Part shown: positions 1-64,000 of the stretch, piece after piece
How the letters are laid out: every line of letters starts with the position of its first letter
How positions within the stretch are numbered: the first letter of the stretch is position 1
NCBI GenBank assembly: GCA_009917695.1
Contig: JAACJG010000004.1
Location: forward strand, 399,321-463,320
Direction of reading: 5' to 3'
Source of the DNA: Candidatus Rifleibacterium amylolyticum
Lineage (GTDB): Bacteria > Muiribacteriota > Ozemobacteria > Ozemobacterales > Ozemobacteraceae
DNA: 64,000 nt
Notes under the pieces: generated by a model
What the model was told of the DNA's origin: nothing
The model's database searches: none
The model's input: only the letters and a program-made list of their open reading frames with translations
Made by a program: the position numbers and the translations under genes

Positions 1-273
1 TATGAAGGTTTTGGACAGGTTCTGGTCGAGGCCATGTCGGCAGAGGTTCCGGTTATTGCAAGTCGCGTCAGTTCAATACCAGAGATTGTTGTAGATGGTG
101 AAACCGGCTATGTTTTTGAACCAGGCGATGTTGTTGCATTGAGCGAAAGATTTGCCGCATTGCGCTCGCCGGAAATTCGCAAAAAGCTCGGAACAGCAGG
201 TTTGTTGAGAATACAGAAGGAATTCCGCCCGGAAACGGTCTGGCAGAAACTTCAGCCGATATACGGATTGTAA
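1..273 (+). CDS. Glycosyltransferase family 4, C-terminal fragment (5' end outside window)
   Basis: The reading frame is open from base 1, so the gene begins upstream of the window. What remains is the end of a GT-B fold glycosyltransferase. The first residues give YEGFGQVLVEAM, the EX7E nucleotide-sugar-binding motif of family GT4, followed by a PVIAS loop and a GETGYVFEPGD segment typical of the donor-binding domain. Both glutamates of EX7E are present, so this copy looks catalytically intact. It probably transfers a sugar in cell-surface polysaccharide synthesis, but donor and acceptor cannot be read from the fragment. It converges on another GT4 gene 20 bp away. Confidence 0.85.
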   Translation, partial: YEGFGQVLVEAMSAEVPVIASRVSSIPEIVVDGETGYVFEPGDVVALSERFAALRSPEIRKKLGTAGLLRIQKEFRPETVWQKLQPIYGL

Positions 274-292
274 GCTGTCTAAGCTGCTTTAT

Positions 293-1498
293 TTATCGAG
301 ATGAGAGAACCGTTTCGATAATCCGGCAGGTCGAGTTCACCGCAGCGTTCCAGGAGTAGCGTCCGAGTTCATTCTGGGCGTTGCTGGCAAGTTTGTTGCG
401 TTGTTCAGGGGCCTTCGCAAGGTTGGCGATTGCTTCGGCAAGACTGTCTGGATTCTGTACTGGCACCAGAAGTCCGGTTTTTTCATGCGTAATCAGTTCC
501 GGATTCCCGCCAATGTTACTGGCAATTACAGGGGTGCCGGCCTGCATGGCCTGTAAAATGGTGTGCGAAAGTCCTTCGTAAAGAGAGCACAATGCGAAAA
601 TATCGAGTGAGTGCAGATAGGCAGCCATATCTGCTTGCGGAATGCACCCAAGAAAATGTACTTCATTCTGCATGCCACAATCATTGGCCAGCTTTGAAAG
701 ATTGTCTTTTTCCGGACCATCACCCATGACCACGACCTGAACTTTTGCCGGAGTTGTCTTCAGAATGGCGGCAGCTTTGATCAGTATGTCTACGCCTTTC
801 CACGCTGTAAGCCGACATGCCGTTCCAACCAGTTTGACATCTGGTGGCAATCTGTGTCGCAATTCGGCGATCAGCGGAGCTATAGCCGTTGATGCCAAAG
901 GTTCATTCAGGAAATCCACTGAGTTGTAGATCAGCGAACATTTTGTTGATTTCACTCCGATAGTCCCGGCTATTTGCTGCATGAATCCGCTTACGGCTAT
1001 TACATGGTCGGCATTGCACATTATCGATTTACGCAGCCGTTTTCTTGCCTCGATTGCAGCACCGTATTTTCGTTTTTGAAAAGTTTCCAGATCATCAGTA
1101 ACTTCACCTGTCGAAGATGCCAGCTCCCAGGCGCTGTCTCCAGCGAACCGCAGAATATATGGGACTTTCAGCAGTTTCTTCGCGAGCAGGCACGACAGGC
1201 CAACGCTGTAGGTGTCGGTGGCATACAGGAGGTCTGCTCCTTTTGCCATGCGTAGCAGTTGCGCCAGAAAAATTGCCTGGCGCAGAGGTGAACGCCGGTT
1301 CTTGTTGATGCGTGTTACATTGAACTGTCGATCTGGCCTGCCAGCTCTGAGTTTTGCGTCAGCATCGCCATACGCCAATACCGAACATGAATAACCATGA
1401 TCACAGAGAGCGACCGTCATGGCTTCGATCATTGTCGCAGGTCCACCTATATCCGGAGGATAGATTCCTGTGGCCATTAGAATTTTTCTGGAAGTCAT
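293..1498 (-). CDS. Glycosyltransferase family 4 (GT-B fold)
   Basis: This is a 401-residue protein of normal GT4 length. The N-terminal GIYPPDIGGPA loop (residues 11-21) is the acceptor-side signature. A GDGPEKDNL strand-loop and the C-terminal EGLSHTILQAMQAGTPVIAS block form the donor site. In the EX7E motif the first Glu is E308, but the second position is Gln (E-G-L-S-H-T-I-L-Q), which is unusual in this family. It is likely cytoplasmic or membrane-peripheral and acts in surface glycan assembly; the substrate is unknown. The ATG at 1498 is the natural start. The next gene upstream (1790) diverges from it. Confidence 0.85.
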   Translation of the reverse strand: MTSRKILMATGIYPPDIGGPATMIEAMTVALCDHGYSCSVLAYGDADAKLRAGRPDRQFNVTRINKNRRSPLRQAIFLAQLLRMAKGADLLYATDTYSVGLSCLLAKKLLKVPYILRFAGDSAWELASSTGEVTDDLETFQKRKYGAAIEARKRLRKSIMCNADHVIAVSGFMQQIAGTIGVKSTKCSLIYNSVDFLNEPLASTAIAPLIAELRHRLPPDVKLVGTACRLTAWKGVDILIKAAAILKTTPAKVQVVVMGDGPEKDNLSKLANDCGMQNEVHFLGCIPQADMAAYLHSLDIFALCSLYEGLSHTILQAMQAGTPVIASNIGGNPELITHEKTGLLVPVQNPDSLAEAIANLAKAPEQRNKLASNAQNELGRYSWNAAVNSTCRIIETVLSSR

Positions 1499-1735
1499 AC
1501 TGTCACTTCGCTTTGATAAGTTGCAGCCAAAACGTTGCCGGTAATTTCTGCCTGGAAATTTTGCATTGATTCAAAGTTTTCGTCACTGCTTTTACTAGAT
1601 TTTGAGCGCAGCATAAATCAATCGGTTAGATTTTACAACTGCCCAATAATCTGTTTCAAATTGTTGACAAAGATTTTGTTAAAGTTCTCTGGGCACTCAT
1701 GAATGCTTTTTTGGTTTAAAAATGCTGATTGAGGC

Positions 1736-1744
1736 TGTTATAAT
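1736..1744 (+). promoter_or_regulatory. Extended -10 promoter element upstream of the HEAT-repeat gene
   Basis: A TGT followed by a perfect TATAAT at 1739-1744 forms an extended -10 element. It lies 45 bases before the TTG start at 1790. The -35 region is weak (TTTAAA at 1715-1720, 18-bp spacer), which extended -10 promoters tolerate. The remaining 1499-1735 interval is AT-rich and holds no gene that I can see. Confidence 0.5.
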
Positions 1745-1789
1745 GATGCGGCGATGAACCTTAGCTAAATTAGACATGGCAGGCGTGAA

Positions 1790-4408
1790 TTGTTAGACAG
1801 AGAACTTGTAGAAAATTTATACAGCTCGAAGAGCGATGTTAAGCGGGCGGCGGTTTATCGACTGTTGTTCGACCGGCGCTATGACCTGCTCGATGAGCTT
1901 AAAAAAGCGGCTACCTTCGAAAAAAACGAAGAGATGGCCGTGTTCATGGTGCAGGTTTGTCTGACGCTCGAGAATTTTCCTCGCGATTTATCGCTTGAAC
2001 GCAGGATCGTCGAGTTGCTGCAGAAAGAGGGCGGCGCCGTCAGTGTTTCTGAAGATATGTGGAAGTATCTCGAAACGCACGGTAGTTCGCAGATGCTGCT
2101 GGCGGCGCTGGGAGCCATGGGCGATGCGATTCCGCCTGCAGCCCAGGATTTTATTGAGACCTGCCTGACTCATCCTGATCCCGAGATTCGCGCAGCTGTT
2201 TGCCAGAAGGCGATAAAAAGCGGTCGACCGACATATTTCGCTTTTGTGCTCAATCTTATAACTGACCCTGATCCTTATGTCTCGCAGACCGCGTTTATGG
2301 TCATCAAAGAACTGCCTGGCGATGAACTGGCGATCATTCTTGACTACGCACTTGGCTCGCCGGACGAGTGGGTTCTTAATAATGTCGCGCCATTTCTGCC
2401 TCTCATTATCAATAATGCCGTGCGCAAAGTCGTTGCCAAGGTGTCTTACCACAAACATCCGCTGATTGCCAAAAAAGCACGCGAAGCACTCAAACAGCTC
2501 GATGCCATTCCTTTTATCAGTAAGCGCAAAGCTGAAGCAGAGGCCGCTGCTGCCGCTGAAAAAGAAAGTGGGGAAGAGGCAGGCGAAGGTGACGCCACTG
2601 AAGCTGAAACTGGCGAAAAAAAGCTGTCTCTCAAAGAACAGATGGAGCTGAAACGCCAGCAGCAGCTCGAAGAAGAAAGAAAACGCAAGGCAGAAGAAGA
2701 GGCTATGGCAGCCGAACTCGCCAGTGTCAAACCAGAAGATCTCGATGAACTTGCCGGAGAAATAAACAGATTCAACGCTGAACCCGGCGCTGAAATCTCG
2801 ACCCCGCCGGCTTCTGTTGGCGACGATCTTATCGCCGAAGATACCGAGCTTGCAGCAAAATCTGGTTTTGAAGAGCAGGCGAAGGCTCTCGATGATATTG
2901 AAGTCGATGAACACGAACTTGAAGCTGTGCTTGCGCAAACTGTTGCTGATGCGGGCAAACCTGCGGCCGGCAAGACTGTTGCTCAAGAAGACGAAATTGT
3001 CATTCTTGACCCGAAAACCATCGATTTTGAAAAAGCTCAGCAGCAGTTCAGCCAGGCTGAAAGCACGGCAGAGAATGTTGATTTGTCGGTCGCAGCCAGT
3101 AGCGCTGAAAGTGATGATATAGACATTCTGGTCGTAGATGAAACAGCCCCGGCAATGCCTGCTGTGACCGAAGATAACGCTGTAAAGGAAATTGGAGTTA
3201 ATATTGCAGCCAAACCGGAGCATGCAGAATCAGTAGAAAAGACCACGTCTGTGGCTGGTTCGCCAGATTCAATGCCATCGGTCAGCGGTGAATCTTCGGT
3301 CGCAGTTGAGGCGAAAGCCTCTGTCTCCGGGACAGCAACTTTACCCGCTTCTGGAGTTGCTGAACAAGTACCATCTGTTGCTGCATCAGCAGATTCTGAA
3401 AAGTCTCATGATGTTGCGATCGATAAATCTCAAGTTCAAAGTGCGGAAACTACCTCATCAAAGTCAGATACAGACAGCACAGGCATGACAAAGCCGAGCT
3501 CGCCGATGCCGCCCTCACCGGCGCAGGCACCGCCGGCTGGCAAGGCATCGCAGCCTGTCAGAACAGCTCCAGAAGATGTTTCTGCTCAGGCCAAGCCCAT
3601 CAGGGCAAAATCTGCAAGTGCCACCGCTCAAGCTGCTCCGGGCGCTCGTCCGGTTTTGCCGCCAGAAGCCCGCGAGATTGCCGCAATATATCCTTCTTTC
3701 CTGGTAGATCCCTTTGTTCAACTTTTTGTGCCGGCAGACAACAAGACAAGACTGATGCAGATCGGTCAGGTGCTCGACAATCTTACGGCATTTCTCAATC
3801 TCTGTTATCTACAGTCCTGCCTGTTTTTCGCGCCAGAGTCAGAAGCATTGGCTCGCAGCATCGTCGACTGTATCAAGGGCGAACTGATCGGTCCCACTTC
3901 TTTGCGCTGTCTGCATAATTTTGTGCTGTCGATGAAGCAGGCTCGCGGAAACCCTGTCTTTTTCACGTTTTCATTGGCAGGCGTGCTGAGTGATGCTTCG
4001 GATGCGAATCCTCTGATGATGATGCGTGAGCTCAAAGAATATCTGCGTGAACCGGTTGAGCCTCTCGACGAAAGCATTCCCCAGGCTATCGAGGGCATAA
4101 CTGAGATATTGCGCGGAGTAAAATCTCTGGTTAATAATCTGCTGGTAATGAAGGCTCCACCGGGTGCCAAAGAGCCTTTTGCTGATCTCAGTGGTCCCGT
4201 GGCGAAGATTTTGCCGCTCGAAAAAAGACCTGCTCTCGACCTGCCTGTTGGTGAGGTGATTTTGATTTCCCGCGATGGCACTGAGGCTCTTGGGCTCTTT
4301 CCTTACTTCAAGTATTCTCGCAAAAAAGTGGTGTTCGCCAAACCCTCACTTGAAGAGCGCAATATTCTGCTGGAACGCCTGGAGATTCCGGTCGAGGAGC
4401 TGGAATGA
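1790..4408 (+). CDS. HEAT-repeat protein with long charged, low-complexity linker
   Basis: This 872-residue cytoplasmic protein has no signal peptide or membrane segment. Residues 1-240 are alpha-helical HEAT-like repeats (for example HPDPEIRAAVCQKAI). Residues about 245-305 are a Lys/Glu-rich probable coiled coil. Residues 305-615 are acidic, Ser/Ala/Val-rich and likely disordered. Residues about 620-872 form a separate helical domain, beginning AIYPSFLVDPFVQLF, that I do not recognise. The start is TTG at 1790, because no in-frame ATG lies nearby. HEAT arrays usually act as scaffolds. The same plan of HEAT blocks joined by a disordered linker recurs in the gene at 48067. No enzymatic role can be assigned. 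Confidence 0.75.
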   Translation: MLDRELVENLYSSKSDVKRAAVYRLLFDRRYDLLDELKKAATFEKNEEMAVFMVQVCLTLENFPRDLSLERRIVELLQKEGGAVSVSEDMWKYLETHGSSQMLLAALGAMGDAIPPAAQDFIETCLTHPDPEIRAAVCQKAIKSGRPTYFAFVLNLITDPDPYVSQTAFMVIKELPGDELAIILDYALGSPDEWVLNNVAPFLPLIINNAVRKVVAKVSYHKHPLIAKKAREALKQLDAIPFISKRKAEAEAAAAAEKESGEEAGEGDATEAETGEKKLSLKEQMELKRQQQLEEERKRKAEEEAMAAELASVKPEDLDELAGEINRFNAEPGAEISTPPASVGDDLIAEDTELAAKSGFEEQAKALDDIEVDEHELEAVLAQTVADAGKPAAGKTVAQEDEIVILDPKTIDFEKAQQQFSQAESTAENVDLSVAASSAESDDIDILVVDETAPAMPAVTEDNAVKEIGVNIAAKPEHAESVEKTTSVAGSPDSMPSVSGESSVAVEAKASVSGTATLPASGVAEQVPSVAASADSEKSHDVAIDKSQVQSAETTSSKSDTDSTGMTKPSSPMPPSPAQAPPAGKASQPVRTAPEDVSAQAKPIRAKSASATAQAAPGARPVLPPEAREIAAIYPSFLVDPFVQLFVPADNKTRLMQIGQVLDNLTAFLNLCYLQSCLFFAPESEALARSIVDCIKGELIGPTSLRCLHNFVLSMKQARGNPVFFTFSLAGVLSDASDANPLMMMRELKEYLREPVEPLDESIPQAIEGITEILRGVKSLVNNLLVMKAPPGAKEPFADLSGPVAKILPLEKRPALDLPVGEVILISRDGTEALGLFPYFKYSRKKVVFAKPSLEERNILLERLEIPVEELE

Positions 4409-4454
4409 GAGCGACATCTGAGTCGGGCAAAACAGAGTTTTGCAGCGAGCTGAG

Positions 4455-4483
4455 TTGTTAGCAGAGATTTATGATGTTAAGAT
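4455..4483 (+). promoter_or_regulatory. Candidate promoter immediately upstream of the TPR-transglutaminase gene
   Basis: TTGTTA at 4455-4460 and TAAGAT at 4478-4483 are separated by 17 bp, and TGT precedes the -10. The predicted transcript start lies only a few bases before the ATG at 4493. No Shine-Dalgarno sequence is visible in the gap. Confidence 0.4.
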
Positions 4484-4492
4484 AGCAGCGAT

Positions 4493-6184
4493 ATGATCAA
4501 GACACGTTTTCTGATTACATTGATATTTTGCGCATTGATCTCGTCCAGTTCGGCTGACGAAGCTTCGCTGGCGCGCTTTTTTTCGCAGAAGTCGCCTGCG
4601 CCTCGCTGGCAGTCAGTTTCGATATATCCTCTGCCAGATGTCGATCGCAGCGAGTCTCCGGTTGAAACCTACAATCGCGGTGTCGAACTCAATAATCAGG
4701 CTCTCGATGCGATGAACGGCAAAGATTATGCCCGCGCAACAAGGTTGCTTGCTGAAGCCTGTCGTCTTGTGCCAGGTGAAAAGGGGTTCTGGAGTAACTA
4801 TCTGGTTGCTCTCAAAAACAGTAAGGGGCGCGAGAAAGATGTAATCAATACTGCACGCATTGTGCTTGCTTTCACTGAAAACGACGCTCAGGCTGCATAC
4901 ATAGCAGGTCTTGCTTATCTTAACGATCTCAAAAATCCGGTTAAGGCGATTCCTTATATAGAACATGCTTTGAAGGTTAAACCTGGAGATGTCAGCATGG
5001 CTACGGCCCTGGCCTCGGCTTTTGAGCAGGCTGGATATAAGGATGACGCCTTCGAGACCCTCAAAGCCAATGCACACAATGCTGGCAATGATCCATATCC
5101 TTTGTATATGCTGGGTTTGCAGTATCTGGAGCGCCGCGATTACAATCCTGCCATCCGGGCTTTTAACTCAGCGCGTGCTGTTGACCAAAAAGGCTTTGCG
5201 CATGATGCCTGGGTGCGGGCGCGTTATTATGCTGGTCAGCTGGAAGGCCTGGAAAATGATTGCCGAGCTGTTTTGCAGCAATTTCCGGGAGTTTTGAACC
5301 GGCAGAGTCTCGAGCGTATTTTATTTTCTTTGGAACCAGGTGACTTCAGGCTTACCGAGACAGTGAATGCCGCAATAAGCATGCCTTCGGCGCTCGATCG
5401 TCTTGATTTTTCTGTCAGACAGATTCCGAATCTGCCTGAACATCAGCAGGTCGAATTGGTTGCCAGTGAATTTGTTTCGCGCGGAAGTTCATTTGAAGCC
5501 TCTTTTATCAGTGATTCAGGCAAATACAAGTTCAGTGTGCCACGTGATATTCTCAGGCCCGAACTGGCCCTGCGCCTGACTTATCGTGTCAGAACCATGG
5601 CTTCACTGGGAAGTCGTATGAAAAGCAGCAGCGTTGCTACACCTGATATGCGTCATCTTGTTCAAGACCCGCTTTTGAGCCTGGATTCTCCGATGCTGGA
5701 AGAATTGTCTCGGCGGATTGCCACGATACCCGGAAACTATGTGCAGAATGCCACAATAGCTGTAGCCAGCGGTTTGAAATACAGTGAAAACTATGAAGAT
5801 CATTCGGTAGAATGGGCGTTCGCCAATCCCGATCGCTGTGATTGCACTGAATTCGCTCGACTTCTTGCTGCCTTGTGCCTCAAAAAAGCTATTCCGGCGA
5901 GAATAGCGACAGGTTTTCTGATCAAGACCGAGCTGATTAATAGCGATACTTCGGTCGGGCACGCCTGGTGTGAGGTGTTCTTTCCGGGTAAGGGCTGGGT
6001 GCCAATTGATCCTACTCTACAGTCGAATATGCATTGGGCCTATTTTGGTAACCTGCTCAGCGACCAGATTCTCTTTGACTATCTCAACAGCGACAAACGC
6101 ACGAGGGTCAGTATAGATTTCGTCTCGTCAAAACCTGATTTAAAGGTTAATCTGAGTAACTCCTACCGCATTTCAAAATGGTGA
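4493..6184 (+). CDS. Exported TPR protein with C-terminal transglutaminase-like domain
   Basis: This is a 563-residue protein. The N-terminus (MIKTRFLITLIFCALISSSS) is a Sec signal peptide, so it acts outside the inner membrane. TPR-like helices cover residues about 55-300 (NRGVELNNQALDAMNGKDYA and later repeats). The C-terminal domain is a papain-fold transglutaminase-like core with a complete predicted triad: Cys451 in CDCTEF, His490 in GHAWCEV and Asp506 in PIDPT. Such domains may cross-link or cleave proteins or peptides; the substrate is unknown. It follows the HEAT gene by 84 bp, possibly with its own promoter. Confidence 0.85.
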   Translation: MIKTRFLITLIFCALISSSSADEASLARFFSQKSPAPRWQSVSIYPLPDVDRSESPVETYNRGVELNNQALDAMNGKDYARATRLLAEACRLVPGEKGFWSNYLVALKNSKGREKDVINTARIVLAFTENDAQAAYIAGLAYLNDLKNPVKAIPYIEHALKVKPGDVSMATALASAFEQAGYKDDAFETLKANAHNAGNDPYPLYMLGLQYLERRDYNPAIRAFNSARAVDQKGFAHDAWVRARYYAGQLEGLENDCRAVLQQFPGVLNRQSLERILFSLEPGDFRLTETVNAAISMPSALDRLDFSVRQIPNLPEHQQVELVASEFVSRGSSFEASFISDSGKYKFSVPRDILRPELALRLTYRVRTMASLGSRMKSSSVATPDMRHLVQDPLLSLDSPMLEELSRRIATIPGNYVQNATIAVASGLKYSENYEDHSVEWAFANPDRCDCTEFARLLAALCLKKAIPARIATGFLIKTELINSDTSVGHAWCEVFFPGKGWVPIDPTLQSNMHWAYFGNLLSDQILFDYLNSDKRTRVSIDFVSSKPDLKVNLSNSYRISKW

Positions 6185-6224
6185 AGCCAGGCAAATGTCA
6201 ATATTGACTTATAAGATACAATTT

Positions 6225-6258
6225 GTCATTGCGAGGAGCGTAGCGACGAAGCAATCTC
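6225..6258 (+). repeat. Short dispersed repeat (GTCATTGCGAGGAGC...GCAATCTC type)
   Basis: This is a 34-base element with ATTGC/GCAAT inverted ends around a GAGGAGCGTAGCGACGAA core. From general knowledge, near-identical short repeats occur in multiple copies in many unrelated bacterial genomes. Only one copy lies in this window. It fills the gap between two genes and sits just upstream of the real start of the next one. Confidence 0.55.
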
Positions 6259-6328
6259 TTTGTCAATGCCGGCAAACTTGATAATGACAAAGTTAGCGAT
6301 GACAATTCAGCAAAATTCAGGTGATGAA

Positions 6329-7171
6329 ATGTGTTCGAATCAGTTTTTCCGGGAGCGTAGCAATTTGAAAATTAGTTGTCTGGCTATAATACTGCTGACT
6401 TTTATCTTTAGTTGTCTACCGGCCGATGCCTGGCAGTTTTATAATGGCAGTGACAGCGCCGAGTTGCTGCCTGGCCATGTTGTTCTCGAGCCTGACAACT
6501 GGGGCCGCAACGATCTTATGGAAATGCGCAGGCGTGGCGTTGTGCCGCTGGCCTGGCTAAATTTCAGCCAGATCGAAGATCACAGGCTGGTACCGCTTGA
6601 CATAAAAGATAAAGATTATGTAATTGCCAGTCGCTATCTGCCAGAAGGAAAGAAACTCGCGGTATTCTATTCGCAGAGTTTCAGAGAGCTGCTTAAGGCG
6701 CGTTTGCGCGAATACCTGTTGAAAGGTTTCGCCGGTGCGGTTTTTGCAAAGGTTGGCAGCTATGATGTTCTTTCGAACAGCCCGATCAATCGCAGCGAAA
6801 TGTGGCGCCTTGTCGAAGATATGGCGCGTGAGTCGCGGCGCCTCAACTCATCAGCAATGATCATATTGCATGATGCACTGGGCTTTTATGACGAAATCAG
6901 GCAAAACCAGCTGATTTCGGGAGTCGTTGAAGAAGGCTTGTATTTTGGTCACCAGGGTCGCCAGGTGCGCCGCTGGAATCGCGAGACGAAGTTGAAACAA
7001 CTGGTTTCTCTGCAGTCAGTTGAAAAACTGATCTTTCTCGCAGAAGATGCCCGCACTGATGAGCGACGGCGCTTTGTCGCAGACGAAAGTGGCAGGCATG
7101 GATTCGATCATGGTTTTGCCGAACTGCCGCTGGATATAGAAAGGAAGGCTAAGTATGGCCAGAAGAAATGA
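6329..7171 (+). CDS. Exported GH114-like (TIM-barrel) protein, probably degenerate
   Basis: This is a 280-residue protein. The start is set at ATG 6329, because AGGTGAT lies just upstream and a signal peptide follows (CLAIILLTFIFSCLPADAW). A longer open frame from TTG 6260 would begin inside the repeat. The body resembles the endo-polygalactosaminidase/TM1410 fold: a strand with VVLEPDNWG, then GVVPLAWLNFSQIEDHR, then a LLKGFAGAVFAKVGSYD segment. In active GH114 members the last segment carries an Asp (GFDGxFLD). Here it reads GFAGAVFAKV, so hydrolase activity is doubtful. The 3' end overlaps the NIF3 gene by 17 bp. The family call rests on pattern similarity only. Confidence 0.6.
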   Translation: MCSNQFFRERSNLKISCLAIILLTFIFSCLPADAWQFYNGSDSAELLPGHVVLEPDNWGRNDLMEMRRRGVVPLAWLNFSQIEDHRLVPLDIKDKDYVIASRYLPEGKKLAVFYSQSFRELLKARLREYLLKGFAGAVFAKVGSYDVLSNSPINRSEMWRLVEDMARESRRLNSSAMIILHDALGFYDEIRQNQLISGVVEEGLYFGHQGRQVRRWNRETKLKQLVSLQSVEKLIFLAEDARTDERRRFVADESGRHGFDHGFAELPLDIERKAKYGQKK

Positions 7172-7922
7172 CATTGTAAAATATCTTGAAGAAGTCTTTG
7201 CCGAAGTTAACTTTGCCGATTATTCATATAATGGGCTGCAGTTTGAAGGCAGCGACAAAGTCAGCAAAATTGCTGCCGGAGTCGATGCCACCAACGAATT
7301 TTTTGTCGAAGCTGCCCGGCAGAAAGCAGATTTTGCTCTGGTTCACCACGGCCTGTTCTGGAAAGGTGCCGAGTGGTGCCGACTTGACCGTATAAACCAG
7401 AAGATATTCAAGAACCTGCTGGCAGCCAACCTCAATCTTTATGCCATGCATCTACCGCTCGATGCTCACCCCGAATTTGGCAATAATGCGGTTATGGCCA
7501 GACTGCTCAAGGCAGAAGTGATAGCTCCGTTCGGCGGCAGTCGCGGCAGCGCGGTCGGAGTTCTTGCCAGGTTCAAAACAGCGATTACGCTGACTGAACT
7601 CAAAAAACGCATAGAGAAAGTTGTCGGGCCGATCGTTACCAGTCTTGATTTTGGCGGCAAAAAGGTGCAGACGCTGGGCATTCTTTCTGGTGGTGGCTGG
7701 AGCTCGGTCAGCGATCCTCTGGTTTACAACGGCGAAGTCGATGCCATTCTGACCGGCGAAATAATTCATCAGGCGGTAGCCGCCTGTCGAGATCGGCAGA
7801 TTAACATGATTTCGGCTGGTCACTATGCTACTGAAGTTTTCGGCGCCCGCGAACTGGGCCAGCATCTCGCCAAAAAGTTCGGTCTCGCCTTTACCTTTAT
7901 CGATCTGCCTACCGGCCTTTAG
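7155..7922 (+). CDS. NIF3-like dinuclear metal-centre protein (DUF34)
   Basis: This 255-residue protein has the short-form NIF3/YbgI length. The N-terminal YNGLQFEG and the metal ligands LVHHGLFWKG are clear, and the C-terminal GHYATEVFGARELG supplies the remaining His and Glu. The family forms hexameric toroids with two metal ions per subunit. Its physiological role is unsettled, although some databases label it GTP cyclohydrolase I type 2. The ATG at 7155 lies inside the end of the preceding gene, which suggests translational coupling. It converges with dsbD, 12 bp away, with no visible terminator. Confidence 0.92.
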   Translation: MARRNDIVKYLEEVFAEVNFADYSYNGLQFEGSDKVSKIAAGVDATNEFFVEAARQKADFALVHHGLFWKGAEWCRLDRINQKIFKNLLAANLNLYAMHLPLDAHPEFGNNAVMARLLKAEVIAPFGGSRGSAVGVLARFKTAITLTELKKRIEKVVGPIVTSLDFGGKKVQTLGILSGGGWSSVSDPLVYNGEVDAILTGEIIHQAVAACRDRQINMISAGHYATEVFGARELGQHLAKKFGLAFTFIDLPTGL

Positions 7923-7934
7923 AGGCTCTTGCTG

Positions 7935-9764
7935 TCACAGAGCGGTGCGGATTTTCTTTTCAAGCTGGTCGGGCGAAATATAGCCGACTACCCGCAGATT
8001 CTTGATTTCTTTACCGTCAGGCCCGATAAACAATAGAGTCGGCAGTCCGAAAATGCCATAGCGTTGCAGAATTGCATTAATCTTGTCGTCTGGTGCTGTT
8101 GCATCGATTTTGACTGTAATCACACGCTGAAGAAGTGGTTTTACCTGTGGGTGCGGAAAAACATTCATTTCGAGATCTTTGCAGACTGAGCACCAGTCGG
8201 CTCTGAAATCGACAAAGACGGGTTTTCCGGTTTTAGCGGACTCAGACAATGCTTTTTCCAGGTCGTGTTGCCAGAATATATCGGCCTGGTCAGCCTGTTT
8301 TTCGGCTTTGCTTCGCGGCAGACACAAACAGCCCCACTGTGACGCTGCACTTATGGCAAAGGCACAGGCAACTGCGATCGCGACTACTCCAAAGCTCTTC
8401 AACACTTTTGGCTGCATCCCGGCATTTTCTGGAATGCTGGTGAACAGTCCAAGAAAGGCGGCGAAAGTAGCGAGTAACGCGGCAGTTCCAAGTTCAGCCC
8501 AGGCAATGCCAACAACCGGTCGGGCAAAATAGAGAGCGGCCGCCAGCAGCAGGAAGCCGTAGAATTCCTTTACCCGGTTCATCCATTCGCCTGCTTTTGG
8601 TAAAGAATTCATCGAGCCTGAGAAGGCGCCTATCAGCAGAAGAGGTACACTCATGCCCCAGGCAAAAAGCAGCAGCATGAAAAAGCCCAGCATCTGGCTG
8701 CCAGTTGCGGCAATAAAGGCGAGAATGCCGGCGAGGGGTGCGGCTACGCATGGCGACGCCATGAGTCCAGATATCATGCCCATGACAAAAATGCCGAATG
8801 GCCCGGTCTTTTTTATCCCGCTCATTTTGTTACGCAAACCGGCCGGGGCCTGAATCATTATCAGATCGAACATCGAGAGAGCGAGCAGAAAGAAGATGAT
8901 TGCAATCAATCCTTGAAAAAGGTTTCCCTGAATGAAACTGCGAATTTGAGCGCCAAAGGTGGCGGCCGCCAGTCCAAGCAGGGCGTAGGTAAGCGAAAGA
9001 CCGGCAACATAAGTAACTGAAAGCATCAGCCCTTTTGAAAAACTTACATTTTCGTTACGGCTGCCGATAATCGACAGAGTTATCGGAATCATGGGGTAAA
9101 CACAGGGTGTCAGACTAACCAGCAGACCTCCCACAAAGGCGAGCAGCAATACCCAGTAAATGCCCTTGTTTGCGAGTGCCGCCGAAAAATCGACAGTGTC
9201 ATTTGACATTTCGAGCTGTACTGGTGCCTGCCCGGTTGTCGCAGCGGTCGGCTTCGAATCAACAGAGTCGTTCCCTGGCATCTCTATAGCAGAATCAGCA
9301 GCGGCAGCCGGTGCCGTTGCGATTACTTTTGCCGCTGTCGGCTGTAATGGCGGATTAAATGCGAGGTTGAACTTCTTGCTTGTCGGCATGAAGCAGGTCA
9401 AGTCAGTGCAGCCCTGGTAGCCGAGAGTAAGCTCGAAGCTGCTTACCGGTTCATCTGCGACCAGCTGTACCTTGATCTGGTGACTGCCAGAAGGGTAGAT
9501 CTCGACCATGTCGTCGCCGAATGGATCTTTCTTTTCTGTAACTGGCGGCCACTCTATCTTGAGCGAGCCTTGCGAACTTTTGAGACTGAGTTGATTGCGA
9601 TAAAGCATGTGCGCGTGTGAAACGCGCATATCGATCAGAATTATTCCCTGTTGCTGATCGCTGATTTTTGCAGAAAAACTGAAATTGGGATCAAAGTTCG
9701 CGAGTGCTGGTGAGCAGACAAAGAGTAAAAGTGCGTACAAAAACAATGTTTTGACAGATTTCAT
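7935..9764 (-). CDS. dsbD: Thiol:disulfide interchange protein DsbD
   Basis: This 609-residue protein brings reducing power from cytoplasmic thioredoxin to the periplasm. A signal peptide (FLYALLLFVCSPALA) is followed by the periplasmic alpha domain with YQGCTDLTC. A Pro/Ala linker leads to a membrane domain of about eight helices with the conserved cysteines in LTPCVYP and ASPCVAAP. The C-terminal thioredoxin-like domain carries WCSVCKD. I chose the ATG preceded by AGGAG rather than the GTG at 9788, which would add eight residues before the signal peptide. It is the last gene of the minus-strand run and sits just after nadK. Confidence 0.93.
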   Translation of the reverse strand: MKSVKTLFLYALLLFVCSPALANFDPNFSFSAKISDQQQGIILIDMRVSHAHMLYRNQLSLKSSQGSLKIEWPPVTEKKDPFGDDMVEIYPSGSHQIKVQLVADEPVSSFELTLGYQGCTDLTCFMPTSKKFNLAFNPPLQPTAAKVIATAPAAAADSAIEMPGNDSVDSKPTAATTGQAPVQLEMSNDTVDFSAALANKGIYWVLLLAFVGGLLVSLTPCVYPMIPITLSIIGSRNENVSFSKGLMLSVTYVAGLSLTYALLGLAAATFGAQIRSFIQGNLFQGLIAIIFFLLALSMFDLIMIQAPAGLRNKMSGIKKTGPFGIFVMGMISGLMASPCVAAPLAGILAFIAATGSQMLGFFMLLLFAWGMSVPLLLIGAFSGSMNSLPKAGEWMNRVKEFYGFLLLAAALYFARPVVGIAWAELGTAALLATFAAFLGLFTSIPENAGMQPKVLKSFGVVAIAVACAFAISAASQWGCLCLPRSKAEKQADQADIFWQHDLEKALSESAKTGKPVFVDFRADWCSVCKDLEMNVFPHPQVKPLLQRVITVKIDATAPDDKINAILQRYGIFGLPTLLFIGPDGKEIKNLRVVGYISPDQLEKKIRTAL

Positions 9765-9778
9765 GTTTTCTCCTGTGA

Positions 9779-10642
9779 TCAGCCCCACTTCATCTTTTTG
9801 CGCAGGACTTCAAAAAAGTTTCGTGATTTGAATACGACGACGCGGCCGAGTTCCTGGGCCCGCGTAATTTCGACCTCATCGCCGTCCTGCAGTTGAAAGC
9901 TTTCCTGACCATCGAGAACCAGATCTACATTCGAATGGCGACAGTCGAGAAGGGCCTTGAGGGTTTCCTGGTCCGAGGTGATAACTGGTCGGGCACTGAG
10001 TGTATGGCAATTGAGCGGGCATAGAATGATTACATTTACCCAGGGCGGCACAATCGGGCCACCGGCAGATAGCGAGTACGCGGTTGAACCCGTTGGGGTA
10101 GAGAAAATCAGACCATCTCCGTGATAGGTGTTAACTACGCAGCCTGAAATCGAAACTTTAATATTAATGACGCGCAGCATAGGTTCTTTTTGTATAACCA
10201 CATCGTTAAGAGCGATACCACAGAAAACCTTGCGATTCTCACGTTTGACGATGGCCTGCAGCATCATGCGATTCTCGATCTTGAAGTTTCCGTCGCGAAG
10301 TTTTTCAAGCGTATTAATCGCATTTTTAGGCTCTTCGAGAGTTAGAAAGCCCAGATGTCCCAAGTTTATACCGGCAATTGGCAGACCATCAACTGCAAAT
10401 GTGCGTGCAGTCTGTAATATCGAGCCGTCGCCGCCCAATACAACTATCATCTCAACTTCGGCCGCCATGTCTCGGACGTCGAGGCCAAGCTCAGGTCGTC
10501 CGATTTTTTTTGCCATGTTCTTGGTAAGCCGGGCAATTATGCCGTTTTCTTCAGACCACTTCAATAGAGTGATCAAAAGCGGTGGCAATGATTCGCGGGT
10601 TGGATGGCAGATGAACGCCAGTTTTCTGATTGGCTTTTTCAT
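9779..10642 (-). CDS. nadK: NAD kinase
   Basis: This 287-residue protein phosphorylates NAD to NADP using ATP or polyphosphate in the cytoplasm. The GGDGSILQTAR motif holds the catalytic Asp. LNDVVIQ is the family NE/D motif, and the hallmark GDGLIFSTPTGSTAYSLSAG block is intact. Length is typical. It starts two bases after the upstream TPR gene ends, so it is part of the minus-strand operon ending in dsbD. Pairing NADPH supply with DsbD is biochemically sensible, but I infer no direct link. Confidence 0.95.
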   Translation of the reverse strand: MKKPIRKLAFICHPTRESLPPLLITLLKWSEENGIIARLTKNMAKKIGRPELGLDVRDMAAEVEMIVVLGGDGSILQTARTFAVDGLPIAGINLGHLGFLTLEEPKNAINTLEKLRDGNFKIENRMMLQAIVKRENRKVFCGIALNDVVIQKEPMLRVINIKVSISGCVVNTYHGDGLIFSTPTGSTAYSLSAGGPIVPPWVNVIILCPLNCHTLSARPVITSDQETLKALLDCRHSNVDLVLDGQESFQLQDGDEVEITRAQELGRVVVFKSRNFFEVLRKKMKWG

Positions 10643-10644
10643 TC

Positions 10645-11841
10645 TCAGTTAGGCGGAAAAATCTGATAGTAGTTGCGGCCCGATCTGATCGATGTAGCGA
10701 CGCTTCTGGCGGCAAGCCCGTAGACAGTGCCGCGATGTTTTTCAGTAACGCTGTCGAGAATTTTAAGCGCGGCGTCTTTCTGCCCCTTTTTGAAATATAG
10801 ATTGGCGAGAAGCAGTTGTGCGTCAAGATTATCAGAGTCATATTTGAGGCAGTTGCGCAGAGCATTGATTGCTGGATCGGTTTCGCCAAGTCTGAACAGA
10901 GTGTCGGCGAGTTGAAAATGAGCTTCTGCCCAGCGGGGGTAAAGAATAACCACCTGCTCAAACGATTTCAGGGCATCGAGGTAGTTGCGGCTGAGTTTGG
11001 AACGCATGCCATTGTTGAACTCATTGAAAACATTTGAGACTTCAGCCCCAGCCTCGGCGCTTGTACCATGCGTGCTGCATGCAACGTCATCGGTTTTCCA
11101 ACTGTAGGACCCGCCGTTGGGGCAGACTGGAACAGCTGTGAGCAGTTTCTCAGAGACAAGCGTGGTTAGAGAAAATTCGTCTTTGCGTGCCGGATTTGCT
11201 TTGACGAAAGCTGTTTGGGCACGTTTTATCGACGACATGCTGTGGTAACAATCCTGTTTGTCTTTGATTTCAGCGAAATAGCTGGCTTCAAGAACCTTTT
11301 TTTCGGTAGGAGCAGGCTTGAGTGTAACAGGAGCCTGTGGTGCATTTTCTTTTGTCGGAGTGTTCTGGCGGGTCAGAACAGGCAATGCTCGACGTTCTGG
11401 CTGCAGAATACGTTCGACCGAGGCTAACGAGGTTCTGGCGTAGCGATCTTCGGGGTCGAGCTGCAATACTGTAATGAATAGTGAACGGGCTTCGGCCAAT
11501 CGTCCCTGGCGTGCCAAAAGAGCTGCTTTCAGGTTCATCAGACGGGTGTTGCGCGGGTTGATCTGCAGTCCGGTTTTTATCGCCTTTTCTGCGGCTTCGA
11601 TATTGTTCTTGCGGGCCTCTGAAAGTGCCATAAGATAATAAGTATCAGACTTGGGTGTTCTCTTTTGAATTTCAAGCAGATCTCTGACTGAGAATTCAGA
11701 GCCAGGGGTCTCGAATTCCTGCGCATTTACTGCCTGAAAAGTCATAATAAAAAGAACAGTTATGATAAGCAGAATCTTTTCTGCTCTTATGATTGAGATG
11801 TCAGCAGGACGCTGAACGCTTGCATTATTTTTAGTCATCAA
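10645..11841 (-). CDS. Membrane-anchored TPR protein with embedded pilin-like Cys motif
   Basis: This is a 398-residue protein. Residues 21-40 form a hydrophobic signal or anchor (KILLIITVLFIMTFQAVNA). TPRs lie at about 65-145. A Pro-rich linker precedes a compact module at 195-260 with Cys198, Cys240, Cys255 and His258 (DCYHSM, PVCPNGGSYSW, ACSTHG). More TPRs follow at about 270-380. The CPxGGxY...CSxHG pattern closely resembles the C-terminal part of ComGC-like type IV pilins. No prepilin leader is seen, so it is not itself a pilin. It overlaps the zinc-ribbon TPR gene by 4 bp. Confidence 0.8.
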   Translation of the reverse strand: MMTKNNASVQRPADISIIRAEKILLIITVLFIMTFQAVNAQEFETPGSEFSVRDLLEIQKRTPKSDTYYLMALSEARKNNIEAAEKAIKTGLQINPRNTRLMNLKAALLARQGRLAEARSLFITVLQLDPEDRYARTSLASVERILQPERRALPVLTRQNTPTKENAPQAPVTLKPAPTEKKVLEASYFAEIKDKQDCYHSMSSIKRAQTAFVKANPARKDEFSLTTLVSEKLLTAVPVCPNGGSYSWKTDDVACSTHGTSAEAGAEVSNVFNEFNNGMRSKLSRNYLDALKSFEQVVILYPRWAEAHFQLADTLFRLGETDPAINALRNCLKYDSDNLDAQLLLANLYFKKGQKDAALKILDSVTEKHRGTVYGLAARSVATSIRSGRNYYQIFPPN

Positions 11842-14162
11842 CTTGTCCTTGCCAGTCGGCGGCGCATAAGTTCTGCCCAGCTGATCATATCAGGTTCGGC
11901 ATTTGAAGAGGCAACAATCGTGAATTCTTTAAGCGCTCTCGGGGCGAGGCCTTTGGCAAAGTAGATTTTGCCGAGCAGAAAATGGACTCTTGGGTCTTCT
12001 GGAACCAGTTTCTGGGCAATAACCGCATGACGGAGAGCTTCGTTGAGAAAGCCAAGGTTCAGATTTGCCTGGACCATGAAAAGATGAGTATCGGCGTTTT
12101 CTGGTTGCAGCTTGATTATCTCGCGATAACAGCGCATGGCCATTTTGAGCTTGCCCCGCTTGCGCAGGAGTTCTGCATATGCCATCAAGCCGGGTACATA
12201 CTCGGGGTTAATGGCGAGCAGGCGTTGATACGCCATCATTGCCTCATCTGTTCGTTCCATGGTTTCAAAAGCCCGACCCATGGCCAGATAAGCTTCGAGG
12301 TCATCAGGAGTTTTTTCGAGCCCTTCGCGGCGAGCATCAATAATGCGTTGACAGTTGGTTTCTATTTTCTTCTGCACGGCCTTGAGATTACTCGCTATCT
12401 GAGAATCGGTATAGTCGAAGCTGGCTGCTTTTTTGAAGGCTTTCAGGGCTTCTTCATAAGCCTTCTGGTTAGACAGAAGTATGCCAATATTGTTCCAGAT
12501 ACCGGCCTGATCAGGAGCGCTGGTTGATGCTCTGATAAAGGCTGAAACTGCTTTGTCGGGGTGCTTGTCGGCCTGATACAGTTTGCCGAGCTCAAGCCAG
12601 GCTTCGTAACTGGCGGCTGGATTTTCTGTCAGCTTTTCAAGCAGTGCAATGGCTTCGACACTGCGATTCTGTTTGATCATCGCAATTGCCTTGAGAAAGG
12701 CTCCATCGCAGTTTTCTGGTTCGAGTCGGAGTACTTCGTTCATAAGTATTTCGATTTCGCTGTAATCTTCAAGTCGGCGTAGAACCTGCCCAAGCGAGAT
12801 CATCGTTTCAACACGAGGATGAAACTGGTGTGCCAGCGCTTCTTGAAAGAGTTCGGCCGCCCGCTCATACATTTCCTTTGAGGCGAGAACCTCTCCGAGT
12901 CGTTCGAGAACAAAGGGATCTTCGGGCTTAAGGCTGAGAGCTTGCGAATAAGCTGAAATCGCGAGGTCATATTGTTTGTTCTGCTGATAAAGCTGGCCAA
13001 GTTTGCTGTGGCCGTAAGAGTCGGTTGGATGCAGAATGGTTGCGCGTTTAATTTCCATGAGAGCCAGAGAGGTTTCGCCCAGTTCTCGATAGATCATGCC
13101 CAGCTGGTAGTGGGCATAGGGATCATCTGGCGAAAGCTGAATGCATTTCTGCAAAAGGTTGCGTGCCTCGGTGACGTTATTGAGAGAGCGTTCGAGAATG
13201 CCGAGCTGGTAATAAGCCTTTGACATAAAACGGTTAAGTTCGAGCGCTTTTGCAAAAGAAGCTCTGGCGGCATCGTTGTTGCCGTGCCGGCGCTGAAGAA
13301 TACCGTGATAGAGGTATATTTCGGCTACTTCCGGTTCGAATCTGATGCATTGTTCAAGGCTTTCGAGAGCCAGCGTGATCTCGCCACGTTCTTCATGCAG
13401 CTGCGCCAGTCGCATAAGAATGGCATAGTTTTCCGGCGAGCGTTTTGCTTTTTCGCGGGTTGAGGCAATTTCTTTTTCGAGACCATCAGCAAGGAACTCG
13501 GCGAGAGTTTCGTATTTTCTTGAGCTTTCCTGGGGTTTGGCTGTTTCACTGTCTGTCGCTTCCAGTTCAGAGACTGTTTCAGGAACCGTCGGTGTCTCGG
13601 TGGGCTCTTCCTTAGCTGTTTGAGCGCTTCTCTCAAGCTCGCGCTCAAGCTCTTCGAATGATTCCCCAGCCTGTGTAAGCGATTTTGAATAGCTGCCTGG
13701 AAAGACTTCACTCGGTTTTTCGGGTGCTGGCGCTTCTATGTCGCTGTCTTCGATTACCCAGAAAGTAATCTCGACAAGCCCCCATAAGGCAATTATTCCG
13801 CTGATAAGCCCGATTGCCAGGAGTATGAATGGATGCCCGCTTAGAATCTGGCTGATATAAAGTAGTGCAAAGATAAAGCCGCCAAGAATTACTTTCAAAA
13901 AGGCTTCTTTGGGATAATATGATGTAAACGGATTTTTGACCGGCTTTTCATACATTTCTGCAACCGGGTCGCCAGTTTTTTTCTGATAAAGTCTGGGGTC
14001 GTTTTTTTCGTCGAGAATTCGACCACACTGATTGCAGACTGCTGCTGACACAGGATTCCTGCAGCTGCATTGCGGGCAGACTACCTGCAGCGTGCGGTTA
14101 CATGCTACACAACTCAGTGAATCTTCATTGTTAACGGCGCCACAACTTTGACAATTAACCAT
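11838..14162 (-). CDS. Double zinc-ribbon, membrane-anchored TPR protein
   Basis: This is a 774-residue protein. The N-terminus carries two zinc ribbons (CQSCG...CVAC and CPQC...CNQCG) within the first 48 residues. Two hydrophobic helices follow at about 88-135 (VILGGFIFALLYI and a second), then an acidic linker. A TPR superhelix runs from about 230 to 770 (repeats such as AHYQLGMIYRELGETSLA). The topology suggests a cytoplasmic or periplasmic TPR scaffold tethered to the membrane. Its partner is likely the TPR protein encoded next, which overlaps it by 4 bp. No enzyme domain is seen. Confidence 0.85.
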   Translation of the reverse strand: MVNCQSCGAVNNEDSLSCVACNRTLQVVCPQCSCRNPVSAAVCNQCGRILDEKNDPRLYQKKTGDPVAEMYEKPVKNPFTSYYPKEAFLKVILGGFIFALLYISQILSGHPFILLAIGLISGIIALWGLVEITFWVIEDSDIEAPAPEKPSEVFPGSYSKSLTQAGESFEELERELERSAQTAKEEPTETPTVPETVSELEATDSETAKPQESSRKYETLAEFLADGLEKEIASTREKAKRSPENYAILMRLAQLHEERGEITLALESLEQCIRFEPEVAEIYLYHGILQRRHGNNDAARASFAKALELNRFMSKAYYQLGILERSLNNVTEARNLLQKCIQLSPDDPYAHYQLGMIYRELGETSLALMEIKRATILHPTDSYGHSKLGQLYQQNKQYDLAISAYSQALSLKPEDPFVLERLGEVLASKEMYERAAELFQEALAHQFHPRVETMISLGQVLRRLEDYSEIEILMNEVLRLEPENCDGAFLKAIAMIKQNRSVEAIALLEKLTENPAASYEAWLELGKLYQADKHPDKAVSAFIRASTSAPDQAGIWNNIGILLSNQKAYEEALKAFKKAASFDYTDSQIASNLKAVQKKIETNCQRIIDARREGLEKTPDDLEAYLAMGRAFETMERTDEAMMAYQRLLAINPEYVPGLMAYAELLRKRGKLKMAMRCYREIIKLQPENADTHLFMVQANLNLGFLNEALRHAVIAQKLVPEDPRVHFLLGKIYFAKGLAPRALKEFTIVASSNAEPDMISWAELMRRRLARTS

Positions 14163-14164
14163 TA

Positions 14165-14566
14165 TCAGTGTCTGCTCTCCTCAAAGTGATGATCAATAAT
14201 GCTCCAGTTGCTGCTTATGCAGTAATCGACCGGCTCTTTGTCGATCTCAAGAAACCTGCCGTTATGCAGCAGCACTTCGCCGATGTGGCGCACAGGCTGG
14301 TAAGCCTGAAAAGACTCGATGCAGTGATGGTCCCAGCTTATAACCAGAAGGCCGTCATCATGCCCTTCGAGCAGTGGAGAATTGTCGAGATTGCTTAAAA
14401 AATGCTCTTTAAGGCCGGGATCGACTTCTTTAACCTTTTCCCAGAAGGTGCTGGTGTTTACAACTCCCTGCGCTATAGCCCAGAGAACCGCAGAAATCGA
14501 AGACGATGGAATATGACCGGAGAAAGCCTGTTTGTTTTCAGACATTATCAGTCGGATAACGCTCAC
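14165..14566 (-). CDS. Hypothetical protein, 133 residues
   Basis: This is a small soluble protein of no family that I recognise. It contains DGLLVISWDHHCIESFQAY and a C-terminal SIIDHHFEESRH. The His-rich spots could bind metal, but this is speculative. The GTG at 14566 overlaps the stop of the upstream membrane-protein gene, which fits translational coupling. ATG 14545 is an alternative start but has no Shine-Dalgarno. It lies 2 bp before the zinc-ribbon TPR gene, so it is co-transcribed. Confidence 0.65.
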   Translation of the reverse strand: MSVIRLIMSENKQAFSGHIPSSSISAVLWAIAQGVVNTSTFWEKVKEVDPGLKEHFLSNLDNSPLLEGHDDGLLVISWDHHCIESFQAYQPVRHIGEVLLHNGRFLEIDKEPVDYCISSNWSIIDHHFEESRH

Positions 14567-14985
14567 TGCTCACGCTCCGGTGAGTTATCCTCTGCTTTTC
14601 CGGTCGAAGCTGATTCTTCGTTGAATTCGGGTTCTGTCTCATGGGCTTCGCGCCAGAAGAGTGCCAGCGGTTCACCCATTATCGCGCCAAGAAGTGCCAT
14701 TATGAAAACCACCAGATATGCGGTTTCAAAATCGATAAAGAAAAACACGAGTGGAGCGACAAGGATTCCGGTGAACATGCCCGCCATACAGCCTATAATC
14801 GTCGATTCATAAACAGAAATGAATGCTCCCAGTGCAGAGCCTAAAAACAGGCCCATTAGAGAATACTGTGGTGCAACATTTCCGGCCAGAACCGCGCCGA
14901 TCGAGCCAAAGGCTGTGACCAGCGTGCAGATCATGGCGTATACCATGACTCTGGTTGTCTGTCTGGGCGAGGCGAGCATGCTCAT
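14563..14985 (-). CDS. Small integral membrane protein, about four TM helices
   Basis: This is a 140-residue protein with four hydrophobic helices between residues 13 and 110. The helices are rich in Gly and Ala (GLFLGSALGAFISV, MAGMFTGILVAPLVFFF). A charged, probably cytoplasmic tail follows (residues 111-140, Glu/Asp-rich). I do not recognise a family. It is the second gene of the operon and overlaps the next gene by 4 bp, so it may work with the membrane-anchored TPR proteins downstream. Confidence 0.7.
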   Translation of the reverse strand: MSMLASPRQTTRVMVYAMICTLVTAFGSIGAVLAGNVAPQYSLMGLFLGSALGAFISVYESTIIGCMAGMFTGILVAPLVFFFIDFETAYLVVFIMALLGAIMGEPLALFWREAHETEPEFNEESASTGKAEDNSPEREQ

Positions 14986-14995
14986 GTGGTTAAAA

Positions 14996-15640
14996 TCAGG
15001 GTTTTAGAATGGTCTTTTCGTAATAATAGTTGTTTTTGGGGTTCTCTGCAACAAATGTTGTGAGTTCGGACAGATAATTATATCCATCGATTGTGGCTGC
15101 ATTCGTGCATATCTGCTTGACCTCAGCCAGATTGCCCTGAATTTCCTGGTAGCTGTTTCTTGTTTTCAGTTCTTTTGAGACTCTGACCACAACGCGAAGT
15201 TTATTATGCAGACTGCCTTCAGGCAAATCAAGTAAGTCGAGCTGGGTGACGCTGTAACCGTTGTTCTCGAGTGCGGTTTTTATGTTTGCATTCAGCTCTG
15301 CTTTTAGCTCGTCGCTAAGAGGTTCGGCCTGGGCTGCCTCTGGAGACATGTGTTCCCAGTATGTCAACACTTCATCGCGAATCGCTTCAGAACGATCCTG
15401 CATGTTAGCGGCCAGCGATCTGGTGCGGCCAAGTTCGTACAACTGTTCCTGTGTCTGCGTAGCTTCATCGATTTCTGAAGCGGGCTCTGCCTGTTTAACT
15501 GGTGTCATGCCGCTGATTGAAACTGCTTCGTCAATCATTTCCTGAGAATATCCAAGATACTCAAGATCGCCTTCTGTGGCGAAAGAAGTGCAGGATATCA
15601 AAAGTGCGGCTGCCAGTAAAATTGCGCTGACGATTCTCAT
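14996..15640 (-). CDS. Exported protein, possible lipoprotein
   Basis: This is a 214-residue protein. The N-terminus (MRIVSAILLAAALLISC) is a signal peptide with a plausible lipobox, Leu-Ile-Ser-Cys. Cleavage after SFA, to give a soluble protein, is also possible. The mature part is Glu/Ala-rich and helical up to about residue 125. It ends in a mixed alpha/beta region (KLRVVVRVSKELKTR). I do not recognise a family. It is the first gene after a promoter candidate with an operator-like inverted repeat and is preceded by GGAGGA. Confidence 0.7.
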   Translation of the reverse strand: MRIVSAILLAAALLISCTSFATEGDLEYLGYSQEMIDEAVSISGMTPVKQAEPASEIDEATQTQEQLYELGRTRSLAANMQDRSEAIRDEVLTYWEHMSPEAAQAEPLSDELKAELNANIKTALENNGYSVTQLDLLDLPEGSLHNKLRVVVRVSKELKTRNSYQEIQGNLAEVKQICTNAATIDGYNYLSELTTFVAENPKNNYYYEKTILKP

Positions 15641-15671
15641 AAGTGTCCTCCATTTAGGTAAAATCGTGAGA

Positions 15672-15693
15672 ATTATAACACAGAATTCCTGTG
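15672..15693 (-). promoter_or_regulatory. Extended -10 promoter with abutting inverted repeat
   Basis: On the minus strand, TGT followed by TATAAT (plus-strand 15672-15677) makes an extended -10 for the operon that starts at 15640. Directly upstream lies the inverted repeat CACAG-AATTC-CTGTG (15679-15693). It falls in the spacer, where a repressor could block RNA polymerase. No good -35 is seen. Confidence 0.45.
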
Positions 15694-15710
15694 GGGGAAG
15701 CAGCTATTAT

Positions 15711-16211
15711 TTAAAACTTGACGTCGGCAAAAGCCTCTCGCAGTCTTGACAACGTAACGTTTGGATCTTCAATTATGATTTTGGCGCCGGCGGTAATATC
15801 GACAAAACCAAGTTCGCGTGGATACCGCGGCACTATGTGCTGGTGAAGGTGTTCTATGCTGGCTCCCGAAGCTTCACCAATGTTATAGCCGATATTGTAG
15901 CCTTCGGGATTATAGACAGTCGAGAGTTTTTCGAGAGAATGGCAAAGTAAAATATGCATCTGTCGTGCTTCTTCATCCGTAAATTCTCTGGGGTCTCTAA
16001 TATGTCTGAGCGGAAAAAGCAGCAGATGGCCAGCGTTGTAAGGATACAGGTTGGCGCAGGCGGCTACGGTTGAGTTTTTCCAGACAGTAAGATTTGCCAC
16101 AGCCGGGTCGTCATTGATGATCGAGCAGATTATGCATTCTACCGCCGGCCGCTTGAGACCTGTTATATATGCGCGTTTGTTGGGTATGAACAGTTGTTGT
16201 CGAAAGGTCAT
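15711..16211 (-). CDS. HIT-family nucleotide-binding protein (histidine triad)
   Basis: This is a 166-residue HIT protein. The catalytic signature is HLHQHIVPRY, and an N-terminal CIIC pair probably helps bind zinc, as in many branch members. The GHLLLFPLRHI strand is the substrate-binding segment. Members hydrolyse or phosphorolyse dinucleoside polyphosphates or AMP-amino conjugates; which one applies here cannot be read from sequence. It starts one base after the DUF885 gene stops, so the two form an operon. Confidence 0.92.
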   Translation of the reverse strand: MTFRQQLFIPNKRAYITGLKRPAVECIICSIINDDPAVANLTVWKNSTVAACANLYPYNAGHLLLFPLRHIRDPREFTDEEARQMHILLCHSLEKLSTVYNPEGYNIGYNIGEASGASIEHLHQHIVPRYPRELGFVDITAGAKIIIEDPNVTLSRLREAFADVKF

Positions 16212-16212
16212 T

Positions 16213-17886
16213 TCAGCCTCGATGATGTTGTTTGATAGATGCTTTCATAAGTTCTGGAAAATAGTGACGTATGGTGGAGAAGGGCAGGCTGCCCTGATAA
16301 AGCACCAGATCGTGAAATTTGCGATCGGTGAAATCGCCTTTGAATTGCTGCTGCAGCTCCTGTTTCGTTTGCCGCAACAGATATTCGCCGGCCAGACTGC
16401 TTATCTGGGATCCCGGTGACTGAGTTTGTCTCTTGATTTCGGCCATGGCTGAAGTTTTGTCTATTTTTGTCTGTTCCATCAGAAAGTTGACAGCTTCATT
16501 GAAGTTCCAGGTGCGTGTTTGAAGGTTCACATCGGTAAGCAGTCTGGCAGCATTGAAAACTTCTTCGGTTGCGTGGGCAAAGAGGCTTTCAGGAGATGTC
16601 TCGAATCCCAGTTCGCGCACCTGGTTCTGGCAATAACTTGCCCAGCCTTCGATCAGTTCAATGCTCTCGCAAAAAGTGCGCATTCGACCAGGATGGAGAT
16701 TCTGGGCAGCCAGTTGTAGATGGTGGCCCGGATAACCTTCATGAATTGCACAATTTATTATGTCTGCGAAGTTGTAACGAGTCGAATCGCCTGATTGAGA
16801 GCGGGTCAATAGATAGGTTCCCTTCTGGGTTCCAGCTGTCTTTTCAGGGCCAATATAAGCCGAAAATGGAATAAGATGGCTCATGAAATCAGGAGTCTCT
16901 ATTACTTCAAGTTCTTCGTGCTCAGGGACAGTTGCAAATCCGCTGCTTTCGACGAAAGCACGACTGCGGCTCAGCGCTTCTCTGAAATATTCAAGTGAAA
17001 GTTCAAAACTCTTTGGCGCATGGTTTCTTATCTTTTTCTGGACTTCAGCCCGTGCTCCGGTGGCAGAGCCCGTGGCAACACCGAGAATGAGGCAGCTTAA
17101 AGTTTCGAGTTTCTCATTAGCGGTCTGAAGAACTCTTTTGCCAAGATCAAGAAGTTCTGTCTGGTTAAGTCCAAGTTGTTTGCCCGCAAGCAGGGCCTGA
17201 AAACCATTTGGCCCCAATGACCAATCGTGTCCGGCTTTTGGCATGATTGCGTGTTTTAGCCAGTTGGCGAATTCGGCAAGGGCTCGTTTTGCTTCAGAAG
17301 CTGCGCTTTTGTAGTCGGTGTGCAGAGCAGCTGGTATTTGATTGCCTATACAGTTCTCGATTGTATCGATGAAGCTCGGCAGATTTCGTGCCGAGTCAAG
17401 GTAGATTTCGCCCCATAGCGCGGGCACTTGTTGAAACAGCGTTTTGCCCTCCATCAGGAAAGTTGGAACTGACCGCAGTCGTGAGACAATCGCTTGTACC
17501 CTTTCGGTGAGCGGTGCATAGTCGCGGGCAAATAGAAGAAATATCGAATCTCCAATGTTCATTGCAAGGTCACGACCTAATTTCCAGCGGCTGAGATCGT
17601 CGTCCCAGAACAGCTGCTGGTCTATCAGCTGTAGCAACGCTTCCCGGTCTATGCGCTCGTCGAGACTGAGTTCGTTTTCGGGTAGAGATGAGAAGTTGTG
17701 TCGCATTTCCCGCAAAAACGAAATGGTGCGTTCGACAGCATCGGCTCCGATTTCTGGCAGAAGTCCGTCGAACTGATGATCGCCCATCCAGCTGGCCGTA
17801 ACCGGGTTTCGACTGACAAATTCACGATAAAAATGTTCGGAAACGTTTTTAAAACCTGGATGAGAATAGTCGGCTCGATAAAACAC
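16213..17886 (-). CDS. DUF885 family protein, probable metallopeptidase
   Basis: This 557-residue protein contains the DUF885 hallmark INCAIHEGYPGHHLQ, a His-Glu...His-His motif that suggests a zinc peptidase. I place the start at GTG 17886. GGAGGTGG lies at the right distance, and the open frame further upstream (to 17937) runs through the promoter's -10 element. No signal peptide is present, so it is cytoplasmic. It is co-transcribed with the HIT gene. Substrates of the family are poorly known. Confidence 0.85.
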   Translation of the reverse strand: MFYRADYSHPGFKNVSEHFYREFVSRNPVTASWMGDHQFDGLLPEIGADAVERTISFLREMRHNFSSLPENELSLDERIDREALLQLIDQQLFWDDDLSRWKLGRDLAMNIGDSIFLLFARDYAPLTERVQAIVSRLRSVPTFLMEGKTLFQQVPALWGEIYLDSARNLPSFIDTIENCIGNQIPAALHTDYKSAASEAKRALAEFANWLKHAIMPKAGHDWSLGPNGFQALLAGKQLGLNQTELLDLGKRVLQTANEKLETLSCLILGVATGSATGARAEVQKKIRNHAPKSFELSLEYFREALSRSRAFVESSGFATVPEHEELEVIETPDFMSHLIPFSAYIGPEKTAGTQKGTYLLTRSQSGDSTRYNFADIINCAIHEGYPGHHLQLAAQNLHPGRMRTFCESIELIEGWASYCQNQVRELGFETSPESLFAHATEEVFNAARLLTDVNLQTRTWNFNEAVNFLMEQTKIDKTSAMAEIKRQTQSPGSQISSLAGEYLLRQTKQELQQQFKGDFTDRKFHDLVLYQGSLPFSTIRHYFPELMKASIKQHHRG

Positions 17887-17917
17887 GCAAAGCCACCTCC
17901 GGGTAAATACTGAGAAC

Positions 17918-17945
17918 ATTATATCACAGAGAATCAAGCAGCCAA
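17918..17945 (-). promoter_or_regulatory. Promoter of the DUF885-HIT operon
   Basis: On the minus strand, TTGGCT (plus-strand 17940-17945) and a perfect TATAAT (17918-17923) are separated by 16 bp. Transcription would begin near 17911, giving a leader of about 25 bases with GGAGGTGG. This supports the GTG start at 17886. Confidence 0.55.
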
Positions 17946-18065
17946 AACTCTGTCCACCCTAATGTTATGGTTGAATTTTGGCGGTGATTGTGGCAAGATT
18001 TACCGTTCTCTGTCCTGGGGCTTTTATTGCTTGAGCAAATTTAAACAGGAAACTACCGGATTAGA

Positions 18066-18596
18066 ATGAAATTGTTGGTTAAGTTCGCTGCAGTATGGTA
18101 TTCAAGACTGTATCTGCTTGCGTTTATGGTTATTGCGATCCTGACATTGCCAGGCCGCACAAATCTGGCGGGCACAACATTGCAGCAGATACTTATTGCG
18201 TTTCTGATTTTTTTCAGATTGCGCCAGAGAAGACAACTATTCATGATTCCAGACGAAATACTTGTCTGTCTGCCTTACTTTTGGGCTCTGACCAACCTTG
18301 GCAGCGCAAGCAGCTGGTTCGCGTCATGGCTGCCCTACTTTCTGGCAGCTTTTATATTGTCCTCGCTGGCGATGATTGATAACCGCCGCTGGTTCTCTGG
18401 CGGGTTGCGTCATAACAGCCTGCTTCAGGCGATTTATTGCTCACTGGTTTTTGTGTTGCTTTTTGCAACCATTTTGCGGTCAGTATTTCCGCCATTCACT
18501 TGTGATCTATATCGCGATACGCTTATGAATTCTCTGGTGTTTTTTGCTGGAATTCCGATTTGTCTCGTCTCGGTCGAACCTTGTCGTCAGCCCTGA
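18066..18596 (+). CDS. Hypothetical polytopic membrane protein
   Basis: This is a 176-residue protein, almost entirely hydrophobic, with about five membrane helices (YLLAFMVIAILTLPG, WLPYFLAAFILSSLAMI, AIYCSLVFVLLFATIL and others). AGGA precedes the ATG. I do not recognise a family. It runs divergently from the DUF885 operon, and its end overlaps the end of the O-antigen ligase-like gene by 10 bp, tail to tail. A role in the envelope is likely but not shown. Confidence 0.6.
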   Translation: MKLLVKFAAVWYSRLYLLAFMVIAILTLPGRTNLAGTTLQQILIAFLIFFRLRQRRQLFMIPDEILVCLPYFWALTNLGSASSWFASWLPYFLAAFILSSLAMIDNRRWFSGGLRHNSLLQAIYCSLVFVLLFATILRSVFPPFTCDLYRDTLMNSLVFFAGIPICLVSVEPCRQP

Positions 18597-19834
18597 CTTA
18601 CTTTTTCTTCGGTCGAACAGAGCATCAATCCTGTGAGAAAGAATGTCATCATTATGACTTCCTCGTCTCCCCATGAGTGCTCTGTCAGTCCAAATGTCAA
18701 AAAGCAGACGAAAATTGCAAGCGCACCGTATTGTGAGTTGCCAGTTCCGGTCATAGTGAATTTGACCAGTGATATTATAAAGTATAAAAAAGCAATAAGG
18801 CCGATAAAACCATAACTCAAGAGCATTTGCATGAAATTATTGTGCTGATGGCTCCAGACAAGATTGTTTTCGCGCTCATATTCGGTTGAGAGCCGGTAAT
18901 AGTGATACTTCATATTTTTGGCACCAATACCGAAGGCATGATTATCTTTTAGTATTGTGAAACCACGTTGCCAGATGTACAGCCTGTGGAAGCTTGACAT
19001 TATTGCTATCGATTCGAAATTCTGATTGAATGATTTATCTGCAGTTGTCAGAATCTTGCTGATATCAAAGCCCGAAATGCGCTCACGCATATATGGGCTG
19101 AAATGAAGTGCTATGGCAAAACTCAGAATGGACACAGCCACTATAGGCAGCAATCTGCGGGGGAATCCGACGAAAAGTACGGCAAATCCAGCTGCAAAGC
19201 CCATCCACGCCCCTCGTGTGAACGAAAGAATCAACGAAGTCATTGTTACTGTTAAAGCCAGCAGCCACATAAGTTTTGTTCCAGAGGAATGCCTGCTGTT
19301 TACCAGCTTATGAATAAGTGCCAGGGTCGCCAGAGCCTGACATTCTCCAAAAGTTATACTTGTCGAAAAAAAGCCCTGGGCATGGTCGCCCAGACGCATG
19401 AAAATATACGAATGGGCGCAACTAAATGCCGCTATGAGAGCGGCTGAAAACAGGTAGATATTGAGAATGCGCGTGCGTTGTTCTGATATTGTATCGGGCC
19501 AGTAAACAAGATAGAACGAAAATATCACCAGAAAACTTTTAACCTCGACCAGAGCCCGCACATGATATTCGGCGCGAAAGACCGCCATGATGGCGGACAG
19601 AACCAGAAAGGCGTAGGGGCCGGAAAAAGAGGTCGGCTTAAAGCTTGCTTTGCCATCTCGATAGAGGGCAACAAAGGCGATAAGTGCTAGGCCGAGACCA
19701 ATCTGGCTGGCCGCGATCGAAAATGTACTTGAGAATGCGTAGATTATCAGCCCGGCAATGAGCAGATAGTCTGCCCAGTTCTTTTCCCTTGATTGAGAAT
19801 ATCGGGCTGTAGTGTTGTCGGCGATGGCATCCAT
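18587..19834 (-). CDS. O-antigen ligase / Wzy-type polymerase-like membrane protein
   Basis: This is a 415-residue polytopic protein with ten or more membrane helices. It has the O-antigen ligase domain, seen in ILSFTRGAWMGFAAG followed by a large loop, then HQHNNFMQMLLSYGFIG. The Arg in the FTRGAW motif and the His in the loop are typical. The family joins or polymerises undecaprenyl-linked glycans on the periplasmic face. With the GT4 genes at the window start, this points to surface polysaccharide. No other polysaccharide genes flank it. Confidence 0.85.
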   Translation of the reverse strand: MDAIADNTTARYSQSREKNWADYLLIAGLIIYAFSSTFSIAASQIGLGLALIAFVALYRDGKASFKPTSFSGPYAFLVLSAIMAVFRAEYHVRALVEVKSFLVIFSFYLVYWPDTISEQRTRILNIYLFSAALIAAFSCAHSYIFMRLGDHAQGFFSTSITFGECQALATLALIHKLVNSRHSSGTKLMWLLALTVTMTSLILSFTRGAWMGFAAGFAVLFVGFPRRLLPIVAVSILSFAIALHFSPYMRERISGFDISKILTTADKSFNQNFESIAIMSSFHRLYIWQRGFTILKDNHAFGIGAKNMKYHYYRLSTEYERENNLVWSHQHNNFMQMLLSYGFIGLIAFLYFIISLVKFTMTGTGNSQYGALAIFVCFLTFGLTEHSWGDEEVIMMTFFLTGLMLCSTEEKVSQG

Positions 19835-19858
19835 AGATTCGATATGTTAGCAGATTTT

Positions 19859-19873
19859 GCTGGAATGTCCAGC
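19859..19873. promoter_or_regulatory. Inverted repeat between divergent genes
   Basis: GCTGGA-ATG-TCCAGC is a perfect 6-bp inverted repeat with a 3-base centre. It lies in the 115-bp divergent gap between the O-antigen ligase-like gene and the exported protein gene. It could be an operator, but it is short and could arise by chance. Confidence 0.25.
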
Positions 19874-19949
19874 CTGATGAAACGGCTGAAGATAGTGGTT
19901 TATTTTATGGCCGGCATTTATTACACTGTAGCAGATGCAGGAGATGAAC

Positions 19950-20765
19950 ATGAAGCTTAAAAATATTGTGATGGTGCTGACAATTGTACTGTCGGCGATA
20001 TGTAGTGTCTGGGCGGGTGAGACTTTTCTGGTCGAGGACAAGGATGGCAGAAGCATTATTACGAATGATCCCGTGCTGGCATCAGGGGCGCGCAACGTAA
20101 AACCTCTCGGTAAGCCTGAAGGCCTTGTTTTTCCTGCTCACCCTCAGCGCAGGATTAAGAGGCCGCAGGCAGAAAGAATTCTTACAGGAATTTTTTCTGG
20201 CCGCGAAGAAGCTGGCGAAAACCCGGTTTCATTCGAAGATACCTACTTGCAGATGCCGGCAAGTCGACAGCCGCTCAGACAAAAGACTGCCGATACGATT
20301 GCCTGGATGGCGGAAGGCAGTCTTGTTTATCATGACCCCTTCCTTGAATGTGCGACCGGCACTGATCGCTTATGGGTCGATGATATAAAGGACCTGAGCG
20401 GCCTGGCACCCTGTGAAGAGTGCTTTATCAAAACAGCTCATGCGCCCGAGTTCATCAGAAATGAATCAGGTGGACTTGACCTGGCATCGGCCGCTGAGCT
20501 GCTTACAAATCAGCAGTTTCTTGTCTGGGCAGGCGAAAGATTGCCGATCAAGAACCCTGGTTTTATTTCTACTCGGCGGTTGCTTGTTTATCCAAAGATG
20601 GAAATGACCGAAGCTGGTTTGCGTCAGCTGGCGAAAGAGGTCGAAATGGCTTATCGTCGCCATACCTGGCGGGTTATTGAAGTGCTTGTTAAAAAGTCTG
20701 AAACAGACACAGACAGTATCAGCTCATTTGGCGAAGATCACGAAAAAGGTAGCGGTGATGACTGA
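19950..20765 (+). CDS. Exported protein with Ada-like Cys/His metal-site motif
   Basis: This is a 271-residue protein. The start is ATG 19950, since AGGAG lies six bases upstream; in-frame ATGs at 19935 and 19944 are less well placed. The signal peptide (NIVMVLTIVLSAICSVWA) is followed by an ETFLVEDKDGRSIITN segment. The centre holds Tyr127-His128...Cys134 and then Cys155-Glu-Glu-Cys158 (GLAPCEECF). This is the YHxxxxxC...PCxxC pattern of the Ada zinc-binding N-terminus and of exported nuclease tails. No other domain is recognised. The gene overlaps rarA by 8 bp. Confidence 0.75.
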   Translation: MKLKNIVMVLTIVLSAICSVWAGETFLVEDKDGRSIITNDPVLASGARNVKPLGKPEGLVFPAHPQRRIKRPQAERILTGIFSGREEAGENPVSFEDTYLQMPASRQPLRQKTADTIAWMAEGSLVYHDPFLECATGTDRLWVDDIKDLSGLAPCEECFIKTAHAPEFIRNESGGLDLASAAELLTNQQFLVWAGERLPIKNPGFISTRRLLVYPKMEMTEAGLRQLAKEVEMAYRRHTWRVIEVLVKKSETDTDSISSFGEDHEKGSGDD

Positions 20766-22107
20766 TCTTTTTGATTTTGCGAGCGGCAATCTTAAAAAGA
20801 GTGCACCATATCAGCCTCTTGCTGATCGTATGCGCCCTGATAAGATCGAAGATATCCTAGGTCAGGAACACATTCTTGGACCCGGCAAGCCACTGCGTAT
20901 GCTTATGCAGGCCGGATTGAGCGGTTCGATTATTTTCTGGGGTCCTCCAGGCTGTGGAAAAACTACATTGGCGCGCGTGGTAGCAAAGCATGCAGATGCT
21001 GAGTTTATCCAGCTGTCGGCAGTCACCTCTGGAGTAAAGGATCTTAAAGCCGCTTTTGACCAGGCTTATGAGTTGAGAAGGCGACTGAATCGAAAGACCA
21101 TGCTGTTTGTCGATGAGATTCACCGCTTTAACAAAGCGCAGCAGGATGCTTTGCTGCCTCATATAGAGTCGGGTGCCGTCGTGTTTGTCGGCGCCACTAC
21201 TGAAAACCCGAGCTTCGAAGTTATTTCCGCACTGCTTTCGCGCTGCCAGGTGCTTGTTCTCAAACCTGTTGCTGTAGAAGCTCTCTTGACCATATTGTTG
21301 CGTGCGGTAGACACCGATAAAAATCTGTGCCGTGCGCCCAGAATCGCCATCGAAGAAAGCGCTCTCGAGCGAATTGCTCTCATGGCAGCAGGCGACGCAC
21401 GAATAGCTTTAAATGTGCTTGAAACCTGCTGTGAGGTAGCCCGCCAGCAAAATCCAGAAGCTCCGGGTTTTGGCTCTGAACTTGTAGCCGAAACCTTTCA
21501 GAGTAAAATGCTGAGGTATGACAAGGGTGGTGAAGAGCATTATAACTTGATTTCAGCTCTGCATAAGTCGATGCGTGGTTCAGACCCTGATGCCAGTCTT
21601 TACTGGCTGTATCGAATGATAGAGGGTGGTGAGGACTGCCGTTTCATTCTACGCCGTATGATCAGATTTGCCTCAGAAGATGTTGGAATCGCCGATCCCT
21701 TCGCTCTTACTCTTGCCATGTCGACAGCACAGGCTTACGATTATATCGGCCCGCCGGAAGCTCATCTCTGTCTGGCGCAGCTGGCCGTATATCTGGCTGC
21801 TGCGCCCAAGAGCAACGCTTTGTATAAAGCTGAACGCCTGGTTAAGCAGACCATAAGAAACGGACAGGAGCCGTCGGTGCCTTTTCATCTCAGAAACGCG
21901 CCTACAGGTCTTATGCGCGAACTGGGTTACGGTCACGAATACAAATATCCTCATGATTTCAAGGGCAATTTTGTTGACGAGAATTATTTTCCAGAGGGTC
22001 TCGAAAATTTACGATTTTACGAACCGGGCAATAACGGACGCGAAAAGCAGACTGCCGAACGGCTCAATAATCTCTGGCCGCGTCGCTATGCTGGCAGAAA
22101 AGCCTGA
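20758..22107 (+). CDS. rarA: Replication-associated recombination protein A (AAA+ ATPase)
   Basis: This is a 449-residue RarA/MgsA/WRNIP1-family clamp-loader-like ATPase that acts at stalled replication forks. Near the N-terminus come the GQEHILGPGKPL motif, Walker A GPPGCGKTT, Walker B LFVDEIHRFNK and sensor ATTENPSFE. The C-terminal tetramerisation part includes RMIRFASEDVG and LGYGHEYKYPHDF, typical of the family. I use ATG 20758 (MTDLFDFA), which begins like known RarA proteins. The longer open frame from 20677 overlaps the previous gene and has no ribosome site. The GTG start of the HD gene follows at 22116. Confidence 0.95.
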   Translation: MTDLFDFASGNLKKSAPYQPLADRMRPDKIEDILGQEHILGPGKPLRMLMQAGLSGSIIFWGPPGCGKTTLARVVAKHADAEFIQLSAVTSGVKDLKAAFDQAYELRRRLNRKTMLFVDEIHRFNKAQQDALLPHIESGAVVFVGATTENPSFEVISALLSRCQVLVLKPVAVEALLTILLRAVDTDKNLCRAPRIAIEESALERIALMAAGDARIALNVLETCCEVARQQNPEAPGFGSELVAETFQSKMLRYDKGGEEHYNLISALHKSMRGSDPDASLYWLYRMIEGGEDCRFILRRMIRFASEDVGIADPFALTLAMSTAQAYDYIGPPEAHLCLAQLAVYLAAAPKSNALYKAERLVKQTIRNGQEPSVPFHLRNAPTGLMRELGYGHEYKYPHDFKGNFVDENYFPEGLENLRFYEPGNNGREKQTAERLNNLWPRRYAGRKA

Positions 22108-22115
22108 GGCAGTCT

Positions 22116-22598
22116 GTGGCAGATTGTGACAATTTTATAGTCTGGTGGCTCAAAAGAGTTGCATACCGTATATGGCAGTTCAAGCAGACAGTTCTGCCGA
22201 GGCTTGATCGTGTCGCATGGCATGAGGCAGTCAGCGATCTACCGCCGACTGTTCAGGCGCATCTTGCCTCATTGAAAAAATCAGAAAAAGCGCATATTCT
22301 CAGGGTCTACCGGGCTGTCAAAGCCAGTCGCCAGATCAACGATGAAGAGAGGCGTGAATTGATGCAGATGGCTTTGCTGCATGACATCGGTAAAGCAATT
22401 ATCAGATCCAGCGTTTTCATGAAAGTTGCCCGGGTCTTTTTACCTCTTGGCCGCAACGAGCACTGCATAGCTGGAGCTCGTCTGTTACATCGCCTTGGCT
22501 TTGAGCGTGCTCTGGTCAAACGAGTTCTGCGTCATCACACTTTTGACCACGGCGACCGTCTGTTGCGGATATTTCAAGAGATAGACGACAACAGCTGA
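22116..22598 (+). CDS. HD-domain protein
   Basis: This is a 160-residue cytoplasmic protein with a single HD domain. The conserved metal motif is ALLHDIGKA, followed by NEHCIAGARLLHRLG and the C-terminal HHTFDHGDRLL. HD proteins hydrolyse phosphate esters, often nucleotides, but this short type has no assigned substrate. The start is GTG 22116, eight bases after the rarA stop, so it is probably co-transcribed with rarA. Confidence 0.75.
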   Translation: MADCDNFIVWWLKRVAYRIWQFKQTVLPRLDRVAWHEAVSDLPPTVQAHLASLKKSEKAHILRVYRAVKASRQINDEERRELMQMALLHDIGKAIIRSSVFMKVARVFLPLGRNEHCIAGARLLHRLGFERALVKRVLRHHTFDHGDRLLRIFQEIDDNS

Positions 22599-22616
22599 TT
22601 GGCTGTAAAATAAAAG

Positions 22617-22645
22617 TTGTCTATAAGACATTAAAATAGTATCAT
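22617..22645 (+). promoter_or_regulatory. Ferritin promoter with palindromic operator candidate
   Basis: TTGTCT (22617-22622) and TATCAT (22640-22645) are spaced by 17 bp. The perfect palindrome TGTCT-ATA-AGACA (22618-22630) covers the -35 and part of the spacer, where a repressor would block transcription. It does not look like a textbook Fur or PerR box. Confidence 0.5.
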
Positions 22646-22677
22646 TTGGGTGTAATACTTAATCCAGGAGGAATTTC

Positions 22678-23202
22678 ATGTTAGCAAAGAAAATGGAAAC
22701 AGCACTTGTTCATCAGGTTTATGAAGAAATGTATTCGTTCTATCTTTATCTTGCCATGGCAGAATATGGTGTCGGCGAGGGCATGCCGGGGCTGCATCAC
22801 TGGATGCGGAATCAGGCACTTGAAGAGCTCAGTCATGCAATCAAATTTATGAATTACATCGCCGAGAAGGGTGGTAAAGCTGAATTAAAAGCTCTTCAGT
22901 CGCCGCCAAAGAGCTGGAAGTCCGCAAAGTCGGTGTTTGAAGAGGCTCTCAAACATGAGCAGCACATTACCGACTGCATCAACAAGCTTGTTGATCTCGC
23001 CATTTCTCTCAAAGATCATTCTACTGTTAACTTTCTCAACTGGTTTGTTGCCGAGCAGGTTGAAGAAGAAGCCAGCGCTCAGGGTGTTATCGATATGATC
23101 AAGTTAACCGGCAATGCCCCCGGCGGTATGTTTATGGTTGACCGCGAGCTTGCAGCCCGTCCGGCAGCACCGCATCCACTTATGCCTGCCACAACCGTCT
23201 GA
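22678..23202 (+). CDS. ftn: Ferritin (iron storage)
   Basis: This is a 174-residue non-haem ferritin that stores iron as a ferric mineral in a 24-subunit cage. Ferroxidase ligands are visible in the YEEMYSFYLYLAMAEY helix, in EELSHA (the E-x-x-H pair) and in the EQVEEE helix. Length matches bacterial FtnA. A strong AGGAGGAATTTC precedes the ATG. It is a single transcription unit with its own promoter and a hairpin terminator shared with the convergent M50 gene. The C-terminal tail (AARPAAPHPLMPATTV) is slightly longer than usual. Confidence 0.95.
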   Translation: MLAKKMETALVHQVYEEMYSFYLYLAMAEYGVGEGMPGLHHWMRNQALEELSHAIKFMNYIAEKGGKAELKALQSPPKSWKSAKSVFEEALKHEQHITDCINKLVDLAISLKDHSTVNFLNWFVAEQVEEEASAQGVIDMIKLTGNAPGGMFMVDRELAARPAAPHPLMPATTV

Positions 23203-23220
23203 TATCTCAAAGAGCCAGAA

Positions 23221-23260
23221 AACGCCCCCATCAACGACCAAGGCCGGTAATGGGGGCGTT
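23221..23260. terminator. Bidirectional intrinsic terminator between ftn and M50 gene
   Basis: AACGCCCCCAT (23221-23231) and ATGGGGGCGTT (23250-23260) form a perfect 11-bp stem with an 18-base loop. On the minus strand the stem is followed by a short T run, so termination is better for the M50 operon than for ftn. Confidence 0.8.
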
Positions 23261-23271
23261 AAACTTTGCTA

Positions 23272-24105
23272 TTAATACTGTAGACCGCCTGCTTTGAAAC
23301 GCATCAGATAGATGCCGATCTCACGGTATGGGTCGCCAAAGAGTTCGTTCAGAAGATTAAAAGAATAACCTATTGCCGGTGACAGTATTACGCCCAGTCC
23401 ACCTACAGCGAACAGGATGAGCAACAGCATTGGAGCCATCTGCTCAAACTGTCTGTATTGAAGGCGATAGCGGTTTGGCAGAAAATATGAAGTGATACGG
23501 GAGCCGTCGAGTGGGGGGATGGGCAGCAGATTGAATAGTGCCAGGCTGAGATTGATGATTATCAAAGTTTGACAGAACTTCAAAAGCAGAAATATGGTGG
23601 TTGGCGATAATGCAAAAACGCTTATGCTTGCTGCAAGAGCTTTGAGCAGTGCCGCTCCAATAACAGCCAGAAACAGATTCGATAAAGGGCCTGCCAGGGC
23701 CACTGACAGCATTGCGCGCTTTGGTATCCGAAAATTGGCTGGATCGACGACAACCGGCTTTGCCCAGCCAAAGCCGGCAAAAAACAATAACATCGTGCCG
23801 AATGGTTCAAGGTGACGCAGAGGATTCAGGCTCAGACGCCCCATGCGTCTTGGGGTCGGATCGCCAAGAAAGTCGGCCATCAGTGCATGTGCGTATTCAT
23901 GTATTGTCAGCGACAAGAGAATGATTGGCACCAGAAAGATATAATAGAATGCAGAGTCGAGAAGAGAGCCGCTGGACTGTAAAGCCAGGCTGACGGCAAA
24001 AAGAAAGACGATCAGTCCGCCGATTACCAGAAGGCGGTTGAAAGATTCTGGCGGCATACCGCCAGGCGGTGTGAATTTATAAATTCTGGTATAGCTGTTT
24101 GGCAA
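23272..24105 (-). CDS. Site-2-protease-like membrane metalloprotease (M50)
   Basis: This is a 277-residue multi-pass membrane protein. The zinc motif HEYAH (residues 69-73) is in the second half of a hydrophobic helix. The second metal site is FNLLPIPPLDGS, which supplies the Asp. This is the short M50B type, without PDZ or CBS domains. Such enzymes cut membrane-bound substrates, often anti-sigma factors or regulators. It is the last gene of the SpoIIE/GGDEF/HD-GYP operon, and its start overlaps the tRNA nucleotidyltransferase gene by 29 bp. Its substrate may be a regulator connected to that operon, but none is identifiable. Confidence 0.88.
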   Translation of the reverse strand: MPNSYTRIYKFTPPGGMPPESFNRLLVIGGLIVFLFAVSLALQSSGSLLDSAFYYIFLVPIILLSLTIHEYAHALMADFLGDPTPRRMGRLSLNPLRHLEPFGTMLLFFAGFGWAKPVVVDPANFRIPKRAMLSVALAGPLSNLFLAVIGAALLKALAASISVFALSPTTIFLLLKFCQTLIIINLSLALFNLLPIPPLDGSRITSYFLPNRYRLQYRQFEQMAPMLLLILFAVGGLGVILSPAIGYSFNLLNELFGDPYREIGIYLMRFKAGGLQY

Positions 24106-26698
24106 GTGCCAGCTCCTCTTCTCGCGTAAATCGCGAGCCTTTAAGTTTTTGTTCGATTATACGACTGAATATATTGCGCATGTGTGGACCCGGCTTAATT
24201 CCTTCTGCGATAAGATCATTTCCTGAAATATCGCATTTTATACTACGCCAGAACATGATGAAATGAAGAATTTTTCTGGCATTACGTTTGTCGAGAGCGA
24301 AAGCCATGACCGAAAGCATGGCTTCGAGCGACAATTCATGCAGCAGATAATACAGAGCAGTGGCATCGGTTTCTTCAATTTTTGTAATAGCCGTTGGAAC
24401 AGTCTGTATGGCGGCGAGAGCCTGTAGAATAAGTCTGCGTCGATTGTGTGGCGTTCCCAGAGCGTCGAGAATCTTTTCGGTGTTGTCATTTCTAATCACC
24501 GAGAGAATACCGGTCCAGAAGATGGCTTCGCTGTCGATTTCTTCACCAAGAGGCTTGAAACGTTTTATCAGACTGCGAATGAGCTTGAATCTTCCCGGCA
24601 AAATGTCGGCGTCGATCATTTCAGGGCTCAGATATTTCATCAGGCCGGCCGAAAAAAGGTCAGCAACAATCTGCTGTGGTCGTTCTTCATTAAGACAGCG
24701 CGAAATCTCTGCTCCGATGCGCTTTAAAGAAAGCTTTTCCGGGGCTTCTCGATTTATGGCAAGTTCGAAGGCCCGCTGAGTATCCTGTTCAAGAGCAAAG
24801 TTGAAACGTCCGGCGAATCTTATGGCCCTGAACAGTCGGGTCGGGTCTTCGAGAAAACTGAACGAATGTAAAATTCGTATGCGTCGGTTGAGCAGGTCGT
24901 TATAGCCTCCAAAAAAATCCTTCAACTCAAGAAAATGTTCGGGATTGAGTGACAGAGCCAGAGTATTTATAGTGAAATCACGTCGATAAAGATCGTTTGA
25001 CAAGCCACTGAACTCAATCTGTGGCAATGCTCCCGGGTCAGAATAATGTTCTATGCGGGCAGAACTGAAATCGATTTTGAGATCCTCAAGGTATATTCTG
25101 GCTGTATGAAAACGGTCGTAAACCTTATAGTCACATGCAAATTCACGGCTCAGTTCAATCGCAAATGGTATGGCATCACCAATAACTACAATGTCGATGT
25201 CGAAATTCTGACGCTCGAGCAGCAGGTCGCGTACGAATCCACCGACAGCAAAAGTATTCACGCCCTGTTGCCCGGCAAAGCGGCCTATCTGCTGGAGTAT
25301 GTGGTAAATGCGCAAAGAAAACAGAAGCTTAAGCAGTTTCTCCAGTTCACTTGATGTTGGCAAACTCACCTGCTCGGCCAGCGGCAGAAAATCATGCGGT
25401 AGTGGCAGGTAGTCAGGCAAAGAACGCAGAAGTTCGTGAGTCGTAATGATGCCGACCACTTCTGTGCCGTTGAGTACAGGCAGCCGGGTCAGGTTATAGC
25501 GAACCATCAGATTCTTCAGAACGCGCACTGGCGTGGTCGGGCTGACGATCGGAACGCTGGTTGGCACATACGGCCCTATTTCTGAGTCGAGCAGATTCAT
25601 CTGCAGAGCCCGGTCGAGATCACGGCGGGTAACGATGCCGGCAAACTCGCCCTTCTGCATGACGATGAGTGACATTATGTTGAATTTGAGCATAGTGTCG
25701 AATGCGTTTCGTACACTTGCGTGCCAGTCGATACACTGTGGTGAAGCAGACATGATGTCGCCGGCGGTGAGGTCTGGCTGCAGGTTTTGTTCAAGATGCT
25801 GCAATACCCGACTGCGGTTCTGCTCGTGCCCGGCCCCAGAAAAGCTGAAATAAACCCAGTTACGTAATCGAGCTGGCCTGAAATCAGCGAATATTTGACG
25901 AAAGTCTATCTGTGATATGCTGCTTCGGCACCACACCCTGGTAAAATTGCCAAAGGTGAGAATGAGCATTAGAACCGGCGGTGAGGTGTCTGACCATATT
26001 GCATCGACGACTGGTTCAATGTCTTGAACCTGGTTTCCGACCTTGACGGCGACAAGAGTAACAGGCCAGTAGCCCGGCTGAATATCTTCTATATTTTTCA
26101 GCATCTGCCGATAAAGAGCGGTTTGCCCTTCGTGCATGCCAAGAACAACAGTATTGGCAATGCGGCCGGGCGGCATTGTCTGACGGTCAAGAAAAGCTAT
26201 TGCTTTCTGATCTTCAGGCTTAACGCGGGCAGAAAGACCAGCCCAGGTTTTTTCGGTGACTGCAAGTCGAAACATCTGCATATCTTCGTTCGAAAATTTC
26301 AGGTGTTGATCACGCAAGCGGTTAACCAGCCATGCCGTCAGGCTCATTGCGCCGCAAAACTCGGTTTCAACCTCAAGCGGCAGTGTCGCTGAGCGGTCGC
26401 TTATAACAATAACGCGTGGCGAAAATTTTGCTATGGCTTCGATAAATTCCTGATTTTGCTTCAAATGTGTGATGCCGACCAGGTAAACCGTCTTAAGTGC
26501 CGCAAAATCAACATTCTCAAATTTTACTGTTTTAAACCAGTCAAGACGCCGGGCTGTATCCCAGGTGTTCTGGTGAAATCGTACCGGGTGCAGAATGGCT
26601 GCATCAGGATTCATAAGCAACAGACACCTTGCTGCTCCCAGATGATCGAGATCAGCATTGTGCGGAAAAACGATAAGCTTATGAGGACAGTTTTTCAT
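24077..26698 (-). CDS. DHH-CBS-PcnB multidomain tRNA nucleotidyltransferase
   Basis: This is an 873-residue protein. Residues 1-300 resemble the DHH phosphoesterase fold (HNADLDH at 13-19), but the DHH motif itself is replaced by SDRS (100-103). Two CBS domains follow at about 315-435. The class II nucleotidyltransferase head starts near 475 (VGGFVRDLLL, FDIDIVV) and continues with RRDFTINTLAL and the RNA-binding region. The family adds A or CCA to tRNA 3' ends; whether it adds C as well cannot be judged by eye. The CBS pair suggests adenine-nucleotide sensing. It lies 12 bp after the HD-GYP gene. Confidence 0.88.
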   Translation of the reverse strand: MKNCPHKLIVFPHNADLDHLGAARCLLLMNPDAAILHPVRFHQNTWDTARRLDWFKTVKFENVDFAALKTVYLVGITHLKQNQEFIEAIAKFSPRVIVISDRSATLPLEVETEFCGAMSLTAWLVNRLRDQHLKFSNEDMQMFRLAVTEKTWAGLSARVKPEDQKAIAFLDRQTMPPGRIANTVVLGMHEGQTALYRQMLKNIEDIQPGYWPVTLVAVKVGNQVQDIEPVVDAIWSDTSPPVLMLILTFGNFTRVWCRSSISQIDFRQIFADFRPARLRNWVYFSFSGAGHEQNRSRVLQHLEQNLQPDLTAGDIMSASPQCIDWHASVRNAFDTMLKFNIMSLIVMQKGEFAGIVTRRDLDRALQMNLLDSEIGPYVPTSVPIVSPTTPVRVLKNLMVRYNLTRLPVLNGTEVVGIITTHELLRSLPDYLPLPHDFLPLAEQVSLPTSSELEKLLKLLFSLRIYHILQQIGRFAGQQGVNTFAVGGFVRDLLLERQNFDIDIVVIGDAIPFAIELSREFACDYKVYDRFHTARIYLEDLKIDFSSARIEHYSDPGALPQIEFSGLSNDLYRRDFTINTLALSLNPEHFLELKDFFGGYNDLLNRRIRILHSFSFLEDPTRLFRAIRFAGRFNFALEQDTQRAFELAINREAPEKLSLKRIGAEISRCLNEERPQQIVADLFSAGLMKYLSPEMIDADILPGRFKLIRSLIKRFKPLGEEIDSEAIFWTGILSVIRNDNTEKILDALGTPHNRRRLILQALAAIQTVPTAITKIEETDATALYYLLHELSLEAMLSVMAFALDKRNARKILHFIMFWRSIKCDISGNDLIAEGIKPGPHMRNIFSRIIEQKLKGSRFTREEELALAKQLYQNL

Positions 26699-26710
26699 GG
26701 CGGTCTGACG

Positions 26711-28906
26711 CTATTTATCTATGCCTTCGCGTTTGAGTATTTCAAAAAACACCTTGACGATCTCGGGATCGAGCTGGCTGCCGGCAGCTTTTTTCATTTC
26801 CTGTCTGACAAATTCGAATGGAAAAGCCTTGCGATAAGGGCGATCGGCAATCATCGCGTCGTAGGTGTCAGCAACAGCAAGAATTCTGGCGCCAAGAGGG
26901 ATCTGGTCGCCCTTCAGGCCTAGTGGATAACCGGTTCCATCGAATCTTTCGTGGTGATAAAGCGTCAAAGGAGCAATTTCTTTCAGTATTTCGACGCGTT
27001 CCATAATGCTGGCGCCGTATTCAGGGTGGCGTTGCAGTTCTTCTATTTCTTCGCTGGTAAGCCTTTCCTGCTTGGTCAAAATGACATCCTTTATGCCGAT
27101 TTTGCCGATATCGTGTAACAAGCCGGCATACCTAACGGTTTCGAGTTCTTCTTCAGTCAGGCCAAGCTCAGTTCCAATTTTGACCGCGTATTCCATGACC
27201 TTGGTGCTGTGGCCGTGTGTATATGAGTCTTTTGCTTCTATGGCTGCGGCCAGTGCCATGACCATTGACAGGTATTGCCGCTTCATTTCAGCATACAGCT
27301 GAGCATTCTCGATAGCGATGCTGGCTTGAGAAGCAAAGGTAGACAGCAGATCTATTTCATCCTGTGAAAAGTCGCGAGGTTTGCTGGTGTAAATGGTAAT
27401 TACGCCAATAGGTCGCCCTCGCTGCATGATTGGTACGGCCAGCAGACCAGCCAGCTTTTCGCGTTTCACCAGACTTGTATATTTGGTGCGTGGATCCTTG
27501 CGGGCATCAACCACCGAAATTGGCAGGCGTTGCGAAAAGCAGCTGCCGATGATGCCTTCGCCAATTTTTATTGCTGTCGATGACAAAAATGATTTTGATA
27601 AACCACGTGAAGCTCTGACTTCGAGGAGTTCTCCGGTCGAATCGAGCAGCCGCAGTTCACAGCGCAGTGCGTTCATCATTTCCATCGAAAAGTTGACGAT
27701 TGAGTCGAGAACCTCGTCGAGTACCAGTGTTGAGGTGATCGACTGCGAAATTTCGAAAAGAACTGAGATTTCATCAATGCGGCGTTCGAGGTAAAGTCTG
27801 ATCTTCACATTTTCGATAGCCGTCGATAGCAGGTTGGATAGTGTGGTGAAGGTACGCAGATGTTCGCGGTTGAAGGCTTTCTGACGCGTTGCGGACAGGT
27901 TTATCAGGCCAATGTTTTTGCCCTGGACAGTAAGTGGTACAGTCATGAAAGACTGAATTTTACGTCTGAACACTTTGTCCATGCTCATGGCGTTCTGACC
28001 AGGCAGGAACAGCTGTTGACAGCGGGTAATTCGTGCCGGTTTGCCGCGGATCTTAAGACTGATATCGTCGATGTGCCCGGTGAGACTGTCGAGGCTGGCC
28101 GGAGCAAGTGGCAGACGTGAAATGAAGTAGCGGGTTTCTTCGTCATCTTTGAACAAACAGACGATTCCGAGATCATGACCAATCAACTGCGCCAGATATT
28201 CAAATGACAGACCGATCAGGCCTTCGAGTGTCTGTACAGAAGAGAACCTTTTGGCGAGTATATTCAGTTTTTCCATCTCGCGAATGCGATTCTCACGTTC
28301 CTGTAGCAGCCCGCTATGTTCGATTTTCATGGCGGCCAGGTTGGCGTAAACTGTTGCTTCTTCAAGGTCGTTCACGTTGAATGCCTTGGTGCGCCCGATG
28401 TTGCCTACTACCATCAGACCGACGCACTGTGTGTTGGTGGCGAGCGGAATTATCATGGCAGACTTGAAGGGAGCGTCTTTGAAAAGAGGATCGTGCATTT
28501 CGCCGGTATACAAAAGTCTCTGGCGGCATGAAAAGGCATTCCGAAGCAGTAATGCTTCAGCGCTCAACACTTCTTCGCTGGTCATGGACTCAGTCGAGCA
28601 AGGTGCAAAACCAAATTCTTCTTCAGAATTAATTATGGTGCGGCGGTCGAGGCATCTGATCTGATTTGGGCGTTTACGTTTCGAGCCGCTGAAAGCAGTA
28701 AAACAGAGCTCGAAGGTTTCGCGGTCAAGCAGCATGAAATAGATTTCGTCAGCCTTGATCGCTTCTCTTGCTGATTTGGCCATGTTTTTCAGCAGTTCAA
28801 CGAGATCAACTCCAGATGAAAGAGCCATGGAAAGATCGGAAAGGCGCGAAAGGCGTTCAAAAGTTTGTTCAGTCGAGTTAGCTGGTCGTGATTTTCTTTC
28901 AGGCAT
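26711..28906 (-). CDS. GAF-domain HD-GYP cyclic-di-GMP phosphodiesterase
   Basis: This is a 731-residue cytoplasmic protein. Three GAF-like sensor domains cover roughly residues 15-190, 215-360 and 385-530. The HD-GYP domain occupies about 545-731. Its key motifs are all present: YTHGHSTKV, LLHDIGKIG, HPEYG, HHERFDGTGYP and ADTYDAM. It is therefore expected to hydrolyse c-di-GMP to pGpG or GMP. No membrane segment is seen, so it senses intracellular ligands. It overlaps the GGDEF gene by 8 bp. Confidence 0.93.
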   Translation of the reverse strand: MPERKSRPANSTEQTFERLSRLSDLSMALSSGVDLVELLKNMAKSAREAIKADEIYFMLLDRETFELCFTAFSGSKRKRPNQIRCLDRRTIINSEEEFGFAPCSTESMTSEEVLSAEALLLRNAFSCRQRLLYTGEMHDPLFKDAPFKSAMIIPLATNTQCVGLMVVGNIGRTKAFNVNDLEEATVYANLAAMKIEHSGLLQERENRIREMEKLNILAKRFSSVQTLEGLIGLSFEYLAQLIGHDLGIVCLFKDDEETRYFISRLPLAPASLDSLTGHIDDISLKIRGKPARITRCQQLFLPGQNAMSMDKVFRRKIQSFMTVPLTVQGKNIGLINLSATRQKAFNREHLRTFTTLSNLLSTAIENVKIRLYLERRIDEISVLFEISQSITSTLVLDEVLDSIVNFSMEMMNALRCELRLLDSTGELLEVRASRGLSKSFLSSTAIKIGEGIIGSCFSQRLPISVVDARKDPRTKYTSLVKREKLAGLLAVPIMQRGRPIGVITIYTSKPRDFSQDEIDLLSTFASQASIAIENAQLYAEMKRQYLSMVMALAAAIEAKDSYTHGHSTKVMEYAVKIGTELGLTEEELETVRYAGLLHDIGKIGIKDVILTKQERLTSEEIEELQRHPEYGASIMERVEILKEIAPLTLYHHERFDGTGYPLGLKGDQIPLGARILAVADTYDAMIADRPYRKAFPFEFVRQEMKKAAGSQLDPEIVKVFFEILKREGIDK

Positions 28907-31016
28907 TCTTCAATCTGCTTTCCTTGAATGTCGTCACCCGGTTGCGACCGGTGTCTTTTGCCTTGTAAAGCGCGAGGTCTGAAGCTTCGATAAGATCAGA
29001 AGGTTTTTCGCAGCTGGTAATACTGGTGCAGGCTACTCCAATCGACAGGGTTACGGCGAGTTCTCGGTTTTCGTCGATGACTCGCGATTCTTCAACTGCC
29101 GCGCGAATACGTTCAGCAAATCTGCTCGCGCCCTCAATAGATGTTTCTGGCAGAATAACGGCGAATTCTTCCCCGCCATATCTGGCGACTGTATCGATCT
29201 GTTCACGCACAGAATTTTTGAATACTGCGGCAACATGGCGCAAAACCTTGTCGCCAACGAGGTGCCCATAGGTGTCGTTAAACTTTTTAAAAAAGTCGAT
29301 GTCGATGAGCATCAGCGATAGTGGCTTTGTATAACGTTTTGCGCGTGTGAACTCATGGCTTAGAGTTTCCTGGAAATAGCGGTGGTTGAAGAGTTCGGTC
29401 AATGGGTCGGTAAAAGCGAGTTTTTCGGTGCGCTTGTGTATAAGTGCGTTTTTGATGCTGGTTATAAAGATACCGGTGAACTGTGAGGTGCTGTCGAGAT
29501 CGCTGGGATTGAAAGGATCGTTGTGGCGGCGTGCCAGGTGTATAAGGCCGCGCACTTTATCACCGATAACTATTGGCAGGTGCAAGGTGTGTTTGTAGTC
29601 CGCTGCTGGTTTGGCATGATGAGTCTGAGGCTTGAAAAATATCGGTTTGCAGAAGTTTTCCTGGGACAACGGAGGGTCAGAGGGGAAGTCGCTGAACAGG
29701 TTGAAAATCTGCTGCGTGAGCTTTTTCTGGTAGCCCACTGATACTGGTTCGTCGGGTTGCACGATGAGGCGGTAACTGTTCTCTATGTCGTCAAACAAAA
29801 GAATAGAGATGGTAGTGAAGCCGATTACCTTGTTAAAATTGTTGAAGGCTTTCTGAAGAATTGTGTAAGGATCCAGGGTTGAGGTCAGATCCTTACTGAT
29901 CTCAAGAAAATAAAGATTGCGCTGGTTGGTGCGGTAAAGCATATCCTGGTCTTCGCTGATAAGTCTGATCATATTCTCGCGTTCTATTGCCATGCTCAGG
30001 TTCTGTGAAACCAGATAGAGAAAGCGATAGTGTTTGCCAGCCTGGCGAGAATCATCTTCGAGATAACGACGACTTACCAGAAGCACGTGTGAAGGTTGTC
30101 CTTCTACCAGCAGCGGAATACAGAAGAGCTCATGGATGTTGCCATCTTTCTCTTCAAACGAAAGAGTGGGAGGGCGCAATACTTCAGATTCGGTTGAAAA
30201 CAGGCCTTGTGACTGCGAAATCTGCATCTGCATGCGGGCTGAAACCGACTTGAACATCTGTTGCAGTAGAGTTGGCTTGAGATTGTGGGCAGCCAGGATA
30301 TCGAATTCAATTTCTTTATCTGATTTGACGGTCAGGTCGAGATTTCTTTTGATTTTCAGGATTGCCAGTCGTTGCAGTCCGAGCTCATCTGAAAGCTTTT
30401 TGAGAAACTCTTCAAGTCGTCCGGTAAAGTCATTGGACTCTGATAAAATACTTGAGATTTCATACAGGCCGGCGATTTCGCGTCGGTTTTCTTCGATTGC
30501 GTCAAGCAGGCTCTCTTTCTCGATAAGGCTGGCAATCATGGTGTCGACTGCTTTGAGTCGGGTGAGATCGAGATCGGTAAAGCTCTTCTGACTGGCGGGG
30601 CGATTAAGATTCATCACTCCGATGAGCTTTTTATTGATTTTGAGAGGAATCGACAAAAATGAACCGCTGTCGTTCTTTCGTCGCAGCTTTGCTTTGATCT
30701 CAGCTTGTGCAGCGTTTTCCACGACAATAGGTCGGCCGCTTTCAAACACTCTGCCGGCGATACCTTCTTTGACGGGAATTTCGGCCACCAGGCCGCTTTT
30801 CTGAGTTTTATGAGCGGGATGATGTGATGAAACATAAAGTTTGAGGCTGTTGCTCTGTTTGTCGTATACCATTATCGAGCCAGACGCCGCATTCATATAG
30901 TTGACAGTTTCAGAGATAATCGATTCAACAAGTTTATGCAGATCTTTGGTTTCGGCGGCTTTTTCGGCCAGACGGGCATGAAAATCGAGAATTGTATCAA
31001 GTGTGTGTTCGTTCAT
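28899..31016 (-). CDS. GAF-domain diguanylate cyclase (GGDEF)
   Basis: This is a 705-residue protein with GAF-like domains over residues 1-520 and a C-terminal GGDEF domain at about 535-700. The active-site motif is ARYGGEEF, and the metal Asp lies in LMLIDIDFFKKFND. It makes c-di-GMP from GTP. The RxxD inhibitory site expected just before the motif is not intact (VREQIDTVARYGGEEF has one extra residue), so product inhibition may be lost. It overlaps the SpoIIE gene by 4 bp and the HD-GYP gene by 8 bp. Confidence 0.93.
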   Translation of the reverse strand: MNEHTLDTILDFHARLAEKAAETKDLHKLVESIISETVNYMNAASGSIMVYDKQSNSLKLYVSSHHPAHKTQKSGLVAEIPVKEGIAGRVFESGRPIVVENAAQAEIKAKLRRKNDSGSFLSIPLKINKKLIGVMNLNRPASQKSFTDLDLTRLKAVDTMIASLIEKESLLDAIEENRREIAGLYEISSILSESNDFTGRLEEFLKKLSDELGLQRLAILKIKRNLDLTVKSDKEIEFDILAAHNLKPTLLQQMFKSVSARMQMQISQSQGLFSTESEVLRPPTLSFEEKDGNIHELFCIPLLVEGQPSHVLLVSRRYLEDDSRQAGKHYRFLYLVSQNLSMAIERENMIRLISEDQDMLYRTNQRNLYFLEISKDLTSTLDPYTILQKAFNNFNKVIGFTTISILLFDDIENSYRLIVQPDEPVSVGYQKKLTQQIFNLFSDFPSDPPLSQENFCKPIFFKPQTHHAKPAADYKHTLHLPIVIGDKVRGLIHLARRHNDPFNPSDLDSTSQFTGIFITSIKNALIHKRTEKLAFTDPLTELFNHRYFQETLSHEFTRAKRYTKPLSLMLIDIDFFKKFNDTYGHLVGDKVLRHVAAVFKNSVREQIDTVARYGGEEFAVILPETSIEGASRFAERIRAAVEESRVIDENRELAVTLSIGVACTSITSCEKPSDLIEASDLALYKAKDTGRNRVTTFKESRLKNA

Positions 31017-33787
31017 GCAGACGCTTTTCCTTTGAATTTGAGGGTCAACACCGTAAGGTCGTCATGAGCTTCAGCTGTTCCTCGCCATTTCATCGCGGCA
31101 GAAATCAGCGCCTCGCCGATATCTCTGGCGCTTTTTCCTGAGTATTCATCAAAAATAGCCTGAATTCGCTCACTTCCGAACATATTTTTTTCTTTGGCAC
31201 CTTCTTCAGAAAGGCCGTCGGTATACATTATCAAAGCATCTCCGGCTGTCATGGTGAATGGATTCTTGTCATAACCCGTTACTGCAGGTATGCCAAGAGG
31301 GGGGCCGCTTCTGGTCTCTACCAGTCGGATATTGCCGGCAAGCTTAACCATCAGGGGGCCATGACCTGCCGATGACATCTCGCTGTCACCGGTGACAGGG
31401 TCTATCGCCACCAGTTGCAGGGTTACGAAGTGATATGAATCAAGCTCCAGGGCCAGTTTGCTGTTGACCTTCTCGAGTATGGCTACCGGGTCTGAACACT
31501 CCTGGACGACCTGTCTGATGATCATGCGGGTGACAACCATCAAAATGGCTGCTGGCATGCCTTTGCCAGATACATCTCCGAGCACGGCGAGTTGTCTGCC
31601 GTCTTCAAGGGTGAGAATGTCGAAAAAGTCACCACCTATCTGGCGCGCCGGTATGCTTCTGCCAAACATTTCTATCGATTCAGGCAGGTCAGAAAAACTT
31701 TTTGGCATAAGTGACATCTGTATGTCACGGGCGTCACTCAGCTGGCGTTCAAGCAGGTCTCTGTCGTGGCGCTCTTCCATCAACCTGACATTTTCGAGTG
31801 CGGTGACGACGAGGTGAGCAATTGCCTCCAGCAACTGCTGATCTTGCACGGTAAAAGTCAGGCCGTTGGTTTTGTTGTTAACATTGATGACACCGATAAC
31901 CTTCTTGCCGGCGCTACCACGCTGTATTACCAGAGGAACCGACAAAAGCGAGCGGTTGAGATAATGCTCCATCGAACGTTTTTTAAAGATGCCTTCAGAT
32001 TCAATGTTGTCGATACGATAAGAGCGCCCCTGCTGTGCAACATAGCCTGATATTTCTTCGCCGATAGGGATTCTGGTTTTTTCTATGATGCCGGGGGGGA
32101 GCCCGAATCCTTTTTCAATCTGAAGGTATTTTCCGCTTTCGTCTACTTTGAGATAGGAAATTCGGTTAACTCTAAGCAGACGCCTTATGATAACGATCAT
32201 TTCGTCGAGAAGAGCGTTTGAATCTGAGAGCTTTTCCATCAGGCCTTCAAGGGCATTGATGGTAGCCAGTTTTTCTGAATAATTGCTGGCTACTTGAAGT
32301 GCGGCGCTCATACCATTAAGGAGAATCGGCATAAGGGCTGCCAGGTCTTCTTCGGCCAGGGGTTTGTTGAGAGCGGATTCAAAAAGAATTACGCCGCCCA
32401 GCGATCTCAGCGGCAGAAACTCAGTATTGATGGCAGTCGCCTGCGGCGTCGTCGCCAGCGGAAGAACGTAGCGAATAGGCAGCGGATAGTGCCCGTTGCG
32501 ATTGTCAAAAGCGGAGCCCTCAGTAATTGCATCTATTACCGGGCCTTTGTTTCTGATGAGCTCGTTTATGTCAAGTTCTTCCGGTTTCTGACCGCCGAGA
32601 TAAGCTGCAAGGCTCAACTCTGAAGTATCACGAGAAAACATAAGTATTGCGCCTGAATATTGACCGAAAAGGTAATTCAGGCTTTCGACCAGCTTGTAAA
32701 GAATGGCATCGATATTGACAGAAGAAATTATGGTATTACAGGTCTGGTTTATCTGCTGCAGAATACGACCATGTCTGGCTTCTTTGCGCAACTGATAATA
32801 ATGACTGAAATATAGACCAAGCTGGTTCGCCAGGGTTGGCATGAGTTTCGACCGGTGACTGATGTGGCGTCTGAAGTGGTCGCCAGACAAGAGAAAGCCG
32901 AGATGACCGTAAGTCTGGCCGCCAGCCTGGCAGGCGAAGACCAGTGGCGACAGATTCTGGCTGTTGAATTCCAGATTCCCGCTACCCACAGTAGCTCTGG
33001 TGATTATCGCGTGCTTTTCAATCTTGTACTGGTGCATGGCGATTTCGATCATTTCTTCAATTTCATTTTTGCTGAGCTCGTCTTCGCAGGCAGCCATGAC
33101 AGTTATCTGATTGTAAGCGTCAGGCCCGGCTTGTTGAAGCACAAAAACCGTATGAAAGTTAAACGCCCGCTGAAGCTTCAGCAGAAAGCTGGTCAGCATC
33201 GGACTGTCTTCGTCAAACCAGATTTGGGCCTGCCTTTGCTCATAGCCGGGGGCGGGAGGCAGTGCGTCAGCGTGTCTGCTGGTGTTGAGGAGTTTCTGCG
33301 TCTCGTGCAGAAAAGCCAGCAGGCGATCGGAACTTTCTATCTGGCTTCTGACCAGATGCAATGGAAACAGAAACTTGCTACAGATCTTTTCGGCCAGATG
33401 ATCTGCAAAAAAATGCCATTCCCTGATGCTTGCCCTGGTTTCTGTGGAAATCATCAGCAGTTGATCGCCAAAATGCGATTGATCGACCATATATGGACTT
33501 ATAATAGTGATATACTTCTGGCCGCCAAGTTCACGCACCAGCAGATCTTCTGGACGCTCTGGCAGAGTCTCGGCACGCAGGTCGTAGAGTTCGTCGATGG
33601 AGAACCTGGAAGCTTCGTGCAATTGAAGCTCTTTCCATTGCTGACCTGAGCTGCCGGTGTAAAGTCGCAGCACCAGACCACGATATTCTTTGAAATCTCG
33701 AAAAAGGTCGAAGCCGCTGCTGGAAAGGTCGCTGAAGCGCGGCAACTCTTCGGCTTCAGTCAGTGCGTTCAAAAAAGCTGTTTTCAA
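31013..33787 (-). CDS. GAF-domain SpoIIE/RsbU-type protein phosphatase
   Basis: This is a 924-residue cytoplasmic protein. Several GAF-like domains are present; the best runs over about residues 520-665 (IPIGEEISGYVAQQG, LLSVPLVIQRG). The C-terminal PP2C-like SpoIIE domain (about 680-920) has GGDFFD, GDVSGKGMPAA and MYTDGLSEEGAKE, which hold the metal-binding Asp residues. Such enzymes dephosphorylate STAS-domain anti-anti-sigma factors. No STAS or anti-sigma gene lies in this window. TTG at 33787 is the start, preceded by GGAG. It is the first gene of the operon. Confidence 0.92.
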   Translation of the reverse strand: MKTAFLNALTEAEELPRFSDLSSSGFDLFRDFKEYRGLVLRLYTGSSGQQWKELQLHEASRFSIDELYDLRAETLPERPEDLLVRELGGQKYITIISPYMVDQSHFGDQLLMISTETRASIREWHFFADHLAEKICSKFLFPLHLVRSQIESSDRLLAFLHETQKLLNTSRHADALPPAPGYEQRQAQIWFDEDSPMLTSFLLKLQRAFNFHTVFVLQQAGPDAYNQITVMAACEDELSKNEIEEMIEIAMHQYKIEKHAIITRATVGSGNLEFNSQNLSPLVFACQAGGQTYGHLGFLLSGDHFRRHISHRSKLMPTLANQLGLYFSHYYQLRKEARHGRILQQINQTCNTIISSVNIDAILYKLVESLNYLFGQYSGAILMFSRDTSELSLAAYLGGQKPEELDINELIRNKGPVIDAITEGSAFDNRNGHYPLPIRYVLPLATTPQATAINTEFLPLRSLGGVILFESALNKPLAEEDLAALMPILLNGMSAALQVASNYSEKLATINALEGLMEKLSDSNALLDEMIVIIRRLLRVNRISYLKVDESGKYLQIEKGFGLPPGIIEKTRIPIGEEISGYVAQQGRSYRIDNIESEGIFKKRSMEHYLNRSLLSVPLVIQRGSAGKKVIGVINVNNKTNGLTFTVQDQQLLEAIAHLVVTALENVRLMEERHDRDLLERQLSDARDIQMSLMPKSFSDLPESIEMFGRSIPARQIGGDFFDILTLEDGRQLAVLGDVSGKGMPAAILMVVTRMIIRQVVQECSDPVAILEKVNSKLALELDSYHFVTLQLVAIDPVTGDSEMSSAGHGPLMVKLAGNIRLVETRSGPPLGIPAVTGYDKNPFTMTAGDALIMYTDGLSEEGAKEKNMFGSERIQAIFDEYSGKSARDIGEALISAAMKWRGTAEAHDDLTVLTLKFKGKASA

Positions 33788-33824
33788 AAATAACTCCGCT
33801 GCCTTGCTACGTCTTGATTTTAGA

Positions 33825-33853
33825 ATTATATTCTTTTCTTCTCCCTATTTCAA
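33825..33853 (-). promoter_or_regulatory. Promoter of the signalling operon (minus strand)
   Basis: On the minus strand TTGAAA (plus-strand 33848-33853) and a perfect TATAAT (33825-33830) are separated by 17 bp. The leader to the TTG start is about 30 bases and includes GGAG. Confidence 0.7.
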
Positions 33854-33952
33854 GAACTGGTGTCTCTCAGATTTGTACCGATTTGTCTGACTTTGTAATC
33901 GCTGCTGTCATTATTCAGGCGTTGCTGCGGTACATTTTATTCTGCAAAACTC

Positions 33953-33981
33953 TTGAAATCATTGTGCGATTATGGTAAGAT
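33953..33981 (+). promoter_or_regulatory. rpsT promoter
   Basis: TTGAAA (33953-33958) and TAAGAT (33976-33981) are 17 bp apart, with TGG just before the -10. The predicted start lies about 30 bases before the rpsT ATG. Confidence 0.65.
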
Positions 33982-34017
33982 TAAATTTCCAATATTGATT
34001 TATGAAAGGTGAACGTT

Positions 34018-34281
34018 ATGGCTAATACCAAGTCAGCTGCTAAAAACGCAAGAAAAGCTGCCCGTCGTCATACTCTTCGGGTATCTGTAAAGTCCGAGCT
34101 CAAAACTCTTCGCAAGAGAGTTATCACTGCTGCCGAAACCAAGGCTGCAGATGTCAATGAAGTTACCAGAACCGCAATCAAGAAATATGCCAAGGCAGCT
34201 TCTAATAAATACATTCATCCCAAGACAGCCGCCAGAAAAATCAGCCGTCTCATGAAAGCTGTCAACAGATTGCAGGCCTGA
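34018..34281 (+). CDS. rpsT: 30S ribosomal protein S20
   Basis: This is an 87-residue S20 that binds 16S rRNA early in 30S assembly. The N-terminus MANTKSAAKNARKAARR and the C-terminal IHPKTAARKISRLMKAVN are characteristic. The start is ATG 34018, since AAAGGTGA lies just upstream; an upstream GTG at 34009 would only add MNV. It is flanked by its own promoter and a strong terminator, and faces holA, a common rpsT neighbour. Confidence 0.97.
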   Translation: MANTKSAAKNARKAARRHTLRVSVKSELKTLRKRVITAAETKAADVNEVTRTAIKKYAKAASNKYIHPKTAARKISRLMKAVNRLQA

Positions 34282-34318
34282 TCAGGCGATTTACTTAACG
34301 TTAATTTATTAGCCATTG

Positions 34319-34357
34319 ACCGGGAATGAAGCCGCGAGCGGCGCGTTCCCGGTTTTT
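34319..34357 (+). terminator. rpsT intrinsic terminator
   Basis: ACCGGGAA (34319-34326) pairs with TTCCCGGT (34346-34353), with an inner GCCG/CGGC stem in the loop and a T run after it. It lies between the convergent rpsT and holA genes. Confidence 0.85.
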
Positions 34358-34362
34358 GGCAT

Positions 34363-35493
34363 TCAGTTCTTTGCTGATCCCAGAAATTCTGCTGTAAATC
34401 TTTGCAGTGACGCGCCTGGGTCTGCCATGCCAGATTTGAATGCCAGGTCGGTTTCGATGATTTTACTCGTTGCCGCAGACAGCTCAGCCAGGCTGAAATT
34501 TAGAACCAGATAAAGATTGCGAAGTTTCCCGGCCTGTTGTAATGAAGTTGCTTTTACCAAAGTTTCTGGCATGCTGCCAGCTATCTGCTGAATCTCCGCC
34601 AGCAGATTCTTTTTTTCCTGGTTGGCTTTGAAATCAGACTTGCCGGCGATCTGGGCGTAACGCCGCAAAGTCGCAAATACTGGTTCAAACAGATCTGGTC
34701 GGTCGCGTAACAATGAATGCATCAGTTTGAATTCCCGTAGCTGACGGCATAGCATGAACCATATTTTTTGAGCGGCTTCGCCACTGTTAAGCATGGTTTC
34801 AAGGCAGCGAAGTGCTCTTATCGGGTTGCGCTGGCCGAAAGCTTCTAAAAAGTCAAACACGTTGTCCTGGCGAAGATAGGCGACTCCGGCTTTTACTTCG
34901 GCGATACCGATTTTTTTGCCTCGCGAACCAAGGGCAAGTTTGCTGACTTCCTGATGCAGTGTTGCAAGGTCGCTGCCGACAAGTTCAATCAAAAAATCAG
35001 CAGCCTCATTGCTTATTTCAGCGCCCAGTTCATTGGTCTGGCGCTTTATCCAGGCACCCAGTTGATTGGCGAAGGGTGCCCAGAAGTCGATCCGTTCTGA
35101 TTGTTGCTGGAATTTGCCGGCAACTTCAGTTGCTGTTCTCGAATCAGACAGCATGAATACTATAAAAGTGTCAGCAGGAACTCCGCCCTGCGAAAGCTTG
35201 ACAACAAAATCGCGGCGTTGTTTTGCAGTGGCCGAATCTATGTCCTGTATCAGAAACAATCTTGGGCTTGAATTGAAAGTGAAGCTGAATATCTGCTGCA
35301 GTATATCAGGCAGTTCTTTTGCACTGCTCCCACTCCTGATGACGTTGTCGCGGCGGTCTTCTTCTGGCACAAGTCTTTGTACCATGCTTGAGAATGCCTT
35401 TTCCTTGAGAAAATTCTCGGGGCCGGCAAAAATCAAAACCGGGTAGCTGAGTTTACCGCTTTGGAGCAATTTTTCGAAAGCTGGCAGATCCAA
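34363..35493 (-). CDS. holA: DNA polymerase III subunit delta
   Basis: This is a 376-residue clamp-loader delta subunit, which opens the beta clamp during loading onto DNA. It has the degenerate AAA+ fold of HolA: YPVLIFAGPENFLKEKA at the N-terminus, RLFLIQDID in the centre and the C-terminal helical collar with QLREFKLMHSLL. Length is slightly above the usual 330-345. It is convergent with rpsT, and the M18 peptidase lies upstream behind a strong terminator. Confidence 0.92.
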   Translation of the reverse strand: MDLPAFEKLLQSGKLSYPVLIFAGPENFLKEKAFSSMVQRLVPEEDRRDNVIRSGSSAKELPDILQQIFSFTFNSSPRLFLIQDIDSATAKQRRDFVVKLSQGGVPADTFIVFMLSDSRTATEVAGKFQQQSERIDFWAPFANQLGAWIKRQTNELGAEISNEAADFLIELVGSDLATLHQEVSKLALGSRGKKIGIAEVKAGVAYLRQDNVFDFLEAFGQRNPIRALRCLETMLNSGEAAQKIWFMLCRQLREFKLMHSLLRDRPDLFEPVFATLRRYAQIAGKSDFKANQEKKNLLAEIQQIAGSMPETLVKATSLQQAGKLRNLYLVLNFSLAELSAATSKIIETDLAFKSGMADPGASLQRFTAEFLGSAKN

Positions 35494-35509
35494 GGTTGCT
35501 TCCTTCTCT

Positions 35510-35545
35510 AAAAAGTCGGGCCTGCATTATAGTGCAGGCCCGACT
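35510..35545 (-). terminator. Intrinsic terminator of the M18 aminopeptidase gene
   Basis: AGTCGGGCCTGCA (35514-35526) and TGCAGGCCCGACT (35533-35545) make a perfect 13-bp stem with a 6-base loop. On the minus strand the stem is followed by TTTT. It lies 5 bp after the aminopeptidase stop codon and insulates holA. Confidence 0.9.
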
Positions 35546-35549
35546 GCTT

Positions 35550-36995
35550 TTACAGATAACTGTTCTGCATGAAGGCTTTGTATGCGCTCACCGAATAATG
35601 ATAGTCTATTTTCGAGATAAGCTCGAAGGGTGAATGCAGACTGAGAGTAGGCAGGGAAATGTCTACTACATGCATGTTAAGATTCGCGAGCAGGTAGGCT
35701 ACTGTGCCGCCGCCGCCTTCATCAACCTTGCCCATTTCGCCAAACTGGTATGGAATACTTTCCCGGCTCAGCATACGTCTGATATAGGCGAGGTATTCGA
35801 TATCGGCTTCGCTGCTGCCTGATTTGCCGGCAGAACCCGAATGTTTTGTGATCCAGACGCCCTTGCCTACCACACCGGAGTTAAGTGGATCGTAGGCGCC
35901 TTCAAAAGTGGGGTCTATCGGGGCATTGGTGTCGGCAGAGAGAACCATTGTTGAGCTTATCGCGCTGCGGATGGTTGCAAATGAACTGTCTCCAGAAGTG
36001 GCTTCGGTAAGCATGCTGAGGAAATCTGTGGTTAGCATGGACTGAGCGCCATTGGGTCCGGCCGAGCCGATCTCTTCTTTGTCGTAGAACATAACGGCTG
36101 CCGTGTGCTCGGGTATGCCCATTTCAGTTATTGCTGCCAGAGCTGCACCGACGCAGGCCCGGTCGTCGTGGCCGTAGCCGCCGATCATCGCGCGATCAAA
36201 GCCAACTTCGCTGGCTGGCATGGCTGGAACGGCTCGAATTTCGGCCCAGGCAATGTCTTCTTCAGTGAGCTTGTAATTCTTTTCCATATAATCAATTACA
36301 GCGTTTTTTACACGGTTGGGAGTTTCGGCTTCCTGATTCTTTTCAAGCGGGCGCGGGCGATGACCAACCACTATATTGAGTTCTTCGCCGGTCAGTACTT
36401 CTGCTGTTTTGCGTTCGTACTGAATCTTTTTGCCAATATGGGGGGCTACGTCTGTTATAGTGAAAACAGGTTCGCCAGCCTTTTCGCCAATAACAAAGTT
36501 GAGATTACGGCCATTTTTGTCTATCGCGAAAATGTGCAGAGAGAGCGGAATTGCCGCCCACTGGAACTTTTTTATACCACCGTAGTAGTGAGTCTTGAAT
36601 AGTGCCAGTCCATGTTTTTCATAGAGTGGCTGCGCTTTTACGTCAATTCTGGGAACATCGAGATGAGCTGCAATGTATCTGAAACCTTCGTTGACGGGTC
36701 GTTTACCTATAACAGCCAGACCCATTGCACGATTTTTGTTGATGAAATATACCTTGCTGCCAGGTTTCAGTTTCTTGCCGGTGCCGAGTGGCGCAAGGGG
36801 CTTGAAGCCATGTTTGCTGACCAGCTTTTCGACATATTCTATGGTTCCGCGCTCAGTTTTGCAGCGGGAGATAAATTCAAGGTAGTCTTTGCAACGCTTT
36901 TCCAGAAGTTTGAGTTCGTTGTCTTTGATTTTGTCCCAGGCGCATTCAACTTTAAAAACAGATGTGCCTTTTGTCTTATCAGTTTTTTTAGGCAT
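35550..36995 (-). CDS. M18-family aminopeptidase
   Basis: This is a 481-residue zinc aminopeptidase of the M18 (aspartyl aminopeptidase-like) family. Metal-site motifs are visible: AAHLDVPRID, YGHDDRACVG, MFYDKEEIGSAG and LSADTNAPIDPTF near the C-terminal third. Such enzymes form large tetrahedral complexes and clip acidic or other N-terminal residues in the cytoplasm. The ATG at 36995 follows four tandem GGAA units that serve as ribosome site. It is monocistronic, with a strong terminator, and diverges from moxR. Confidence 0.92.
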   Translation of the reverse strand: MPKKTDKTKGTSVFKVECAWDKIKDNELKLLEKRCKDYLEFISRCKTERGTIEYVEKLVSKHGFKPLAPLGTGKKLKPGSKVYFINKNRAMGLAVIGKRPVNEGFRYIAAHLDVPRIDVKAQPLYEKHGLALFKTHYYGGIKKFQWAAIPLSLHIFAIDKNGRNLNFVIGEKAGEPVFTITDVAPHIGKKIQYERKTAEVLTGEELNIVVGHRPRPLEKNQEAETPNRVKNAVIDYMEKNYKLTEEDIAWAEIRAVPAMPASEVGFDRAMIGGYGHDDRACVGAALAAITEMGIPEHTAAVMFYDKEEIGSAGPNGAQSMLTTDFLSMLTEATSGDSSFATIRSAISSTMVLSADTNAPIDPTFEGAYDPLNSGVVGKGVWITKHSGSAGKSGSSEADIEYLAYIRRMLSRESIPYQFGEMGKVDEGGGGTVAYLLANLNMHVVDISLPTLSLHSPFELISKIDYHYSVSAYKAFMQNSYL

Positions 36996-36998
36996 ATG

Positions 36999-37016
36999 TT
37001 CCTTCCTTCCTTCCTT
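36999..37016 (-). repeat. Tetranucleotide repeat (GGAA)4 in the ribosome binding site
   Basis: On the plus strand TTCC is repeated four times. On the minus strand this gives four GGAA units ending a few bases before the ATG of the M18 aminopeptidase gene. The Shine-Dalgarno sequence is thus a simple repeat. Confidence 0.7.
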
Positions 37017-37131
37017 GATGCATTTAAGGTTAGTGACCGCAACATACTATCATATTTATTAAAATGCTGGTAGAATATCAAAAAAGGTTTCAATTTCAAA
37101 TGCACTCAACCGCACGAAATCAAAATACGCA

Positions 37132-38076
37132 ATGACAACACTAACTTTTTCAAGCGAATTCAACAAACTTTCTACGCGGCTACAGAAGGTCATAGTCGGG
37201 AAATCAGCACAGATCGAGAAAACGCTGGTGTGTCTGCTGGCTGATGGACATCTGCTGCTTGAAGATATGCCCGGAGTCGGTAAAACCACTCTGGCGTCAG
37301 CTCTGGCTATCTCGATTGGCGGCGCGTTCAGTCGTATTCAGTTTACTGCTGATCTTTTGCCATCTGACATTCTCGGTTCTCGAATATACAGGCGACAGAT
37401 CGAACAGTTTGAATTCGTCAAAGGGCCGATTTTTGCCAACGTTGTGTTGGCCGACGAACTAAATCGTGCGCCACCCAAGACGCAAAGCGCACTTTTGCAG
37501 GCGATGAACGATTTCTCGGTAAGCGTAGAAAAAAATCACTTCGATCTGGCGCGGCCATTCATGGTTATTGCAACCCAGAATCCAAAAGGATTTCATGGCA
37601 CCTATCCGCTGCCAGAATCGCAGCGCGACCGTTTCATGATGCGCATTTCTCTGGGATACCCCTCTGAAATTGAAGAGGTAGAGATTCTCAAAATACACCA
37701 CGGGAAAACTCAGGAAAAGATCGGCGAGAGTTTTTTGACGCTTGAGCAGGTGGCGATGGCCCAGGCAGAAGTCAGGGCAATTCCAATGTCAGACGTGGTA
37801 ATGAAATACATAAGCCGTATTGTGTGTGCTGTGCGCGGTCACGAAAGTGTTGAGCTTCCGGTAAGCCCAAGAGGAAGCATTGCTCTTATGAATGCCTCTC
37901 AGGCCTTGGCCTATTTCAGGGGCAAAGATTACGTGACTATAGATATGGTCAAAGAAATGGCTCCCGAGGTTCTGGCGCATAGAATTGGCTTGCGTGGCGT
38001 ATCTTCATTGACGGCAGAAGGAGCCCGCAACGACTGGTTCACCGGCGAAATCCTGCAGAGGGTCCCGGTTGAGTAG
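37132..38076 (+). CDS. moxR: MoxR-family AAA+ ATPase
   Basis: This is a 314-residue chaperone-like ATPase. Walker A is PGVGKTT, Walker B is VVLADELNRAPP, and the sensor is ATQNPKGFHGTYPLPESQRDRF, a hallmark of the family. The C-terminal lid includes SPRGSIALMNASQA. MoxR proteins usually act with DUF58/VWA partners in the maturation of membrane complexes, and the DUF58 gene overlaps it by 8 bp. No clear Shine-Dalgarno precedes the ATG. An extended -10 (TGGTAGAAT at 37068-37076) may be its promoter. Confidence 0.93.
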   Translation: MTTLTFSSEFNKLSTRLQKVIVGKSAQIEKTLVCLLADGHLLLEDMPGVGKTTLASALAISIGGAFSRIQFTADLLPSDILGSRIYRRQIEQFEFVKGPIFANVVLADELNRAPPKTQSALLQAMNDFSVSVEKNHFDLARPFMVIATQNPKGFHGTYPLPESQRDRFMMRISLGYPSEIEEVEILKIHHGKTQEKIGESFLTLEQVAMAQAEVRAIPMSDVVMKYISRIVCAVRGHESVELPVSPRGSIALMNASQALAYFRGKDYVTIDMVKEMAPEVLAHRIGLRGVSSLTAEGARNDWFTGEILQRVPVE

Positions 38077-39016
38077 TCATAAAACAAGAATCAGGTTGTC
38101 TAGGTCGGGCAAGGTTCTGTTTATTCTTGGCATTTTTCTGCTTTTCGCTGCTCAGAATACCGGAAACAATCTGCTATACCTTATGAGCAGCTGTTTTTTT
38201 GCCTGTCTAGTCTGGAGTGCGGTAGTCAGCTGGCGTAATATAAGCGGTCTTGATATCGAGCTTTTATTGCCAGAGTTCTATTTTGCCGGGCAGAAAGATT
38301 CAATTCGCTGTCGAATTCAGGACTCTGCCGATAGACCAAGGTTTTTTCTCGGGTTTGAAGATGATTTTGCCGAGTTCCTTCCAGCTGGTAGTTTTATCAT
38401 GTTGAAGACCGATCTGACAGCCGAGTTTCGCGGTTGTCACAAGATCTGTGGCTTCAGGGTTTTTTCCGGTTATCCAGTTGATCTGTTTATCTGCACGTGC
38501 GAAATCTCTGCTGTTTCTCTGAGTATAGGCCCCCGGCCTTCAGCCCGGGTGCCTGAAGTTTTTAACAGAGAAGATGGAGGCGCCCTCGATCAACTGGCGG
38601 CGGGCAAAGAGGGCGATTACTGGATGCAGAAGCCATATCATGAGGGCGAAGATGCCATGCTCATTAACTGGAGCATTTCTGCGCGTTCATCTACCGAGTG
38701 GGTGCTGATCAAAACCGTCAGTTATGGTCTCAGTAAAAGGCTTTGCTTTGATTTGTCTGGACTTGACGGTCAGGAATTTGAGGACTGTCTGGAGATTGTT
38801 GCTGGTCTGGTTTTTCGTCTGCGACAACATGACATCGATGCATTCGTCTGGGCCCAGGGAAAGACCGGGTCATATCAGTGGCTATCGGTAGTATTTGATA
38901 TGCCTTTGCTGGTAAACTGGCTTGCCGAATTGCGCCCGGGCATGCTTCCGCAGCCTGTTGAAGCCGATGTGGAGATTCTGAGATTCGCCGACCTTTTTCG
39001 GAGCACTGCGCCATGA
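38069..39016 (+). CDS. DUF58 protein
   Basis: This is a 315-residue protein with two N-terminal membrane helices (VLFILGIFLLFAAQNTGNNLLY and a following one; only part is quoted). The conserved DUF58 block EGEDAMLINWSISARS is present, and a vWA-like C-terminal domain with LCFDLSGLDG follows. It is the standard partner of MoxR ATPases in envelope-associated operons. It overlaps moxR by 8 bp and the transglutaminase gene by 4 bp, which fits a tightly coupled three-gene unit. Confidence 0.88.
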   Translation: MSSHKTRIRLSRSGKVLFILGIFLLFAAQNTGNNLLYLMSSCFFACLVWSAVVSWRNISGLDIELLLPEFYFAGQKDSIRCRIQDSADRPRFFLGFEDDFAEFLPAGSFIMLKTDLTAEFRGCHKICGFRVFSGYPVDLFICTCEISAVSLSIGPRPSARVPEVFNREDGGALDQLAAGKEGDYWMQKPYHEGEDAMLINWSISARSSTEWVLIKTVSYGLSKRLCFDLSGLDGQEFEDCLEIVAGLVFRLRQHDIDAFVWAQGKTGSYQWLSVVFDMPLLVNWLAELRPGMLPQPVEADVEILRFADLFRSTAP

Positions 39017-41136
39017 TTCACTTGCCGGTTCTTGAAATTAATGGTCGAAATATCGGTGCTTTCAGCAAAACAAATGGATCGATGCCTGTTTCGAAAAGTT
39101 TCTTTCGGCTTCTTGTTTTACTGGCAGCGGTTGCCTATGCTGCGGTGTGGACAACCGGTTATCTGCGAGGATTGATCGAGGTTCTGGCGTTGCCAATGCT
39201 GCTGGCTGCGATTTTTGCGCGCCCTTTGCCGGTTGGCCGTTTTCTGTTGCAGCTTGGCAGCGTTCTGGCATTGCTTCAGGCCATAGCCGGGCGTGGCGGT
39301 TCTACTCCTGGTGTTGTGCTGCTTCTGCAGTTTGCCGGGCTGGTGATGTTCTTGCAGCTTCTTGTGGTTGATTGTCTCAGGGCCGCTCACGGAGTGATTA
39401 TCTTGTCGCTGATGATCATACTGGCGGTTGCTGCTATGAATGTTAACTTTGTTTTTCCGCTGGTGCTGATACCTTATGTTCTCACATTTTACCTGGTATT
39501 GCGCAGTCTGACTGTTTTGAGACATCAGGCAATGGCAAAGTCGCCAATCAAGTTGAGCAATCGTAACCCGCTAAGCTGGCACAGAATCGCTGTGGGAACA
39601 ATTGTTTCGGTTTTGATTTTCGGATTTTTGTGGCTGGTCATGTTTTATCTGATTCCCAGAACGACCAGCTTTGGCATTGCTTCTGAGGTGTCCAGGCGCA
39701 AGCTCAAAGGCTTCAGCGATACAATGCGTCTTGGTGAGCCTGGTCTGCTCGAAGATAATCCTGCTGTCATCATGCGGGTGAAGCCCCTCGAAGAGAAGAC
39801 TTTAACTCCTTCTGCTTTGCGAAGAATTGGTAATAAGCTGCTGCGTGGCGCCACCTTTGCCTGGTACAACGCCGGAAGATGGGAGAAGGGCACTAAGCGC
39901 CGATGGTATATTGATTTACGGCAAAGTTCGGGTGAGCTGAGGCTGAATCGTGGCCATTATAGCCCGCGTGATCTTCATCAGATAGAGCTGGTGCTTGAAA
40001 ACCTTGACCCGCCGGTGATTTTTCAGCCCGACCGGGCAATAAACATGAGGTTTACGCAGCCATTCATTGCTTACGAAGACGATCTTTCGTTTTACTTTTT
40101 ATTCAGACCCGGCACAACGCGCCGTTATGTTGCCAGTGTTCTGCTTGATCCGCTTGAACCCGAGGATTCTCCCCTGAGTGAGGTCGAATTGGACGACGAG
40201 ACTTCTCCTTATCTTCACGAAAAAGGCATTCCGCCAAGAGTTCAGGCGCTTGCCAGAGCAATGGTAACTGAAGAGATGACTGTTCTTGGGCGTGTTGAAA
40301 GGGTTATGAGATTTTTGCGCAGTCAGTTTGAGTATTCCCTCATACAAAAGGATCTGGCAGGAGTTGATCCGGTCGAGGACTTTCTTTTTGGTTCGAAAGA
40401 GGGAAGTTGCGAGCATTATGTCAGCGCCATGGTGCTGATTTTGCGATCGATGGGAGTGCCTGCGCGTCCGGTTGGCGGCTATTCCATGGGAGAATGGAAT
40501 GACATAGGCGGCTTCTATACCATTAGACAAGGGCATGCTCACGCCTGGGTAGAGGTCTACTTTCCCAGATCCGGCTGGGTTCCTTTTGATCCTACTCCTT
40601 CAGTCATGCTTACCGGACCGGAAAGCGATTTCGGCAGATTGCTGCAGACGCTGTGGAACGCTTATGAAGGTTACTGGTTCAGCTATGTTTACAGCTTTGA
40701 CAATAAAGCGCAGGGACTGGGTTTTCGTCGAATACTCGAAGCCTTATCGGAAAATTTGGCCTCCTTGCGTTCATACCTTTTTAGCCCGGCGTTGTGGTTG
40801 CTTATAGTTGTTATTGTGCTCTTTGCATATTTTGGCAAAAACCGTATCGCCAGAATTAACAGGCCTGGTCGATGGATTCCTGACTGGTATTTTGACTGGG
40901 CTGACAGCTGTTCTGTGCAAAGATGTGAATGGGAAACTCCGGCAGAATATCACCGACGCCTGCTTTCATTGGGCGTTATTGATTCAGAACTACGGGAGAA
41001 GCTTGATCGGCTGGTAGAACTTGTCGATTTGACTGCTTTTTCAAATACTTCAAATCGCTCTGAAATATCTGCTGTCGCACGGGAATTGATTGCTGAGCTG
41101 TCGAAATCCACTGCGCTTAACAGAATTCACAGCTGA
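39013..41136 (+). CDS. Transglutaminase-like membrane protein (TgpA type)
   Basis: This is a 707-residue protein. Several membrane helices fill residues about 20-220. A large extracytoplasmic region contains the transglutaminase core with a complete triad: Cys466 in EGSCEHYV, His510 in GHAHAWVEV and Asp526 in VPFDPT. A further helix lies near residue 600 (LWLLIVVIVLFAYF), and a C-terminal DUF4129-like tail follows. TgpA-type proteins with MoxR and DUF58 are widespread; their natural substrates are unknown. Confidence 0.9.
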   Translation: MIHLPVLEINGRNIGAFSKTNGSMPVSKSFFRLLVLLAAVAYAAVWTTGYLRGLIEVLALPMLLAAIFARPLPVGRFLLQLGSVLALLQAIAGRGGSTPGVVLLLQFAGLVMFLQLLVVDCLRAAHGVIILSLMIILAVAAMNVNFVFPLVLIPYVLTFYLVLRSLTVLRHQAMAKSPIKLSNRNPLSWHRIAVGTIVSVLIFGFLWLVMFYLIPRTTSFGIASEVSRRKLKGFSDTMRLGEPGLLEDNPAVIMRVKPLEEKTLTPSALRRIGNKLLRGATFAWYNAGRWEKGTKRRWYIDLRQSSGELRLNRGHYSPRDLHQIELVLENLDPPVIFQPDRAINMRFTQPFIAYEDDLSFYFLFRPGTTRRYVASVLLDPLEPEDSPLSEVELDDETSPYLHEKGIPPRVQALARAMVTEEMTVLGRVERVMRFLRSQFEYSLIQKDLAGVDPVEDFLFGSKEGSCEHYVSAMVLILRSMGVPARPVGGYSMGEWNDIGGFYTIRQGHAHAWVEVYFPRSGWVPFDPTPSVMLTGPESDFGRLLQTLWNAYEGYWFSYVYSFDNKAQGLGFRRILEALSENLASLRSYLFSPALWLLIVVIVLFAYFGKNRIARINRPGRWIPDWYFDWADSCSVQRCEWETPAEYHRRLLSLGVIDSELREKLDRLVELVDLTAFSNTSNRSEISAVARELIAELSKSTALNRIHS

Positions 41137-41245
41137 TTTGATAAGGGTCTGACCGGGAACTGCAAAAGTGCTGTTTTTTCAAAATTTTACCAGGGCAGGT
41201 TGTACCGAACTTCCGCCTCATGCGCCCTGTACATTAAACAGACTG

Positions 41246-41274
41246 TTGACTTTCAGCGCGGGTTGTATTATAGT
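41246..41274 (+). promoter_or_regulatory. rpmH promoter
   Basis: TTGACT (41246-41251) and TATAGT (41269-41274) are exactly 17 bp apart. It lies about 40 bases before the rpmH ATG and probably drives rpmH, rnpA, yidD and yidC. Confidence 0.7.
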
Positions 41275-41314
41275 GAATGTCTTCTGCTTCGACACTAATC
41301 TCAGGAGATATACC

Positions 41315-41449
41315 ATGAGCTTTACTTATAATCCTAATAAACGCAAACGTGCAAAAACCCACGGCTTCAGAAAAAGAATGTCGACCGTAAGTGGTCGCAA
41401 TGTTCTGAAACGGCGCAGACTGCGCGGACGCAAAAGACTGACTGTCTGA
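41315..41449 (+). CDS. rpmH: 50S ribosomal protein L34
   Basis: This is a 44-residue, highly basic protein of the large ribosomal subunit. Residues [20 protein letters not shown] are the classic L34 sequence. The start is ATG 41315 after AGGAGATATACC; the longer open frame upstream (from 41168) is spurious. It heads the rpmH-rnpA-yidD-yidC-jag-mnmE block, usually found near the replication origin. dnaA is not in the window. Confidence 0.97.
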
Positions 41450-41481
41450 CCGCTGTAAGTGGGTAACCCCCAGGACAGCGG
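41450..41481 (+). other. Hairpin enclosing the rnpA start codon
   Basis: CCGCTGT (41450-41456) pairs with ACAGCGG (41475-41481), and an inner GGG/CCC pair lies in the loop. The rnpA GTG at 41459 sits inside the loop side. No T run follows, so it is more likely a translational control or RNA-processing element than a terminator. Confidence 0.45.
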
Positions 41482-41824
41482 CCGGGCAACATTAAGAGCC
41501 CACTCTGAATTTCAGCGTGTTTTCAAAGAGGGAACGCGCTTCTTTCGGGATGGGCTGGGCTTTTGTGTGCGAAAAGCTGCTGGCGTTGCTTTCCGGTTTG
41601 GTCTGTCAATTCCCAGGCGTTTCGGTAACGCAGTTCTGCGCAATAAGCTGAGAAGGCGTATCAGGGAGATCATCAGGCACAGCAATTCTCTTCCAGAATC
41701 GGCAGAGATTGTGATCTGTGTTAATCGTCCTTGTGCGCAATTTTCTTTTGCATCCCTGCAGGCTGCTTTTAAATGGGCCTTTGACAAGGTTGCCAGAATT
41801 CGCCCCGTAGTTCAGGCTGCGTAA
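41459..41824 (+). CDS. rnpA: Ribonuclease P protein component
   Basis: This is a 121-residue protein subunit of RNase P, which assists the RNA in 5' trimming of pre-tRNA. The FQRVFKEG segment and the signature [13 protein letters not shown] are present. The GTG start at 41459 has no evident Shine-Dalgarno and lies within a hairpin, but no other start keeps the conserved N-terminal segment. It is followed one base later by yidD. Confidence 0.93.
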
Positions 41825-41825
41825 T

Positions 41826-42083
41826 ATGGCGCAGTTGCCAGAAAGTGGTCCTGATAGCGGCGAATGCTCGTTTCCTGCGCGCATGGGGCTGCGGATGATC
41901 AGACTCTACCAGAGATTTCTTTCGCCCTTTGTTGGTGACTGCTGCCGCTTCAGGCCAAGCTGTTCTCATTACACTTATGAGGCGATTAGAAGATACGGTT
42001 TCCTGAAGGGCTCTCTCATGGGGGCTTGGCGAATATGCCGATGCAACCCTTTTGGTAAAGGTGGCGATGATCCGGTAACCTGA
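41826..42083 (+). CDS. yidD: Membrane protein insertion efficiency factor YidD
   Basis: This is an 85-residue protein with the complete YidD signature: [22 protein letters not shown] and [11 protein letters not shown]. It is thought to help YidC insert inner-membrane proteins. The first 19 residues before [10 protein letters not shown] are not typical, so ATG 41883 could be the true start. It lies one base after rnpA. Confidence 0.92.
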
Positions 42084-42122
42084 AATCGTCAGAGCATACA
42101 TTCCTGCCGGAGATAAATATAG

Positions 42123-43736
42123 ATGATAATTAAGAGTTATAGTTTACGTTCAGGACTCAATACAGGCAGAGTGCCGGAAAGTGTCTTCCGTGCGACTCTG
42201 CTTGTTTTTTTATTCCTTTCTTGCGTTACTTTTGCTTCGCATGCCCAGACAGAAAATCCGTTGACGGCTCCGGTTGTCAAAATAGAAGATCTTGATGGCG
42301 ATGGCTTTACTGATGCAGCGGTTGAGACCAGTTTGCTGCGTGTTATCTTTTCGAGCAGGAACGGCAGTCCGTCAGTTCTTTATCTCAAGGGCAGAAGCTT
42401 CGAAGAAAACATTTATCCGCCGGCTATTCAGGAGATGGGCTACAAGCTGCCGCCCGAATCGCTCAAGCCATTCACAGGTAATCTCAAGGGCATGCAGGAA
42501 CCTGCCGGTTTTAACATCGAGCTGGAAGAGCAGGCTGTTGACCGAGTTGTCATCAGAGCGACTGCCAATATTTCGCTTCTGGCAGCAGAAAAATCTGAAG
42601 CTGAAAGCCTCACTCTGGTCAAGCGCTACACTATTTTCACAAACAGTTATCATTTCAATATTGAGTATCTGGTGACTAATCTCAAAGATCAGCTTGTCGC
42701 GGTTGGCGATGAACTTTCCGGCGCTTTGAGTCTGACTTATGGCCCGGGCCTGTTTATGGACCCATTCGGTCCGGCCTCGTTGATCGGACTGAAGCCCGGA
42801 GCAGTCGAGGCATTCAGCGACGTTACCAAGCTCAACGCTGCCGGCGCGGTAGCAGGTGCCTTTAATGGTATTGGGCTGCGAGATCAATATTTCTGTGTTC
42901 TGCTTGAGAGCGACTCTCAGATCAGAATAAATGCAAGTGCCTTTGAGGTAACCTCAGAAGACCCGAAGAGATCGGCTCAGAGCGGCAAGGTCATTACCTG
43001 TCTGTTGCCTTCATTCAATCTCGGTGCAAGAGAATCTCGAACCTTTAACTTCAAAATCTATGCCGGCCCGATGCTTCTCGATCACCTTTCGCGAATTAAC
43101 CGCGATCACGTTTCTGAATATGGCTTTCTTAGCACAATCCTGTTGCGAGTTCTTCAGTTTTTCTACGGGCTACTGCCAAATTACGGTCTTGCTATTATTT
43201 TGTTGACCATAGTAGTCAGGCTTGTTCTGTATCCGCTGACGCTCAAACAGACCAAATCAATGGCGCAGATGCAGAAAATTCAGCCAATGGTTCAGGATCT
43301 CAAGGATCGCTACAAGGACAACCCCCAGAAATTCAACGAAGAAGTGCTTCGTCTTTATCAGAAGAACAATGTCAATCCGCTGGGCGGCTGTCTGCCCTTG
43401 CTCCTGCAGTTGCCCATTCTAATTGCCCTTTATAACACGATAAGAATTGCAGTAGAGCTGCGCAAGACTCCGTTTTTATGGATCTCTGATCTTTCCAAGG
43501 GAGATCCGCTCTTGATTCTGCCGATCGCAATAGCTGCTCTGATGTATTATCAGCAGGGAAAAATGTCGACAGATCCGCAACAGCAGCAGATGATGGCTTT
43601 CATGCCGATGTTTATGTTCGTCATCACCTGGTCGCTTCCTGCCGGTTTGCTGGTTTACTGGTTCGCCAGCAGCGTACTCGGCTTAATTCAGCAGTTACAG
43701 GCCAACCGTATGTCGGCGGCCCTTAAGGAGGAATGA
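42123..43736 (+). CDS. yidC: Membrane protein insertase YidC/Oxa1
   Basis: This is a 537-residue insertase. An N-terminal hydrophobic helix (residues 21-40, ending ASHAQ) is followed by a large periplasmic P1 domain. The C-terminal Oxa1 core starts at about 345 (YGLLPNYGLAIILLTIVVR) and has LGGCLPLLLQLPILIALY. The diderm form with P1 is clear. Unusually, residues 56-64 read DLDGDGFTD, an EF-hand-like calcium loop just after the helix. The arginine in the core (VVRLVLYP) is conserved. The gene overlaps the ORF of jag. Confidence 0.93.
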   Translation: MIIKSYSLRSGLNTGRVPESVFRATLLVFLFLSCVTFASHAQTENPLTAPVVKIEDLDGDGFTDAAVETSLLRVIFSSRNGSPSVLYLKGRSFEENIYPPAIQEMGYKLPPESLKPFTGNLKGMQEPAGFNIELEEQAVDRVVIRATANISLLAAEKSEAESLTLVKRYTIFTNSYHFNIEYLVTNLKDQLVAVGDELSGALSLTYGPGLFMDPFGPASLIGLKPGAVEAFSDVTKLNAAGAVAGAFNGIGLRDQYFCVLLESDSQIRINASAFEVTSEDPKRSAQSGKVITCLLPSFNLGARESRTFNFKIYAGPMLLDHLSRINRDHVSEYGFLSTILLRVLQFFYGLLPNYGLAIILLTIVVRLVLYPLTLKQTKSMAQMQKIQPMVQDLKDRYKDNPQKFNEEVLRLYQKNNVNPLGGCLPLLLQLPILIALYNTIRIAVELRKTPFLWISDLSKGDPLLILPIAIAALMYYQQGKMSTDPQQQQMMAFMPMFMFVITWSLPAGLLVYWFASSVLGLIQQLQANRMSAALKEE

Positions 43737-43738
43737 AC

Positions 43739-44791
43739 TTGACTACAAGAACAATTGAGATTACCGCTAAAACAGAACAGGAAGCTAGAGAAATCGCCAA
43801 CGGCGAACTTAACGAAAACGAAGTGATTACTGCGGCTGAAGTGCTCACAGCGCCGGCTCGCGGACTATTCGGATTCGTTGGCAAACAGGAATTCAAGATT
43901 CGTTTCGTTATCGGTGAAAAACCGCCGGCACCGCAAAAGCGAGAGCCAGTTTCAGCGCCGGTGATACATGATGAAGCTGGCGAAAATGATGAAGAAATGC
44001 CGGTAAGACAACCTCGCCGCGAAGGCTCTGGCAATGCCCGCCCTCCTCGCCATGAAGGCTCCGAAAGCGGTCGGCCTCCCCGTCGTGGCGGCAACCGTAA
44101 TCGCAACGCTGACGGTCGCCGTGGTCGTGGGGCTCCGCGCTATCAGGATGGAGATGGCGAAGAACCGATGAATCTTCCCGAGCGTCCGCGCCTCGAAGTC
44201 AATGCCGAGATAAAAGCACATCCGTGTTACGCACAGATATTCGAGCTGATTCGTGACGTTGCCGCCAATGTTGGTATTGAAGATCTCGAAATGGTCGATT
44301 ACGTGCGCGATGGAGCATGGGTAATCGAAGCGTCCGGTGAGAACGTTTCTCAGCTCATCGGCAAGCGTGGTCGCACGCTCGATTCATTGCAGTATCTGAT
44401 GAACATTATTTTCAATAAAGGCAACGATGATCGAACCAAGCTTGTTCTAGATGTTCAGGGGTATCGAGAAAAACGTTATCGCAACCTGATCATGCTGGCT
44501 AATCGCATGTGCCGCAAGGCTCTTTCCGCCCGTAAACAGGTAGAACTCGAGCCGATGTCTACTCTCGATCGCCGCACCATTCATCTCGCACTTAAAGACC
44601 GCACCGATATCGAAACCTTTTCAAAGGGAACAGAACCGATGCGTCGGGTCGTAATTTCTCCGCTGAAAAAGCGCAAAGGCAATCAGAATGTCAACTGGCA
44701 GCCGGTAGAAGACGACGGCGATTCAGATTTTTCTGAAGAAAAGCTTGAACGCTCCGGCTCGGTTCCAATGTTCATGGAGGAAGATGTCTAA
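43739..44791 (+). CDS. jag: RNA-binding protein KhpB (Jag)
   Basis: This is a 350-residue protein. It has an N-terminal Jag-N domain with the motif ARGLFGFVGKQEFKI, an Arg/Gly/Pro-rich linker (residues about 75-150), a KH domain with IGKRGRTLDSLQYL, and a C-terminal R3H domain with MSTLDRRTIHLAL. I choose TTG 43739: AAGGAGG lies seven bases before it, but only one base before ATG 43733. It binds RNA with the KhpA partner in other bacteria. It overlaps mnmE by 8 bp. Confidence 0.9.
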   Translation: MTTRTIEITAKTEQEAREIANGELNENEVITAAEVLTAPARGLFGFVGKQEFKIRFVIGEKPPAPQKREPVSAPVIHDEAGENDEEMPVRQPRREGSGNARPPRHEGSESGRPPRRGGNRNRNADGRRGRGAPRYQDGDGEEPMNLPERPRLEVNAEIKAHPCYAQIFELIRDVAANVGIEDLEMVDYVRDGAWVIEASGENVSQLIGKRGRTLDSLQYLMNIIFNKGNDDRTKLVLDVQGYREKRYRNLIMLANRMCRKALSARKQVELEPMSTLDRRTIHLALKDRTDIETFSKGTEPMRRVVISPLKKRKGNQNVNWQPVEDDGDSDFSEEKLERSGSVPMFMEEDV

Positions 44792-46160
44792 GGCCAGAAC
44801 CGATACTATCGCTGCGGTGGCGACACCGCCAGGCAGGTCGGCTATCGGTCTGATAAGGGTGAGTGGCCCGGCAGCCTTCGAAATCCTGAAAAGAATCTTC
44901 AAAACAGGGGGAAAGAAAACTTTCCCCCTGCCTCATTGTGCCTACTATGGTTCGATAATCGACCCGGAATCAGGATTTATCGCAGACAAGGTGCTGGTGA
45001 CAACCTTTGTTGCACCTCATTCTTACACTGGCGAGAATCTTGCCGAAATATCGACGCACGGCAATATGGTTGTCGTCAGCAAGGTGTTGCAGATAGCTCT
45101 GCGCAACGGTGCCAGAAGCGCGGATGCTGGCGAGTTTACCCGCCGCGCATTTCTTAATGGAAAGATGGACCTGCTTGAGGTCGAAGCGGTTTCGCAGCTG
45201 CTCTCAGCCGGCTCGATGAGTCAGGCGCGTCTGGCGCTTAATCAGCTCGATGGCCTGCCTTCGCAATTTGTCAGTCGTATCAGGTCACGTCTGCTCGATC
45301 ATCTGGTGCAGCTCGAAGCCAGTCTCAACTTCCCAGAAGATGCGATTGAAGCTATAGATGAACATATTCTTGCCAGAGATCTCAAAAAAATTCTCGCAGA
45401 ACTGCAGATTTTTGCAGAAAATGCCCGCAACGGCAGCATGGTTGCTGCAGGACTTAAGGTTGCGCTGCTTGGGCGGCCGAATTCTGGCAAGTCCAGCGTT
45501 ATGAACTACATGCTCGGTCGCGATCGCGCTATTGTAACCGAAATTGCCGGTACCACCCGTGATACTCTTGAAGAAAGCCTGACAATTGGAAATTACGCGA
45601 TAAGACTGATTGATACCGCCGGGCTGCGTCAGCCTGGAGACCGGATCGAAGCGATAGGTATTGAGCGCACTCGCAGTGCTGTAGCGGAAGCTTTTGCTCT
45701 CATTGCCGTTTTTGATGGCTCTGATTTGCCAGATGCAGATGACAGACTGGTTATGGCTGAGCTTGAACGGTCTGGCAAGCCTTATCTGGTGCTGCGCAAC
45801 AAGGCTGATCTCGCTCAGAAACTGCCCGATGCCTTTTTTGACGGCAAAGAGCAGATCGTGGTCTCAGCCCTTAAAGGGTCAGGCCTGGATCGGCTGGTCG
45901 AGGAGCTGCGCCGGATTATCGAAGATCGTGGACTGGGCGAATATGAAGAGCTGGTTCTACTCGGCGCACAGCAGGCTGCTGCGCTTGACAAGGCATTGAC
46001 CGCGCTTGAGCGTGCTTGTGCCGGAGCCGGCCGGATGTATCAGGATATGCTCGCCATCGACCTCGAAGAGGCAGTGCGTGAGCTTGGGCGGGTTAATGGT
46101 GAAACTGTTGATGTAAACACGCTTGATCTGGTGTTTGAGCGGTTCTGTATTGGTAAGTAG
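44784..46160 (+). CDS. mnmE: tRNA modification GTPase MnmE
   Basis: This is a 458-residue GTPase that, with MnmG, puts aminomethyl or carboxymethylaminomethyl groups at U34 of tRNA. The N-terminal folate-binding domain starts TIAAVATPPGRSAIGLIRVSG (only part is quoted). G-domain motifs are GRPNSGKSS, TTRD, DTAGL and NKAD. The C-terminus ends in the catalytic FCIGK. The start is ATG 44784 with GGAGG upstream. mnmG1 begins right after its stop, so MnmE is co-expressed with a MnmG. Confidence 0.97.
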   Translation: MSKARTDTIAAVATPPGRSAIGLIRVSGPAAFEILKRIFKTGGKKTFPLPHCAYYGSIIDPESGFIADKVLVTTFVAPHSYTGENLAEISTHGNMVVVSKVLQIALRNGARSADAGEFTRRAFLNGKMDLLEVEAVSQLLSAGSMSQARLALNQLDGLPSQFVSRIRSRLLDHLVQLEASLNFPEDAIEAIDEHILARDLKKILAELQIFAENARNGSMVAAGLKVALLGRPNSGKSSVMNYMLGRDRAIVTEIAGTTRDTLEESLTIGNYAIRLIDTAGLRQPGDRIEAIGIERTRSAVAEAFALIAVFDGSDLPDADDRLVMAELERSGKPYLVLRNKADLAQKLPDAFFDGKEQIVVSALKGSGLDRLVEELRRIIEDRGLGEYEELVLLGAQQAAALDKALTALERACAGAGRMYQDMLAIDLEEAVRELGRVNGETVDVNTLDLVFERFCIGK

Positions 46161-48074
46161 ATGAAAGAAGTCAGAAATTATCAGGTGATAGTGGTTGGTG
46201 CCGGGCATGCCGGCTGCGAAGCCGCGCTGGCCAGCGCACGACTTGGCGCTGATACTCTGCTGTTGACCATGAACCTGTCGACGATTGCTTTGATGCCATG
46301 TAACCCAAGCATCGGCGGCCCGGGAAAAGGTCATCTGGTGAGAGAAATAGGCGCGCTTGGCGGCGAAATGGCAGCGTGTATCGACGAAACCTGCGTTCAG
46401 ATGAAATGGCTGAATACTTCAAAGGGCCCGGCTGTGCGATCTCGTCGTGCGCAGGCCGATAAATACCTCTACCGTCAGCGCATGACACGAACGCTTTTTA
46501 ACACGCCTAACCTCACATTGCGCCAGGGACATGTCACCGAAATACTTGTCAAGGAAGGTCGCGTATCGGGTGTCAAGCTGGAAACCGGCTTGGAATTCGA
46601 ATGTGAGCGGCTGATCGTAACCTCTGGAACTTATCTAAACAGTCGTATAATTCTTGGTCGTGCTACCTGGCCTGGCGGCCCTCAAAATCAGAGCCCGGCC
46701 CTGGGACTTTCAGAATCTCTGGTTAAATGCGGCGTGTCACTGCGCCGCCTGCAGACGGCAACTCCGCCGCGCATTCTCAAGAGCTCGGTAGATTTCAGCA
46801 AGCTGGGTGAACTGCCAGGTGACCCTGATTCTGGCGGCTTCTTATGGGAAAACCGCCTGCGGCGCTATGAGCGGCAAATATCCTGCTTTCTGGCTTTTAC
46901 CGATGAAGAATCCGTTGCCGCGGTCAGGCGCAATTTGAGCGAAAGCCCGCTGATGCTGGAAAACATAACCAACGTCGGGCCAAAGCATTGTCCGTCGATC
47001 GACCGCAAGATAATGCGCTTCCCTGACCAGATAAAACATCAGATTTTTGTTGAGCCTGAAGGCTGGGAATCACAGGAACTTTATCTGCAGGGGCTTACCA
47101 CCGGCATGCCTCCAGCCGCTCAGCAGGAAATTGTGAGAAGTGTAAAGGGTCTAGAAAACGCAATAATAATGAGATATGGTTATGCCATTGAATATGATGC
47201 CCTTGCTCCCGGACTGATTCGCAAAACCATGGAAAGCCGCGCTCTCAAAGGTCTTTACACTGCCGGGCAGATCAACGGCACTTCAGGATACGAAGAAGCC
47301 GCTGCGCAGGGTCTGATTGCCGGTATCAATGCCGCACTGGCTATTAAAGGGCAACCTTCATACTGGCCTTCTCGAACTAACAGTTATATGGGTGTGCTGG
47401 TAGATGATCTTTCTATCTGGCAAAAGCCTGAGCCGTATAGAATAACGCCGGGTCACGCTGAATTCAGACTGACCTTGCGTGATGATTCGGCTGAACGTCG
47501 CCTCACGCGCGATGGTTATCTGATTGGAATGGTTGACGAAGAGCGTTTCTCACGCATCAATGCATGGACAACGCGGATCGAAGACGAACTTGCCCGTCTC
47601 AATGATCTGAGCCTTTTCCCTAGCGGAGAAATGCGTGAAAAGCTGGTTTCTTCAGGCACCGGTGATCTGAAAAAGCGTGTTTCAGGCTGTGAAATACTGC
47701 AACGGCCAGGAATTTCGTATAATGATGTCAAAGCCCTTCTGGCTGATGAAAAGGATGACTGGCTGATGGCGCCAGACGAAATATACAGTCTCGAAACTGA
47801 GATAAAATATCGCGGTTATTTTGAGCGAGAATCAGAAAAGATAGCTCAGACAAAATTTCTTGAAAGCATCAGACTGCCACTGGCAAAGGTTGATGAACGG
47901 CTTGCCTCGTTGTCACCGCATATTGCGGAATTTCTTTTGTCAGATCAGTTCGACGATCTTAATCAGCTGGTAAGAAAAAATTGCCTTTCACGTTCAGATC
48001 TTGCTATTCTGTTAACAGTACTTCGGCAAGATTCAGAAGAGGTGGTCGGTGACCCCGAGGTGTTAAATGATTAA
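46161..48074 (+). CDS. mnmG: tRNA uridine-5-carboxymethylaminomethyl modification enzyme MnmG, copy 1 (divergent)
   Basis: This is a 637-residue, full-length MnmG (GidA). The FAD site VVGAGHAGCE (residues 11-20) and the two family cysteines, Cys47 in MPCNPSIGG and Cys277 in HCPSIDRK, are intact. The SKGPAVR block (87-93) is canonical. The GGRAGE and KTGTPPR motifs are replaced by GGPQNQ and QTATPPR (198-204), and RPGYxIEYD reads RYGYAIEYD. The C-terminal MnmE-binding helices are present but divergent. It begins at the ATG next to the mnmE stop. The second copy lies 2 kb downstream. Confidence 0.93.
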   Translation: MKEVRNYQVIVVGAGHAGCEAALASARLGADTLLLTMNLSTIALMPCNPSIGGPGKGHLVREIGALGGEMAACIDETCVQMKWLNTSKGPAVRSRRAQADKYLYRQRMTRTLFNTPNLTLRQGHVTEILVKEGRVSGVKLETGLEFECERLIVTSGTYLNSRIILGRATWPGGPQNQSPALGLSESLVKCGVSLRRLQTATPPRILKSSVDFSKLGELPGDPDSGGFLWENRLRRYERQISCFLAFTDEESVAAVRRNLSESPLMLENITNVGPKHCPSIDRKIMRFPDQIKHQIFVEPEGWESQELYLQGLTTGMPPAAQQEIVRSVKGLENAIIMRYGYAIEYDALAPGLIRKTMESRALKGLYTAGQINGTSGYEEAAAQGLIAGINAALAIKGQPSYWPSRTNSYMGVLVDDLSIWQKPEPYRITPGHAEFRLTLRDDSAERRLTRDGYLIGMVDEERFSRINAWTTRIEDELARLNDLSLFPSGEMREKLVSSGTGDLKKRVSGCEILQRPGISYNDVKALLADEKDDWLMAPDEIYSLETEIKYRGYFERESEKIAQTKFLESIRLPLAKVDERLASLSPHIAEFLLSDQFDDLNQLVRKNCLSRSDLAILLTVLRQDSEEVVGDPEVLND

Positions 48075-50193
48075 CAAAAAAAGGCAGGAACTGATAATTC
48101 AGAATCTGCGCTCGATTTCTTCAGAAGTCAGAATGAAATCTATTGAGCAGCTTTTGCAGATTCCCAACATGCCTGCACAGGAAAAGATCAAACATCTACA
48201 GGTTGTGATCAACGACCCTGAAGCGGAAGTGAGCAGCCATGCGGCTCAGGCTGTTGCAAGTCTTAGTGCGCAGCCAGAAGCCGGAGTGCCACCAACACCG
48301 GAACCATTTGCTTATCACCCGGATGCAGATGATACTCTTTCTCAGCCGGAGCCCGTACAAATGCCACCCGGGCCAGTTCTTCCGTCTTTGCATGATGATT
48401 TTCAAGAACAGCCGGTTGCATTACCCCCGATTTCGCCAGTCACTCCCCGTCCGGCAGAGCCGGTGCCTTCGCCTGCCGAACCAGTTCTGCCGCCTCCTGT
48501 CGTGGCAGCGCCTCCGGTTCCATCTCGACCTGTTGCTGTCGCAACTCCGCCAGCGCCGCCGGCTCCTCCGGTTCCGCCGCCTTTTCCCGACAATCAGGCA
48601 GATTCGGAAGCTGAAGCTTTTGTCGATGATCCACCAGATCCGTCGTTGCCGAATCTGGCAAAAATTACCAATATTCCAGATATGTTGGCGCATATTCACG
48701 AACTTGCCTGCAACCGGCCTTCCGGGCATGCTACCCAACTGTTAACCATGGCCCGCAGCGGCATTGAAGAGGTTGCTTTAACGGCATTGCAGGCGTTGTT
48801 CAATCTTAAAGATTTCCGTGTTGCACCTGAAATTCTCAACATGCTGGGAGAAGATCAGTATTCTTCGCAGCGCCGCTTTTTGATGCTCAAAATCATCATG
48901 GAAAGCAATCGCGCCATGCATGTACCTTCTCTTGAGCGTATTTTGCTGCGGGAAAAGGACGTCATCGTAAAATCAGGTCTCGTCAAGGTTTACGCGAGAA
49001 GCAGTGGTGCCGGCGGGGTGGCAACCCTGATCGCCTGTCTGCAGGATCAGGACGCCAGAGTGCGTGCCAACACCGTCGAAGTTATCGAAGAACAGAATAT
49101 CAAGGGCTGTGAGCAGAAGATAATTCAACTGCTGCAGGACCCGGAAAATCGCGTCAAGGTCAATGCCGCCAAATATCTGGTCAAGAACGGTTATCAGCAG
49201 GCTTTCATGACCTTGCGCAGCATGCTGGTTTCTTCAGAAGTCTGGTTGCGTGACAGCGTAATATTTGCGCTTGGCGAAATTGGCGATCAGGCGTCCTTGA
49301 CCTTGCTCAAGGCGGCTTTGAAAGATCCCAATCAGGGCATCAGACTGAGTGTTCTCAAGGCACTGGCCAGAATTAACAACAACACAGCCCGTCAGGTTCT
49401 CAAGGCTGCTACTGGCGATCCTGATCCCGTCGTGGCACAGGTTGCCAACACACTTTTTGAAAAGATAAAAAATACTCCGGTGCGCGAAGATATTAGATAT
49501 ACACCAAATGCCGCATTTGGCAGTATGCAGCCACAGCAGGCAACACCACCGCAGCCACCGCAGCCACCGCAACCGCAGCAACCTCAGCAACCTCAGCAGG
49601 TAGTATGCCCGCCGGCGCTGCCAGCAATGCCCGATTTGCCCGCTGAACCAAAGATAGCCCCGCCGCCGGAGGCGCCACCAACTCCAGCAGCTGTCACGCC
49701 GCCGTTTGCTTCGCCGCAACCCAAGCCACCACAGCCACCGACACCTGTTACGCCGCCGACACCGCCTGCGCCACCGCCGCAACCGTTATCGCCGGAACCA
49801 CCGCTTTCGGTAGCCGAGCCGACTTTGCCAGATGCGCCGGCTTTGCCACCAATTCCGCCCTCTCCGCCGGCTCCGCCAAGGCGCCCATCTATTCCGGGTA
49901 TGCCAGACTTTGCCAAGCCGCGCTCGGCTGAGCTTTATGCCAAACTTTGTTCTGACAGCGTCGAAGAACAAAGGATCGGTTCGCGTGATATCGCCTTCAT
50001 TCTTGGCGACGATCAGATGATTCTGCTGAACAAGGCCGTTTCGCTCGCCGACGAAAGCATCAGAATCAACGCAGTTAAAATACTGTCGCGAAAGAAAACC
50101 CCGGATGCAAAAGCGCTTCTCGAAAAGCTTACCTCAGACTCGAACGAAACTGTCCGCTCGATGGCTGAAAAAGCTCTGGTCATGATGAAGTGA
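48067..50193 (+). CDS. HEAT-repeat protein with two Pro-rich linkers, between the MnmG genes
   Basis: This is a 708-residue cytoplasmic protein. A short helical N-terminal segment (residues 1-65) is followed by a Pro/Ala-rich linker (75-190). A HEAT array occupies about 200-465 (DPENRVKVNAAKYLVKNG, LRDSVIFALGEIGD and others). A second Pro/Gln-rich linker (480-615) precedes a final HEAT segment (620-708). No catalytic motif is present, so a scaffold role is likely. It overlaps mnmG1 by 8 bp and mnmG2 by 4 bp, so all three are translated together. Function is unknown. Confidence 0.8.
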   Translation: MINKKRQELIIQNLRSISSEVRMKSIEQLLQIPNMPAQEKIKHLQVVINDPEAEVSSHAAQAVASLSAQPEAGVPPTPEPFAYHPDADDTLSQPEPVQMPPGPVLPSLHDDFQEQPVALPPISPVTPRPAEPVPSPAEPVLPPPVVAAPPVPSRPVAVATPPAPPAPPVPPPFPDNQADSEAEAFVDDPPDPSLPNLAKITNIPDMLAHIHELACNRPSGHATQLLTMARSGIEEVALTALQALFNLKDFRVAPEILNMLGEDQYSSQRRFLMLKIIMESNRAMHVPSLERILLREKDVIVKSGLVKVYARSSGAGGVATLIACLQDQDARVRANTVEVIEEQNIKGCEQKIIQLLQDPENRVKVNAAKYLVKNGYQQAFMTLRSMLVSSEVWLRDSVIFALGEIGDQASLTLLKAALKDPNQGIRLSVLKALARINNNTARQVLKAATGDPDPVVAQVANTLFEKIKNTPVREDIRYTPNAAFGSMQPQQATPPQPPQPPQPQQPQQPQQVVCPPALPAMPDLPAEPKIAPPPEAPPTPAAVTPPFASPQPKPPQPPTPVTPPTPPAPPPQPLSPEPPLSVAEPTLPDAPALPPIPPSPPAPPRRPSIPGMPDFAKPRSAELYAKLCSDSVEEQRIGSRDIAFILGDDQMILLNKAVSLADESIRINAVKILSRKKTPDAKALLEKLTSDSNETVRSMAEKALVMMK
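49546..49599 (+). repeat. Coding tandem repeat (9-base Pro-Pro-Gln units)
   Basis: CCACCGCAG is repeated three times (third copy with one change), followed by repeats of CAACCTCAG. It encodes the Pro/Gln run in the second linker of the HEAT protein and could vary in length between strains. Confidence 0.7.
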
Positions 50194-52070
50194 CGCCAGA
50201 CTTTCAGGTTATAGTTGTCGGAGCCGGTCATGCCGGATGTGAGGCTGCTCTTGCCTGTGCCCGCGCTGGTGTACCAACTTTGCTGCTGACCATCAACCTC
50301 GATACCGTTGCGGCGATGCCCTGCAACCCCTCTGTTGGCGGTCAGGGAAAAGGCCAGCTGGTGCGCGAGATCGATGCGCTTGGTGGGGAAATGTCGATTG
50401 TCGCCGACGAAACCAGCATACAGCGTCGCCGTTTGAACACCCGCAAAGGTATTGCCGTTCAGGCAAATCGCTTTCAATCAGACAAGGAAGCATACAGCCG
50501 ACGTATGCTGCGGTCTGTGCTTGCACAACCCGGACTGGCAATTCTACAGTCGATGGTGTCTGAACTTCACTTTGAGAACGACCGCCTGGCCGGAGTAAAG
50601 ACTATGGCAGGCGAAATCTGGCGGGCGCAGGCAGTTATCCTTACCCCCGGCACTTTTTTGCGTGGTCTGATTCATGTTGGCGAGACGCAGTTCAGCGCCG
50701 GCCGTGCCGGAGAGCCGGCTGCCGATGCACTTGGTCAGACTTTGAGCGAAGTCGGACTGCCGATCATGCGCTTTAAGACTGGTACTCCGCCACGGGTTGA
50801 TGCGGCTTCAATAGATTTTTCGAGCCTCGAACGACAGGATCATGAAGAAGATACTCCTCCGTTCTCGTTGTGGTCAGACTCAAGCATAAGCCTGCCCTCC
50901 CGTCCCTGTTATATCACCAGAACTACCGCCGAGACCCATCGAGTCATCAAAGACAATTTTGGCAGATCTGCGCTGATTGCAGGAAGAATAACCGGAACTG
51001 GCGCCCGTTATTGTCCATCTATAGAAGACAAACTCAACAAATTTCCTGACAAGGAAACGCATAAGGTTTTTCTTGAGCCCGAAGGTGCTTTCTCGCGGGA
51101 GATATACCTTCAGGGTTTATCGACCAGTCTGCCTGAAGAAGTGCAGGAAGCATATGTGAAGACGCTGCCAGGACTCGAAAAAGCTTGTATAACCAGGCCC
51201 GGTTACGGTATCGAATACGATATCGTCGATCCGCTCAACCTTTACCCGACTCTGATGTCAAAGTCTATTGCAAATCTTTTTCTGGCCGGGCAGATTAACG
51301 GCACCTCAGGTTATGAAGAAGCGGCTGCTCAGGGTTTGCTGGCAGGCGTCAACGCCGCTGCAGCAGTGCTGAAACAGCCCCCGCTTACTCTCGATGCCAA
51401 CAGCTCGTATCTTGGGCTGATGGTTCAGGAAATAACTACTCTTGGCATTACCGAGCCATACCGGATTTTTACTTCGCGCTCGCCATTCCGGCTGAATCTA
51501 CGTATGAGTAATGCCGAAGACCGCCTTGCAGAAACCGGTTTCAGGCACGGCATTCTTTCGCAAAACCGCTACAGCAAGATAGATCAACGTCAGAAAAACC
51601 TGTCTGATCTCGAAAGTAAGTTGCATTCATATTCGGCCAAAGCAAGCAGTTACCGTGAATGTCTGCCGGAGTGGGCTCTGCCGCTTCCGGTCGGTAGCGT
51701 GACGGCGGCGCAGTTATTGCGACATCCGGATGCTGAACTGGCGATGTTCAAGCCGCTTTTTCCCGAGATTGCAAGTCTTGACCGTCTGGCTGTTCTTGAG
51801 GTTGAAGCCAGAATCAAGTATTCCGGTTATTTCGCTCAGCAGCACAAAGAGTTCGAGCTCATCGAATCGATGCGCTCGATCAAAATCGATGCGGGTTTTT
51901 TTGACGAACTTCCTGAGGCTGTGTGCAAAGAGGCTCGCATGAAAATTCTTGCAGTCAGGCCCGCTACCGTTGATGCTCTTGCTGCCATACCAGGGGTGCG
52001 TGCCTCAGATATGACTCTTATTCTGCTGACTCTGCGTCGTCGGCAGCGAGACAGTGAGCTGAAGCAATGA
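50190..52070 (+). CDS. mnmG: tRNA uridine-5-carboxymethylaminomethyl modification enzyme MnmG, copy 2 (divergent)
   Basis: This is a 626-residue, full-length MnmG. The FAD site VVGAGHAGCE, Cys45 in MPCNPSVGG and Cys275 in YCPSIEDK are intact. GGRAGE, FKTGTPPR (195-201) and RPGYGIEYD are canonical, unlike copy 1. Instead, the SKGPAVR...RAQ block is changed to RKGIAVQ...RFQ (85-97). The C-terminal half is closer to standard MnmG (KYSGYFAQQHKEFE). GTG 50190 overlaps the HEAT gene stop, and the end overlaps rsmG by 4 bp. Confidence 0.93.
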   Translation: MTPDFQVIVVGAGHAGCEAALACARAGVPTLLLTINLDTVAAMPCNPSVGGQGKGQLVREIDALGGEMSIVADETSIQRRRLNTRKGIAVQANRFQSDKEAYSRRMLRSVLAQPGLAILQSMVSELHFENDRLAGVKTMAGEIWRAQAVILTPGTFLRGLIHVGETQFSAGRAGEPAADALGQTLSEVGLPIMRFKTGTPPRVDAASIDFSSLERQDHEEDTPPFSLWSDSSISLPSRPCYITRTTAETHRVIKDNFGRSALIAGRITGTGARYCPSIEDKLNKFPDKETHKVFLEPEGAFSREIYLQGLSTSLPEEVQEAYVKTLPGLEKACITRPGYGIEYDIVDPLNLYPTLMSKSIANLFLAGQINGTSGYEEAAAQGLLAGVNAAAAVLKQPPLTLDANSSYLGLMVQEITTLGITEPYRIFTSRSPFRLNLRMSNAEDRLAETGFRHGILSQNRYSKIDQRQKNLSDLESKLHSYSAKASSYRECLPEWALPLPVGSVTAAQLLRHPDAELAMFKPLFPEIASLDRLAVLEVEARIKYSGYFAQQHKEFELIESMRSIKIDAGFFDELPEAVCKEARMKILAVRPATVDALAAIPGVRASDMTLILLTLRRRQRDSELKQ

Positions 52071-52801
52071 GTGATAATAATGTTTTGAAGATAATCGAAC
52101 CTTATGTGGCCAGACTCGGTCTGCCAATTAACCGGCAGCAGCTGGAGCAGTTACAGCTGCTTTCTGAGCTTATGCAACAGGATCCTCTTTATAAAAGCGT
52201 GTCAAAGATATCAGATCCGGAAGAGGTTGCTGTTAAACATTTCCTCGACAGCCTGGCTCCGCTCGGCCTTGCCGCGGATATCTGGAAAGTCGGGACTGTT
52301 CTTGACCTGGGCACCGGTGGCGGGTTCCCTTGTCTACCTCTGGCAATTGCGCTGCCGCAAAGCAGTTTTGTCGCTGTCGATTCGCGTCAGAAGTCGGTAG
52401 ACTTTGTCGCGCGCATGGCCGAAAAAGCCGGCATAAAAAACGTTCAGACCAGGCATGCCCGCATCGAGGATCTTGGTCGAGAAAAGTCGTTCAGAGAGCG
52501 TCATGATCTGGTTGTCTGCCGCGCTCTTTCTGCTGTGCGAATTTTGCTCGAATATACTCTGCCATTGTTAAGAAACGGTGGGTATGCTTTCTTCTACAAA
52601 GGGCCCAAACTTGATCAGGAAATGCTGGAGGCGGCGAAAGCTTTCAGTGCCTTTGGGGTCGCTTCTTCTGAAATTGAAGTCCTCTCACTTATGCCGCCGG
52701 CGGTGCCATACGAGCGTAATTTTGTGAAGATTTTAAAGCGCCATCCGGTTCCATCTGCATACCCGCGCAAGGCCGGCATGCCGGCTTCGCGACCTCTGTA
52801 G
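52067..52801 (+). CDS. rsmG: 16S rRNA (guanine527-N7)-methyltransferase
   Basis: This is a 244-residue SAM-dependent methyltransferase that makes m7G527 in 16S rRNA. The SAM site is LDLGTGGGFPCLPLAI, followed by VDSRQKSVDF and the VVCRALSAV motif. The C-terminus PRKAGMPASRPL matches the conserved YPRKAG ending of Firmicutes-type RsmG. It is translationally coupled to mnmG2 by an ATGA overlap, the usual gidA-gidB order. Confidence 0.95.
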   Translation: MSDNNVLKIIEPYVARLGLPINRQQLEQLQLLSELMQQDPLYKSVSKISDPEEVAVKHFLDSLAPLGLAADIWKVGTVLDLGTGGGFPCLPLAIALPQSSFVAVDSRQKSVDFVARMAEKAGIKNVQTRHARIEDLGREKSFRERHDLVVCRALSAVRILLEYTLPLLRNGGYAFFYKGPKLDQEMLEAAKAFSAFGVASSEIEVLSLMPPAVPYERNFVKILKRHPVPSAYPRKAGMPASRPL

Positions 52802-52867
52802 CAGCAGTCCTGCAAAATCGCCCGTCTTCAGGTGTACCCTGAGGCGTTACCAGATTGTTTATAAAGA

Positions 52868-52896
52868 TTGACTCAGACCGGTATATCTGCTATACT
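52868..52896 (+). promoter_or_regulatory. rpmF-plsX-fab operon promoter
   Basis: TTGACT (52868-52873) and TATACT (52891-52896) are exactly 17 bp apart and lie about 35 bases before the rpmF ATG. This is the clearest promoter of the window. Confidence 0.75.
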
Positions 52897-52930
52897 CGTC
52901 AAACTTATTTCAATCCCGGAGGAAGTCAAA

Positions 52931-53119
52931 ATGGGTGCCTGTCCGAAAAATAGAGTTTCAAAACTCAGAGGTCGCAAAAGAAGAACGCATTACAAAGCAG
53001 CTCCAGTAGCTCTGGCCAAGTGCGCGCAGTGCTTCGAAACCAAGCGCCCTCATCACGTATGCCCGGCATGTGGCTATTACGGCAAGAAGGTTAAAGTTCT
53101 CGACGTCGAAAAAGATTGA
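52931..53119 (+). CDS. rpmF: 50S ribosomal protein L32 (zinc-binding form)
   Basis: This is a 62-residue L32. The C-terminal zinc ribbon has both CxxC pairs (CAQC and CPACG) with the HHVCPACGYY block. The start is ATG 52931 after GGAGGAAGTCAAA; the upstream extension from 52868 is not real because it runs through the promoter. It heads the operon with plsX, a common rpmF neighbour. Confidence 0.95.
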   Translation: MGACPKNRVSKLRGRKRRTHYKAAPVALAKCAQCFETKRPHHVCPACGYYGKKVKVLDVEKD

Positions 53120-53139
53120 TACCGGAAACCAAATAGCGA

Positions 53140-54159
53140 ATGAAAATCGCCGTTGATGTCATGGGCGGAGATTACGCCCCGCAGGAACTGGTATCAGGAG
53201 CACGATCGTATCTGGAATCTGGCGGCAGCGCCGAACTGATACTGGTCGGAAGAGAGTCCGCCATTCGCGAAATTATGCCGCAGCTCCCGCAAGGCTGCGA
53301 AATCTGCGATACGCCAGATTTCGTCGAAATGGGAGAAGCGCCAATGCAGGCTCTTCGCAAAAAGAAGAACGCCTCTATCGCGGTGGCGGCTCGTCTTGTA
53401 CGCGAAGGCAAAGCCGATGCGCTTTTGTCGGCCGGCAGCACTGGTGCTCAGATGGCCGCTTCCTTTCTCGAAATCGGAAGGATTCCCGGGGTGGAGCGGC
53501 CTGCTATAGCCGTAATGTTGCCTTCGGCAGAAGGTCATGGCGTTCTGCTTCTCGATGTTGGTGCAAACGTAGATTGTCGTGCCAACCATCTTTTCCAGTT
53601 TGCCCAGATGGGTTCAACATATTATGAGCGCGTTTGTGGCATCAAACAGCCAAAGGTCGGCATCTTGAGTATCGGTGAAGAAGCATCGAAGGGCAATGAG
53701 CTGACAAAGCTGGTCTATGATTCTCTCAAAGAGAGCTCACTTAATTTTATCGGCAATGTAGAGGCTGACCATCTTTATTATGGCAAGGCGCACGTAGTTG
53801 TTTGCGACGGTTTTGTCGGCAACGTGCTGCTCAAAGCCAGTGAAAGCCTCTCGGAACTGATTCAGGGTCAGTTGTTCAAGGCTGCCAAGGCAGCAGAAAT
53901 CGCTCCAGAACAACTGCTGCAACTCAAGGCCGGACTGAAAAAATACAGTCCTGATGCTCCTGAATACAGCGCCGCTCCCTTGCTTGGCATTGATGGCGTC
54001 TCGGTAGTCTGCCACGGCAAGTCAAAGGCTTCAGTTATTGCTAACGCTTTGACGCTGGCGACGAACTATGCTTCCACCGGAGTTGTCGGGCTCATTCACA
54101 GCCAGGTTGAAAAAGAAGGCATGTCTGGCGAAGACGCGCCCTTGAAAACGGCAGGCTGA
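53140..54159 (+). CDS. plsX: Phosphate acyltransferase PlsX
   Basis: This is a 339-residue enzyme that makes acyl-phosphate from acyl-ACP for phospholipid synthesis. The N-terminus MKIAVDVMGGDYAPQE and the motifs AGSTGAQMAA, LLDVGANVDC and VVCDGFVGNVLLKASE are canonical. It acts at the membrane surface with PlsY. It follows rpmF by 20 bp. Here fabD follows, while fabH, often next to plsX, is missing. Confidence 0.96.
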   Translation: MKIAVDVMGGDYAPQELVSGARSYLESGGSAELILVGRESAIREIMPQLPQGCEICDTPDFVEMGEAPMQALRKKKNASIAVAARLVREGKADALLSAGSTGAQMAASFLEIGRIPGVERPAIAVMLPSAEGHGVLLLDVGANVDCRANHLFQFAQMGSTYYERVCGIKQPKVGILSIGEEASKGNELTKLVYDSLKESSLNFIGNVEADHLYYGKAHVVVCDGFVGNVLLKASESLSELIQGQLFKAAKAAEIAPEQLLQLKAGLKKYSPDAPEYSAAPLLGIDGVSVVCHGKSKASVIANALTLATNYASTGVVGLIHSQVEKEGMSGEDAPLKTAG

Positions 54160-54211
54160 GGCCAGGCTGCATAATTTAGCGGCTGATCACTCCAGGGGAG
54201 ACCTCTGCATC

Positions 54212-54310
54212 ATGATAGAAACCAGAATAACCAATCTCAAAAGCATAGAGACCGACTACTGCGCAGTATTTGAACGCCTGGATAAATTCCGGCCACAAAA
54301 GGCCGTCTGA
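54212..54310 (+). CDS. Possible 32-residue small ORF between plsX and fabD
   Basis: This is a short open frame, ATG 54212 to TGA 54310, encoding a charged 32-residue peptide that begins MIETRITNLKS. A purine-rich GGGGAG lies 12 bases upstream, further than ideal. It fills most of the 167-bp gap where fabH would normally be. I see no similarity to FabH or any other family. It may be a real small gene or chance. Confidence 0.25.
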   Translation: MIETRITNLKSIETDYCAVFERLDKFRPQKAV

Positions 54311-54326
54311 TCAGGAGGCAATTAAC

Positions 54327-55271
54327 ATGAGAGCACTGGTATTTCCGGGACAGGGTTCGCAGAAGGTAGGCATGGCGAAGGCCATGGTCGAAAAATACCC
54401 ATGGGCAGCTGAGATGGCTGAAAAGGCTGATGCCCTGCTCGAACGCCCGATCTCTCAGATTTGCTTTAATGGCCCTGAAGAAGAGCTCAAAAAAACTTTC
54501 AATACTCAGCCCGCAATTTTTCTCGCTTCGGCGATACTCACAGAATGGCTGCGCCTGAACGGCTATGAATATGCCGTGACGGCCGGTCACAGCCTGGGCG
54601 AATATAATGCGCTTTTTGCCGCCGGTGTTGCTTCTTTTGATGATCTTATCAAGGTTGTCGATGCCCGGGCGCGTGCCATGGAAAAGGCCTGTCCAGCAGG
54701 AACCGGAGCTATGAGCGCAATTCTGATGCTTGATCGTGCCGAAGTTGAACGTGTCTGCCAGGAAGCATCATCTGAAGGTGTCTGCGTCGTGGCAAATTTT
54801 AACTGCCCCGGTCAGGTTGTAATTTCCGGTCTGACTGCAGCAGTAAAAAGAGCAGGTGAACTCGCTGTCGCGAAGGGAGCCCGCAAGGTCACGCCGCTAG
54901 AGGTCTCTGGTCCGTTCCATTCACCATTGATGCAGAAAGCTGGTGATGAACTGGCAACAGCTCTTGAAAACGTTGTTTTTGCTGATGCGAGAGTGCCGGT
55001 TTATTGTAACATCGATGCGATGCCGACGACTTCGGCAGCCGAACTTAAAAACAAGCTGTTGCAGCAGATTACTGGCTCGGTTCGCTACGAAGATGCCGTT
55101 TTGAACATGATCAAGCATGGTGTGACCGAATTTGTCGAAGTTGGTCCGGGCAAGGTTCTGGCCGGGCTGAACAAGAAAATAGCTGCCAGTATACCGACGC
55201 AGTTTGCCTCAGATCCGGAAAGCCTTGGCGCTTTGCTGCAGGCAACTCCGGCCGCTGAATTTTCAGCTTGA
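54327..55271 (+). CDS. fabD: Malonyl-CoA:ACP transacylase FabD
   Basis: This is a 314-residue enzyme that loads malonyl from CoA onto ACP. The N-terminus FPGQGSQKVGM, the nucleophile elbow GHSLGEY, the FNCPGQVVISG segment and the catalytic His in SGPFHSPLM are all present. The start is ATG 54327, preceded by AGGAGG; the longer frame from 54270 has no ribosome site. Part of the fab operon. Confidence 0.96.
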   Translation: MRALVFPGQGSQKVGMAKAMVEKYPWAAEMAEKADALLERPISQICFNGPEEELKKTFNTQPAIFLASAILTEWLRLNGYEYAVTAGHSLGEYNALFAAGVASFDDLIKVVDARARAMEKACPAGTGAMSAILMLDRAEVERVCQEASSEGVCVVANFNCPGQVVISGLTAAVKRAGELAVAKGARKVTPLEVSGPFHSPLMQKAGDELATALENVVFADARVPVYCNIDAMPTTSAAELKNKLLQQITGSVRYEDAVLNMIKHGVTEFVEVGPGKVLAGLNKKIAASIPTQFASDPESLGALLQATPAAEFSA

Positions 55272-55335
55272 CAAAAGCATTTAAAAGCAGTAAAAAACAG
55301 GCTCCTGCACTTAATAAAACAACGATGAGGTAGGC

Positions 55336-56097
55336 ATGAACAGTCCAGTTATTAACACCAACGAAATGCCGACAGCTGTCGTGACAGGCTCTGCGCGCGG
55401 CATTGGTTTTGAAATTGCCCGCACGCTCTGCGAAAACGGCTATCGCGTAATGCTTTCTGATATAAACGAAGCAGGCCTCGAAACTGCTAAAAAAGAGTTG
55501 ACCGATGCCGGTATGAACGTAGCTGCCTGTGTCGCTGACGTTTCCAAGGCTGAAGATGCCGAGAAGCTCACTAACGCCACAATTGACGCTTTTGGGCGAA
55601 TCGACGTTCTGGTGAACAACGCCGGCATAACCCGTGACGGGCTCATCATGCGCATGGATGAGGCTGCCTGGGATCTCGTGCTCAAGATTAATCTCAAGGG
55701 TGCCTTTCTAATGTCCAAGGCTGTTGTGCGCCCGATGCTGAAACAGAAGCAGGGCGCAATCGTGAATATTTCTTCGGTTATCGGTCTCATGGGCAATGCC
55801 GGTCAGGCCAATTATGCTGCCAGCAAAGCCGGGCTTATCGGTTTTACCAAGAGTTTTGCCAAGGAATTCGGCCGCAAGGGCATCAGGGCCAACGCAATAG
55901 CTCCTGGTTTTATCAGCTCTGACATGACAGCTGTATTGCCAGACAAAGTCAAAGAACAGATGCTGGCCCAGATTCCAATGAACACGTTCGGAAATCCCCG
56001 CGACGTTGCCAACGCCGTGGTTTTTCTTGCCTCTGACAAGGCATCTTACATTACAGGGCAGGTGCTGACCGTTGATGGCGGCATGGTAATGTCCTAA
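55336..56097 (+). CDS. fabG: 3-oxoacyl-ACP reductase FabG
   Basis: This is a 253-residue short-chain dehydrogenase that reduces 3-oxoacyl-ACP with NADPH. The cofactor motif TGSARGIG, NNAGITRDG, the catalytic Ser in NISSVIG and Tyr/Lys in YAASKAG are intact. The C-terminal ITGQVLTVDGGM is typical. A ten-residue N-terminal extension precedes the first strand. It lies 64 bp after fabD and 33 bp before acpP. Confidence 0.95.
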   Translation: MNSPVINTNEMPTAVVTGSARGIGFEIARTLCENGYRVMLSDINEAGLETAKKELTDAGMNVAACVADVSKAEDAEKLTNATIDAFGRIDVLVNNAGITRDGLIMRMDEAAWDLVLKINLKGAFLMSKAVVRPMLKQKQGAIVNISSVIGLMGNAGQANYAASKAGLIGFTKSFAKEFGRKGIRANAIAPGFISSDMTAVLPDKVKEQMLAQIPMNTFGNPRDVANAVVFLASDKASYITGQVLTVDGGMVMS

Positions 56098-56130
56098 ACC
56101 CGTTTTTAAATTCTCAGGAGGAATTTTATA

Positions 56131-56370
56131 ATGAGTAACTATTTTGAAGAAATCAAAAGAATCGTAGTAGACAAGCTCCAGGTCGATGAAAAACAGGTCG
56201 TTCTCGAAGCCAGCTTTATCGAAGATCTCGGCGCCGACAGTCTTGACACCGTCGAGCTGGTCATGGATCTCGAAGAACATTTCGAAATCGAAATTCCTGA
56301 CGAAGATGCCGAAAAGCTCAGAACTGTAAAAGACGCAGTGGATTACATTACCGCTAAAAAAGGCGCTTGA
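56131..56370 (+). CDS. acpP: Acyl carrier protein
   Basis: This is a 79-residue acidic carrier protein. The phosphopantetheine attachment site is Ser37 in [16 protein letters not shown] precedes the ATG at good spacing. A hairpin with a T run follows its stop, so acpP may be expressed above the downstream fabK and fabF. Confidence 0.97.
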
Positions 56371-56382
56371 TATCGGTTTCTG

Positions 56383-56412
56383 AAACCTGTTTGGTCTGAC
56401 CAGACAGGTTTT
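56383..56412 (+). terminator. Intra-operon terminator/attenuator after acpP
   Basis: AAACCTGTTTGGT (56383-56395) pairs with ACCAGACAGGTTT (56399-56411) with one G-U pair and a 3-base loop, followed by TTTT. It lies between acpP and fabK in an otherwise continuous operon, so partial termination is likely. Confidence 0.65.
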
Positions 56413-56432
56413 GTCCGCTTTGGAGCCTTAAG

Positions 56433-57386
56433 GTGAAAATACTTCCACGCCTAAAAATTGCACATCTTCAGCCAAAATATCCCCTGATTCAGGGAGGCAT
56501 GGCCATCAGGGTTTCTACCGGCAAACTGGCAGGATCTGTCGCCCGCGAAGGGGGCATAGGTCTTATCGCTGGTTCCGGTATGGACCTCGATGAGGTGCGC
56601 AACGAAATCGCAATCGCCAGAAGTATTGCCAATGGTGGCATCGTCGGCATAAACACGATGGTGGCTGCCTCAAAGTTTCGTGAAGTCATGGAAACAGCTG
56701 CCCAGGCCGGCATAGATTTGCTGGTCGCTGGCGCCGGCTTTTCGCGCGATATCTTTGATATCGGTCGAGATTACGGTATCCCGGTTGTTCCCATTGTTTC
56801 AGGAGATCGTGTCGCTGTGCTGGCTGAAAAACTCGGCGCTGCGGCTGTCGTTGTTGAAGGGTGCGAGGCCGGTGGGCATCTTGGTACCGACCGCCTGGCC
56901 AGAGATATTTACCCCGAAGTCAAAGCCGCGGTTAACATCCCGGTGCTTCTTGCCGGTGGAGTAATCGACCAGAATGACATTATTGAGGCTTTTACCAGGA
57001 CGAATGCCGACGGCGTGCAAGTTGGAACCCGCTTTGCTGCCAGTTTTGAGGCGAATGTCGCCAAGGCTTTTCATGACACCTATCTCAAAGCCAAAAAAGG
57101 CGATGTTTTCAGAATCATGAGCCCGGTAGGTCTCTGGGGAAATGCGCTCGCAACTCCGTTCAGCGACAAGGCACAGCGTGAAGAGATGAAACCGTCGATA
57201 TGTATGAACTGCCTCAAAAAGTGCTCGCAGCGATTTTGCATTATTCAGGCTTTGATCGAGGCCCGCGTCGGCAATCTCGACAAGGGACTGGTCTTTGCCG
57301 GTGAACATGTTTACCGCATTAAAGAGATAATGTCGGTCAGGGATATCTTCACCATGTTCTTTTCCGGTCTCGATTACCGCGACTGA
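56433..57386 (+). CDS. fabK: Enoyl-ACP reductase II FabK-like flavoprotein
   Basis: This is a 317-residue FMN-dependent TIM-barrel protein of the nitronate monooxygenase/FabK family. Motifs include IQGGMAIRVS, GTDRL, VEGCEAGGHLGTD and the phosphate-binding DGVQVGTRF. It reduces enoyl-ACP in place of FabI, as the fab operon context supports. The C-terminus has four closely spaced cysteines (ICMNCLKKCSQRFC), seen in clostridial-type relatives, of unclear role. The start is GTG 56433 with GGAG upstream. Confidence 0.85.
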   Translation: MKILPRLKIAHLQPKYPLIQGGMAIRVSTGKLAGSVAREGGIGLIAGSGMDLDEVRNEIAIARSIANGGIVGINTMVAASKFREVMETAAQAGIDLLVAGAGFSRDIFDIGRDYGIPVVPIVSGDRVAVLAEKLGAAAVVVEGCEAGGHLGTDRLARDIYPEVKAAVNIPVLLAGGVIDQNDIIEAFTRTNADGVQVGTRFAASFEANVAKAFHDTYLKAKKGDVFRIMSPVGLWGNALATPFSDKAQREEMKPSICMNCLKKCSQRFCIIQALIEARVGNLDKGLVFAGEHVYRIKEIMSVRDIFTMFFSGLDYRD

Positions 57387-57415
57387 AATTTACAGTATTC
57401 AGGAGGACCGCTTTA

Positions 57416-58657
57416 ATGAAACGCGTTTTTGTCACAGGGCTGGGGGTTGTTTCCCCGATCGGTATCGGTGTCGACAACTTCACTCAAGGCCTCAGGCAGG
57501 GTAAAAACGGCATAGGTCCGATCGCAGGTTTCGATGCCTCGAAACATACCGTGCAGATTGCAGGTGAAATAAAAGATTTCAACCCTGAAGATTACATGCA
57601 GAACAAAAAAGAGATCCGCCGTCACGACCGTTATTCGCAGTTTGCCATGTCGGCGGCTGCCATGGCGGTTGAGCAGGCTGGTCTCAAAGAAAAGAATTAT
57701 GACCCGTTCCGGGTCGGTGTAACTGTTTCGACCGGGATTGGCGGCATACACACCTTCGAGGGCGAATACGATACCTGTCTGGCCAACGGCCCTGGTCGCG
57801 TAAGCCCTTTTCTGGTGCCAATGATGATCTGTAATATCTCGGCCGGCTGTATCGCCATGGAATATGGCTTCAACGGCCCGAATTACTGTGTCGTCTCTGC
57901 CTGCGCATCTGGCCTGCATGGAATCGGCGAAGCATTTCTCAAGATAGTTCACGACGAGTGCGACATCATGGTTTGCGGCGGCGCTGAATCTGCGATAACA
58001 CCACTTACCGTCGCCGGTTTTGCCAAAATGAAGGCGCTGTCAACCCGCAATGACGCGCCTGAAAAAGCGTCGCGTCCGTTTGACAGGGACCGTGACGGCT
58101 TCGTCATGGGCGAAGGCGCTGGCGTTCTGGTTATCGAAAGCGAAGAGAGCGCTCGCCGTCGTGGCGCAACCGTACTGGCTGAAATCAAAGGTTATGGCGC
58201 AACAGCAGATGCTTACCATCTGACCGCACCGCACCCCGAAGGCGAGGGCGGCTATCGCGCGATGATGAAGGCGATCAATTTCAGTAATTTTCCGGTTGAC
58301 AGAGTTAACTATGTAAATGCTCATGGAACCAGCACTCCTATTGGCGATGGTGCTGAAATGAAGGCGGTCAGAAGGGTTTTTGGCGACAAGATTGGAAATG
58401 TAACCATCAATGCTACAAAGTCGATGATTGGCCATCTGCTTGGCGCTGCCGGCGCAGTTGGTTCTGTTGCGACCATCGTTCAGATACGCAACGGCTTTAT
58501 TCACCCGACCATGAATCTTGAAAATCCTGATGAGGAATTGAAAGATCTCGATTTTGCACCGCTCGTAGTCAAAAATAAGCAGATCGATGGTGGCCTGGTT
58601 AATTCATTCGGCTTTGGTGGTCAGAACGCCAGTATACTGTTCTGCCGACCAGAATAA
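57416..58657 (+). CDS. fabF: 3-oxoacyl-ACP synthase II FabF
   Basis: This is a 413-residue condensing enzyme. The Cys-His-His triad matches E. coli numbering: Cys163 in SACASGLHG, His303 in NAHGTSTP and His340 in MIGHLLGAAG. It elongates acyl-ACP with malonyl-ACP. AGGAGGACC precedes the ATG. It is the last gene of the operon, with a strong terminator following. FabH is absent here, so initiation must be supplied from elsewhere. Confidence 0.97.
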   Translation: MKRVFVTGLGVVSPIGIGVDNFTQGLRQGKNGIGPIAGFDASKHTVQIAGEIKDFNPEDYMQNKKEIRRHDRYSQFAMSAAAMAVEQAGLKEKNYDPFRVGVTVSTGIGGIHTFEGEYDTCLANGPGRVSPFLVPMMICNISAGCIAMEYGFNGPNYCVVSACASGLHGIGEAFLKIVHDECDIMVCGGAESAITPLTVAGFAKMKALSTRNDAPEKASRPFDRDRDGFVMGEGAGVLVIESEESARRRGATVLAEIKGYGATADAYHLTAPHPEGEGGYRAMMKAINFSNFPVDRVNYVNAHGTSTPIGDGAEMKAVRRVFGDKIGNVTINATKSMIGHLLGAAGAVGSVATIVQIRNGFIHPTMNLENPDEELKDLDFAPLVVKNKQIDGGLVNSFGFGGQNASILFCRPE

Positions 58658-58668
58658 AAAAAGTGTTT

Positions 58669-58706
58669 AAAAAAAGACTGCCGCATACATCGGCAGTCTT
58701 TTTTTT
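58669..58706 (+). terminator. fab operon terminator
   Basis: AAAAAAAGACTGCCG (58669-58683) and CGGCAGTCTTTTTTTT (58691-58706) form a strong hairpin with a 7-base loop and a long T run. Confidence 0.92.
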
Positions 58707-58757
58707 GCCTGCTTTTGTAATATTTGCAGATTTTCCTCTGCTTCGGTGTTAAAGCGT

Positions 58758-58787
58758 TTGCATAAACCAGTTCATTACTAGTATAAT
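58758..58787 (+). promoter_or_regulatory. Candidate promoter of spoVS
   Basis: A perfect TATAAT (58782-58787) lies about 50 bases before the spoVS start, with a weak TTGCAT -35 (58758-58763) at 18 bp. The gap between fabF's terminator and spoVS holds nothing else. Confidence 0.45.
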
Positions 58788-58837
58788 TTTAGTGTGAAGG
58801 GGTTGTGGGTTATTTCAGATTAAAGGAGAGGCTCAAA

Positions 58838-59098
58838 ATGGAAATACTAAGAGTCGCATCATCGTCGAATCCCAAATCTGTCGCAGGAGCCATTGCCGCG
58901 GTTCTTGAACAGGACAAGCAGGTTGAGTTACTCGCAGTCGGAGCGGGTGCAGTAAACCAGGCAGTAAAATCGATAGCCGTAACCAGGGGATATGTAGCAC
59001 CCAAAGGAATTGAGCTGTTAACGATGATAGCTTTTGCAAAGATCGAGATTGATGGAAACGAAAAAACTGCTATCAAATTTCTTGTCGAAGCCCGCTGA
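58838..59098 (+). CDS. spoVS: Stage V sporulation protein S (SpoVS) family
   Basis: This is an 86-residue Alba-like protein. MEILRVASSSNPKSVAGAIA and the AVNQAVKSIAVTRGYVAP segment are the SpoVS signature. The start is ATG 58838 with AAAGGAGAG upstream. The fold suggests nucleic-acid binding. Many non-sporulating bacteria carry it, so it is not evidence of spores; no other sporulation gene is in the window. The next gene starts inside its end. Confidence 0.93.
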   Translation: MEILRVASSSNPKSVAGAIAAVLEQDKQVELLAVGAGAVNQAVKSIAVTRGYVAPKGIELLTMIAFAKIEIDGNEKTAIKFLVEAR

Positions 59099-60617
59099 AT
59101 CTGACTTCGCCCTGAACAGGAGTTTCCTTAGAAACACTGGCGGCAGCCTTCTGCTGGCGGTGGTTTTTTTGTTTCTGCTTGCCAGCGCAGGGGTTTCAGC
59201 CGAAGACGCTGCTGCTGCACGAATGTACAAGCTTCAGCAGCGTCTGATTGACAACCCACGTGATATCGAGGCTCATCTACAACTGGCAATGGAATACAGT
59301 CTGGCCAATAATTTCGTTAAGGCTGTCGAGACATATTTTGTGCTTTTACGAATTGACCCTGATAATTTTCATGCCTATAACAACCTCGGCATTCTTTATC
59401 GCAAAAGCGGTCAGTTTCGTGACAGCATTCACTGTTACCAGCAGGCTGCCAGAATTAACCCGGATTCATATTGGGTACCCTATAACATGGGGCTTTGCTA
59501 CGAAGCCATGGGGCGCATGCAGGAAGCCCGCGAAAGTTATGGGCGGGCGTTGTCGCTTAATCCATCATTCACTCAGGCTCTCGAACGTCTGCGCGTGCTT
59601 TCGGGCAGCTCGGCAGAAGCAGCAGTCCCGGCGCTGCCTGGACTTGCTGATTCTCAGATCTATCTGGTAGATTCAGAAACCGGGCAGCCACGCATATATT
59701 CACAAAGCGAATCGCAGCCCGCGGCAACCACAAAGCCAGCTCCGACCAAGGTTACCCCCGTAGCCAAACCCGATCAGGAACCCGAAAAGATTTCTGAAAA
59801 AGTAGTCGAGCGTATCAAAAAAGAAAAAGAGGCGCGCAGACAGTATCGAACTGCCCGGAAAGGCCCTGCTGCCGCTATTTTTAACCAGGCTATGGATGCC
59901 TTCGAAGCCGGCAATATCGAAAAGGCGATTGAATATTACGTCAGCTGCATTATTACCGAACGCGATCTTCTGGCAGAGCCTGACAACGGTCTTATCCGCA
60001 GTGGCCTAGAGCATCTCAAGGAACGCCCGAATCGTATGTCAGACGGTATTTTCTACCGAGGTCTGCTGATTTTTATATCTGGCAATCTTGAGCTGGCTGT
60101 GCCTGACATGCAGACATATCTGGAATCAAGCCGTAATCGCAAAGACGCCAATCAGCTTTATGTGGCTGAGGCCACCCGCATAATCGAGCGCCATGAAGCC
60201 GAAAAAGCTGAACGTGAAGCCAGAGAAAAAGAACGCGAAGAAATGTTGCTGGCTGTTCAGACTGCTTCTGCCAGCGATATTCCAGAACCAGAACAACCAA
60301 GGGCGAGCGATTTTGTACTTAAAAGAATGAGTGTTGATCAGATTATCGATGAAGCCGACAGGTTGAGTCGCGAAAGCAGAATTCAGGATGCCATTGCAGT
60401 TCTCGAAACCGGCCTGCAAAGTGCCCCTGACGATCTTCGTCTGCTGATGAAGAGCGCCAACGCCTATACTGATATGCTGCTGCTCAAGGGCGACCAGGAA
60501 GCCGGTAAAATGGCTTTGCAACGTTTTGAGACCGTTCGGCAGCGATCTCCAGAAAACTCGCGTGAGTGGGCAATATCAGGAGAGATGATTCAAGAACTCA
60601 AAGGGCGCATACGCTGA
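59052..60617 (+). CDS. Exported TPR protein
   Basis: This is a 521-residue protein. A membrane segment at about 30-52 (LLLAVVFLFLLASAGVSA) acts as signal peptide or anchor, after an N-terminal cytoplasmic stretch of 28 residues. TPRs lie at about 60-185 (AYNNLGILYRKSGQFRDS and neighbours). A Pro/Lys linker leads to a further helical repeat region at 270-420 and TPRs to the end. The ATG at 59052 lies 47 bp inside spoVS with no clear ribosome site, so the start is uncertain. Confidence 0.75.
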   Translation: METKKLLSNFLSKPAESDFALNRSFLRNTGGSLLLAVVFLFLLASAGVSAEDAAAARMYKLQQRLIDNPRDIEAHLQLAMEYSLANNFVKAVETYFVLLRIDPDNFHAYNNLGILYRKSGQFRDSIHCYQQAARINPDSYWVPYNMGLCYEAMGRMQEARESYGRALSLNPSFTQALERLRVLSGSSAEAAVPALPGLADSQIYLVDSETGQPRIYSQSESQPAATTKPAPTKVTPVAKPDQEPEKISEKVVERIKKEKEARRQYRTARKGPAAAIFNQAMDAFEAGNIEKAIEYYVSCIITERDLLAEPDNGLIRSGLEHLKERPNRMSDGIFYRGLLIFISGNLELAVPDMQTYLESSRNRKDANQLYVAEATRIIERHEAEKAEREAREKEREEMLLAVQTASASDIPEPEQPRASDFVLKRMSVDQIIDEADRLSRESRIQDAIAVLETGLQSAPDDLRLLMKSANAYTDMLLLKGDQEAGKMALQRFETVRQRSPENSREWAISGEMIQELKGRIR

Positions 60618-60619
60618 TT

Positions 60620-61576
60620 TTACCAGCGCAGAGTGTAGCCCGCCTGTAGCTGTTCGTCCCAGCCGTAATCCCGGTAGGTGCGCAGATTCTTATAGTAAAC
60701 GAATTCCAGCGTCCAGGTAGTAGTTGGCTGTACTCTGATTCCCAGGACCATATCCATGGTATCTTTGTCGTCACCGCCAAGAATCTCGCCCACAAGTTCG
60801 CCGATCAGCGACACCGGCTCAAGAGCTTCGTAGCTCATGCCCATGCGGTAGAGAAACCTGTTATCATCACTCTCTGAATCGATAACTGCACCCAGCTCTA
60901 GATTGGCAGTGGCGCGATCGGTTTCGCTGGTAGTTACGCAGCCAAAAAGCTTAAGTTCATCGCTGCTTTTTGAACCAGCTGGCAGCATGTTGGCGGGGTT
61001 GCCGGTAGTTATGGTGGTCATGGCGCCGTAAGCAAAGCGGTAATAGCTTTTGTCAGGCAGATAAGTGGCTTTCCAGCCCAGGCGCATGTTGCCAATGCCT
61101 GTGTTGCTGCGGGCATAGCCGCCAAAGGTTCTCGTCGCATTGAGATCCCAGTCATGTATTGGCACGGTAACAGCCCATTCTGCCCACTTGCCGATCCAGG
61201 TGAGAGATGACTCGAAAGTTGAGACTGAACCGCTTTCATTCGAATGTAGCCCAATTCCTCGGCTGGAAGTCAGTTCATGGTACTTGTAGCGCGAGCTCAG
61301 AATTATCTGTTCGGGTTCAAAAAGGTCGGCGGTGTTGGCTACAAAAAAACCACCCATGCCTTCACTGTTGATAGCGTTGCGTGGTGAAGGCTTGAGCAGC
61401 GTTCTTGCCCTGGTAATTACTGGCGGACTGTAGTCGGCCATCGAATATATTTCATATCCGGTCGAGTCGAAAGCCATCAGGCTGCCGCCAGAAACCAGCA
61501 TAAAAGCGCTCAGCAGAAATAAAACGATTGCGTGCCTGGCTTTTGTTAACAGATTGATATCAAAGACTTTTAACAA
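60620..61576 (-). CDS. Putative outer-membrane beta-barrel protein
   Basis: This is a 318-residue protein with a signal peptide (IVLFLLSAFMLVSGGSLMA). Alternating aromatic strands follow (FESSLTWIGKWAEWAVTVPI, YYRFAYGAMTTITTG, TTTWTLEFVYYKNL), ending in a C-terminal GYTLRW typical of barrel insertion signals. It resembles exported proteins with 10-12 strands. Family is unknown. Its start overlaps the end of the TPR gene at 61560, so the two are coupled. It converges on the TPR gene 59052 with a 2-bp gap. Confidence 0.7.
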   Translation of the reverse strand: MLKVFDINLLTKARHAIVLFLLSAFMLVSGGSLMAFDSTGYEIYSMADYSPPVITRARTLLKPSPRNAINSEGMGGFFVANTADLFEPEQIILSSRYKYHELTSSRGIGLHSNESGSVSTFESSLTWIGKWAEWAVTVPIHDWDLNATRTFGGYARSNTGIGNMRLGWKATYLPDKSYYRFAYGAMTTITTGNPANMLPAGSKSSDELKLFGCVTTSETDRATANLELGAVIDSESDDNRFLYRMGMSYEALEPVSLIGELVGEILGGDDKDTMDMVLGIRVQPTTTWTLEFVYYKNLRTYRDYGWDEQLQAGYTLRW

Positions 61577-64000
61577 AGGTGTTTAACCTCTCAGCATGCG
61601 GGAATGGCTCAGAACCCTCGCTCAGGCCGGCAAGAATCTTGTTGGCTTCGCTGCGGTGATTGCGGTTGCTTCGGTTCAGATAGAGCAGAACCAGAACCTG
61701 GGCCTGATAAAAGTCGTGCTCGCGGCGACTGGCATCGATTCTGGTAACCGCCTGAAACTCGGCCAGAGCCTTGTTGAGTTCGCCGGAAAACAGATAGACA
61801 AGGCCAAGGTTTGAATGGGCATCAGCATCTACCGGGTCTATTTCCAGCATGCGCTGCCAGATGACCTCGGAGCGGGACAGCAGGTTGAGCTCAGAGTCAG
61901 GTTTAAAGCGCCCTTTGATCAGTTTCCACTGCTCGACAGCCTTTTCTGCCTGGCCGCCAAACCAGTAGAGATTGCCAAGGGCGAGATGAGCAAGTGGTTC
62001 GCGCGGGTGCTTCAGGGTCGCCTGAGCGTATGAATCGAAAGCCGATTTGAAATTGCCCTGGATAGTATGGATAAAACCAAGGTTCAAAAGAATTTCGAGA
62101 TTATCAGGCGAAATGCTGCGTGCTTTTTCGAGCTCATCGACGGCTTCATTTATAAAACCTTTTTCAGCCATTGTCAGTGCCGACCTGATCATGTCGTCAG
62201 CCTTGTCAGCCGGGCGCGTTGGCTTCTTTTCAGTGGTTTTCAGAGAGTATTTCTGCACCTTCATTTCAGGCGGTAGAGAGTATTTGTTGCTTTGCGAACC
62301 AAAACCCTGCAGTCTTCTGACCATCCACTGTTTTTCGCGGCTGGTCATGGTCTCGGCAGTCACTTCGCGACGCAGAGGAGCTGTCGGAGTCGGGGTCGAG
62401 ATTTTGCCGAACTTTTCGAGCTGGCTCAACACCCAGGCTTTGTCGTCGATAGTCATGGTGCTTTTGCCGTATTCTGCCAAGGCGGTTGCGTCGGCCTGCA
62501 GCGGTTTCAATTCCTGTGTTTCATCACCGCCGCGTGCCTTTTTGACCATCTGTTTTTTCACTTCCAGCGCGTCTTCTACAGACGGAAACTGCGCTGGCGC
62601 CATCATTCTGGTGATTTCCCAGAGTTTCTTGCGTGCGTGCCGGCGAATAGAAGAATCAGCCGGCGCTTTTGCGTAAAGAGTTTCGTAGATATCCCGGGCA
62701 GGTCTGAGCCGATTAAGTCGCATTCTCGACATACCGAGCAGGGCCATACTCTTGTAAAAGTTGGGCTTCAGGCGTAGCGCCGCCAGGGCATGGCTCTCGG
62801 CTGATTCGAACTTCTGTTCTTCATAAGAGATCAATCCGAGATAGTATCTAGGTTCTGGGTCCTTTTCGTTGAGAGCCTGAGCTCTGGTAAAATGCTCGCG
62901 CGCCTGAGCCGGTCGGCCAAGTTTATGATGCATCTTGCCGATATTGAGCTGCAATGGAAAATAGTCGGGGTTAAGCTTTTCGGCGCGTTCCCATGAACTG
63001 AGCGCCGGAACGTTGAGCCCAGCTGCGGCATACATTTCACCCAGCTCAAAATGAGGTTCAAAACGCTCTGGAGCGAGGCGCTGGCAGTCAAGATATTTTT
63101 CCTTGGCGTGAGTGACCAGGCCTTTTGCTCTGAATTCGGCAGCTTCTGCCATAAGTCGCTCGATTGGTGCCGGCGACTTTATCTGCGGAATTGGTAGTTC
63201 GTCATTACGCTCATGTGCAAGCTTCAGGCGGGCATGCAGGTCGGTTACAACTCTTCCCAGAACCGATTTGCCGTCAAGCTTGCCGCGCAAAGCTTCCAGC
63301 GTCGCAATCGCCTCTTCGGCCTTGCTTACTCTGGTCAGGCTTATTGCTTTGAAAAGCATGGCCTTGTGGTGTGCCGGATCCAATGCCAGTACACTGGTGA
63401 ATGCATCGATTGCACCAGTGAAATTCTGGGCTATATAGTTCGCCAGACCGAGGTTATAGCGTGCCAGCAGATAATCAGGTTTGATTTCGAGGGCCTTGTC
63501 AAAACAGATTATCGACTGTGCGACTTCGCCAGTTTTAAAAAGCACCCAGCCTTTGGTATGATGGAATTCGGCTCTCAGGCTGTCTTCAGCCAGTGCCCGG
63601 TTGGCGTAATCGAGTGCTTTGTCGAGTTTCTCAACTTTGCTGGCAAGAACGTATGCCAGATTGTTAAGCGCTTCTGCATGTCTGGGATTTAGTTCTATGG
63701 CCTGCTCAAAGCATGGCTCGGCATCGTTGATGCGGCCCATCTCCATATAACAATGGCCGAGAATTGCATGAATGTCGGCGATGTCCGGATGCTGAGTCCG
63801 CAGATAAAGCAGACGCCGCACTGCTTCAGCGTAATTGCGCACATTGACCAGTCTCTTTACTTCGCGCATTCGCTCGAATACAACCTCAAGACTTACTTCG
63901 GCCTGTTTGCCGCCAAGACCTGGCATATCTTTGACATACTGTTCTACTTCAATGGCTTTTGCTGGAGCCCGAGCCGCTTCGAATTCCTGAGGGTTATCGC
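61560..64000 (-). CDS. TPR-repeat protein (5' end outside window)
   Basis: The frame stays open to the window edge, and the ATG at 63926 has no ribosome site, so the gene probably starts beyond base 64000. About 810 residues are visible. TPR arrays cover the N-terminal half (ALNNLAYVLASKVEKLDKAL, ARYNLGLANYIAQNFTGAI and others) and resume near the C-terminus (DAHSNLGLVYLFSGELNKAL). The middle holds a charged segment (about 430-560). No enzyme domain is seen. Together with the barrel protein it may form an envelope module. Confidence 0.75.
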   Translation of the reverse strand, partial: DNPQEFEAARAPAKAIEVEQYVKDMPGLGGKQAEVSLEVVFERMREVKRLVNVRNYAEAVRRLLYLRTQHPDIADIHAILGHCYMEMGRINDAEPCFEQAIELNPRHAEALNNLAYVLASKVEKLDKALDYANRALAEDSLRAEFHHTKGWVLFKTGEVAQSIICFDKALEIKPDYLLARYNLGLANYIAQNFTGAIDAFTSVLALDPAHHKAMLFKAISLTRVSKAEEAIATLEALRGKLDGKSVLGRVVTDLHARLKLAHERNDELPIPQIKSPAPIERLMAEAAEFRAKGLVTHAKEKYLDCQRLAPERFEPHFELGEMYAAAGLNVPALSSWERAEKLNPDYFPLQLNIGKMHHKLGRPAQAREHFTRAQALNEKDPEPRYYLGLISYEEQKFESAESHALAALRLKPNFYKSMALLGMSRMRLNRLRPARDIYETLYAKAPADSSIRRHARKKLWEITRMMAPAQFPSVEDALEVKKQMVKKARGGDETQELKPLQADATALAEYGKSTMTIDDKAWVLSQLEKFGKISTPTPTAPLRREVTAETMTSREKQWMVRRLQGFGSQSNKYSLPPEMKVQKYSLKTTEKKPTRPADKADDMIRSALTMAEKGFINEAVDELEKARSISPDNLEILLNLGFIHTIQGNFKSAFDSYAQATLKHPREPLAHLALGNLYWFGGQAEKAVEQWKLIKGRFKPDSELNLLSRSEVIWQRMLEIDPVDADAHSNLGLVYLFSGELNKALAEFQAVTRIDASRREHDFYQAQVLVLLYLNRSNRNHRSEANKILAGLSEGSEPFPHAERLNTFVKSL

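Follow-up and report, generated by a model that had tools for sequence, protein, structure and literature searches.

Organization of the locus

The window, a stretch of 64,000 nucleotides from Candidatus Rifleibacterium amylolyticum, contains five minus-strand genes that overlap or lie at most 12 bp apart (Table 1). Read from the SpoIIE gene to the M50 gene, their junctions measure -4, -8, +12 and -29 bases, the last value corresponding to a 29-base overlap between the transferase and M50 genes. All five open reading frames listed in a preliminary description of this DNA were found in place, and each of their domains was confirmed by Pfam. That description overlooked the DHH/DHHA1-type domain of the transferase and the GAF-like domains of the SpoIIE protein.

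Table 1. Features of the operon and its surroundings (nucleotide positions refer to the window)
Feature	Position	Strand	Basis
rpsT (ribosomal protein S20), divergent neighbour outside the operon, context only	34021-34281	plus	Pfam, relatives
Promoter TTGAAA-N17-TATAAT	33853-33825	minus	pattern scan, comparison with relatives
SpoIIE/PP2C-type Ser/Thr phosphatase, 924 aa	31013-33787	minus	ORF, Pfam, motifs, AlphaFold/Foldseek
GAF-GGDEF diguanylate cyclase, 705 aa	28899-31016	minus	ORF, Pfam, motifs
GAF-HD-GYP c-di-GMP phosphodiesterase, 731 aa, three GAF matches	26711-28906	minus	ORF, Pfam, motifs, 4mcw
A-adding/CCA-type class II tRNA nucleotidyltransferase	24077-26698	minus	ORF, Pfam, profile and Foldseek comparisons
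DHH/DHHA1 domain of the transferase, residues ~1-305 (degenerate; pseudo-phosphodiesterase by motif loss)	25784-26698	minus	alignment, profile, Foldseek
Two CBS domains of the transferase, residues ~306-445			
M50 (site-2 type) intramembrane zinc protease, 277 aa	23272-24105	minus	ORF, Pfam, motifs
Intrinsic terminator hairpin 3' of the M50 gene	~23260-23217	minus	read by eye

Domains and motifs of the signalling proteins and the protease

The SpoIIE protein carries N-terminal GAF-like domains, one of which is detected by Pfam (residues 524-666), and its phosphatase motifs GDVSGKG and HDDLT are intact. It shares its PP2C catalytic motifs and fold with RsbU/SpoIIE phosphatases such as B. subtilis SpoIIE and Rv1364c, but no RsbV or RsbW gene adjoins it, and its input region consists of several GAF-like domains in a row. 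Among the Foldseek matches of its AlphaFold model (pLDDT 81), the best is the PP2C domain of SiaA from the SiaABCD system of Pseudomonas aeruginosa. There, dephosphorylation by the phosphatase enables SiaC to activate the cyclase of that system (PMC7278518). Apart from this structural match, the two systems have in common that a SpoIIE/PP2C phosphatase and a GGDEF cyclase are encoded in one operon. Unlike SiaABCD, the operon described here additionally encodes an HD-GYP phosphodiesterase and, downstream, two unrelated proteins, and it contains neither a SiaB kinase nor a SiaC partner, for which its five open reading frames leave no room. Moreover, SiaA is a predicted membrane protein, whereas GAF and SpoIIE are the only Pfam families detected in the SpoIIE protein of the window.

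The GGEEF active site is present in all 22 family cyclases examined. None of these 22 proteins contains the I-site motif RxxD, the arginine being located one place too far upstream, whereas the motif is found in all four cyclases from outside the family. The I-site is not universal among diguanylate cyclases. Since the cyclase lacks this product-inhibition site, it would fall to the opposing HD-GYP phosphodiesterase, encoded in the same operon, to limit the c-di-GMP pool. This phosphodiesterase is the most conserved member of the operon; its motifs HHExxDGxGYP and HDIGK are present in 20/20 family sequences covering that part of the protein, the window's own among them. G008, for which the ORF caller chose other frames in both genes, enters neither motif count, and for the same reason G015 is missing from the GGDEF count and G020 from the HD-GYP count. 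Its closest solved relative is 4mcw, annotated as 'metal dependent phosphohydrolase', which matches residues 380-722 (E 5.4e-51), while the additional N-terminal GAF domains and the operon context set the window's protein apart. Within the HD-GYP and SpoIIE proteins, conservation of the last GAF domain (residues 516-675 in SpoIIE) exceeds that of the catalytic domain in 7 of 9 and 8 of 9 comparisons, respectively. The GAF regions of the GGDEF protein, by contrast, are less conserved than its catalytic domain in 10/10 comparisons, so that a common ligand for all three proteins is not favoured. The M50 protease has intact HEYAH and PIPPLDG motifs in the window; among family sequences, HExxH is found in 20/20 and the second motif (PxxDG, by pattern) in 18/20. 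Alignments A1 and A2 comprise 22 and 19 sequences, respectively.

Conservation of the gene order

The five-gene order is present on a single contig in 15 of the 24 genomes of the family, with matches to the SpoIIE, GGDEF and HD-GYP genes considered at 60 bits or more. Three further genomes are consistent with it across contig breaks, two are undecided and four (G011, G013, G014 and G017) show an altered order. The order is retained even where sequence identities have dropped to 33% (SpoIIE of G022) or 37% (transferase of G010). In the relatives, neighbouring genes overlap or are separated by no more than 15 bases at 62 of 70 junctions, and the transferase and M50 genes overlap by 23-62 bases in 19/20 cases (start codons picked by script in both counts). 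Gaps of 95, 148 and 326 bases between the HD-GYP and transferase genes in G020, G010 and G008, respectively, provide room for a separate promoter and count against a single unit. At this junction, the signalling trio and the transferase-M50 pair are separated in G013 and G017, and in G014 the HD-GYP gene has been lost. As side observations, the SpoIIE gene of G011, located on another contig, reads GDVSGKD at the first motif, and that of G021 is broken. The concern that neighbours might change freely between relatives is thus not borne out, and because the order is conserved across the family, the linkage is not a matter of chance. The operon is found in most members of the family, which belongs to a bacterial group without cultured members, as a lineage-specific combination of parts that were already known.

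Outside the family, the SpoIIE-GGDEF-HD-GYP order is kept in 4 of 15 genomes of the phylum (G024, G026, G027 and G034), with 22-45% identity to the proteins of the window; the SpoIIE protein of family f5 matches its counterpart over residues 546-917 at most. Reverse searches, on which the orthology assignment rests, used two queries, HD-GYP of f5 and SpoIIE of f4, and returned the operon genes as the best matches in the window's genome. Taken together with the conserved order within the family, the trio order outside it refutes a chance linkage or assembly artefact, leaving this explanation a negligible probability. A divergent rpsT gene lies beside the trio in G026, G027 and G034. Conversely, when the surroundings of rpsT were inspected in ten genomes outside the family, eight lacked the trio there; in G024 the contig is too short, and in G030, where the contig end cuts the neighbourhood, a GAF-like ORF occupies the expected position. 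A search for rpsT in G032 and G033 gave no match.

The transferase-M50 pair recurs in G026 and among distant loci, 4 of 23 of which carry it. This proportion is not an unbiased rate because these loci comprised 20 mostly better-scoring ones from 157 matching genomes (386 searched), along with those of G043, G048 and G051. Not counted among the four is G352, where the transferase has a weak M50 match three genes away. No M50 gene adjoins the transferase in the three f5 loci. In G026 and G027, outside the family, the two modules occupy separate places. With the pair present in distant genomes and the trio across several families of the phylum, these are two modules with histories of their own. 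The preliminary description had suggested a possible connection between nucleotide levels, tRNA status and envelope signalling; the linkage is real and conserved, but the locus hardly resembles a single five-part device.

A literature search covering titles and the openings of abstracts returned no description of an operon of this kind combining SpoIIE, GGDEF and HD-GYP genes, and no publication linking a site-2 protease to a tRNA nucleotidyltransferase, in line with the earlier view that this is not a described operon. Among the matches listed, none was by its title a signalling study in this phylum, for which the operon represents a concrete and conserved signalling target.

Promoter and terminator

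The promoter proposed upstream of the SpoIIE gene matches the consensus at 11 of 12 positions and is the best of 16 matches in the region. By itself this match proves little, because 13.4 matches are expected by chance. The call is instead supported by conservation: the block TTGAAA...AAAAG..TATAAT, in which AAAAG precedes the -10 box by two bases, is shared by the window and four genus-level relatives, while most of the ~290 upstream bases have diverged. A similar but looser element is seen in four more distant family loci and is absent in one (G014). The predicted terminator following the M50 gene was likewise recovered, its stem comprising 11 base pairs, its loop 18 bases and its tail TTTTCT; the loop exceeds the limit of 8 in the automated hairpin scan, which does not report it. 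At the same position, L032 and L034 each carry a different strong hairpin followed by a T tail; the hairpin of L033 is imperfect and the T tail after that of L035 is poor, while no hairpin is visible by eye in the four more distant loci shown.

The near-consensus, housekeeping type of this promoter invites the idea that the operon reflects mere co-expression, with the trio mediating a general growth-state response unrelated to SiaABCD-type cyclase control and the five genes sharing only a strong growth-linked promoter near rpsT. The divergent position of rpsT in several families and the trpS-ileS-lspA-like genes that accompany the transferase-M50 pair in G232 fit this scenario. However, rpsT is located elsewhere in G006, G014, G021 and G022, and the conservation of the last GAF domain in the HD-GYP and SpoIIE proteins, a pattern absent from the GGDEF protein, points to a specific input rather than to dosage. 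We consider this explanation rather unlikely, while taking it seriously.

The tRNA nucleotidyltransferase

The C-terminal half of the transferase is closest to 3h37 (E 5.5e-61), with 1vfg/4wbz at ~1.6e-48 in the same profile comparison. The model NF041569 for A-adding enzymes, a type represented by Aquifex aeolicus AaL, aligns over positions 8-877 of 880 with residues 13-870 of the protein (E 1.5e-107), spanning its DHH and CBS parts, although its score of 360.9 bits lies far below the curated cut-off of 1440. The best structural relative in both profile and Foldseek comparisons is the CCA-adding enzyme of T. maritima, which counts against an A-only reading. A further similarity to both A-adding and T. 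maritima enzymes is the long head-domain loop: the DxD-RRD spacing is 69 residues in the operon transferase and the 11 family members parsed, compared to 60 in a second PolyA_pol protein of the genome. According to PMC3925840, a long flexible head loop sets A-adding enzymes apart from CC-adding ones. Such a loop is also common to CCA-adding enzymes. The second protein matches the CC-adding enzyme 3wfo (Aquifex) over residues 26-487 (E 3.4e-55) and the A-adding 1vfg only at 8.7e-7. Judged from their sequences, the operon transferase is of the A-adding/CCA-adding type, with full CCA addition as in T. maritima being possible, and the second enzyme, encoded elsewhere, is of the CC-adding type. The label 'PcnB' used previously is a misnomer; with A-adding and CCA-adding structures and NF041569 as nearest relatives, a poly(A) polymerase identity was rejected.

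In contrast to its A-adding and CCA-adding relatives, the operon transferase resides in a c-di-GMP operon, lacks the motifs of its DHH domain and is reduced to its core in three genera. Profile matches to 9r7o, 5o1u and 9n0l and Foldseek matches to DhhP reveal the fold of DHH/DHHA1 phosphodiesterases of the Nrn/DhhP type, the rmsd of 11.6-15.3 for DhhP indicating that the relative placing of the subdomains differs or is uncertain. The catalytic motifs, by contrast, are gone: the DHH triad, DTG and GGGH are all absent in 15/15 family sequences aligned. DHH is present in 21/21 region-spanning sequences from outside the phylum and absent in the two from f5. In the 7 genomes of genera g5, g10 and g11, the transferase has lost the DHH domain together with both CBS domains, with the gene still occupying its slot in the operon. 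For T. maritima, these accessory domains are reported to be dispensable for CCA addition (PMC8208693). Short and long family transferases fall into one clade (support 95/100; tree of 45 rows), with subgroup supports of 93/97 and 93/93 and L057 on a long branch; the tree includes the same sequence twice (L028/L058) and leaves out L006, L032, L033, L038, L039 and L047. Domain loss is thus the simplest reading, and replacement in place by an unrelated short gene is unsupported.

These observations bear on the possibility that the CBS/DHH region senses nucleotides or tRNA state and the protease senses the envelope, both feeding into the c-di-GMP and partner-switch enzymes. The tight linkage conserved over the family, the identity of 39-91% in the CBS region among six long forms compared and the relationship of the DHH fold to c-di-AMP phosphodiesterases would agree with such full coupling. 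Yet the motif loss, the deletion of both domain types from a gene that keeps its slot and the separation of the modules within and outside the family speak against it, making it quite improbable and weakening the earlier proposal that CBS sensors link tRNA status to signalling. It is a still longer shot that the CBS and degenerate DHH part binds a nucleotide messenger uncleaved, with tRNA 3'-end completion as an output or input of the circuit. If so, the trio would adjust the stock of charge-ready tRNA, and the receptor would be dispensable where genera have rewired the circuit.

Probable joining of two modules in one operon

The reading we favour, and regard as probable, is that this family-specific operon arose by the joining of two older modules, placing SiaABCD-like signalling under common transcription with a tRNA-end/protease pair. 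The first unit would consist of a GAF-gated phosphatase, a GAF-containing cyclase without product-inhibition site and a GAF-HD-GYP phosphodiesterase, the second of an A-adding-type tRNA 3'-end enzyme, whose putative partner is the CC-adding enzyme encoded elsewhere, and the site-2 protease. By analogy to P. aeruginosa SiaABCD, GAF-bound ligands are likely to switch the phosphatase, which would then dephosphorylate a STAS-type partner whose gene would lie outside the operon; a c-di-GMP pool would be set by the cyclase and the phosphodiesterase. Shared transcription is most likely all that connects the tRNA enzyme and the protease with the trio. A GAF input, if found, would link translation capacity to second-messenger control in a way open to testing. 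Natural experiments are available in the genomes with intact operons, in those with split modules (G013, G017), in the loss of HD-GYP (G014) and in that of the DHH-CBS half. The last of these concerns a tRNA 3'-end enzyme in which the phosphodiesterase domain has no catalytic motifs left and is missing entirely from some genera. The window's genome contains 13 STAS and 9 HATPase_c_2 (RsbW-type) matches over the Pfam cut-offs, none of them in the operon. It is also rich in SpoIIE, GGDEF and HD-GYP genes.

Organization of the operon

The five genes in the table below run on the minus strand of the window and combine known parts in a new way. They had been described from the sequence as a minus-strand series with overlaps or gaps of at most 12 bases, and the junctions, which measure -4, -8, +12 and -29 bases in gene order, bear this out.

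Genes of the operon, from 5' to 3'
Feature	Position	Strand	Length	Basis
Operon, five genes	23272-33787	minus		ORF reading
SpoIIE/PP2C phosphatase	1st gene	minus	924 aa	Pfam
GAF-GGDEF protein	2nd gene	minus	705 aa	Pfam
GAF-HD-GYP protein	3rd gene	minus	731 aa	Pfam
tRNA nucleotidyltransferase, two CBS domains	4th gene	minus	873 aa	Pfam
M50 protease	5th, last gene	minus	277 aa	Pfam

A TTGAAA-N17-TATAAT element ends 37 bases ahead of the first start codon. A promoter scan returned 16 promoter-like hits where 13.4 were expected, so that a single match of this quality is weak by itself. Between the window and four genus-level relatives the upstream region has mostly diverged, yet this block is conserved, together with an AAAAG placed two bases ahead of the -10 box; the only mismatch-free site for the extended pattern with AAAAG in the window is the operon promoter. 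The M50 gene is followed by an 11-base-pair hairpin and a T-rich tail; the five genes would lie in a single predicted transcription unit. The 3' border (20758-23202), as read in the loci of genera g1 and g8, carries genes for a RarA/MgsA-type ATPase, a small HD-domain protein and a ferritin-like protein; loci from other genera gave no match to the last of these.

Conservation within the family

The operon is real and conserved. The preliminary description would have put the linkage down to chance if the neighbours changed freely between relatives; instead, a comparison of the 24 genomes of the family, as far as their contigs reach (35 contigs and 5.39 Mb for the window's genome), found all five genes in the same order and strand on a single contig in 15, despite identities as low as 33% (SpoIIE, G022) and 37% (transferase, G010).

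Arrangement of the five genes in the 24 genomes of the family
Arrangement	Count	Genomes
Intact order, single contig	15/24	G000, G001, G002, G003, G005, G009, G010, G012, G016, G018, G019, G020, G021, G022, G023
Pieces meeting at contig ends as expected	3/24	G004, G008, G015
Contig ends before arrangement can be read	2/24	G006, G007
Order altered	4/24	G011, G013, G014, G017

Among the altered loci, two (G013, G017) have the signalling trio (SpoIIE, GGDEF and HD-GYP) apart from transferase-M50, G011 has no SpoIIE gene upstream of GGDEF, and G014 has neither HD-GYP nor the N-terminal half of GGDEF; the SpoIIE frame of G021 is broken. In the relatives, 62 of 70 junctions overlap or leave a gap of at most 15 bases, and transferase and M50 overlap at 19 of the 20 junctions measured; the gap between HD-GYP and transferase reaches 95 (G020), 148 (G010) and 326 bases (G008). 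Of the five genes, HD-GYP is the best conserved in every one of the relatives' 14 complete loci (in G012, for example, 80% identity vs 53-66% for the other four). A contig search returned four nearest named relatives, three Candidatus Riflebacteria metagenome-assembled genomes (MAGs) and one labelled Erysipelotrichia; the latter (SABV01000006.1) contains the operon at 62-86% identity, and its label is probably wrong. As far as our literature searches reach, they turned up no description of this operon.

Two modules with separate histories

The history of transferase-M50 differs from that of the trio. Outside the family, the trio is consecutive and in the same order in four of the 15 genomes of the phylum, namely G027 and G034 (family f5), G026 (f4) and G024 (f2). 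In G026 (L097:4968-5408) and G024 (L143:3191-3640), a lone receiver-domain gene lies between GGDEF and HD-GYP; since the window's operon has no such stand-alone response-regulator receiver gene, the ancestral signalling cluster may have had four genes. Reverse searches support orthology with the window for two genes, the f5 HD-GYP (E 5.6e-125 for the operon protein, 3.8e-104 for the runner-up in the window's genome) and the f4 SpoIIE (1.0e-71 and 1.7e-45, respectively). As in the window, the trio is divergent from rpsT in G026, G027 and G034. The phylum does not share this arrangement throughout: of ten rpsT neighbourhoods read outside the family, eight showed no trio and two were uninformative; within the family, rpsT lies elsewhere in G006, G014, G021 and G022.

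Transferase and M50 are neighbours in G026, on a contig that carries no trio. They also adjoin in four of the 23 distant loci that were read (G278, G232, G390, G397); in G232, trpS-, ileS- and lspA-like genes, named by eye from their N-termini, come next. At three f5 transferase loci, no M50 gene adjoins. The split in G013 and G017 falls exactly between HD-GYP and transferase. A locus of family f6 (L140:7599-10796, G028) carries an HD-GYP gene 36% like the operon's, a 95-aa ORF and an M50 gene, with no transferase between.

The tRNA nucleotidyltransferase

For the C-terminal half of the transferase, the closest relatives are the CCA-adding enzyme of T. maritima (3h37, E 5.5e-61) and the A-adding enzyme of Aquifex (1vfg/4wbz, about 1.6e-48), with the CC-adding enzyme of Aquifex (3wfo, about 4e-9) far behind; a structure search agrees. 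The NCBIfam A-adding model covers residues 13-870 with a score below its cut-off. The same genome encodes another PolyA_pol protein (contig 11), whose match to the CC-adding enzyme of Aquifex extends over its length (E 3.4e-55) and whose head loop has 60 residues vs 69 in the operon transferase, a shorter loop being, according to PMC3925840, a hallmark of CC-adding enzymes. Taken together, these matches make a split pathway, with a CC-adding contig 11 enzyme and an A-adding operon enzyme, the likeliest reading. The same paper has an AaL-like enzyme of T. maritima adding the whole CCA, so that an A-only activity of the operon enzyme is something we infer. Two or more PolyA_pol matches occur in 18 of the 24 family genomes and one in six.

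Residues 1-302 adopt a DHH/DHHA1 fold (profile matches 9r7o, 5o1u and 9n0l; Foldseek match DhhP). None of the 15 aligned family sequences has the DHH triad, DTG or GGGH motifs; two region-spanning f5 sequences also lack DHH, the f4 sequence is cut before the region, and all 21 region-spanning sequences from outside the phylum keep it. Judged by these residues, the domain is decaying. Three genera (g5, g10 and g11) lack the DHH and CBS parts and have, in the same operon slot, a core of about 430 aa; because a tree unites the short and long family forms in one clade (support 95/100), loss of the domains explains this most simply. In T. maritima, the Nrn and CBS domains are not required for CCA addition, as reported in PMC8208693.

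The signalling trio

The catalytic motifs of the trio are intact in the window (GDVSGKG and HDDLT in SpoIIE, GGEEF in the cyclase, HD and HHExxDGxGYP in the phosphodiesterase). None of the 22 family cyclases examined has the RxxD I-site, which all four from outside the family keep, so product inhibition has probably been lost in the family.

The last GAF domain is more conserved than the catalytic domain in seven of nine comparisons for HD-GYP (second GAF, two of nine) and, for SpoIIE (residues 516-675 vs PP2C domain), in eight of nine. For the GGDEF protein the relation is reversed, with less conserved N-terminal regions in 10 of 10, and the test thus gives no sign of a ligand common to all three. 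N638, K639, F645 and D649 of the SpoIIE GAF are the same in all 19 sequences compared and resemble NKFDE, a motif of GAF domains that bind cyclic nucleotides. PDB matches to the PDE2A and PDE5A GAFs are a lead, not proof. The predicted SpoIIE model (pLDDT 81, pTM 0.44) has the PP2C domain of SiaA as its top Foldseek match, and its secondary structure suggests further GAF-like domains ahead of residue 516.

The trio resembles SiaABCD of P. aeruginosa, where the phosphorylation state of SiaC is under the control of a phosphatase and a kinase, and SiaC in turn switches the cyclase SiaD (PMC7278518). Here, too, a phosphatase is paired with a cyclase, but there is no kinase or STAS partner among the operon's genes; the window's genome has 13 STAS and nine HATPase_c_2 hits above Pfam cut-offs. 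We propose a scheme in which GAF ligands would gate the trio enzymes, the phosphatase would act on one of these STAS proteins, and cyclase and phosphodiesterase would set the level of c-di-GMP, the latter as a brake encoded beside the former. For the tRNA enzyme and the protease, co-transcription with the trio would be the simplest explanation. What the sequences establish is the gene order, its conservation, the module boundaries and the motifs; a common transcript and the enzymes' activities, target, ligand and purpose are predictions.

Elsewhere in the genome, contig C7 (6000-52000, L201-L203) holds nine frames, each 962-1025 aa long. Six of them lie head to tail and the rest close by, with a tenth cut by the end of the stretch; SpoIIE matches fall on the tenth and on six of the nine. 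Identities between pairs of frames (21-36%) tend to follow an alternating pattern, the first, third and fifth being more alike than the second, fourth and sixth, as if a gene pair had been duplicated several times.
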